This document shows, piece after piece, positions 1 to 34,792 of a stretch of DNA of 34,792 bases. The stretch's first letter is position 1, and each line of letters opens with the position of its first letter. The translations under genes and the position numbers were made by a program. This DNA comes from Vicinamibacteraceae bacterium (GTDB lineage Bacteria; Planctomycetota; Phycisphaerae; Phycisphaerales; UBA5793): the NCBI GenBank assembly GCA_011525805.1, contig WYBR01000026.1, forward strand, positions 1 to 34,792, given 5' to 3'. The notes below the pieces were generated by a model. The model was not told the DNA's origin, did not search any database, and saw nothing but the letters and a program-made list of their open reading frames with translations.

Positions 1-7
1 CGGACTC

Positions 8-502
8 ATGCGACGCTGGCTTGTCATCAGCCTGGGCATCGTGGTCGTGCTCATCTTCGGCCTGAGCGTCGCGGTGCGGGCGCTCTTTCCGCCGCCGATT
101 CCCGAGCCGCCGACGCCGGCCGACGCCTCCGCCGACTTTCACATCAACGAGATCGACCTCGCAACGAGCAGCGCGATGTTCGTCAGCATCGACAATCGCA
201 CCGACGGGCCGCTGGTGGTCGTGCAGGACCGACTCAATGTTCACAAAGCCGTCGTCAGTCGCTGGCTTGCCGGTCGCCCGCCCGATGCTCCTCGCGTGAT
301 GGTCGAGTGGCTTCCGTCGTACGCTCCGGAACTCAACCCCGCCGAGCAATTGTGGAACAACGGCAAACGGGTGGATCTGGCCAACTTCGCCCCGACTGAC
401 CGCGATGATCTTCGCAGCCGCGTTCGCCGCTCGCTCATCCGCCAGCAGTGCTGCCCGAACCTGCTCGCCTCCGCCTTCGATCACGCCGGGCTTCCCCTGT
501 GA
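8..502 (+). pseudogene. Chimeric ORF: membrane-anchor N-terminus fused to IS630 transposase C-terminus
   Basis: The 164-residue reading frame has two unrelated halves. Residues 1-68 start with a basic, hydrophobic stretch (about residues 4-26, a signal anchor or uncleaved signal peptide) followed by a Pro-rich linker, as in a small membrane-anchored periplasmic protein that I cannot name. From about residue 69 it becomes the C-terminal catalytic part of an IS630-type DDE transposase. This part shows the second catalytic Asp in VVQDRLNVHK (D74) and the third acidic residue in PELNPAEQLW (E113), then the usual LANFAP segment and a basic tail. The transposase N-terminus, including the first catalytic Asp, is missing, so it cannot be an active transposase. 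The likely history is IS insertion into a membrane protein gene followed by an internal deletion that left the frame open. Whether the fusion is expressed is unknown. Confidence 0.7.
212..502 (+). mobile_element. IS630-family transposase remnant
   Basis: This is the part of the chimeric ORF that resembles the IS630 DDE endonuclease domain. It keeps the D of the HK-containing strand and the NPAEQLW block, and lacks everything upstream. I could not identify terminal inverted repeats or the TA target duplication. The left boundary is set only by where the similarity begins. Confidence 0.65.
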
Positions 503-634
503 ACAGCCACGTCTATATCGGCGCAGAGATCAATAGGGATCTTCCCCTGCCCGATTCAGCGGCATGGACGAAGCACCGCGAGCGCATTCCGCGGTATACT
601 CGATTCGTGTGGATCGAAACCGGGAGGACGTGCC

Positions 635-1990
635 ATGAAGCGCTCCTGCATGTCGTTCGATTGGGCGTGCGTTCTGCTGTGGGCGACGACTTCTGCGGGC
701 CTCGCCCAACCGACCGGCGTGCGGGGTTACGAGGCGATGGAAGTCCCGCCGCTATCTGGCGATTCCTCAACCTCAATGGTGGCGATCGACGAATTCGGCC
801 GAATGGTCGGCGAGTCTCGCGGCATCGGAGCTCGCGGCTGTGTCTGGGTGAATGGCCAGCTTCTGGCGCTACCGGTGCCTCCCGGCGCAGAATCGGTGTA
901 CGTCAGTGGCATCAGTCCAACGACCGGCGTGCTGGTTGGTTACTCTCGCATCAACTCCATCACGCATGGCGTGGCCTGGGTGATTGGCTCTGGACTGTTC
1001 GTGCTGGACAACCTGCCCGGCAGTTACAGCGTCTGCTCGGCAGCAACGTCGAATGATTCTGGCTATCTGGTCGGCTCCTGCTCATTTCCGAACCGCTCGG
1101 CCCTCTGGCCGCGTCTCGATCCGCCCATTGACCTCGGCACCCTCGGTGGGCGCGGCCTTGAGTACGCCCTCGATATCAACGAACGCGGCGAAGTGGTCGG
1201 CTCATCCGCCAACGCGCTGAGCAACGATCGGCCCTATCTCTGGCGCAACGGCCAGATGATCGACATCGGCGGTGAGCCGTACGATGCGACAGCCTACGGG
1301 TGGGGCATCAACAACTTTGGCGAAGCTGTCGGTTATGCCGTTACTCGCAGGACTGCCTTCTATTGGGCTGACGGTCAGGTCGTCGACCTGCCGGACCCAT
1401 ACCCCTGCGGCAATGCCATCAGCCGCGCGCGTGACATCAACGACGGTGGACTCATCGCGGGAGAAGCTGCGGACGGCACATGTGCAGCGTTCAGGCCGAC
1501 TGTGTGGGAACGTGGCCAGGGGTTCCAGCCCCATGTGATCGCGGAGTTCATGCCGCGGCACTCTGATCTTGACCTGCGCACGGCGTTGGACATCAACGAG
1601 GCGGGTCAGATCGCGGCGTTTGGTGAACTCCCCAGTGGTGAAGGCCGAGGGTACCTCATCACGCCATACCTCTTCGAGATGTCCGATCCCGTGCCGGGCC
1701 GCGCGGGGACGCAGAATACCATCACCATCACCGGCCTCGCGCCGAATCAGCGCGTGCATCTCGTGTGGGGCACCCGCGAGGGGGCGCAGAAGATCCACAG
1801 CGGCTGCGCCGGCGGCACGCTGCTCATCCGCGATCCACAGGCGCTGCCGGCCGTGCGCGCCGACGCGAACGGTGTGGCGACGATCACCGTCAACGTTCCC
1901 CTCGTCGCCCGCGGCCGCACGGTGCGCATGCAGGCCGTCGCACCGATCGAGTGCCAGATCAGTCACACCTTGACGTGGACGTTTGAGTAG
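635..1990 (+). CDS. Secreted HAF-repeat protein with C-terminal Ig-like domain
   Basis: A 451-residue exported protein. The start at 635 has a GGGAGG ribosome site 7 nt upstream and gives a signal peptide ending near GLAQ (about residue 25). The body holds roughly seven repeats with the HAF signature: I-N-x-x-G-x-x-V-G followed by an aromatic/Trp-x-x-G-Q segment, for example INERGEVVGS, INNFGEAVGY and INDGGLIAGE. Such repeats are predicted to form beta-propeller-like or solenoid extracellular domains; their function is not established. The last ~100 residues form a separate beta-rich domain with two Cys residues and a terminal TFE. The same domain ends the protein at 13654-15012, so the two are paralogues. 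A TATACT hexamer lies about 35 nt upstream of the start, but I see no convincing -35. The gene converges on the chaperone gene with only 3 nt between their stops. Confidence 0.85.
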   Translation: MKRSCMSFDWACVLLWATTSAGLAQPTGVRGYEAMEVPPLSGDSSTSMVAIDEFGRMVGESRGIGARGCVWVNGQLLALPVPPGAESVYVSGISPTTGVLVGYSRINSITHGVAWVIGSGLFVLDNLPGSYSVCSAATSNDSGYLVGSCSFPNRSALWPRLDPPIDLGTLGGRGLEYALDINERGEVVGSSANALSNDRPYLWRNGQMIDIGGEPYDATAYGWGINNFGEAVGYAVTRRTAFYWADGQVVDLPDPYPCGNAISRARDINDGGLIAGEAADGTCAAFRPTVWERGQGFQPHVIAEFMPRHSDLDLRTALDINEAGQIAAFGELPSGEGRGYLITPYLFEMSDPVPGRAGTQNTITITGLAPNQRVHLVWGTREGAQKIHSGCAGGTLLIRDPQALPAVRADANGVATITVNVPLVARGRTVRMQAVAPIECQISHTLTWTFE

Positions 1991-1993
1991 TCG

Positions 1994-2869
1994 TCAAGGC
2001 GCTGGGGAGTCTGCTGCGGCGCAGGCGGGAAGACCCTCGCACGAGCCGCAGTCGTCGCCTTCCTGTTCGGCGCTCCAGTTCGGGACGTTGGGCGCGATGA
2101 TCTCGCGCACCGGCTCGACGCCGCAGTCCTGCCGCACGATGGCGACCCAGGCGCGGAGGAGGTCGGCGACGCCGTCGAGGGCGCTGAGCAGGTCCGCGAC
2201 GGCCGCGCCCTCGGGAGTCGATCTCAGACGGGTGATGCGGCGCTTCACGCAGCCGGCGAACGTCGGCATCCACCACGCGGCATGGTCGCGCACGAACGCG
2301 GCCAGCGCCTCGCGGCATACCGAGACGTGCTCGGCTTCTCCCGACTCGATCGCCAGGGCGAGTTTCTGCTGGAGGAACGCGACGAACTCGATTTCGAGCG
2401 AGACGTGATCCTGCCGCTCGGGGCGCTCGCGCCGCGGCTGGAGGCCGAACGCGCGGTAGAAACCGCCGACGTCCGCCATCTGGCTGGAGCGGTACGTCGG
2501 ATCGTTCCAGTGGCAGAACTCGGTTTCGTAGGGCGGACAGTCCTTGGAGATGATCAGGCCGAAGACCGCTTCGTGCGCGGCGCCGCGGCGCGCGGGATCG
2601 GCGGCCAGCCAGTCGATCAGCGGTTCGATCGAAGCGCGGTCGGACGTGAGTTCGCCCAGGCCCAGTTCGCTCATCTCGCGCGCGGCGGTCGAGGCGATGA
2701 CGGCCCGCCAGGCGCCGGCGAGGGAGTCGAGTTGCTGCGGCGCCGCGGCGACGAGTTCACCCCCCGCCGCGCGCGGCTCGCGCCACGCCTCGGCCAGGAA
2801 GACGCCCACCAGCGCGCTCTGCGCCAGCGCGAGGGACTCTTCACGAACGTCGGGAATGGCGGGGACCAT
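1994..2869 (-). CDS. TorD/DmsD-family molybdoenzyme assembly chaperone
   Basis: A 291-residue cytoplasmic protein, last gene of the molybdoenzyme operon, starting 12 nt after the beta-subunit stop with a GAGG site in front of its ATG. The central block carries the TorD-family hallmark: CPPYETEFCHW near residues 111-121, then QMADVGGFYRAFGL and a DHVSLEIEFVAFL helix. TorD-family proteins bind the Tat signal or apo-form of molybdopterin subunits and hold back export until the cofactor is inserted. Here the client would be the Tat-dependent catalytic subunit four genes upstream. At ~290 residues it is longer than TorD/NarJ (~200-240), with an extended C-terminal part ending in a Cys-containing, Pro/Ala-rich tail. 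The chaperone assignment is firm; the named subfamily is not. Confidence 0.85.
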   Translation of the reverse strand: MVPAIPDVREESLALAQSALVGVFLAEAWREPRAAGGELVAAAPQQLDSLAGAWRAVIASTAAREMSELGLGELTSDRASIEPLIDWLAADPARRGAAHEAVFGLIISKDCPPYETEFCHWNDPTYRSSQMADVGGFYRAFGLQPRRERPERQDHVSLEIEFVAFLQQKLALAIESGEAEHVSVCREALAAFVRDHAAWWMPTFAGCVKRRITRLRSTPEGAAVADLLSALDGVADLLRAWVAIVRQDCGVEPVREIIAPNVPNWSAEQEGDDCGSCEGLPACAAADSPAP

Positions 2870-2881
2870 TGGAACCTCGTT

Positions 2882-4177
2882 TCAGATGCTGTTGGCATGC
2901 AGCGCGGCGTCGCGTTCGAAGACCGGCTCCTCCACCGTCGTCCGAACCACCTCGACGCCGAACTTGTTGTATCCGAGCACCGTGTCGTTGTAGATCTCCT
3001 GCACGCGGCTCGAACCGTCGGGCATGGTGACCTCGATCTCGGCGACCTTTGGCCCCTTGACCACGTCGTAGCGGAAGATGATCTGCTGCGTGGCGCGGAA
3101 GAGTTGGAGGACGGCGAGCAGGTCGCGGTCCGGGCAGGAGTACTGCTCGATGGCGCTCTGCACGCCGGGGCCGAACATCTGCGTGAGATACGCCCGCGGC
3201 ACCCAGCGCGGCGGAATGTAATACCCGTTCGGCTCGGTGCCGAACTGCGGATAGAGCGGCAGGGCGACCTGGCGCTCGCGGATGAGGTAGTAGAGGGGGT
3301 TGGTCGGATCGGAGGCCCAGCGGCCGGACTCGTCGATCTTCACGAGCCCCTGCATGCGGATCTTGCCGACGCACACCGACATGCAGCGGGTCTCGACCGG
3401 CTCGCCGTTGGGCGAGAGTTCGGGGTCCTTGCCTTCGATGCGCGGATAGCAGCCGACGCACTTCTCGCTCGTGCGCGTCGTGGTTCGGTACATGGCTTTC
3501 TTGTAGGGGCACGCCTCGACGCACTTGCGATAGCCGTTGCAGCGGTTCTGGTCGATGAGGACGATGCCGTCTTCGGGGCGCTTGTAGATGGCCTGGCGCG
3601 GACAGGCCGCGAGGCAGCCGGGGTAGGTGCAGTGGTTGCACAGGCGCTGGAGGTAGAAGAACCAGACCTTGTGCTCGGGCAGTTGCGTGGACTGGCCGAA
3701 CTGGCCGAGCGAACCCCACTGCCCGCCGCGGGCGTTGTCCTCGAAGATGTTGGGCGCTGACCACTCCTGGTCGGTGGGGAGATAGCCGAGGACGCGCTGG
3801 GCGCTCTGCTCGTCGTAGTGCTTCTCGGCGGCCTCGAAGATCGTCTTGCCGTCGAAGGCGCCGAAGGGGGCTTCGTGCGACTTTTCGGCCTTGTCGTTCC
3901 AGCGCTGCCCGCCCGGATTGGCCTTGTCGAGGAGGTTGAGAATTTTCGCGTCCCAGTTGTGGGGGTAGCCGCCGAAGGGCTTGGTCTCGACGTTGTTCCA
4001 CCACATGTACTCCTGCCCGCGCGAGAACGTCCACGTGCTCTTGCACGCCATGGTGCAGGTCTGGCAGGCGATGCAGCGGTTGGTGTTGAAGACGAAGGCG
4101 AACTGAAGCCTCGGGTGCGCCTCGTCGTAGGGATAGGACATCTTGCGTCCGAGTTGCCAGTTGTAGACCTGCGGCAT
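2882..4177 (-). CDS. nxrB: Iron-sulfur beta subunit of NXR/NAR-type molybdoenzyme
   Basis: The 431-residue electron-transfer subunit of a type II DMSO-reductase-family enzyme. It has four Cys groups: C35/C38/C41/C45 (CIACQTCTMAC), C180/C183/C188/C192 (CNHCTYPGCLAAC), C213/C219/C223 (CNGYRKCVEAC) and C240/C243 with C265/C269. The third group has Tyr at the position of one expected Cys, as in family members that carry a [3Fe-4S] cluster there. There is no signal peptide, which fits hitch-hiker Tat export with the catalytic subunit. The segments RCNGYRKCVEACPYKK and VGCYPRIEG resemble NxrB of anammox bacteria and Nitrospira, as recalled from family knowledge, and NarH less closely. An AAGGAA site precedes the ATG, which lies 9 nt after the small upstream gene. 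Nitrate reduction and nitrite oxidation are both possible, so read the symbol as the closest family, not as proven physiology. Confidence 0.88.
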   Translation of the reverse strand: MPQVYNWQLGRKMSYPYDEAHPRLQFAFVFNTNRCIACQTCTMACKSTWTFSRGQEYMWWNNVETKPFGGYPHNWDAKILNLLDKANPGGQRWNDKAEKSHEAPFGAFDGKTIFEAAEKHYDEQSAQRVLGYLPTDQEWSAPNIFEDNARGGQWGSLGQFGQSTQLPEHKVWFFYLQRLCNHCTYPGCLAACPRQAIYKRPEDGIVLIDQNRCNGYRKCVEACPYKKAMYRTTTRTSEKCVGCYPRIEGKDPELSPNGEPVETRCMSVCVGKIRMQGLVKIDESGRWASDPTNPLYYLIRERQVALPLYPQFGTEPNGYYIPPRWVPRAYLTQMFGPGVQSAIEQYSCPDRDLLAVLQLFRATQQIIFRYDVVKGPKVAEIEVTMPDGSSRVQEIYNDTVLGYNKFGVEVVRTTVEEPVFERDAALHANSI

Positions 4178-4186
4178 GGGAGTTCC

Positions 4187-4609
4187 TTACCTTCCTGCGG
4201 CGTTGACGGTGAGCGAAACGGCCTGCACGTCGCCGGTGTGTTCGATGGTGCGGTGCCTGTGGCGCCCGACGCGCTGCACCGTGCGGTCAAGAATGGCGTC
4301 GAGCCCTTCACCCATCTGCACGCGCATCGAGTAGAGCGCCTGGTAGGTCGGGTCGTGCGAGAGGGCAACGAGTTCCTCCGGCGAGACGCCGACCTGGAGG
4401 AGTTCCTCGAAGAGGCAGCGGGCCATGATCTCGACGTCGCCAGGGACAATCTGGCCGTTGAGCATCATGGGATGCTCGGGCTCCGCGGGCCGTTCGGCGG
4501 GGTGCGTGGCGCCTTCATCGTGGTCGTGATGCGAAGGCGCAAGCGGACTCGGTGATGCGCGAAGTTCGCTCGCGCCTCCCCCTTCGGGGTTGGTGAAGTC
4601 AATAGCCAT
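4187..4609 (-). CDS. Small His-rich protein between alpha and beta subunits, unknown function
   Basis: A 140-residue protein that I do not recognise. The first ~45 residues are low complexity (Gly/Ala/Pro/Glu) with a His/Asp run (SHHDHDE). Residues ~48-95 look folded and helical (GDVEIMARCLFEELLQVGVS, then EELVALSHDPTYQALYSM), and the C-terminus is basic. There is no signal peptide or membrane segment. The start is set by a GAGGAGG site that lies inside the 3' end of the alpha gene. The ATG directly after it (4615) has no spacing, so the second ATG (4609), 6 nt away, is preferred. The gene ends 9 nt before the beta subunit. Its place inside the enzyme operon suggests an assembly factor or small accessory subunit. 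The His run could bind metal, but nothing shows this directly. Confidence 0.75.
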   Translation of the reverse strand: MAIDFTNPEGGGASELRASPSPLAPSHHDHDEGATHPAERPAEPEHPMMLNGQIVPGDVEIMARCLFEELLQVGVSPEELVALSHDPTYQALYSMRVQMGEGLDAILDRTVQRVGRHRHRTIEHTGDVQAVSLTVNAAGR

Positions 4610-7600
4610 ACTCATCCTCCTCGGCGCGTCCGACGGTGGTGAGCGATCCGGTGAGGTAGGCGAGGTTCTCGGGCGAGTCGCCCGTGGGTCCGAAACCGGT
4701 GGTGGCCGGCTCCCAGACACCGACGCCGCCGAGTCCGCCCGGCTCCGCCTTGGTGATGCGCACCAGCGTTTCCTTGGGGACGGTGTTGACGGCGTGGTTG
4801 TCCGCCTCGCCCCCGAACATCAGCGCCATCTTCACCTTCATCTTGTGGAAGAGGGTGTCCGTCTGGTGCATGGGCATGAGCCAGTTGCGCGTGAGGGATT
4901 GCTGGCTGCCGTAGCGGAGGTTGGCCTGGTAGCCGGTGTCAGCCGAGCGCGCCAACCCGTCGGCGCGCGTCTCGTGAGCGAGCACGGTCTTCTCCGTGGC
5001 GATGAAGGGAGCGTGCTTCATCATCACCACGCCGCGCGGATAACTGCTGTTGATCGTCACGCGGAGCATGCACCGCGCGGCCTTGGCGCGGAGCGGATCC
5101 TTCTGCCAGTCGCGGAAGGGACGGTCGGCTGGATTCGCATCCACATAGACGTAGTCGCCGTTGCTGAGGCCGAGTTCGGCCGCATCGTCGGGGTTGAGGT
5201 GCATCTGGTGCTCGCCGAAGCCAGGCGTGCGCTTGTCTTTGCGATAGGCGTCGCCGAAGTTGGAATCCCAGATCGAGTGCCAGTCCACCGTGGACCACTG
5301 CGAGTGGACGCGGTGCCGCGTCTTGGGCGTCACGCAGTAGAAGCGGAAGCCCTGCGCCCAGAGCGGATTGACCGTCTTCTTCGCCTCGCTCCAGGGCAGG
5401 CGGATGTTGCGGATTGTCCGCTCGTCCCAGTGCATCGCCTCGCGCGGGATGCCGAAGTCGTCAGGGCGGATGAGCGGGTTGCTCGAGACGATGACGTTGG
5501 GGAGGTACGGCGTGGCTTCCGGCCCTTCGCGGTGCACGATGAAGTTCTCGCCGTGCATGATCGCCTCGGGAATATCGCAGTAGGCGTTGAGGCGGCCGGT
5601 GTCGGTCCAGAAGGGCTTGTAGTCGTGGAGGTTTTCCCAGAAGGGGATGCGCGGGTAGGTGCGGAAGAGGAGCAGCACTTGGCCCGGCTCGCCGAACTTG
5701 CCGTCGAGAATCTCATCGACCTTGTAGCCGCGCGTCGTCGTCGAGCCGTCGAACAGCCGCTGCATGTAGATCTTGACGCCGTCGGCCGGATCGTCGAGGA
5801 TGAACTTCCAGTAGCGGGCGAAGCGGTCGTCGCCGACCTCCTTGCCGAGGACCTCGGCGGTCTGAGCGAGGATGTGCACGTCGTCGCGCGTGTTGTAGGG
5901 GCTGTCGATGCCGCCTTTCCACACCTGGAGATAGGGGTTCGAGCATGACGCCGTGACCTCATAGGTCTGGAACTCGAGCCAGGAGTTCGCGGGGTAGACG
6001 ATGTCGGCGTACTCGCACGAGGCCGTCATCTCGATGTCCTGCGCGATGATGCAGTCGATCTTGGGATTGACGTTGAAGAGCATGTCGTAGGCATGCTTGG
6101 CGTTATTGAAGAGATTGACGTTGGTGAACCAGAGGAACTTGGTCGGCGTGGGCATGTGCGTGTCGCCGGTGAAGCACTTGCGGCCGTACTTGGGCGTCTG
6201 CACGATGAGCGGGCGCTCGCCGTGGTTCCAGTAGGCCGGCTCTTCGTCCTTGGTTCGCTTGTTCACCTTCACGTCCCGGCCGTCGAGGGACGGATCGAGG
6301 TTGGGGCTGAACGGGTCTTCGGCGATCCAGCCCATGAAGCCCGGGCCGACGCCCTCGGCTCCCTGGAACAGCGCTGCCTTGTAGTTGCCCGCCCAGGTGT
6401 GGCAGCCGCTGCCCGGCTTGCCGATGCAGCCCGTGAGCATGAGCGGCAGGTACTGCGCCCGGTTCGCCAGCGTCGCGTGGAACCAGTGGTTGATCCCCTC
6501 GCCGATGTGGATCGCCACGCCGTGCCCGGCGCTGGCCGTCTCCCAAATGTCGCGGGCGAGTTTGGCGATGAGGCTCTTGTCGGCGCCGGTGATTTCAGCG
6601 ACAGAGTCGAGGTCGTAGTCGCGCAGATTGATCTGGTACGCCTCCCAGATCGTCATCACTTCGAGCTCCTCGCCGCTGACGAGTTTCACCTTGCCGCGGA
6701 ACGACAGGGTCGGGTTGATGCCGGCTTCGGCGAGTTTCGGGCCGATGTGGTCGCGCGTGAGCGCCGTCGGCTTGCCGGTTGACTTGTCAATGACGACGTA
6801 GTCGCCGATCTTCGCGTACTGCTCGTCGGTGAGGTGCTGCCAGGTGTAGGAAGGGCCGTCCTTCTTGAGGCCCGGCTTGTAGTCCTTGAAGACCTCATCG
6901 GCGCGGAGGCGCTTGAGTGTGTCGGTGCGCACCAGCAGCGGGAAGTCGGTGAAGGTCGTGACGAAAGTCTCGTCGTACCACTTGTTGTCGATCATGTGCC
7001 GCGTGATGCCGAGAAACAGGGCCGTATCGGTGCAGCCGGGGCGGACCTGGATCCAGTAGTCCGCCTTGGTCGAGGCGGCGGAGTACTCGGGCGTAATGAC
7101 GACGATCTTGCCGCCGCGCTCCATCATCTCGATGAAGAAGTGCGACTCGGTCATCTTGTTCTCGACGAGATTCTTGCCGCACCCGATGTGGAGTTTGGCG
7201 TGGCGCATGTCGTTGAAGTCGCAGTCGGAGGCCTGGAGACCGTGGACGAAGGGTTGCCCCGGCGCCTGGTCGCCGTGCCAGGTGTAATTCGACCACAGCC
7301 GACCGCCGAGGGCTTCCTTTTCGCTCACGCCGCGGACCTTCTGGTCGAGCAGGGCGAGCATGTTGGACCAGCGGTAAAAGCCGTACTTGCCCATCACGCC
7401 CAGCAGCCCCATGCCGCCGCGGAGTTTCATGCAGCGCGTGCCCGCGCCGTGGGCGGCTTCGATCATCTCCGGTTCATAACCGTCCTTCTCCAGGCGGCGC
7501 TTGCCCGTCTCGCCGCTGTAGGTCTTCGCAATCGCCACCGCGGCCTTCGCGTGATAGCGGTACGCCTCGTCCCACGACACTTTGACGAGCGTGTCGCGGC

Positions 7601-8168
7601 CGCGGGCGTTGAACAGGTACTTGTCGCGCAAAGCCGGATTGTCGGAAAGCGACGGGCAGCCGTCCTCCACCCACTGCTTCCAGCCCTTGCGCATGAGCGG
7701 CTGGCGCAGGCGATATGGGCCATACATGCGCCGCTGCATGGAGAAGCCCTTACCGCAGCCGCGCGGGTTCCAGTGAACCGTGTCGGTGTTGCCGTAGAGG
7801 TCGCCGCACTTGCCGCCTTCGTACGCCTGCTCCGAGCGGATCACCACGCCGTTGCGCACGTAGGCGCGCAGACGGCAGTTGTGGGTATCGTTGGGCGCGC
7901 AGACCCACGCGAAGGAGCGGTCGTAGCGGTACTGGTCGCGGTAGATGCGCTCCCAGCCGCGCTGCGGATAAGCGAGCAGCGGATTCTCCACGCCCACGAT
8001 GGGCACGAGGCCTCCCAGCGCGCTCGGCCAGGCGACGGCGGCGAGCGAACTGGCGCCGACGAATCCGATGAAGTGGCGGCGCGAAACCTCGAGAGGCTGG
8101 CCGGCGCTCTCGCGGCCTTCGGCACTGCCTTCGCTCCGCCCGTTGCGTGCATGGTCCTGCTTGCTCAT
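4599..8168 (-). CDS. nxrA: Tat-exported molybdopterin catalytic subunit, NXR/NarG type
   Basis: A 1189-residue catalytic subunit of the DMSO-reductase superfamily, type II clade, about the length of NarG/NxrA. The twin-arginine signal SRRHFIGF (residues 29-36) is followed by a hydrophobic stretch, so the enzyme should be periplasmic, unlike classical cytoplasmic NarG. The first Fe-S site reads C90-x3-D94-x3-C98 and C138 (WVCAPNDTHNC, then PRGCGKGF). Aligned by eye to NarG, His is replaced by C90 and one Cys by D94, a feature I associate with periplasmic NXR-type enzymes. D300 in TWHGDQAPGQP matches the Asp that ligates molybdenum in NarG. The start has a GGAAGG site 8 nt upstream. It is transcribed after the cytochrome/gamma gene (65-nt gap). 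Likely reaction: interconversion of nitrate and nitrite. Other type II substrates (chlorate, selenate, hydrocarbons) cannot be excluded. Confidence 0.9.
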   Translation of the reverse strand: MSKQDHARNGRSEGSAEGRESAGQPLEVSRRHFIGFVGASSLAAVAWPSALGGLVPIVGVENPLLAYPQRGWERIYRDQYRYDRSFAWVCAPNDTHNCRLRAYVRNGVVIRSEQAYEGGKCGDLYGNTDTVHWNPRGCGKGFSMQRRMYGPYRLRQPLMRKGWKQWVEDGCPSLSDNPALRDKYLFNARGRDTLVKVSWDEAYRYHAKAAVAIAKTYSGETGKRRLEKDGYEPEMIEAAHGAGTRCMKLRGGMGLLGVMGKYGFYRWSNMLALLDQKVRGVSEKEALGGRLWSNYTWHGDQAPGQPFVHGLQASDCDFNDMRHAKLHIGCGKNLVENKMTESHFFIEMMERGGKIVVITPEYSAASTKADYWIQVRPGCTDTALFLGITRHMIDNKWYDETFVTTFTDFPLLVRTDTLKRLRADEVFKDYKPGLKKDGPSYTWQHLTDEQYAKIGDYVVIDKSTGKPTALTRDHIGPKLAEAGINPTLSFRGKVKLVSGEELEVMTIWEAYQINLRDYDLDSVAEITGADKSLIAKLARDIWETASAGHGVAIHIGEGINHWFHATLANRAQYLPLMLTGCIGKPGSGCHTWAGNYKAALFQGAEGVGPGFMGWIAEDPFSPNLDPSLDGRDVKVNKRTKDEEPAYWNHGERPLIVQTPKYGRKCFTGDTHMPTPTKFLWFTNVNLFNNAKHAYDMLFNVNPKIDCIIAQDIEMTASCEYADIVYPANSWLEFQTYEVTASCSNPYLQVWKGGIDSPYNTRDDVHILAQTAEVLGKEVGDDRFARYWKFILDDPADGVKIYMQRLFDGSTTTRGYKVDEILDGKFGEPGQVLLLFRTYPRIPFWENLHDYKPFWTDTGRLNAYCDIPEAIMHGENFIVHREGPEATPYLPNVIVSSNPLIRPDDFGIPREAMHWDERTIRNIRLPWSEAKKTVNPLWAQGFRFYCVTPKTRHRVHSQWSTVDWHSIWDSNFGDAYRKDKRTPGFGEHQMHLNPDDAAELGLSNGDYVYVDANPADRPFRDWQKDPLRAKAARCMLRVTINSSYPRGVVMMKHAPFIATEKTVLAHETRADGLARSADTGYQANLRYGSQQSLTRNWLMPMHQTDTLFHKMKVKMALMFGGEADNHAVNTVPKETLVRITKAEPGGLGGVGVWEPATTGFGPTGDSPENLAYLTGSLTTVGRAEEDEYGY
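4616..4622 (-). promoter_or_regulatory. Ribosome binding site inside the alpha-subunit coding end
   Basis: On the minus strand GAGGAGG is followed by ATGAGTATG. The same bases encode the last Glu-Glu-Asp-Glu-Tyr of the alpha subunit. Spacing of 6 nt favours the second ATG. The overlap implies translational coupling between the catalytic subunit and the small protein. Confidence 0.75.
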
Positions 8169-8233
8169 GATTCAGGCCTTCCCGTTGACTGCAATGCCCG
8201 GTTGAGTCACTCCTTGACGCCGTCGCCCGCGCT

Positions 8234-9916
8234 TCAGCGGCCGAGTTCGAGCCAGTGCCAGCCGGAGATGAGTTTGGTCCCGTTGCGGTCCATCGCCGCG
8301 CCGTCCCACACGGCGAACGCGACGGGCACGCGCGCCATCGTCGCAAAGTCCACGTCTCCCTCATGGTGAGCGTGCAGGTCGCGCACGAAGACGACGCGCC
8401 ACACTCCGTCGCGCCACCGCCCCACGCCGTCCACGTTCTGATCATCCGGCGGCGCGATCGTCGTCGAGCCGAACCCCGCCGCGTTCATGCACAGCACCGG
8501 CCGCTTCATCAGGTTCGGATCCGACTGCGGATTGCCCGCACCCCACGCCGAGACGTAGGTCGGATCGTGCTCGGTGAGCGGCCCGGCCACCAAGGCGCCC
8601 TTCTTGAACGGATACGTGTCCACCGGCTGGTCCTCGCTCAGAACGTCGATGTCCTGCCGGTCGCCGGCGTCGGCGTCAATCTGCCGGCTCGCCTTCCACT
8701 GCCAGAGGTTCACGACGCTCGGAGCGTCCTGCTTCGCCAGACCCATGGTGAGCGTTGGGATCTCCGGCGTGAGGCTGAACATCAGCCCGACCGAGTCTGT
8801 CGCGCTGCTGAGCGTCTCGGAGCCGTCCACCGTTTCGTCCGCCCACTCGACGCAGAACGCGACGCGGTCGCCCGCTCGTGCCGCGCGGACCTCCGCCGAG
8901 CGGGTCGAGTGCCGGCGCTGCCAGAGCGGCTGGAGCGACACGGCCACGGGCTCGATGCCGTTCCAGGCTGGATCGAACGGATCCGCGAGCATCTTCGCGC
9001 TGCGCGACGCGCTCGCGGTAATCGTGGCGCCCGACGTGATGCCATCGCGCTCGCGCGGCTCGGCGAGGCTCTGGATGTACGCGACGAGCGCCCAGACCAT
9101 GTCGGTGGAGGGATCAAGCCCTTCGACCTTGATGTTCGCTTCCATCGCCGCCTTGAAACTCGGCATCGGGGTTCCCGGAACGCCGACCAGCACCGTGCGG
9201 TAGAGATCCTCCGGCGTGCGGCCGGCCTTGAAGACGCCGGTCGTGAAGTCCGCAGGGGGCAGTGGATAGTCGTTCGCATCGAGCAGACCCAGCGCCGAGG
9301 GCCCGTCGCCGCGCCCGGTCTCGCCGTGGCACGGGGCGCATCCCATCGCGACGAAGACGCGCTGACCCTGATCGATCAAGCCGGCATTGAACTCCGGCCG
9401 CGGCGGGATCGCGGCGGGCTCGACCGACAATCCCGGCCATGGGCGCTCGTTGAGAGACAGGACATAGTCGACGAGCGACGCGATCTCGGCATCGCTCAGA
9501 ATGCTGTTGAACGCCGGCATCGCGGTGCGCGCGATTCCGTTGCGGATGTTGCGCTCGAGGTCGGCCTTCGTCGGCGGCGCCTGGTCGTAGGTGGACTTGA
9601 AGCGGTAGACGCCGCTGGTGAAGTCGCGCGGCTTGGGGAAGAGGAGATAGGACGCGGGTCCGTCGCCCTTGCCCGTCGTTCCGTGACACGTGGCGCAGTG
9701 CGTGGCAAACGTCTCCGCCGCCGGCGCCGGCGCCGCCGGCTGCTGCACTCCACCGGACGCGGCGCCGGTCGCGGCCGAGATTACGACGGTGCCGCTCTGC
9801 GGTGGGCCGCTCAACGCCAGCAGCGGGATCGCGGCGGCGCCGAAGGCCAGCGCTCCGCCAGCCCCGATCAGGGAGAGAATGCGGAGTTGCGCGGAAGCGG
9901 GTCGATGGCGTCTCAT
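8234..9916 (-). CDS. Dihaem cytochrome c fused to EBDH/NXR gamma-like haem b domain
   Basis: A 560-residue protein, first gene of the molybdoenzyme operon. Residues 11-36 form one hydrophobic segment after a basic N-terminus (signal anchor or signal peptide), then an Ala/Pro linker. Two class I cytochrome c domains follow: CATCH (74-78) with axial Met in RTAMPAF (M133), and CAPCH (193-197) with axial Met in GTPMPSF (M251). Residues ~290-560 resemble the ethylbenzene-dehydrogenase gamma/NxrC family that binds one haem b. The conserved Lys is probably K548 in DRNGTKLISGWHWLEL, and a Met ligand candidate lies in the GLMFSL-TLTMG region. It would pass electrons between the beta subunit's Fe-S wire and the respiratory chain, with the haem b and c carriers on one chain. 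A GGGAG site sits 7 nt before the ATG. Axial ligands are assigned by eye. Confidence 0.85.
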   Translation of the reverse strand: MRRHRPASAQLRILSLIGAGGALAFGAAAIPLLALSGPPQSGTVVISAATGAASGGVQQPAAPAPAAETFATHCATCHGTTGKGDGPASYLLFPKPRDFTSGVYRFKSTYDQAPPTKADLERNIRNGIARTAMPAFNSILSDAEIASLVDYVLSLNERPWPGLSVEPAAIPPRPEFNAGLIDQGQRVFVAMGCAPCHGETGRGDGPSALGLLDANDYPLPPADFTTGVFKAGRTPEDLYRTVLVGVPGTPMPSFKAAMEANIKVEGLDPSTDMVWALVAYIQSLAEPRERDGITSGATITASASRSAKMLADPFDPAWNGIEPVAVSLQPLWQRRHSTRSAEVRAARAGDRVAFCVEWADETVDGSETLSSATDSVGLMFSLTPEIPTLTMGLAKQDAPSVVNLWQWKASRQIDADAGDRQDIDVLSEDQPVDTYPFKKGALVAGPLTEHDPTYVSAWGAGNPQSDPNLMKRPVLCMNAAGFGSTTIAPPDDQNVDGVGRWRDGVWRVVFVRDLHAHHEGDVDFATMARVPVAFAVWDGAAMDRNGTKLISGWHWLELGR

Positions 9917-10940
9917 GGGCGGCTCCCGAGGGTCGGTGGTGCAGGGCGGCGCATCTAAAGAGGATGAACCACTCCATTTGTCCTCAATATCGTACCCGCG
10001 GCCCAGCCGCTTTCGAGCAAAGTAGCAGGCAATCCACTCCTATTCGGGAATCCGCCCTAGATCCCCCCGCTTCCCGCCCTCGACCCCGGCCCCTCCACCG
10101 TGCAGGCCTCTCCGACGGCGAACCCGCCTTTTCAGCCCCATTCGCCCGGCGATCAACCTGCCGCCCCTCTCTCCACCTCGTTGAACAGGGCAATTGACAT
10201 TCCGCTTCCGCCCGTTGAGCGGGCTCCACGTCGGCTCAATAACGGGGCGGCTTCCTTGAGGCGCCCGCGGCCCCGCCCCGACGGGCGGCCCACCCGACGG
10301 GTGGCACACGGCATCGCGCCAGCGTGCGGTATGCCATCGTCCGAGTGTGAACGAACGCCCCCGCCCGCCACACTGCACTCTCGCTCAGAGCAGCGAGCGT
10401 GCAGCGGAAGCCGCCACCCTTGAAGTGGAGCGCCTCTCGAGTTCCTTCACGAAGATGTACGCCGCCGGCATGAAGAGCAGCGCGACGAGCGTGGAGCCTG
10501 CGATCCCGGCGGCAAAGATGTCTAGGACTTCGGTACGCCGTTGGGACGGCGGGAGCGTGCCCATGCGGCGGCGGCGGCGAGAGCGGCGGGCGGGTGGCGG
10601 TTCGTGCATGCGGTGAGTCCCGTTGCGGGGAGTTCACCCTCTGTATCTGCACGAAGTCGCGAGAGTGTCGCAGCGATGCTGGCAGATTCATTCCCGCCAC
10701 GCGATCACCGGTTTCCCGCGCTGTGGTTTCCCTGTTTTGCGAGACGTCGGCGCGTCGCTCGCCACCTCATTATGGGCGCGCTGGTATGCTGGAGCAGCGT
10801 TACAGAATGCTGTCGCCCATTGCTGGCGCGGCCGCTGGTCGCGGAGGCCCCGGCCGCCAATCTCAGTCGGTATTGCGGTGGATGGAGTCGCCGTCTTGTC
10901 GATGGCGATTCGTCGCCGCCTTCTTCGAAGGAGGCGTCCT
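9917..10940. other. About 1 kb without a convincing intact gene
   Basis: This is the divergent region between the molybdoenzyme operon and a secreted HAF-repeat gene, so it must hold promoters for both. I found no strong -35/-10 pair on either strand. Open frames here are Arg/Pro/Gly-rich and lack usable ribosome sites. One short stretch (10385-10520, minus) looks like the end of an RND transporter and suggests a decayed gene. A small hairpin, CCACCC-GAC-GGGTGG, lies near 10290-10305. Confidence 0.6.
10385..10520 (-). pseudogene. Possible C-terminal remnant of an RND efflux transporter
   Basis: About 45 codons read as a hydrophobic helix, AAGIAGSTLVALLFMPAAYI, followed by FVKELERR and a short basic tail before the stop. 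The pattern of small residues, then LLFMPAAY, then a charged exit matches the last transmembrane helix of AcrB/CusA-type pumps. Upstream, the frame turns into Arg-rich noise with no matching transporter sequence. If real, it is a relic. It could also be a chance hydrophobic frame. Confidence 0.35.
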
Positions 10941-13583
10941 ATGAGACGTCCTTTCAAGCGCGTTCACGGTGGATTCTCGACCATCTCGCTGCTCGGAGCC
11001 AGTACAATCTTGCTGGCGGCTGCGGGTGAAACCGTGTGGCACGCGAACTCGGCGGCCACATCGGAGGGACAGTGGGCCGCACCGACAGTCGGGGTGGAAG
11101 CCGCTGCTGCCGCCGGTTCGGCGGGCAGCGCGGAGGCGGAGAGCGAGATGCTGACCACGCCGATCTTCAAGCCGTTCGTGCTCGTGCGCATCCCACTGCC
11201 CAGCGGCTATTCATCCGGCGAAGTGATGGATGTCAATGAGTCCGGCCATGCCGTTGGCTGGATGCACCATGACAACCAGAATCGAGATCACGGCTTCTAC
11301 TTCGACCCGGCGGCCGGCGTCACAATTCTCGATATCGATACGCAACAGCACGACTCCGCCACGGCCTACGCAATCTCCGATGAGGCCACGCTGGAGATTG
11401 CAGGCGCCGTTATGTGGAAAGGACAGCCCAACTACCTCCGAGCCTGCACCTGGGACCGCCCCAGCGGCGATCTCGAAGTTCCCTTCGCCGGCGGCGTGGT
11501 CAGCGAGGCATTCGCAACGGCGACTGTGAGCAGCACACAAACGCTCGCAGGGCGCTATGAAGTTTCGTCGCAACCGCGATCGGTCGTGTACAACGGCAGC
11601 CTCGCCTACCCGGCTTCTGGTATCGAGGGCGAGGCCCGGGATGTCAACTCGAGTGGCAAGGTCGTCGGCTGGCACACGGTGAGCAGCGTATCGCACGCGT
11701 ACGCATGGGTACCCCGCACTACGACGGACATTCATCCGAACCCGTACGATGCGAGCGGAGCGTTTGCGATCAACGACTCGGGCTACATCGGCGGTTGGGT
11801 GGATGACGAGGGCGACATCCTCCCGGCTCTGTGGACGCCTCTGACCCCGGGCGTTTACACCGTGGAGCCGTTCGATGATGCGGGAGCGGACGCCACGGTG
11901 ACAGCCATCAACGGAGAGGGGGAGATGGCGATCATGCGCACCGACGCCACGCCGGGCGTGGCGATCTGGAGCAAGCGCGCCAGCGTCAATCATGCTGATC
12001 TGCTCGACAATGTCACGCTCATGCGCGGTGGGAGCGACCTGATCTACAGCGCTCATGCGATCAACGATGCCGGCTGGATCGGCGGCAGTTATCTTGCAGG
12101 AGGCACGGGCGACCCGCTGCCGTGCCTCGTCATCCCATACGACATCAACAACAACGGCGAGTCGGATTATCGTGAAATACTCGACGGCGTCGAGGACGAT
12201 CTGAACGAGAACTGGCTCATCGACTGGGCGGAGGACATGCGGGTAGGATTGCACGCGCCCGGTCCGGCGGACCGCCCGGAAGGCGGTCTCGATCCAGTAC
12301 AGGTGGTGAGGACGCGCATCAACATCAAGCCGCGGGAAGGCGTCGGGCCAGAAGGAATAGTCGATGACATCTACATCGACGAAGTGGTCAATCCAGCGGT
12401 CGACTGCGAGCCCTGCGAACGCTTCACGGAATACGTCGACGGCTGGGGCACTGGCGCCGTCCGACCCAGCCCGGCGACGGATGAACAGTCTGAGATCATC
12501 GCTCGTGTCCATTCACTCATGGGCGAGGACGATGAGGACTGGGGCGACCACGAAGGGCTGCCGGCGAACGGCACGGTCCGCGCCGAGGCGCTGGAGGACA
12601 TCCACTCCTTCGCCTACCGCTTCGCGCACTGTATTGACTGGCTCCAGTGGGGCAACGAGTCCTATGGCGGCGCTGCGGGATACGGATTCCGATACACGGA
12701 CGTTCCATCCTGTTCATGGGATCCTGAACAGGGGCCAAGCCCGTACCGGCTCTTCAGCAGCCTTCCCAGTGATGATTGCCGGGAAACCGCGCTCGACCTA
12801 ATACTCGAGTGGCAGGTCGAACAGATGTGGGCGGCGCTTGAAGGGTCGGCGCTCGCGGGCCGGCCGCTGCGAATGACCAGTTCCGGCGTTGCGATGATCA
12901 GCGTCATGAATGGCTACGACTGCGAGAACAACCCGGTCGGCTGCAATGTCGTCTCGCGTGTGAGTGAGACGTGCAATGCGAATCAGATGTACATCGCCCA
13001 GCACATGCACTACGAAGTCGTCTCGCACGTGCAGCAGACGATCGACAAGCTCACGGGCACGGGCAACTTCACGTCGCCGCCGTGGGATGTGCCCAACTGG
13101 CGCGTCTGCACGGAACTGGGTGCGGCGGCGGATTTCGGCCACGGATGGTGGTCCACGCCCACACCGTACTGGTTCAACCAGTACAAGGACTACTTCTTTG
13201 AAAACCGCGATGCGCCGGACTTCTTCTGGGAGGAGTTCATCGAGAGGTGGGCGGGAATCGGTGAACTCAACGGTCAGTTTACTGACGGCATCGAACTCGA
13301 CTCTGTGCTGAACTCGCTCGCAACGGGAGGCTTCGTTACCGCCTGCCACAGCGCGCTCCAGTTCGACTCCGGCACGGAGGCGGCCCCGAGCCGCCACCAG
13401 GTCGAGGGCCTTCGCGCCACGCAATTGATCGACCCGGAGAACATGACGAAGCGCCAGTATCTGTTCACTCCAGCCTCCGACTGGTACCTCGACCAGTACG
13501 CCGCGCCCGCGCACAAGATTCAGAGCTTTAACCCGCATCCCAATTCATGTGATCCAAGTCACACATGTCCGGGCTGCCAATAA
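10941..13583 (+). CDS. Large secreted HAF-repeat protein with uncharacterised C-terminal domain
   Basis: An 880-residue exported protein. The start at 10941 is chosen because AAGGAGG (10928-10934) sits 6 nt upstream and the product then begins with a basic N-terminus and hydrophobic core (FSTISLLGASTILLAAAG). The open frame extends further upstream without such support. Residues ~65-395 carry about six HAF-type repeats (VNESGHAVGW, VNSSGKVVGW, INDSGYIGGW, INDAGWIGGS). Near residue 400 comes an EF-hand/dockerin-like stretch, DINNNGESDYREILDG then DLNENWLIDWAED, a style common in planctomycete exoproteins. The remaining ~450 residues are rich in Trp, Tyr, His and Cys, including QHMHYEVVSHVQQ and paired Cys, and end in CDPSHTCPGCQ. 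I cannot assign a family to this part. A strong hairpin follows the stop. Confidence 0.85.
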   Translation: MRRPFKRVHGGFSTISLLGASTILLAAAGETVWHANSAATSEGQWAAPTVGVEAAAAAGSAGSAEAESEMLTTPIFKPFVLVRIPLPSGYSSGEVMDVNESGHAVGWMHHDNQNRDHGFYFDPAAGVTILDIDTQQHDSATAYAISDEATLEIAGAVMWKGQPNYLRACTWDRPSGDLEVPFAGGVVSEAFATATVSSTQTLAGRYEVSSQPRSVVYNGSLAYPASGIEGEARDVNSSGKVVGWHTVSSVSHAYAWVPRTTTDIHPNPYDASGAFAINDSGYIGGWVDDEGDILPALWTPLTPGVYTVEPFDDAGADATVTAINGEGEMAIMRTDATPGVAIWSKRASVNHADLLDNVTLMRGGSDLIYSAHAINDAGWIGGSYLAGGTGDPLPCLVIPYDINNNGESDYREILDGVEDDLNENWLIDWAEDMRVGLHAPGPADRPEGGLDPVQVVRTRINIKPREGVGPEGIVDDIYIDEVVNPAVDCEPCERFTEYVDGWGTGAVRPSPATDEQSEIIARVHSLMGEDDEDWGDHEGLPANGTVRAEALEDIHSFAYRFAHCIDWLQWGNESYGGAAGYGFRYTDVPSCSWDPEQGPSPYRLFSSLPSDDCRETALDLILEWQVEQMWAALEGSALAGRPLRMTSSGVAMISVMNGYDCENNPVGCNVVSRVSETCNANQMYIAQHMHYEVVSHVQQTIDKLTGTGNFTSPPWDVPNWRVCTELGAAADFGHGWWSTPTPYWFNQYKDYFFENRDAPDFFWEEFIERWAGIGELNGQFTDGIELDSVLNSLATGGFVTACHSALQFDSGTEAAPSRHQVEGLRATQLIDPENMTKRQYLFTPASDWYLDQYAAPAHKIQSFNPHPNSCDPSHTCPGCQ

Positions 13584-13599
13584 CGACGTCGGTTCCACT

Positions 13600-13631
13600 A
13601 CAGCGGAAGGGGCTATCGCCCCTCCCGCTGT
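13600..13631 (+). terminator. Hairpin terminator after the large HAF gene
   Basis: A 14-bp stem with one mismatch and a TATC loop: ACAGCGGAAGGGGC pairs with GCCCCTCCCGCTGT, followed by TTT. It starts 17 nt after the stop and ends 22 nt before the next start, separating the two HAF genes. The T tract is short, so termination may be partial. Confidence 0.7.
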
Positions 13632-13653
13632 TTCAAGTCTCGGAGATAAAGCA

Positions 13654-15012
13654 ATGAAAGACACTATGTGTAGAATGGCGCCTTGTGCTTTGCTCGCAAT
13701 GGGTCTGCTTGCTGGAGCATCCTCCGGCCAGGACATCAAGTACGCGCTCTTTCGCCTTCCGCTGCTCAATCCGGAAGATCCCCAGTATGCTCCACTTGCG
13801 CTGAATGCATGGGGTCAACTATGCGGGCAGGCAAATACTCCAAGTCAAGACTTGCATGCTGCGATCTGGGAATTCAATTCGGTACTCGATCTAGGAGCGA
13901 TCGGAGGTGACAACAGCGCTGCCCACGGCATCAATGACCTCGGTGAAGCCGTTGGGTGGACTGGCCGAGGCCCAAGCGACGGTCGGGCGTTCCTCTGGCA
14001 GAATAACCAAATGATTGACTTGGGGACACTCGGCGGTCAGTTCAGCGCGGCATATGGAGTCAACAATCTGACGCAGATCGTGGGCGCGGCGGGAAACGAA
14101 AGCGGCTCGAGTGATGCGTTTCTATGGGAGAACGGCGAGATGCGCGCCTTGCCCAGCCTTGTGGAAGGACGACCGCAGTCCGCCAGAGCCATAAACGAGC
14201 ATGGCCAGATCGTCGGAGACGCTTGGCCCGAGTCCTCGGAAATTGCGGTCATGTGGGAGGACGGGCAGGTATTCCAGCTACCCCACCTCGGCGACAGTCC
14301 CAGCATTGCTCTCGCAATCAACGACAACGGCCAGGCAGTCGGCCAGTCGCGGATGAGTGGAAAGACACACGCGGCGGCGTGGGTGAATCGCCAGGTGTTC
14401 GACCTCCATCGCTCCGGGCTCGGCAAACACAGCTCAGCGTGGGGAATCAACAACCTCGGCTACGTCGTCGGCTGGGTCGGCGAACCACCTATTTCGACGA
14501 AGGCCTTCCTCTGGACGCAGGCGACAGGCATGCAGATTCTCGATCCGATGGTCCCGCCCCGGTTGCGCGAGAACTGGACGCTCACCTTCGCACGCGACAT
14601 CAATGACGCCGGGCAGATCGCAACGCAAGGGGTAATTCACGGGCGCCCGCTGACGCTCTACGCCTTTCTCCGCAGCCCCGTCAGCCCCTCGATGGAAATG
14701 ACCGCTCCCGCGCCCGGCGCCGCCGGCGTCGCCAACACCATCACCGTCAGCAGCGTCACGCCCGGTGCGACGGTCACCTTCCTCTACTCCCGCCACGGCG
14801 GGGGGACGCCGATTCCCGGCTGCGACCTACAGCAGAACGCGTTGCAACTCGACAGCCCGACGGTCATCGGCAGCGCGATCGCCGACTCCAACGGTGTCGC
14901 GTCGATCACGCGCTCCGTCCCCCTCCTCGCCCGCGGCCAAACCATCCTCTTCCAGGCCGTGGTCCAGAACGAGTGCGCGATCAGTCAACTCGTGGTCCAC
15001 ACATTTGAATGA
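13654..15012 (+). CDS. Secreted HAF-repeat protein, paralogue of the 635-1990 protein
   Basis: A 452-residue exported protein. The ATG at 13654 has a GGAG site 8 nt upstream and gives a signal peptide with core CALLAMGLLAGASSG. A longer frame upstream would cross the hairpin at 13600-13631 and is rejected. Seven HAF repeats are visible: LNAWGQLCGQ, INDLGEAVGW, VNNLTQIVGA, INEHGQIVGD, INDNGQAVGQ, INNLGYVVGW and INDAGQIATQ. They alternate with FLWQNNQMIDLGTLGG-type segments. The C-terminal ~100 residues form a beta-rich domain with a conserved Cys pair (GCDLQQ and NECAIS), the phrase VPLLARGQT and a terminal TFE. This matches the end of the protein at 635-1990 (VPLVARGRT, ECQIS, TFE). Function is unknown; surface exposure is likely. 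Confidence 0.85.
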   Translation: MKDTMCRMAPCALLAMGLLAGASSGQDIKYALFRLPLLNPEDPQYAPLALNAWGQLCGQANTPSQDLHAAIWEFNSVLDLGAIGGDNSAAHGINDLGEAVGWTGRGPSDGRAFLWQNNQMIDLGTLGGQFSAAYGVNNLTQIVGAAGNESGSSDAFLWENGEMRALPSLVEGRPQSARAINEHGQIVGDAWPESSEIAVMWEDGQVFQLPHLGDSPSIALAINDNGQAVGQSRMSGKTHAAAWVNRQVFDLHRSGLGKHSSAWGINNLGYVVGWVGEPPISTKAFLWTQATGMQILDPMVPPRLRENWTLTFARDINDAGQIATQGVIHGRPLTLYAFLRSPVSPSMEMTAPAPGAAGVANTITVSSVTPGATVTFLYSRHGGGTPIPGCDLQQNALQLDSPTVIGSAIADSNGVASITRSVPLLARGQTILFQAVVQNECAISQLVVHTFE

Positions 15013-15235
15013 GGACTCGTGACTGCGACAGCGGATGGAGGATCGTTCTGACCGCACCCCCGATCCCCGAAACCTGTAAACCAAGAGCCGAGAGGCCGGG
15101 AGAGCGGCTCGCCAAGGCTGCCGTTTGAGGGCGTTCTTATCGGCACCCCTCGCTCTCACCGCGAAACGGAGAGCGCCGAAAGGCCGCCCCAGCGTGCAAA
15201 CGGGGCCGATTGGCGGACCCGGCTGTAAACGACAC

Positions 15236-15262
15236 GGCCTCCGCCGAGATCGGGCGGAGGCC
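15236..15262. repeat. Perfect 10-bp inverted repeat (hairpin)
   Basis: GGCCTCCGCC and GGCGGAGGCC are separated by 7 nt. The stem is perfect and very GC-rich, and no T tract follows on either strand. It could terminate the HAF gene ending at 15012 or the minus-strand defence operon ending at 15625, or it could be part of a structured RNA with the next hairpin. Confidence 0.6.
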
Positions 15263-15270
15263 GCGAACTC

Positions 15271-15307
15271 CCCGATCAGAACGGTTTCGAACCGTTGGCT
15301 AATCGGG
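15271..15307. repeat. Two-step hairpin, 7-bp inner and 6-bp outer stem
   Basis: An inner perfect stem AACGGTT-TCG-AACCGTT (15280-15296) is enclosed by CCCGAT (15271-15276) and ATCGGG (15302-15307) with small internal loops. It lies 8 nt from the preceding hairpin. The inner part looks like a tRNA T-arm at first sight, but the loop is too short and no acceptor or anticodon arms fit. Confidence 0.55.
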
Positions 15308-15624
15308 AACCGGGCATGATAGCGCTCGCGCAGCGTTAACCAAGCCGGCCTAACCGCCGTGGCGCTGTCAAAAACGCGGTTCGTCAATCCGCTGCTGGAG
15401 CCTCGGTGACCAGGCTGTCGGCGACGACCACCTGCCGCTTCCGCCGTCGCGCGAGGTCCGGACCCGTCTGTCCCGCGCTCGCGCCGCGTTAACCAGACAT
15501 CGCGTTCGAACTCATCGCGTGCGGGTTAACGGCGCACGAGCGCGGGGGAGCGAGAAACTCGATGCCGCTCGCATCTGATGCGCGGCATGCTGAGGCATTG
15601 CTTCCGGGTCGTGGGGTTGCCAGT

Positions 15625-16317
15625 TCAGTCCCAAGCAACCTCAGCGGCCAGGTACTCGCGGATCACCATTTGTACTCGAAAGCCCTGAGTCCACTCGATC
15701 CGATAGCGGTACATTTCGGGCTGTACGACGATCCACTCACCACTGGACAAGTCGGCACCGGTCGCCAGCCGGGTCATTGCCCGAGATCCGACCTCGGGCC
15801 AACCAGCGAACTCGAGCCCCTTCGATCCGATCTCGAACCGACTGCGATCCTCCGTTGACATCGCCACGAAGGGCATGAAAGCAACTGACCTTGGACTGTC
15901 AGTGCGTGGTTCATTGTTCTCGAACGCTGCATGGCCCCTCGCGAGTTTGACGAGAACTCTCCGAACTCTGTCCTGCTCGGGTGTGAATCCAGACTCCTGC
16001 GCTCCTTGGTAGCGTGCCGCTTGCAGTCGCGAAGCGAGGGCTGGCGACCTCGCCAGAAGTTCATCGACCTTTCTGCGGCGCTTCGCTGTCTCAACTGAGC
16101 CAGCGAGAGCGCACTCGATCAGGCAAGTCAGATACGCTTCGTCCGCGGAGAAGGAAGCATTGCACTCCGAGCATGCCGGCACAACAGGCAATTCTACTGG
16201 GTACGGCTCATCCAGCAACACTCGCGAGGGAACATGATCTCGCGTTTGCCCTGGACCACCGCAGAGGACACACCACCCCTTGTTGCGGTCATCACCGAAG
16301 TCCTTGATCTGCTTCAT
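15625..16317 (-). CDS. HNH-type nuclease-like protein of the restriction operon
   Basis: A 230-residue protein. The N-terminus has the zinc-binding HNH layout CVLCGG (C16, C19), then TRDHVPSRVL with the catalytic-type D-H, then PACSECN (second Cys pair) and an Asn-containing loop. The remaining ~170 residues have no family I recognise; they include a basic helical stretch (TAKRRRKVDELL) and a beta-rich end. The start is supported by GAGG 6 nt before the ATG. It is the last gene of the minus-strand operon, 81 nt after the Res stop. The family cuts or nicks DNA, and a role as an auxiliary nuclease to the Mod/Res pair is inference. It could also be an unrelated rider on the island. Confidence 0.7.
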   Translation of the reverse strand: MKQIKDFGDDRNKGWCVLCGGPGQTRDHVPSRVLLDEPYPVELPVVPACSECNASFSADEAYLTCLIECALAGSVETAKRRRKVDELLARSPALASRLQAARYQGAQESGFTPEQDRVRRVLVKLARGHAAFENNEPRTDSPRSVAFMPFVAMSTEDRSRFEIGSKGLEFAGWPEVGSRAMTRLATGADLSSGEWIVVQPEMYRYRIEWTQGFRVQMVIREYLAAEVAWD

Positions 16318-16398
16318 GAATCAACCTCTTATCTCGCTTCTCCGACGCCATCAGGCGATAGTGCATCGACTTCATTCGAATGCGCCGTTCCGGGCGGG

Positions 16399-19300
16399 TC
16401 AGCACCAAATCCACGAACTCTGAAGCGAGCCACTGCTCCGACCGTCAAGGTTGGGGATAGCGAGCAAGCGGACCACCTCTTCTAGGAGAACCGCCGGGTC
16501 GCGGCAAACATGGAACCGCCACTGCCCGAGGCGCCCCCAGTTGTTCACGGCACTGATCCAGCGCTTCGCGGCGTCGTGCTTGGCCCCTGTCTCGTTGTCT
16601 TCGAAGCCCTTGATCTCGAGCACCAGCGTCGTGCCGTCGGCCAGGCGCACGAGGAAGTCGGGCTCGTAGCCGTGAGTAATGCCCTGATACTCGTACGGGA
16701 TAGAGAACGCCATTCCCTCGTTGCGCGCGTAGAACCTCACGTGGCCGGCATCGACCGCCGACTCGAGCCGGAACGCCGCCGACGCCTCCCAGGTCTCGGT
16801 GTCGAGGACCACCTGGTCGATGTGACTTGACCGAGTCGCCCGGCAAGGCCGCACCGTCTTGAAGTCAACATCATCCGTTGATCCCGTTGGCTTGGTCCGG
16901 TTCAACACGGGCAGCAGCGGCGGCTCGCCCTGCTCGTCATCGGGCTCGATCCGATCGACGAGCCTCTCGATGATGGGCCGGGCGTATCGCTCAAGCCCGA
17001 TCTCCTGCAAGGGGCAGCCCCGGTCGTCGACCTTGCTGCGGATGTACTCATCGACGCACCGGTAGACCTGCGGGAACAACTGGTGCCTCGACTGCAATCT
17101 CAGAACCCGGGCGTGCCGTTCCGACTTCTCTGATCCGGCCACGCCCACAAGCAGACACTCCATCACGCGCCGGGCAATCTCAAACTTGATCGTCTCGATG
17201 TGATTCCGCTCGTAGTAGGTGCCGCGCGTCTGCCGGGAGATCGGGAACGGATTGGCCAAGCTCGTCGTGTGTCCCTCTGCGTAGCCGACAGTCATCGCCA
17301 CGACCGTCTCCGTCGGCTCGATGTTCGGCTCCAGCGCGAGCGGCTCCATGCTCTCGATGTCGCAGCGGATGAGGTTCCGCCGCAACGCAAAGACATACCC
17401 CTCCACGACCGGGAACTCCATGCGCATGTGCGCCCGCTCCGGCAGCGCACGGACATGGTTCTTCGGCCGGTCCTCGCCCGCTGTGGCTTTCGTCGGCCGT
17501 CCCTTGAAGGGGATCACGCTGAAGGGGATGCCGTAGACATCGACATACTCGGGGTGCAGCAGACCCGTCTCAGGGTCAGGCGTGTAGTCCATGCGCCGCA
17601 GCCCGCGCCCAACCACCTGCTCGCAGAGCAACTGGCTGCCGAACGCCCGCAGGCCGAGGATGTTCGTGACGTTGTTTGCATCCCATCCCTCGGTCAGCAT
17701 TGCGACCGACACGACGCACCGAACATGCTCGCCGGGTTGGCCCCGCTTGCCGACTGTCGAAACGACTCGCCGCAGTTCATCCGCGGCGTCGCTTCGCTTC
17801 TTCCCCGGCTCACCGCTCTCCGCCTCGGCCAGTAATCTGGAGTCGATGCGGATCGTGTACTTCCTCTCGGCCGTGTTCGAGAAGTACTCGGGGAAGACCT
17901 CGCCGCGCCCGTACACCGTCCGCTTCTTCGGCTTGCTCGACCTTCCGCGGCGGCGGGGCTGCTCATCCTCGTCGTCGCCGTTCTCACCGAGAACATCCTC
18001 GACATCCTCCTCGGTGACGATCTCCTCTTCTCGCTCTCCGCTGATCCGGCGGAAGAACTCCTCGGCGACATCGGTGTTGTCGCAAACGATGATCAGGACG
18101 GGAGGCTCGCGCTCCTTGCCCGGCGTGGCCTCCTGGATCAACTGGAATCGCTCGAGCCACTGTCCCGCCAGTTGCGTCAGCGCCCCCTGCGCTTTGCGGT
18201 AGACGACCTCAGGCTTGGGCTTGCCCTTGCGCTTGCCCGGCAGCCGTTCACCCGGTTCGAGGTCATCAGTGATGTTCTGCCACAGCCGGAAGTACTGCGG
18301 GTCGGGCCGGCCCGTTGTATCGGAAACCGGCAGGCGCGGAATCTTCACGATCCCGCTCTCGATCGCGTCAACCAGCCCGAAGTCGCTGATGAGCCACGGA
18401 AAGGGCGAACCCTCCGGATGGCCGCTGCCCTTGATGTAGAACGGCGTGGCCGAAAGATCGACGCACGCCGAAATGCCGCGCTCGCCGGCGCCTGCCGCGC
18501 TGCAGTTGTTGATGCGGTCCAGCGCTCCGAGCCAGATGCGAGCCTCTTCGACATCCTCCTCGGTCGCCTCATCCGTGGCCGCGTCATCTTCCGCGCCGTC
18601 CGCCGCGTCATCCGGGCGCTGGCGATAGCAGTGGTGTCCCTCGTCGTTGAGCACCATGATCGGCAGCCGGTCGAGGCCGCCGATGTCGCGCAGGACACGC
18701 TCAGTGAACGAGCAGGAGTCCTCCTCGCCCTTGTCCACGACGCGGTACGTCGAGCCGCTCTCTGAGTGCTCCGAGGCCAACGTCAGCGCGTGCCAGTTCG
18801 TCACAAGCACCTTGCCGCAGCCCATCAGGTCGCGGTGCTTGGCGGGCACGATGTCAAACTCCGCGTAGTAGTTGTCCCCGTGCTCCGGTCGCAGCACCTG
18901 GAGTCGCTCCTTGATCGTCAGGTTCGGGCAGCACACCAGCACCGCGTTGGGGAACTCCGCGCTCCGCGGATTGCGGCCGCGGTTGCAGAACGCCCAGGCG
19001 ATGAGCATTGACATGACGACCGTCTTGCCCGAGCCTGTCGCCATCTTGCAGCCGATCCGCCTCAACCCGAGCAGCGCCTCGTCGGCCGGCTGATCGACGA
19101 GACGCGGATACCAGTCTTTCGAACCGCCAGTCGCCTTGAACGACGGCCGCTCACCCCTGAGCAGTTTGTCGAGATCATCGTCGGTCAGTAGAGGATTGAA
19201 GCCCAGCGACCGGCCCCGGCCGGCGAAACGCATCTCCGCGAGGTAGATCACCGTCTCGACCGCCTCGCGCTGGCAGAAGAAGAGCCGGCGCGGCCTGTCC

Positions 19301-19620
19301 GTCCGCGCCCAGTGGCGCAGCAGATCCTTCGTCACCGGACTGGCGCCGCGATAGTCCGCCGCCCGCCATCGCTTCACATCATCCCGCAGCGCGTTGACGA
19401 GCGGCAGGTCGTCGAACTGCTCATCGGCGAAGAGCCGCTGCTGCTGCGACCCGGTGCGCTCCGTCTTGAAGTAGTATCCCGCAGGCCGCCTGTGCCCCGC
19501 CCGCTTCGGCACGCCGGTGTCGCGGTCGTACAGCCAGTGGTCCCCCGGCTCCTCGTAGGGGTTGCAGAGGATCGGATTCTCAACGGGCTGGAGCGGAATG
19601 TCCTCTGCTTGCCTACTCAT
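16399..19620 (-). CDS. Type III-like restriction Res subunit: SF2 helicase plus PD-(D/E)XK nuclease
   Basis: A 1073-residue ATP-dependent restriction subunit. Walker A MATGSGKT (residues 193-200), DEAD-box-type LNDEGHH (about 325), motif III LSATPFY (about 390), and motifs V/VI in LTEGWDANN and QVVGRGLRRMDY (about 645-675) define an SF2 translocase. A PD-(D/E)XK nuclease lies near the C-terminus: YEPDFLV then LVLEIKG (about 985-1005). An acidic/basic low-complexity insert (EDVEDVLGENGDDEDEQ, then PRRRGRSSKPKKR) separates the two RecA-like lobes. This matches the large Res proteins of the family annotated as BPTD_3080-type restriction endonucleases. A GTG at 19662 overlaps the TIR stop (GTGA) and could be a coupled start; the ATG at 19620 was chosen because the family usually begins close to the ENPILCNPYEEP block. 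The partner Mod is two genes upstream. Confidence 0.85.
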   Translation of the reverse strand: MSRQAEDIPLQPVENPILCNPYEEPGDHWLYDRDTGVPKRAGHRRPAGYYFKTERTGSQQQRLFADEQFDDLPLVNALRDDVKRWRAADYRGASPVTKDLLRHWARTDRPRRLFFCQREAVETVIYLAEMRFAGRGRSLGFNPLLTDDDLDKLLRGERPSFKATGGSKDWYPRLVDQPADEALLGLRRIGCKMATGSGKTVVMSMLIAWAFCNRGRNPRSAEFPNAVLVCCPNLTIKERLQVLRPEHGDNYYAEFDIVPAKHRDLMGCGKVLVTNWHALTLASEHSESGSTYRVVDKGEEDSCSFTERVLRDIGGLDRLPIMVLNDEGHHCYRQRPDDAADGAEDDAATDEATEEDVEEARIWLGALDRINNCSAAGAGERGISACVDLSATPFYIKGSGHPEGSPFPWLISDFGLVDAIESGIVKIPRLPVSDTTGRPDPQYFRLWQNITDDLEPGERLPGKRKGKPKPEVVYRKAQGALTQLAGQWLERFQLIQEATPGKEREPPVLIIVCDNTDVAEEFFRRISGEREEEIVTEEDVEDVLGENGDDEDEQPRRRGRSSKPKKRTVYGRGEVFPEYFSNTAERKYTIRIDSRLLAEAESGEPGKKRSDAADELRRVVSTVGKRGQPGEHVRCVVSVAMLTEGWDANNVTNILGLRAFGSQLLCEQVVGRGLRRMDYTPDPETGLLHPEYVDVYGIPFSVIPFKGRPTKATAGEDRPKNHVRALPERAHMRMEFPVVEGYVFALRRNLIRCDIESMEPLALEPNIEPTETVVAMTVGYAEGHTTSLANPFPISRQTRGTYYERNHIETIKFEIARRVMECLLVGVAGSEKSERHARVLRLQSRHQLFPQVYRCVDEYIRSKVDDRGCPLQEIGLERYARPIIERLVDRIEPDDEQGEPPLLPVLNRTKPTGSTDDVDFKTVRPCRATRSSHIDQVVLDTETWEASAAFRLESAVDAGHVRFYARNEGMAFSIPYEYQGITHGYEPDFLVRLADGTTLVLEIKGFEDNETGAKHDAAKRWISAVNNWGRLGQWRFHVCRDPAVLLEEVVRLLAIPNLDGRSSGSLQSSWIWC

Positions 19621-19658
19621 CCAGATTCCGATCTGTGCTCCTTGGCGTTCGCACCCAT

Positions 19659-20708
19659 TCACTCGAAAATCGGCGCGGAACCCAATGGAGGTGGCTGATA
19701 CTCCGGTACCTCATACAGCTCTCGTAGCAGTTCATTAAACCTTGTCCCCCGCCAATCAACACAAGACATATCAATATACTTGGCGCTCCCTAAGTACGAT
19801 GGGAGCAGTGATCCGCGACCCGGTGCCTTCTTTCGTACAACAGGGACAAACCTCCGCTTGTTTGCCTCTGCTTCCGTGTAGAGCGAAGCACTTACGACTG
19901 TTTCGAACCCGACGCCTCCCTTCCGCGCGTTCGCTTTCTCGACATATTCGGGAGTGCATACGATAATAATCTTGTCGCAGTCGCGACATCCTCGTTCCAT
20001 GAAATGCAAGACTTCTTCTCCAGCATGAAGGTGCCACCGGTCTAGCATTACCCATACGCCTTGCCGCACGAGCTCCTCGGCGAGCCTCACAACCCAATCC
20101 GTGTGCTCCTCATCGTCCCACGAGTAGGAAATGAATGCCCGCGGCGTCTTTGGATTTCGCATTTGCGCATCTTTCTCAGCAACACCAAGAGGCGAACGAT
20201 GTACACTCTCGATGACCTCCAAGCCGCCACCCCAGGGGCTCGAGCTGAACCGTTTGCCACGCGTCAAGAGCGGCCGCCATCGACGCGGCTTGTACAAGTG
20301 CTGCGGTGACCACACTTGTGCGCGCATGTCGTAAATGCCAAGCGCGAAGTCGGGCGGAACAGTCCATCGGATCGTTGTGCTGCGCACCTGTCCCTTGGGA
20401 ATCTGATGGAGTCTGGCGTGGCTCCGATCAGCAAATGGTGAATCGCGATCGCTATCGAAGAGAATCGTGAACGGTAGATAGGGGCTTCGCAATTGCGCGA
20501 CCACATAGATTGTGCCCTGGCGCAGACCGTTGTTTCTGACCGTAGTTGCGAATGTGACGATGTCTCCTTGGTGAACGATACGGCGCACTGAGCGATGTTC
20601 TGTGATCTCAAAGCTCCATCCGCGAAACGTAATCACGTTCCACCACTTTTGCAGAGTCCTTCGAAGTTCTCCACGACGGTATCGGGTTGACTGCGATTGG
20701 TTATCCAC
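19659..20708 (-). CDS. TIR/SEFIR-domain protein with N-terminal beta domain, embedded between Mod and Res
   Basis: A 349-residue protein. Residues ~30-170 look like an Ig-like beta sandwich (FEITEHRSVRRIVHQGD, then VTFATTVRNNG). Residues 189-335 form a TIR/SEFIR domain: RAFISYSWDDEEHTDWV at the start, then VWVMLDRWHLHAGEE, then KIIIVCTPEYVEKANARKGG followed by VGFE. E269 of VGFE lies where TIR NADases keep their catalytic Glu; this is by-eye and unproven. Bacterial TIR effectors usually consume or rearrange NAD+ when a partner senses infection. The gene starts at GTG with GGGAG 11 nt upstream, begins 15 nt after the Mod stop and ends against Res. One 60-nt line (19741-19800) counts 47% GC, far below its neighbours, suggesting later insertion. 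Confidence 0.82.
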   Translation of the reverse strand: MDNQSQSTRYRRGELRRTLQKWWNVITFRGWSFEITEHRSVRRIVHQGDIVTFATTVRNNGLRQGTIYVVAQLRSPYLPFTILFDSDRDSPFADRSHARLHQIPKGQVRSTTIRWTVPPDFALGIYDMRAQVWSPQHLYKPRRWRPLLTRGKRFSSSPWGGGLEVIESVHRSPLGVAEKDAQMRNPKTPRAFISYSWDDEEHTDWVVRLAEELVRQGVWVMLDRWHLHAGEEVLHFMERGCRDCDKIIIVCTPEYVEKANARKGGVGFETVVSASLYTEAEANKRRFVPVVRKKAPGRGSLLPSYLGSAKYIDMSCVDWRGTRFNELLRELYEVPEYQPPPLGSAPIFE

Positions 20709-20723
20709 GACGGCGCGAACTCC

Positions 20724-23700
20724 CTACAGCCCCACCACCCGCATCACCTCATTCCCCCTCGGGTCAATCACCTTCACCGCCACCGTCTCGTGCCGGCCCT
20801 TCGGGAACGGCAGGCTCGTCGTCCCTGAGAACGCCTCGAACCGCTCCGCGTCGATCGGGCCGCCCGGGCCATTTAGCGCCCGGCTCAACTTCTCCCACGC
20901 CGAGCGATCGGGGAAGAACGCCTGGCTGATGCAGAACGTCCGGCCGTCGTAGTCGCTGTCGAGGAACCACGCCGCCACCTTGTCGGCGTTCGTCGGGATG
21001 ACCTCGTTGCTCACCGGGTCGTAGAGGTCCACGCCCTCCATCGTCACCGTGAACTCGCCCTCAGGCGGCTCGCCCTTCGCCAGGTCGCCGAACGACCCCG
21101 CCGGGCCCGGCCCGTTCACGCGCACCCGCGGCTGGCCGAACACGGTGAACAACTGGCTGCCCGGCTGCTCCTTGAGCAGGCCGTTCATCCCCGGATTCAC
21201 ATCGGGCCGGATGTTGGCCATGTGGACGCGCAGGCGATGCCCGCCGGCGGTTCGCAAGCCCTTCTCGCCGCCGACCTCATCAATCACCGAAGTCGCCGCT
21301 CCATCGAAGGAGAAGCCCGCGAGCACGAGGTCGTCGTATTGCACCCGCGCCGCCGCCCGCACACACTGCTCGACCATCTTGGCCGTCACCGGACCGTACT
21401 GCGGGCCGAAGACGACGACGACGTTTGCCCGCCCCTGCGGGTCGCTGTCCTCTTCGCCTTCGATGGTCCAGCGCCCCTCGGCGTGGAACACCTCCCCCGA
21501 GCCGCTCTCGTAGAGCGGGTCGAGGCGCGACCAGACCATCTGCCGGTTGCCGAGGAAGCGCACGCCGTCGCGGCGCAGGTGATCGAACATCTGCTTGAGG
21601 TAGGCCGCTGCGTTGCGCGCCTCGACATCATCGCGCCCCTCGACGATTCGCATGACCCGCGCCGGCTCTCCCTCCTCGTGAAACGCCCCAAGTTCCTCAG
21701 GCGCGCCGGCGAACTCCGGATCATCCGTCCGCGCCGCCACCTCGCCCAGGCTCATCTCCGGCGGCTGCACCGCTTCCACGGTGAACGGCCCGCTCACCCG
21801 CGTCACGCCCTTGACGATTTCCGGCTGATCGACGAGTTCCTCCTGATCGGCGTTGGCGGCGATGCAGGCGTTCACTTCATCCATCTTCGCCCGCCACGCC
21901 TGCCGGTACGCGCTCACCGCCTCCGAGAGCGCCGACGGCCAGTCGGGATCGGTGTCGAAGGGAACCTGCCAGTGCTCCCAGCCCGTTCCGCCCTCGGCCA
22001 CACTGCTCGGGCCCACCTGCGCCCGCGCGGGAATGCGCTCGGTCAGTGCGGCGACCTGCTTCTTCGTCGGGCTCTTCTTCGTGCCCGCGAAGGCCGCCGC
22101 CAGGGCCGATTCGATCATCGCCCGCGTCGCGCCGGGCAAAAGCCATCGACGGTGGTCGGCGTCCGTCGGCGCCCTCCAGCCTTCAGCTGCGATCTTCGCG
22201 GCGAGTTTCCCCGCGAGCGCGGCCCGCTGTTTGTCCGTCACCTTGACCAGCGCTGCATTGCACCGGGCGAGACGGTCATCGAGGATCGGCTCGTGCCGTG
22301 CGAAGATCGGATCGAGTTCGGACCGCTGGGCGATGCTCCGCAGTGTGATGTGCGGCACCGTCCTGCACTTGAATGTGCATGGGCCCTGCACGCCGTCGGC
22401 CCCGTTGCTCAGCCAAGGGCCGGCGGGGTTGCGCTTCTGGTCTTCATCGTTGATCGGCCGCAACTCGTGATAGTCGAACTTGACGGTGAGAAGTCGCTGG
22501 CGCGCGATGGCGAGAGCGACGCGGCTGGTGTCGATCGTGATCCACCGCCGGCCCCACTGCTCAGCGACAAACGCCGTCGTACCGCTCCCGCACGTTGGGT
22601 CCAGTACGAGGTCGCCGGGGTCGGTGGTCATGAGCATGCAGCGCTTGACGGCTTCTGTCGCCGTCTGTACGACGTAGACCTTTGGGTCGGCGCGGCTCTG
22701 TATTCCGCCAATGTCCATCCACACGTCGCTGAACGGGAATACCGGAAAATCATCGAGGAATCGAACGTATCCAAGGGAATCGCCCGTGATCGCGACTCGG
22801 TCGGCCGCCAAGAGTCGGCGCATTCCTTCCTCGTTCGTTTTCCATCGATTTCGCATGCTCGGTAGGAACGAGCGTCCACCCACCGGAACGGGAAACCAGC
22901 AGGCCGCGCCTTCACCCTTCTCTCTGCCAATGCTTTGACTCGTGATATTGTCGGTACGAAAGACCCTCGCGGCGTCATCACTTTCAAGTTGTGAGGATGG
23001 AGCGCGATATCCCGTCACGGATTCGGCTTGATCGTACTTGCCGCCCCCGGCGCCGCCCACAACTTTCGTTGCAAACATCTCGCGATACTTCACCGCTTCC
23101 TTGTCGCGGGCATACCAGATCAGATGATCGACGGTACTGGGAAGGAGCAATACTGTCGCACTTGACGTCTTCGAGAACGCGATCTGCGCAACAAAGTTCG
23201 TCGTTCCAAAGACCTCGTCAAGCAGATTGCGCACACGATGCAGATTCTCGTCGCTGATCTGCACAAGGATGCTGCCCGTATCCGCCAACAGCTCACGGGC
23301 GACAATCAGTCGATCACGGAGGTACGCCAGGTATGAATGAATCCCTAGATGCCACGTATCGCGATAGGCCTTGACCATCTCCGGCTCGCGCGTTAGGTCG
23401 CTTTCCTTGTCCCTGACATCGCGCCGGCCGACTTCAGACTGAAAGTTGCTCGCGAATTTGATCCCGTAGGGCGGGTCCATGTAGATCATCTGCACCTTGC
23501 CGGCGAGGCCCTCGCGGCGGGCCAGCGAGGACATCACCGCCAGCGAGTCGCCGAGGATCAGCCGGTTCGTCCAGTCGATGTCGTGGCGGTAGAACTGCAC
23601 CGCCTCGTGGTACTCCTGCTCGGGATCGGCGAAGAGGCTGCGCTCCACATCCTGCCGCGCGGCTATCTTCAGAATTGCCTGGGCGCTGACGCGCTCGTGG

Positions 23701-24251
23701 ATGTGCAGGGCGACGGGATCGACCTCGAGATGGCCGCGCTCGTGCTGCTCGCGTTTGCCCGCCCACTCGAGCCACGGCTCGCGATTGTCGAGCGCCTCGC
23801 GGAGGATGGCCGCTTCGTCTTCACTGAGCGGCTCGCGGCCGGCCTTGTCGATGAGCGCGGCGATGGCGGCGGCGGCGCGATCGGCGTCGGCCGAGGGATC
23901 GAACCGCAGCACCGGCGCCAGATGGGGCGAGTAGGCGTAGCGGGCCTTGGGGATCGCCGGCACCGTCCCCTCGGCCGCGATCTTGGCCGGCGGATTGTTC
24001 TTGCGCGTCGAGGTCTTGTGCCGGTAGTCGGCGGCGGGGAGCGACGCGTCGGCTGCGGTACGGGACGAGCTGGACGCGGAGCGGGGTGGGCTGGGTGCGG
24101 CAAGGGGCAGTTCGCCGTCGGCTGCGGCCTTGCCCGCGAGCCTGTCGCCGGAGGCGGCCCCGCCGCCGCGCGGCCGGGGGGTCGTCCGCTTCGACCGCCC
24201 CGCCCCGCCCGACTTGCCGCCGCTCTGCGCTTTGCGTCGTTTGGCCACCAT
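20724..24251 (-). CDS. Type III-like Mod: beta-class adenine-N6 DNA methyltransferase
   Basis: A 1175-residue site-specific DNA methyltransferase. Catalytic motif IV is DPPY (259-262, in QMIYMDPPYGIKF) and the SAM motif I is LVLDPTCGSGTTAF (548-561). The order IV before I marks the beta class used by type III Mod subunits. Motif VIII-like GSILVQISDENLHRVRNLLD (residues ~326-345) and the likely target-recognition region lie between them. The first ~100 residues are low complexity, Lys/Arg/Ala/Pro-rich. The C-terminal ~550 residues form a long extension, longer than classical Mod (~600-650 aa in total), as in Mod partners of the BPTD_3080-type Res. GGAG lies just before the ATG. It leads the minus-strand operon, and its product should protect self DNA and give target specificity. 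Residues ~275-520 have clearly lower GC than the flanks. Confidence 0.87.
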   Translation of the reverse strand: MVAKRRKAQSGGKSGGAGRSKRTTPRPRGGGAASGDRLAGKAAADGELPLAAPSPPRSASSSSRTAADASLPAADYRHKTSTRKNNPPAKIAAEGTVPAIPKARYAYSPHLAPVLRFDPSADADRAAAAIAALIDKAGREPLSEDEAAILREALDNREPWLEWAGKREQHERGHLEVDPVALHIHERVSAQAILKIAARQDVERSLFADPEQEYHEAVQFYRHDIDWTNRLILGDSLAVMSSLARREGLAGKVQMIYMDPPYGIKFASNFQSEVGRRDVRDKESDLTREPEMVKAYRDTWHLGIHSYLAYLRDRLIVARELLADTGSILVQISDENLHRVRNLLDEVFGTTNFVAQIAFSKTSSATVLLLPSTVDHLIWYARDKEAVKYREMFATKVVGGAGGGKYDQAESVTGYRAPSSQLESDDAARVFRTDNITSQSIGREKGEGAACWFPVPVGGRSFLPSMRNRWKTNEEGMRRLLAADRVAITGDSLGYVRFLDDFPVFPFSDVWMDIGGIQSRADPKVYVVQTATEAVKRCMLMTTDPGDLVLDPTCGSGTTAFVAEQWGRRWITIDTSRVALAIARQRLLTVKFDYHELRPINDEDQKRNPAGPWLSNGADGVQGPCTFKCRTVPHITLRSIAQRSELDPIFARHEPILDDRLARCNAALVKVTDKQRAALAGKLAAKIAAEGWRAPTDADHRRWLLPGATRAMIESALAAAFAGTKKSPTKKQVAALTERIPARAQVGPSSVAEGGTGWEHWQVPFDTDPDWPSALSEAVSAYRQAWRAKMDEVNACIAANADQEELVDQPEIVKGVTRVSGPFTVEAVQPPEMSLGEVAARTDDPEFAGAPEELGAFHEEGEPARVMRIVEGRDDVEARNAAAYLKQMFDHLRRDGVRFLGNRQMVWSRLDPLYESGSGEVFHAEGRWTIEGEEDSDPQGRANVVVVFGPQYGPVTAKMVEQCVRAAARVQYDDLVLAGFSFDGAATSVIDEVGGEKGLRTAGGHRLRVHMANIRPDVNPGMNGLLKEQPGSQLFTVFGQPRVRVNGPGPAGSFGDLAKGEPPEGEFTVTMEGVDLYDPVSNEVIPTNADKVAAWFLDSDYDGRTFCISQAFFPDRSAWEKLSRALNGPGGPIDAERFEAFSGTTSLPFPKGRHETVAVKVIDPRGNEVMRVVGL

Positions 24252-24524
24252 TCACTCCAAGCCACAGGCGGGCCGCCCCGTTTCGACTCTAGCGTCTCAT
24301 CGGGGCGATTTGGCCGAATCCACCTCGTGTACAGGGTATGCCAAACTGCTGCGGCCGGCAGCGAGATCACTGACAGAGCACTGCTGACGGCGCAGCCGCT
24401 CCGACTGCATCGTCGCCGCCGAGCAGGACGTACCCGAACTGACCCCATATCATGGCCGGTGCGGCCCGCCCCCGTTCCCCGGCGATTCGCAAAGGGGGCG
24501 CCGCTATAGCGCCTGTGAAGCACG
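24252..24524. promoter_or_regulatory. Divergent intergenic region between the two defence arms
   Basis: These 273 nt separate the Mod operon (left) from the UvrD/DISARM operon (right), so both leading promoters are expected here. I could not find a consensus -35/-10 pair or a clear operator palindrome on either strand. No regulator gene lies in either operon. Confidence 0.5.
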
Positions 24525-26387
24525 ATGCTGGATTGGGATGACGATCAACGCGAAGTCATTGAGACCGATCCGGATGCACGGATTCTGGTGGAAGCCGGTC
24601 CGGGCACTGGCAAGACCGCTGTAGCGTGCGCGCGAGTGGCTTCGCTGATCAATGACTGGGAGGTTCAGCCAGCCAACATTTTGCTCCTGAGCTTCACTCG
24701 CACCGCTGTTGCGGAAATGCGCAGCAGAATCGCGAGCTATGTGGGTGATCAGCATCGCGCAGCGGCAGTCAAGATCAGTACACTCGATTCAGCAGTATGG
24801 TACCTGATCTGTGGCTTCGACCAGAAGGCGGCGGATGTGTTCGGGGGATATGAAGCAAACATCCTGGCCATCCTGCAAAGGATCGAGGCAGGCGACTCTG
24901 ATCTGATGGACTATCTGAGCCGCTATCAGCACATCATCGTTGACGAGGCGCAGGATCTGACCAGTGCGCGGGCGAAGCTCGTAATCGCGCTGATCAAGGC
25001 ACTTGCCCCGGACTGCGGCGTCACCATCTTTGCCGATCCCCATCAGGCCATCTACGGCTTTACGAACGACGCTGATGAGCGAGAACCCGATGCAACAATC
25101 ACCTTCCTCGATCTGCTGCGGCGCGAAGGAGCCTTGAAGTTCAGGGGCATGGAGCTCAAGACGCTCCACCGCACAAACGAAACTGCTCTGGCATCGCTGA
25201 TGTCGACGCTGCGCTGTGTAGTGTCAACCAACAGCTCACCCCCGGCGGACCAGCATGCATTGTTGAAGAATCGCCTGCACAGTCTTGCGGGGCCGATCGA
25301 ACAGAATCGAACAGATCTGCCGAAGCACGCTGACGGTCGATCCGACCTGCTCATTCTGTACCGCCGCCGAGCGGAGGTGCTGTTGACTTCTTCGCTGTTC
25401 TGCTCCGCCGGCATTACACACAGGCTCCGACTTTCCGGGCTGCCCTCGTGCCTGCAGCCGTGGCTCGGACGCGTGTTCTTCGACTGCCGTGGTGCCCGGA
25501 TGTCCTTGACGGAGTTCCGCACTCTCTGGGCTGAGCGCGACTGCGCGTCGCTTGGCGGCACATCGGCGGAGCAGGACTGGGCTATGCTTTATCGAATCGC
25601 GTCTGTCGACAAAGATTCGATCGACATTCATCGGCTCCGTCAGGTGCTCGCCCGATCCCGACCTCCATCTGAATTGTGCGTGCAGGACTGCGTGCGCGAG
25701 GGGCCGATCCTAGGGACCATTCATGCCTCTAAGGGGCGTGAGGCGGACACGGTCTACCTCTTTGTGTCCGATGAAACGCCCGAGGAGGCGGTGGAAGAGG
25801 AGTCCCGCGTGGTGTACGTCGGCGCAACCCGTGCAAAAAAGAAGCTTCATGTGGCAGCCCCAGGGCCGGTCTATGCCAAATCGTTGAAAGGCTCTGGCCG
25901 GGCTTTCTGGGTCAGGCCCGACGGCCGATCTGCCCAAGTTGAAATCGGGCGGGACGGCGACCTCGTACCCTCATCGCCAGTCAGTAAGCGCCTTCATGCG
26001 AAACAGGCTGACGCGTTCGCTGCACAGGACATGCTGGCGACCCGCGCCAACGCGACCACCAAAGTGACGGCGCACACAAGCGCAGAGTACGACTGGAAGT
26101 ACCGAGTCAGGTACGCAGAAGGCGTCGGAGGTCCGTGGATCGGTGAGTTCTCGGAGGACGTGGGGCGCGATCTCTGGGCCGTCATCAAGATCACCGGACA
26201 TTACATGCGGCCGCCATTGGAGATGAATCACCTGTTCGCAGTATCTACACGGACAGTCGTTCTCGATCGAGATCACCCCGAGCTCAGCGATCTCCACTTT
26301 CCATACCAGTTGTCGGGATTCCTGCTTGCTCCAGTCATTCGCGCGTGGACGATCGCATACTTCAAGTTTCGTAAAGGTAGAAGATGA
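24525..26387 (+). CDS. UvrD-like SF1 helicase coupled to DISARM
   Basis: A 620-residue superfamily 1 helicase. Q-motif region LDWDDDQREVI (2-12), Walker A AGPGTGKT (24-31), motif Ia LLLSFTRTAVAEM (53-65), Walker B HIIVDEAQD (136-144), motif III IFADPHQAIYGF (168-179), motif V IHASKGREADTVYL (399-412) and motif VI VVYVGATRAKKKL (429-441) are all intact, so it should be an active ATP-driven translocase. It is shorter than UvrD/Rep (~670-720). Residues 450-620 form a tail I do not recognise, with YDWKYRVRYAEG and a hydrophobic C-terminal part. Its TGA overlaps the ATG of drmA (ATGA), so the two are translated together. It sits directly ahead of drmA, where accessory DISARM genes are often found, but its motifs are plainly UvrD. 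No strong ribosome site precedes its ATG. Confidence 0.87.
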   Translation: MLDWDDDQREVIETDPDARILVEAGPGTGKTAVACARVASLINDWEVQPANILLLSFTRTAVAEMRSRIASYVGDQHRAAAVKISTLDSAVWYLICGFDQKAADVFGGYEANILAILQRIEAGDSDLMDYLSRYQHIIVDEAQDLTSARAKLVIALIKALAPDCGVTIFADPHQAIYGFTNDADEREPDATITFLDLLRREGALKFRGMELKTLHRTNETALASLMSTLRCVVSTNSSPPADQHALLKNRLHSLAGPIEQNRTDLPKHADGRSDLLILYRRRAEVLLTSSLFCSAGITHRLRLSGLPSCLQPWLGRVFFDCRGARMSLTEFRTLWAERDCASLGGTSAEQDWAMLYRIASVDKDSIDIHRLRQVLARSRPPSELCVQDCVREGPILGTIHASKGREADTVYLFVSDETPEEAVEEESRVVYVGATRAKKKLHVAAPGPVYAKSLKGSGRAFWVRPDGRSAQVEIGRDGDLVPSSPVSKRLHAKQADAFAAQDMLATRANATTKVTAHTSAEYDWKYRVRYAEGVGGPWIGEFSEDVGRDLWAVIKITGHYMRPPLEMNHLFAVSTRTVVLDRDHPELSDLHFPYQLSGFLLAPVIRAWTIAYFKFRKGRR

Positions 26388-29300
26388 TGCACGCTGCTTT
26401 CAGGGACTCACTGCTGCGTCAGATGAGCGAGGACTTGGTCGGGCCGCTTACTCCGGATGAGCGCCTGGATGATCGGCCTTCCGACCGCTATCTCACCGGA
26501 ATCCTGTTTCCACAACGCAGCATGATTCCCGAGGAAGAGGACGAGGCGCTGCGTGGTGCGGAGGATGATGCTGAGGACGCGAGCGATTCGGCACAGGAAG
26601 CGGTCGCGCTGAACCGAACCGCGAGGCCGGCCGTCGCGGGCATATCCTTCGCGGTCAGCGAATCGGAAGGCACCATGCCGGCGCTTGCTGCCCGCGTCAC
26701 GTGCGGCACATATGAACCACTTTGGCTTGACAGTGACGGGACGCCGTTGCAGCAGCCGGGACCGGACTACCTGGCGAGGTGGAAGAGGCACGCTCACGAT
26801 ATCCAGTTGCCGCCAATACAGCTGCGATTCGGCACGCTACCTCCAATCGATCTGGCGACACACGGTCTCACGGGTCTGCAGCTGCGCTTGCAGGTTGCTC
26901 CGGCAGCAGCCTGCATTACTGTCACAGCGGTTCTCGTCAATGCTTGGGACGACGGTGAATCCCGGCTGGAAAACGAGAAGCGGACATTCTTCCAAGTTGA
27001 ACTGAGCATCTGCGTTGCAAGCGGTGCGTCACTTGTGGCTCGCCCATCCAGAAAAGGAGCGGAAGAACCAGAGTTCCAGCTGATATATCGTAACTGCTGT
27101 GAATATGCCGTCGGCCACACGTGCTCCGCACGATGGGACCTTGATGCCGGCGGCCGGGTTGTTCGTGTCGCAACGACTTGGCTTCCATCCCAGGCGGTGC
27201 CCGCGGTTTCGGCGGATGGCGATCCGTGCCTTCGCCGACTTCAGCTGGGCGAGCGAGTCAAGCCGCTATCGGCGGAGTGGCTCGCCACGGCTCCGAAAGA
27301 CGACATCATTGCCAGCCTGCGAATGTTTCCTGACATCTATTCGGCGTGGCTAGATGATCGTGAGGCAGAGATTGAGGCACTCCCAGCCACTCTGCAGGCA
27401 CAGGCCGCTCTCCACATTCGTACATGCCGGATCGGGTGCGCAAGGATGCGAGGTTCAATTGACCTGCTGAGGGATGATCAGCACGCGCTCAGCGCTTTCC
27501 GGTTCGCAAATCGCGCGATAGCAGTTCAGCGTCGCTGGTCTCGCGGCGATGTCGATCTGAAGTGGCGTCCCTTCCAGATCGGGTTTCAGCTTTTGACGCT
27601 GCAATCGCTCGTTGATCGATTGCACGCCGATCGCCAGACGATGGATCTGCTCTGGTTCCCCACAGGTGGTGGGAAGACCGAAGCATATCTCGGTCTGGTT
27701 GCCTTTGTGCTGGCCTACAGGCGCTTGGTGCACGGCAGCAGTGGCGCTGGCGTCGGCGTCATCATGCGCTATACGCTGCGTCTTCTCACTATTCAGCAGT
27801 TTCAGCGGGCGGCCGCGCTGATCTGCGCATGCGAATACATGCGCCGTGGCAATCAACTACCCGAACAGCACCTTGCTCTCGGCGATGTGCCCTTCTCAAT
27901 CGGCCTCTGGGTTGGGGGAGGTGCCACACCCAACAGCGTCGATGAAGCAGCCGGGAAACTCACGGCTTCGAGTGATCCGACGCCATGCCAGGTCCGATCG
28001 TGCCCCGCATGTCGACAGGAGTCTCTGGAGTGGTTCTGCGAGCATCGAACCAATCAGCGTGGGCGACAGGTGCCCGACCGCATTCTGGTGAAGTGCACCG
28101 ACACGACGTGTCCAATCGGAAGCTCCGGCAATCCGTTCCTTCCCTTGTGGACCGTCGATGAAGATGTCTATAGGGAGACGCCCTCGCTGCTGATCGGCAC
28201 GGTGGACAAGTTCGCGCAGATTGCGCGAAAGCCGGCGGCAACGGCCTCGTTCTTCGGGGCGCACCATGATCCGCCGGAACTGATCATTCAGGACGAGCTA
28301 CACCTGATCTCTGGCCCGTTGGGAACGCTCGCCGGACTATATGAGACGGCGATCGATGAGCTTTGCGCGCGCGTCGTGCGACGCGGCGAAGATGTCATTC
28401 GGGTTATCCCGAAGGTTATTGGATCAACGGCCACCATCCGGCGCGCCAGCGATCAGATCCAATCGCTTTTTGCCCGGTCGACGTACCAGTTCCCTCCGCC
28501 AGTGCTCGATGCGGCGAACTCGTGCTTTGCGGTACATGACACCGAACGGCCCGGACGTCTTTATGTCGGAATCACATCTGCCGGACGGTCGCCCAAGTTC
28601 GCGCTTCAGGCGGTCAGCGGTTCGCTTCTTCAGGCCGCGTGCGATCCCACCGTTCCGGATGCAGAACGTGATCCGTGGTGGACGCAGGTCGTCTATTTCA
28701 ATTCACTCCGGGAACTGGGCGGAGCGCTGGTGATGCTGCAGGACGACGTGCCCGCATCGATCAATCTGTACGCCAAGGTTCGCCAGCGATCCCCACGTGT
28801 CGTCAATCTGCTCGATGAGCTCACGAGCAGAAAGACGCAGGTGGAACTTCGGGACACACTGCACGATCTTGAGAAGGACTATGCAAGCGGTGCGGCGTTC
28901 GATGCTGTACTGGCGACCAACATGATCAGCGTCGGAGTGGATGTCCCGCGACTGAGCCTGATGGTAGTGAACGGGCAACCCAAGCAGATCGCGGAGTACA
29001 TTCAGGCGACAAGTCGCGTCGGACGCGAACACCCGGGTCTGATCGTAACTGTTTATAACAGCGGCCGTGCCAGGGACCGATCGCACTTTGAGACATTCGC
29101 TTCTTGGCATGCCGCTCCTTATCGCGACGTTGAGGCGACGAGCGTGACGCCATTCGCCTCACGTGCACAGGACAAGGCGCTTCACGCAGTACTCGTTACT
29201 CTTGTCCGACATCGGATGCCCAGTCTTCGGGACCGACCGGTACTTACGCCAGCTCTGCGCCAGCAGATCGAGCGCGAGATTCTCCCGGCCATTATCGCTC

Positions 29301-29605
29301 GTGTTACCTACACCGACTCAGTCGAAGTGGCGGCCGTTCAGGCGAAACTGCAAGCTCTGCTCGATCACTGGGAGACTCGGACGTCCCGCTGGACTTCAGG
29401 AACCGGCCAGCCGAACTACTGGTGGGACCAGAGGCCGGATTTGACTCTTCTGATGTCAGCGGAGCAGTATGCGGCACGAGCGGCAGCCGGCTGGTCGAAC
29501 GGTGAAGTGTGGAGCACCCCCAACTCAATGCGTGATGTCGAGCCCGGAAGCCCGTTCAAGCTGATTCCACGTCTTCGCGTCGGAGGGCCCGCAGATGCCG
29601 GTTGA
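26384..29605 (+). CDS. drmA: DISARM helicase DrmA
   Basis: A 1073-residue SF2 helicase-like protein. The N-terminus has the DrmA signature: RDSLLRQMSEDLVGPL followed by an Arg/Asp-rich stretch and DRYLTGILFP. The motor carries Walker A TGGGKT (427-432), Walker B-type DELH (637-640), motif III GSTATIRRAS (about 683), motif V SVGVDVPRLSL (about 849-859) and motif VI QATSRVGR (874-881). Between Walker A and DELH lies a zinc-finger-like set of Cys (RSCPACRQ, WFCEH, VKCTDTTC). In characterised DISARM, DrmA and DrmB form a complex that loads on DNA 5' ends and is triggered by phage DNA. The start overlaps the UvrD-like stop, and the end overlaps the drmB start by 11 nt, so the operon is tightly coupled. 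Confidence 0.9.
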   Translation: MMHAAFRDSLLRQMSEDLVGPLTPDERLDDRPSDRYLTGILFPQRSMIPEEEDEALRGAEDDAEDASDSAQEAVALNRTARPAVAGISFAVSESEGTMPALAARVTCGTYEPLWLDSDGTPLQQPGPDYLARWKRHAHDIQLPPIQLRFGTLPPIDLATHGLTGLQLRLQVAPAAACITVTAVLVNAWDDGESRLENEKRTFFQVELSICVASGASLVARPSRKGAEEPEFQLIYRNCCEYAVGHTCSARWDLDAGGRVVRVATTWLPSQAVPAVSADGDPCLRRLQLGERVKPLSAEWLATAPKDDIIASLRMFPDIYSAWLDDREAEIEALPATLQAQAALHIRTCRIGCARMRGSIDLLRDDQHALSAFRFANRAIAVQRRWSRGDVDLKWRPFQIGFQLLTLQSLVDRLHADRQTMDLLWFPTGGGKTEAYLGLVAFVLAYRRLVHGSSGAGVGVIMRYTLRLLTIQQFQRAAALICACEYMRRGNQLPEQHLALGDVPFSIGLWVGGGATPNSVDEAAGKLTASSDPTPCQVRSCPACRQESLEWFCEHRTNQRGRQVPDRILVKCTDTTCPIGSSGNPFLPLWTVDEDVYRETPSLLIGTVDKFAQIARKPAATASFFGAHHDPPELIIQDELHLISGPLGTLAGLYETAIDELCARVVRRGEDVIRVIPKVIGSTATIRRASDQIQSLFARSTYQFPPPVLDAANSCFAVHDTERPGRLYVGITSAGRSPKFALQAVSGSLLQAACDPTVPDAERDPWWTQVVYFNSLRELGGALVMLQDDVPASINLYAKVRQRSPRVVNLLDELTSRKTQVELRDTLHDLEKDYASGAAFDAVLATNMISVGVDVPRLSLMVVNGQPKQIAEYIQATSRVGREHPGLIVTVYNSGRARDRSHFETFASWHAAPYRDVEATSVTPFASRAQDKALHAVLVTLVRHRMPSLRDRPVLTPALRQQIEREILPAIIARVTYTDSVEVAAVQAKLQALLDHWETRTSRWTSGTGQPNYWWDQRPDLTLLMSAEQYAARAAAGWSNGEVWSTPNSMRDVEPGSPFKLIPRLRVGGPADAG

Positions 29606-31427
29606 GCTGAACGAAATACGACGCAGCCAAGTGATTACGACGTTCGGGCCAGGCGCCATCGTCGACTTTCGCGCAGGCAAACACGGTGGTGCAGCCGTAT
29701 CGGTCGTCGTTGCCGGCCTTGACGGATGGGACGAGCATGCGCAACCCGCGGGACTGAATCATCCGCAGACAACAAGCGAGCCGCGCCTCGAACGGCTGCT
29801 TCACACAGATGGCTTCCGGCTGCCGCCGGCTGTTCCAAAGGAGAACAAGGTCTACGTCAACGGTGCCCGATTGCCTGGAATTCGCTTTCCGCGCTGGCTT
29901 CATTGCCCAGAGTGCTATGGCCTGCGAGAGGCTAGGTTCTGGAACGAAGATCCCGGTGACGCGGCTCTCTATTGCGGAACATGTTCATCGCGACGCGGAA
30001 GACACATCCATGTCGTTCCCGCCCGGTTCATCATGATCTGCGAGAATGGCCATCTCGACGAATTCCCTTGGCACTGGTGGGTGCGCCACAGGGATTCGTG
30101 CAAGAACAAACAGGCCTTGACTTTGAAGAGTGAGGGAGCCGGCCTTGCGGGCTTGCTCCTCAGGTGTACGGCCTGCCAGCAGGCACGGTCAATGGATGGC
30201 TGCTTCTCTCGCGATGCGATCACGTTTCGCTGCAGTGGAGAAAGGCCTTGGCTGGGCGATCGGGAACCGGACTGTGACAGACAACCGCGGGCCGTACTGC
30301 GTGGAGCATCCAACGTCTACTTCCCAGTGGTTGTTTCAGCTCTGAGCATACCACCGTGGTCAGATCAGATTCAAAAGCACCTTGGCATCTTTTGGCCTCG
30401 ACTTCTGCATGCAGACGATGACACCAAGCGACGCGCCATCATCGAAGCGATGGATCTGGCGGTGCCACTGCAAATGTCTGTCGATCAGCTTCTCGAACAG
30501 GTACGCACGCGAATCCGTCAGATCGAGATTCAGGATCAAGAGGCGCTGCGATTCGACGAATACACGCAGTTCACGCTGGGTCAGACTGCCGGCGGGGTCC
30601 ACCATGACGAATCGGAATTCGAAACACATCGCGAGAACGTTCCTCCGGAACTTCGGCGCTTCTTTGACCACCTTGTGCGTGTGACTCGGCTGCGCGAGGT
30701 TCGCGCGTTGCGCTCATTCACACGGATACGCCCGCCCGCCGACTGGCGCGACGGCGGAGATGTTACCTTTGCGCCGATCACGCGGCAGCAGAGAAACTGG
30801 CTGCCCGCCACGGAGGTTCGGGGGGAAGGAATCTTCCTGGCGTTCAACGAGCAGGAGCTTGGCGCATGGGAGGGCCGATCGGCCGTTCTGCAACAGCGAG
30901 CTGCCGAACTCCACGAAGCGTATGCCGCAGAATATCGAGAGCGGCATGGTTCCAAGGCTGTCGTTCCGCGAACGATCAGTCCACGGATGCTGCTCGTTCA
31001 CTCGTTTGGACACGCCCTCATCCGGCAGCTGTCACTCGAGTGCGGCTACTCCACATCTTCGCTCCGCGAGCGCCTGTACGTGGACAGCCATCCGCAGCGC
31101 CGCATGGCTGGCGTGCTCATCTACACCGCCACTCCCGATTCCGATGGAACACTGGGAGGTCTGTGTCGCCAAGGCTTGCCTTCCCGAATCGTGCGGCTCG
31201 TGGAGGGAGCCGTGCAGGCGATGCAATGGTGTTCAAGCGATCCGTTGTGCATTGATCGCGTGCAGTCTCCCACCGAAACCTTGAACGCAGCAGCATGCCA
31301 TGCCTGCCTTCTCGCCCCGGAGACGTCATGCGAGGAGTTCAATCGGCTACTCGATCGCGCGACCCTAGTGGGAATCCCCGCGGACCGCACCCTCGGATTC
31401 TTCAGCGCTTTGTTGCAACAGCCATAG
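29595..31427 (+). CDS. drmB: DISARM protein DrmB (DUF1998 family)
   Basis: A 610-residue protein with the DrmB start VELNEIRRSQVITTFGPGAI then VDF, and two Cys-pair zinc sites early on (HCPECYG, CGTCSSRRGR, CTACQQARSMDGC). The DUF1998 core begins at about residue 465 with LLVHSFGHALIRQLSLECG (H469, H473) and ends with the family's Cys cluster (WCSSDPLCID, then ACHACLLAPETSC). DrmB partners DrmA; the DrmAB complex binds DNA and is the conserved heart of every DISARM type. The start lies inside the 3' end of drmA. At ~610 residues it is a normal length for the family. Confidence 0.9.
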   Translation: MPVELNEIRRSQVITTFGPGAIVDFRAGKHGGAAVSVVVAGLDGWDEHAQPAGLNHPQTTSEPRLERLLHTDGFRLPPAVPKENKVYVNGARLPGIRFPRWLHCPECYGLREARFWNEDPGDAALYCGTCSSRRGRHIHVVPARFIMICENGHLDEFPWHWWVRHRDSCKNKQALTLKSEGAGLAGLLLRCTACQQARSMDGCFSRDAITFRCSGERPWLGDREPDCDRQPRAVLRGASNVYFPVVVSALSIPPWSDQIQKHLGIFWPRLLHADDDTKRRAIIEAMDLAVPLQMSVDQLLEQVRTRIRQIEIQDQEALRFDEYTQFTLGQTAGGVHHDESEFETHRENVPPELRRFFDHLVRVTRLREVRALRSFTRIRPPADWRDGGDVTFAPITRQQRNWLPATEVRGEGIFLAFNEQELGAWEGRSAVLQQRAAELHEAYAAEYRERHGSKAVVPRTISPRMLLVHSFGHALIRQLSLECGYSTSSLRERLYVDSHPQRRMAGVLIYTATPDSDGTLGGLCRQGLPSRIVRLVEGAVQAMQWCSSDPLCIDRVQSPTETLNAAACHACLLAPETSCEEFNRLLDRATLVGIPADRTLGFFSALLQQP

Positions 31428-31438
31428 AAAGAAGCACC

Positions 31439-32155
31439 TTGGGCCTTCCCCGCGACATTGTCGAGGTATCACGAACGCTTATGTGCGATCCGTTCGATAG
31501 CGGCGCAAGCGAAGCTATCAGCGGAATGGCACCCACATCGGCGTTGTTGCCCTACCTCTCGCATGTCAGCCGTGATGCCGACCCTCCCTCAATTCTGCTG
31601 TTGATCTTCCAGTGTCTCGCAATTCAGCGTGCCGAGCTCCAACGTACTGCCTTGGCCGCGGAGTTCATTGCGACAGTACCTAGCGGAAGCGCTCCCGGCA
31701 TACGGCCTACGGGAGTGGTCGTGCGCGAGATGGTATCCGCGGCCAAGCGCAGCATACTGACGCTGGGTTATGTCATCACGGCTGAAGGCGGGATGCTAAG
31801 TCTGCTGCAGGCAGCGGCCAGCCGATTCGTGGCCATCGACGTTGTGTGTGATCGAGAAGTCAGGTCGGCCGGTCTCATTGCTGCGGCATGGCCCCAAGGG
31901 ATACCCCTTCCGAATCTCTTTACCAATGCCCCAGCACCGGGAGCATCATCGTTGGCGAAGATGCACTGCAAGCTGTTACTGGTCGACTCAAGTGACCTGC
32001 TGATTACATCCGCTAACTTCACTTTTCACGGCATGGCCGCCAACATCGAGTTCGGCATTCGTGTGCGCGGACAAGAAGCCATGCTTGCTCAGAGATTCTT
32101 TGACTATCTGCGACAACAACAGCTGGTGCTGCCAGTCGCTCAGTCTGGCGCATAG
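31439..32155 (+). CDS. drmC: DISARM phospholipase-D-like nuclease DrmC
   Basis: A 238-residue protein, 11 nt after the drmB stop. The TTG at 31439 is chosen because it places the family-like N-terminus LGLPRDIVEVSRTL at the start, behind a GAAAGAAG stretch. An ATG at 31481 would lose 14 of those residues, and the ATG further upstream lies inside drmB. The PLD signature is MHCKLLLVDSSDLLITSANF: H176, K178 and the downstream D of a single HKD motif, so a dimer would be needed for a full active site. PLD-family members cut phosphodiester bonds. DrmC is part of the DISARM core, although reported work on one system found it not essential. Its 3' end overlaps the oppositely oriented vsr gene by 16 nt. 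Confidence 0.85.
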   Translation: MGLPRDIVEVSRTLMCDPFDSGASEAISGMAPTSALLPYLSHVSRDADPPSILLLIFQCLAIQRAELQRTALAAEFIATVPSGSAPGIRPTGVVVREMVSAAKRSILTLGYVITAEGGMLSLLQAAASRFVAIDVVCDREVRSAGLIAAAWPQGIPLPNLFTNAPAPGASSLAKMHCKLLLVDSSDLLITSANFTFHGMAANIEFGIRVRGQEAMLAQRFFDYLRQQQLVLPVAQSGA

Positions 32156-32556
32156 CCGCTGATGCTCTCGAGCAGCTCGGCAAGTCGATCCTGATGGCGC
32201 GTCTGACACTCCCACACAACGACCTGACGCCAGCCGGCCTTCCGGAGAAGCGCCCTCGCTTCAGCGTCCCGAGCTGTGTTTCTCCGGAACTTCTCCTTCC
32301 AGAACGAGACGCGCGTCCGCGGGGTATAGGCATATCTGCATCCCGGATGCCGGTGCCAAAAGCAGCCATGCACGAAGATCACAGTTCGGTACTTTGGCAG
32401 GACGATGTCCGGCCTGCCCGGCAGATCTCTGCGATGCAGCCGGAATCGATACCCCATGCGGTGAAGCAGCGAGCGAACCACCTTCTCCGGCTTCGTGTCG
32501 CGCCCCCGAATGCGCGACATGTTCCAGCTTCGATGTTCTTTGCTGATCCGGTCCAT
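32140..32556 (-). CDS. vsr: Very short patch repair (Vsr) mismatch endonuclease
   Basis: A 138-residue protein with all Vsr landmarks: MSRIRGRDTKPEKVVRSLLH at 13-32, RRDLPGRPDIVLPKYRTVIF (42-61) with the catalytic-type Asp (D50), VHGCFWHRHPGC (62-73) with zinc/active-site His and Cys, and a C-terminal GWRQVVVWEC. Vsr nicks 5' of the T in T:G mismatches that arise when 5-methylcytosine deaminates, limiting mutation at methylated sites. The ATG overlaps the methyltransferase stop by one base (TAATG), so it is translated after it. In E. coli Vsr acts at Dcm (CCWGG) sites. Pairing here with a DISARM-type methyltransferase suggests a similar methylated site. Confidence 0.93.
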   Translation of the reverse strand: MDRISKEHRSWNMSRIRGRDTKPEKVVRSLLHRMGYRFRLHRRDLPGRPDIVLPKYRTVIFVHGCFWHRHPGCRYAYTPRTRVSFWKEKFRRNTARDAEARALLRKAGWRQVVVWECQTRHQDRLAELLESISGYAPD

Positions 32557-34106
32557 TACTCGCCAAGCAGGTCTGCAACGATTCCCGCAATCTGCCGCGC
32601 GAGAAGCGGAGGCACGGCATTTCCGACCTGCGCGTACTGTGCGGTGCGGTTTCCGCAGAAGAAGTAGTTGTCCGGGAACGTCTGAAGCCGCGCCGCCTCG
32701 CGCACCGTGAGGCTGCGGCACTGTGAAGGATCGTAGTGAATGTAGTAGTGACCATCTTTGGCGATGTGCGCTGTGATCGTCGTCGACGGACGGCCGCGAG
32801 TCTGGACTCGGAAGCGATCCGCAAACATCCCGTGCCCGTTCAGGGCGTGGACTATATTGGTGTGGCTCGGCCAGAGCGATGCGGGGAAGTCGCGAAGCAC
32901 CGGTGAACGCCCATGCACCCTCGCGAAGCACGCGGCAAAGAGATAGCGATGCAGGTCGCTGTCCATGTGGCCACGGGTTGCGTGATTGCATGCTCCGCCG
33001 ATTCGCGGATCGACATACCACTTGTGGGCCAGCCCGGAGTCGACCTCGCCCGGAACATGCTCTCCTCCCCTGTCCTGTCGCGGCCGCGTGAGCGAATCGA
33101 GAGCCGCTTCAATCTGCGATCTGACCGACTCATCAGTGGATCGACGCAGCCACGGCGAGCGCCGGACGGCTCGCAGAGTGTCGATCCAGTCATCCGCAGT
33201 GTCCGTGCCCTTTGACCGTCCGCTTCGGAGACGCGGAAGTCCGTCCAGCACAGCCTCGGCTGGGACGGCCTCCACGCGAGGCAGCACACCGGGCTGTTCC
33301 CGAGCATGGTCGTCACGCACACCGAGCAGGATGATGCGGTGCCGGGCCTGTGGTATCCCGTGATCCTCGGTCCTCACGACGAAGTCGGCGAGATTGGAGT
33401 CTTCGAACATGCCGTGCCGCACAACGGAGAACACCTGATACTCGTGCGCGCCGCCGTTCCGGCGGATGCTGCGGCCCTCACGTCGAAGTGCGTTTCGAGG
33501 CGACCGCAGATCATCCAGTATGCGCTGAAAGACTCGCTGATCGTTCAACGTCGCCGACAGCAGGCCCTTGACGTTCTCCATGACGAACACGGCCGGCCAG
33601 TGGTCGGCGATGATCTGGAGGTACTCCACATACAGGGTCTGCTTCTCATCATTCGCGGGATCGTACTTCTCAACACCCTTGTTCCGGGAGCGACCGATGA
33701 GTGAGTACGCTTGGCACGGCGGACCTCCGATCAGCACCCATGGATCGCTCTTGCCGATCGCAGCTTCAACGCGCCGCCGAACCGTGAGATGTTGTTCCGC
33801 TCCAAGCGTGGCGCGCCATGCCACGGCCGTTGCGGCGTTTGCGGCCGCCGGGTGTCGCTCGAATAGCTCGAATTGAGTGATCTCGCCGCGAAGCGCCCGG
33901 TAGTAGTCCTCGGGTATCGAGTCCGGATCGAACTGCCGGAAGAAGCACCTCAGCAGAAGCGTCTCGTGGGCTGCAGCGTCCTTCTCAATCGAAAGCGAGA
34001 CCTGGAAGGGACTCCTGCCACCCCTGGTGTACGAAGCGAATCCTTCGCCGAGGCCTCCGGGGCCGGCAAAGAGGTCAATCACGGGAATTGACGCGGATGG
34101 ACTCAT
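32556..34106 (-). CDS. drmMII: Cytosine-5 DNA methyltransferase, DISARM DrmMII type
   Basis: A 516-residue C5 methyltransferase. Motif I VIDLFAGPGGLGEGF (9-23), motif IV GGPPCQAYS with nucleophile C131, motif VI MENVKG (E177), motif VIII QARHRIILLG, motif IX RLQTFPDNY and motif X QVGNAVPPLLA are all present, so it should be active. Target recognition should lie between VIII and IX. The start at 34106 puts motif I near the N-terminus as usual. The frame continues upstream to 34202 with another ATG at 34163, but I see no ribosome site there. It is orthologous in type to the methylase of class 2 DISARM, which is reported to modify CCWGG and protect host DNA. It faces drmABC and is followed by vsr in the same transcript. 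It could be an independent Dcm-Vsr pair that merely lies next to drmC. Confidence 0.88.
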   Translation of the reverse strand: MSPSASIPVIDLFAGPGGLGEGFASYTRGGRSPFQVSLSIEKDAAAHETLLLRCFFRQFDPDSIPEDYYRALRGEITQFELFERHPAAANAATAVAWRATLGAEQHLTVRRRVEAAIGKSDPWVLIGGPPCQAYSLIGRSRNKGVEKYDPANDEKQTLYVEYLQIIADHWPAVFVMENVKGLLSATLNDQRVFQRILDDLRSPRNALRREGRSIRRNGGAHEYQVFSVVRHGMFEDSNLADFVVRTEDHGIPQARHRIILLGVRDDHAREQPGVLPRVEAVPAEAVLDGLPRLRSGRSKGTDTADDWIDTLRAVRRSPWLRRSTDESVRSQIEAALDSLTRPRQDRGGEHVPGEVDSGLAHKWYVDPRIGGACNHATRGHMDSDLHRYLFAACFARVHGRSPVLRDFPASLWPSHTNIVHALNGHGMFADRFRVQTRGRPSTTITAHIAKDGHYYIHYDPSQCRSLTVREAARLQTFPDNYFFCGNRTAQYAQVGNAVPPLLARQIAGIVADLLGE

Positions 34107-34615
34107 GTCTCGGTTCTGATCCGGAATCGTACGATCGGTCCACTCATCGTCAGTAGTCTCCATGCGCGGGACGGCGTATCGAACTCTCCACCGGCGCCGC
34201 ATCTGGCGTCGCCCTCATCGGACTCGGCCATCACGGCGGTGCCTGCCCCGCCGACACACCTGTCTCCTCCGTTCACCGTACCAACCGGCGTTCGCCGGAC
34301 CCGACGATAGGCGGCACGCCGACCAGTGAGATCGTGTTCGCGTCGGCCGGCTGTTCACCAGCCGATGCGGATGGTGATCGTGCCTTCTTTTGTTGGCAGC
34401 GGCATCGTTGTTCCTGCCGCGAATCTGCTAGGTCCAGGGCCGTCGCATCGTCGACGCGGTGCGGCGCGATTGGCGGTCCGGAGGAGAGTGATCGACTCGA
34501 TCGCTCGCCGGGAACTTCCGCTTCAGCAGAGTGGTCAAGAGTGTCGCCGCTTATGGATTCCGGCTCAGGCTCCGCCACCCACGGCTTTCCGGTCCACAGG
34601 TCGATGATCGGGATC
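34107..34615. other. Upstream region of the methyltransferase, no supported gene
   Basis: About 500 nt between the methyltransferase start and the stop of the gene entering from the right edge. Both are on the minus strand, so a promoter or read-through could drive the methyltransferase. A CCGGCG-TT-CGCCGG palindrome lies at 34285-34298. An open minus-strand frame (34273-34635) has Ser/Ala/Arg-rich content and no clear ribosome site, and I do not call it. Confidence 0.45.
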
Positions 34616-34792
34616 TCACGACGTGGGGCATTCATCCTGGCAGGTCTCGTGGAGGTGGAGGGTGACGGTTCCGCCGGTGGCGAAGACGCGCTCGACCAGT
34701 CCGCCGGGGCAGGGGCAGTTGCAGGAGCCCAGCGCATTGGTAAAGGTCAACGGGAAGGCGCTGTAGGATGAGAGGTTGCGGGCGTCGAAGGC
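34616..34792 (-). CDS. C-terminal end of a Cys-rich protein running off the window
   Basis: The minus strand is open from the window edge to a TGA at 34616-34618, giving the last 58 residues of a protein. The visible part reads NLSSYSAFPLTFTN, then GSCNCPCPGG, then a beta-like VFATGGTVTLHLHE and a final CQDECPTS. The Cys pattern and Thr/Ser-rich strands suggest an exported or surface protein. No family can be assigned from so little. It marks the right border of the defence island. Confidence 0.6.
   Translation of the reverse strand, partial: AFDARNLSSYSAFPLTFTNALGSCNCPCPGGLVERVFATGGTVTLHLHETCQDECPTS

What the first reader, a model, noticed from the sequence alone, without database searches (positions are those of the whole stretch)
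24525..34106. DISARM variant with a UvrD-like helicase in front of drmA and a Dcm/Vsr pair facing the core
Seen: an intact UvrD-like gene overlaps drmA by ATGA; drmA overlaps drmB; drmC follows by 11 nt; a DrmMII-type C5 methyltransferase and vsr come from the other strand and overlap drmC by 16 nt. Known: class 1 DISARM carries drmD and drmMI, class 2 carries drmE and drmMII. Here drmMII is present, but neither drmE nor drmD is recognisable and a UvrD-like motor holds the position ahead of drmA. Inference: this is a distinct DISARM subtype in which an SF1 helicase acts with DrmAB, or replaces DrmE. Caveat: I cannot rule out that DrmE itself is distantly UvrD-related.
Basis: partly seen in the sequence, partly recalled or inferred. 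Interest (0 to 1): 0.78.

Follow-up and report, generated by a model that had tools for sequence, protein, structure and literature searches.

The report
UvrD-led DISARM-like anti-phage operon
This stretch carries an uncatalogued kind of DISARM bacterial anti-phage operon, in which a second, unrelated DNA motor (a UvrD-like helicase) always sits directly in front of the DISARM helicase drmA; it recurs in at least six bacterial phyla but has not been tested at the bench.

Summary
(1) The UvrD-like protein is not DrmE: no DrmE match in the protein or its genome, hhalign probability 0.2% against seven DrmE proteins, and Acetomicrobium carries DrmE beside UvrD in one operon. (2) The pairing is not private: I found 33 loci from at least six phyla in which UvrD lies directly upstream of drmA on the same strand. 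The motifs of all 29 UvrD proteins checked are intact or near-consensus. UvrD and DrmA distances correlate at r = 0.91, and 24 of 27 UvrD-associated DrmAs form one fully supported clade. The window is atypical in one respect: of 29 loci with a readable 3' side, 22 carry a NERD-nuclease/SF1-helicase fusion after drmB; only the window and one phage-like contig carry PLD DrmC. So this is a conserved DISARM-like subtype with a swappable nuclease; 'UvrD replaces DrmE' is too simple. Mechanism (inferred): DrmAB recognises unmethylated ssDNA-tailed DNA, and UvrD supplies a 3'-to-5' motor that opens DNA for the nuclease. New variant, not a new kind.

The parts
24525..26387 (+). UvrD-like SF1 helicase (620 aa), SF1A core residues 1-462 plus an unassigned C-terminal beta-rich domain (about 446-620)
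   Evidence: PF00580 3.6e-30, PF13361/PF13538; PADLOC best GajB-type 3.9e-27; AlphaFold pLDDT 87, PcrA/UvrD/Rep Z about 23 over residues 1-465; motifs intact
26384..29605 (+). drmA, YprA-family SF2 helicase (1073 aa), Walker A GGGKT, DELH box, Cys4 in RecA1
   Evidence: NF038325 912 bits, PADLOC DrmA 2.2e-210; ATGA overlap with UvrD; invariant residues in A2
29595..31427 (+). drmB, DUF1998/MZB protein (610 aa), overlaps drmA by 11 nt
   Evidence: NF038324 532 bits vs cut-off 240; PF09369 1e-10
31439..32155 (+). drmC, PLD-family nuclease (238 aa), HKD motif HCKLLLVD; TTG start inferred
   Evidence: PADLOC DrmC 3.9e-31; PF13091 1.7e-8; NF038319 104 bits, below its cut-off of 133
32140..32556 (-). 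vsr, very-short-patch mismatch endonuclease, overlaps drmC by 16 nt
   Evidence: TIGR00632 143 bits; junction read
32556..34106 (-). DrmMII/Dcm-type C5-cytosine methyltransferase (possible upstream start at 34202)
   Evidence: PADLOC DrmMII 7.4e-82; PF00145 1.1e-40
24252..24524 (.). 273-nt intergenic region between the UvrD operon and the divergent type III-like mod gene; putative bidirectional promoter (inferred)
   Evidence: ORF map

Best explanation
It is a DISARM-like anti-phage operon of a conserved, uncatalogued subtype whose signature is an SF1A UvrD-like helicase encoded directly upstream of drmA-drmB (overlapping drmA by ATGA here). Shown by sequence: the linkage, its spread, intact motor motifs, co-divergence of UvrD with DrmA, and the swap of the 3' nuclease (NERD-SF1 in most, PLD DrmC here). 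Inferred mechanism: DrmAB loads on DNA with single-stranded 5' tails that lacks the DrmMII 5-methylcytosine mark, as shown for class 1 DrmAB. The UvrD-like protein then adds a motor of 3'-to-5' polarity on the other strand and opens or reels the invader's DNA. That exposes ssDNA for the nuclease (DrmC here, NERD-SF1 elsewhere), a two-motor-plus-nuclease logic resembling RecBCD/AddAB. The methyltransferase protects the host, and Vsr repairs T:G mismatches left by 5mC deamination.
For: 33 loci have UvrD as the nearest same-strand gene before drmA, overlapping or within 150 nt. In the genome scan, the 23 loci with UvrD E <= 3e-22 include 20 with drmA next; two more are cut by the contig end and one UvrD is truncated; in the weaker hits examined no drmA is adjacent. 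Spread over at least six phyla. UvrD/DrmA distance correlation r = 0.91 in 27 loci, 0 of 5000 permutations as high. 24 UvrD-linked DrmAs form one clade at SH-aLRT 100. Every plasmid DrmA that covers nearly the whole query at >= 44% identity to the window's has UvrD in front. The model superposes on PcrA/UvrD/Rep, which are 3'-to-5' motors (polarity from general knowledge). DrmAB biochemistry (5' overhang, 5mC reduces ATPase) is from PMC9142583. GajB, the nearest PADLOC family, is reported to sense DNA ends and promote its partner nuclease GajA (PMC10952713).
Against: I found no functional data for any UvrD-type locus. Helicase polarity and a DrmAB-UvrD contact are assumed, not tested. Operon linkage also fits a loosely coupled accessory gene. 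DrmC was reported non-essential in known DISARM (PMC9142583), and five UvrD loci carry neither NERD nor PLD after drmB, so a dedicated nuclease may not be required. Three UvrD-linked DrmAs (L067, L069, L074) fall outside the main clade in the quick tree, although one clade is not rejected (p-AU 0.49).
Confidence: 0.55

Rival explanations
1. UvrD is the sensor or licensing subunit rather than a processive motor: like GajB it detects DNA ends or ssDNA and switches DrmAB or the nuclease on, taking over the gating that the N-terminal EVE-like domain and trigger loop give in class 1 DrmA.
For: The nearest PADLOC family is GajB (3.9e-27), reported as a DNA-end sensor that promotes GajA activity. The window DrmA aligns from residue 133 of a 1284-aa DrmA (L043) onward, so it lacks an N-terminal stretch present there. 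The extra C-terminal barrel gives weak structural hits to HIRAN domains (Z 5.5 to 3k2y, 97 aligned residues; Z 3.5-4.1 to HLTF HIRAN), a domain reported to bind ssDNA and fork structures (PMC4666394).
Against: HIRAN is not supported by sequence (no Pfam hit in 16 members; hhalign 0.3%), and these Z values can reflect only a common barrel. Whether the trigger loop is absent was not tested.
Confidence: 0.25
2. UvrD is a dispensable accessory gene that travels with drmAB but acts separately, for example by clearing protein roadblocks or restarting host forks after DISARM damage.
For: Gabija, ARMADA and other systems also carry UvrD-like genes; DISARM-like operons are known to hold accessories such as ShdA (PMC10270631).
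Against: One-to-one adjacency in 33 of 33 loci, stop-start overlaps, one main DrmA clade and strong co-divergence are more than expected of a loose accessory.
Confidence: 0.17
3. The UvrD-like gene is a divergent DrmE, so this is ordinary class 2 DISARM.
For: Same position ahead of drmA, and a DrmMII-type methyltransferase is present.
Against: No NF038316/NF038323 match; hhalign probability 0.2%; DrmE and UvrD lie side by side in Acetomicrobium.
Confidence: 0.02
4. Chance neighbour: a Gabija-like or repair helicase that happens to abut a DISARM locus in this genome.
For: Best PADLOC hits are GajB.
Against: No gajA among the neighbouring genes tested, and the pairing is conserved in 33 loci across phyla.
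Confidence: 0.01

Closest known systems
DISARM class 2 (drmE-drmA-drmB-drmC-drmMII)
   Same: DrmA, DrmB, PLD DrmC, C5 methyltransferase; DrmE-type loci found here also carry Dcm/Vsr and often a NERD-SF1 gene (L138, L139, L147-L149, L167)
   Different: No DrmE in the window; UvrD-like helicase in its place ahead of drmA; DrmA is in a separate clade from DrmE-linked DrmA
DISARM class 1 (drmD-drmMI-drmA-drmB-drmC)
   Same: DrmA/DrmB/PLD DrmC order
   Different: No SNF2 DrmD or PglX-like DrmMI; DrmA shorter at its N-terminus; about 35-38% identity to full-length plasmid DrmAs annotated as DISARM
Gabija GajB
   Same: Nearest PADLOC family of the UvrD-like protein; SF1 helicase
   Different: No GajA (OLD-TOPRIM nuclease); partnered with DrmAB; extra C-terminal domain
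ARMADA type II (Bell et al. 2025, PMC12458937)
   Same: YprA-family helicase paired with a GajB-like UvrD helicase
   Different: In ARMADA the UvrD gene follows the others and carries an N-terminal RelE domain, YprA is one fused protein with a Vsr domain, and BrxHII/PglX partners are present
RT-associated helicase and NERD-helicase (PADLOC RTasHel and RTasNERD-Hel)
   Same: The UvrD-like gene and the NERD-SF1 gene of sister loci match these two models (1.7e-25 and 2.9e-55)
   Different: Here the pair accompanies DrmAB, not a reverse transcriptase

Membership tests
DISARM (core) | DrmA YprA-family helicase | tested here: met
   NF038325 912 bits, PADLOC DrmA 2e-210; below NCBI's equivalog cut-off of 950
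DISARM (core) | DrmB DUF1998 protein as a separate gene after drmA | tested here: met
   NF038324 532 bits over cut-off 240; 11-nt overlap
DISARM (core) | PLD nuclease DrmC after drmB | tested here: met
   PADLOC DrmC 3.9e-31, HKD motif; NF038319 below cut-off
DISARM (core) | DrmMI or DrmMII methyltransferase in the locus | tested here: met
   PADLOC DrmMII 7.4e-82, best of its hits, converging on drmC
DISARM (core) | Protection against phage | not testable with these tools
   Needs a bench assay
DISARM class 1 | DrmD SNF2 helicase and DrmMI in the operon | tested here: not met
   No DrmD over the cut-off in the genome; neighbouring Mod is type III-like, PADLOC MTase_III 7e-189
DISARM class 2 | DrmE in the operon | tested here: not met
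   NF038316 absent from the genome; UvrD vs DrmE profile probability 0.2%. The contig ends 590 nt past dcm, but the 5' side of the operon is complete
Gabija | GajA OLD-TOPRIM nuclease next to GajB | tested here: not met
   No GajA hit among the nine island proteins scanned
ARMADA | Fused YprA-DUF1998-Vsr protein with BrxHII-like and PglX-like partners | tested here: not met
   DrmA and DrmB are separate genes; no such partners in the window
UvrD-headed DISARM-like subtype (proposed here) | UvrD-like SF1 gene directly upstream of drmA-drmB on the same strand | tested here: met
   33 loci
HIRAN domain (UvrD C-terminus) | HIRAN fold and motif | tested here: inconclusive
   Structure Z 3.5-5.5 to HIRAN chains; no sequence support

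The most novel reading that the evidence does not exclude
Most DISARM-like systems with a short DrmA may be dual-motor machines: the SF2 DrmAB engine is nearly always teamed with an SF1 helicase (UvrD upstream, NERD-SF1, or a small SF1 gene after drmB). In this subtype UvrD may carry a HIRAN/OB-like C-terminal barrel that reads the 3' end while DrmAB reads the 5' end, so the pair would measure a DNA end from both strands.
Probability: 0.17. Interest if true: 0.78.

Novelty: new variant of a known kind. Interest (0 to 1): 0.6.

Why it matters
How DISARM destroys DNA after DrmAB recognition is unknown, and DrmC is reported to be dispensable. A subtype that always adds an SF1 motor and swaps PLD for a NERD-helicase nuclease points to DNA unwinding or translocation plus a replaceable nuclease, and gives one clean gene to delete. 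It also shows that catalogue rules keyed on DrmD/DrmE can miss a whole branch: the plasmid gene tables name these DrmAs only 'helicase-related protein' or 'DNA helicase'.

Tried and rejected
UvrD as distant DrmE: rejected. UvrD pairing private to this genome: rejected. UvrD as Gabija gajB: no gajA nearby. Middle and C-terminal parts of UvrD alone against PADLOC: no hits. C-terminal domain as HIRAN: weak structural hint only; Foldseek best E 0.68, no Pfam or PDB sequence hit, hhalign 0.3% against a three-sequence HIRAN set of low power. N-terminal extensions of longer UvrD homologues (L039, L063, L070, L053): no confident Pfam domain, and none in PADLOC for the three tested there, so no RelE as in ARMADA ArmD was seen. 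No near-identical copy of the locus on plasmids; no full-length UvrD relative in annotated phage records. No Rfam family or tRNA in the window. DrmE fragment of G106 as a plasmid probe: nothing. Ofir 2018 is not held, so class definitions come from PADLOC and Bravo et al..
Full report
OBSERVATION. UvrD-like 24525-26387, drmA 26384-29605, drmB 29595-31427 and drmC 31439-32155 run on the + strand, with overlaps of 4 nt and 11 nt and a gap of 11 nt. vsr (32140-32556) and a C5 methyltransferase (32556-34106) come from the - strand, and vsr overlaps drmC by 16 nt. The window is a whole contig of a 4.54-Mb draft genome, so genes beyond dcm cannot be seen. The 5' side is complete and bounded by a divergent type III-like restriction cassette.

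NOT DrmE OR DrmD. The UvrD-like protein has no DrmE or DrmD match in NCBIfam, and its middle and C-terminal parts have no PADLOC match; its best PADLOC families are GajB-type UvrD helicases. NF038316 (DrmE) has no match in the whole genome. DrmD has no match above its cut-off; a 306-bit SNF2 protein lies on another contig. Seven DrmE proteins were aligned (A3), and profile-profile comparison with the UvrD family gives 0.2% probability. Decisively, Acetomicrobium (L140/L066) has a DrmE protein (PF24957 DrmE_C 2.3e-42; NF038316 108 bits) directly upstream of UvrD-drmA-drmB-NERD in one apparent operon.

THE PAIRING IS CONSERVED. Plasmid tblastn gave full-length relatives directly before drmA-drmB in Shinella, Rhizobium rhizogenes and Azospirillum, and partial matches in R. 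ruizarguesonis and R. leguminosarum with the same context. A scan of about 85,000 species genomes with the UvrD alignment returned 23 loci at E <= 3e-22. In 20 of them drmA is the next gene; two end at the contig edge and one (L061) is a truncated UvrD. The weaker hits that I examined (L076-L078, L094, L099, L110, L128, L132) are UvrD genes without drmA. With the window, own-phylum and own-order genomes (L134, L049), Tsukamurella (L151) and viral-contig loci, the tally is 33 loci, all with UvrD as the nearest same-strand gene and within 150 nt of drmA. By record titles they span Alpha- and Gammaproteobacteria, Bacteroidota/Balneolota, Synergistota, Bacillota, Actinomycetota and Acidobacteriota. 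The subtype is rare: with the window's own genome counted, it turned up in 2 of 397 genomes of the class by the DrmA search and 2 of 392 of the phylum by the UvrD search.

CO-EVOLUTION. UvrD and DrmA pairwise distances correlate at r = 0.91 in 27 loci, against a maximum of 0.40 in 5000 permutations. This shows that they travel and diverge as a unit; it does not by itself show contact. Motors look intact: Walker A, DExQD, motif V and motif VI are present in all 29 UvrD proteins checked, with minor variants. In a DrmA tree, 24 of 27 UvrD-linked DrmAs form one clade (SH-aLRT 100) and the six DrmE-linked DrmAs another (97). Three divergent UvrD-linked DrmAs (L067, L069, L074) lie outside, but a single clade is not rejected (p-AU 0.49).

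ANATOMY. Of the 29 loci whose 3' side is readable, 22 carry a NERD nuclease fused to an SF1 helicase after drmB (domains PF08378 plus UvrD-type helicase; PADLOC RTasNERD-Hel 2.9e-55). Two carry PLD DrmC: the window and L171, an IMG/VR contig with holin/endolysin-like genes upstream. Five have neither. The sister locus L057 ends just after drmB; its tail has only a weak DrmC-like match (E 0.11). Dcm and Vsr are frequent neighbours, but also in DrmE loci, so they do not define the subtype.

STRUCTURE. The UvrD model (pLDDT 87) matches PcrA/UvrD/Rep over residues 1-465 (Z up to 23.5). The C-terminal 175 residues fold alone with pLDDT 90. Foldseek finds no significant match. The structural aligner puts HIRAN domains first (3k2y Z 5.5; HLTF 3.5-4.1; Rad5 3.5). 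That 3k2y is a HIRAN protein is from memory, and sequence tests do not support HIRAN. I keep this as a lead only.

MECHANISM. Shown elsewhere: class 1 DrmAB binds DNA with a 5' overhang of at least 7 nt, needs ATPase for defence, and is slowed by 5mC; DrmC is reported non-essential (PMC9142583). Inferred here: the UvrD-like SF1A motor adds 3'-to-5' activity on the other strand, opening DNA for the nuclease; the methyltransferase marks self, and Vsr repairs deaminated 5mC. Rivals are a GajB-like sensing role or a loosely coupled accessory. I hold the subtype claim at about 0.93 and the motor mechanism at about 0.5; the overall confidence given reflects both.

NOVELTY. Bell et al. [quoted passage not shown] Full-text searches found no description of UvrD-drmAB operons; the library lacks most subscription papers and I read no supplements. 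PADLOC's typed DISARM models require DrmD+DrmMI or DrmE+DrmMII. Public plasmid annotation names these DrmAs 'helicase-related protein' or 'DNA helicase'. Hence a new variant of a known kind.

Noticed in passing
window 16399-24251 (-); L037:5729-11826: Type III-like restriction cassette (BPTD_3080-family Res 891 bits, N6/N4 methyltransferase Mod) with a SEFIR/TIR gene between mod and res, divergent from UvrD. A related mod-res pair also sits directly before UvrD in Shinella.
   Followed up: partly
L140:5481-17034 (Acetomicrobium): DrmE, UvrD, DrmA, DrmB and NERD-SF1 in one apparent operon: DrmE and UvrD coexist.
   Followed up: yes
L053:9371-13803 and L055:9881-13803: Two tandem UvrD-like genes (52% identical in L053) before drmA; both keep all helicase motifs, which might mean a two-subunit motor.
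   Followed up: partly
L138, L139, L147-L149, L167: DrmE-type (class 2-like) loci carry a NERD-SF1 helicase gene between drmE and drmA; no PLD DrmC was recognised after drmB.
   Followed up: partly
L050, L052, L152, L153: Another DISARM-like layout without UvrD: drmA-drmB followed by a small (360-460 aa) SF1-helicase-like gene.
   Followed up: partly
L171:4495-13559: UvrD-drmA-drmB-drmC (PLD), the same layout as the window, on a phage-like contig next to holin and endolysin-like genes: possible phage cargo.
   Followed up: partly
L151 and L042 (Tsukamurella plasmid NZ_LR134452): UvrD-drmA-drmB operon immediately followed by ARMADA-like genes (DEAD helicase, methylase, Zn-binding YprA-like, two UvrD).
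   Followed up: no
L040:5345-11238; similar-sized gene pairs in L053, L063, L064, L068, L070: Divergent pair of about 1000-aa genes upstream of UvrD; in L040 one is a DpdE/DrmD-like SNF2 helicase (DpdE 8e-41, DrmD 2e-18), the other unknown.
   Followed up: partly
L067:7839-9287; unknown genes of similar size in L069 and L175: DnaK-like protein overlapping the UvrD start codon in Eubacterium; genes of similar size lie at the same place in L069 and L175 (not tested).
   Followed up: no
L041:12031-18661 (R. leguminosarum RCAM0626): drmA and drmB broken into several frames and UvrD shortened, while a closely similar plasmid of R. ruizarguesonis TA1 has them intact.
   Followed up: no
window 2882-9916 (-): 4Fe-4S protein, molybdopterin oxidoreductase (1189 aa) and ethylbenzene-dehydrogenase/cytochrome c protein: a respiratory cluster beside the defence island.
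   Followed up: no
L170 (G000:C76:16000-35122): DrmD-like SNF2 protein (306 bits to NF038317, below cut-off) elsewhere in the same genome, flanked by large unassigned genes.
   Followed up: no
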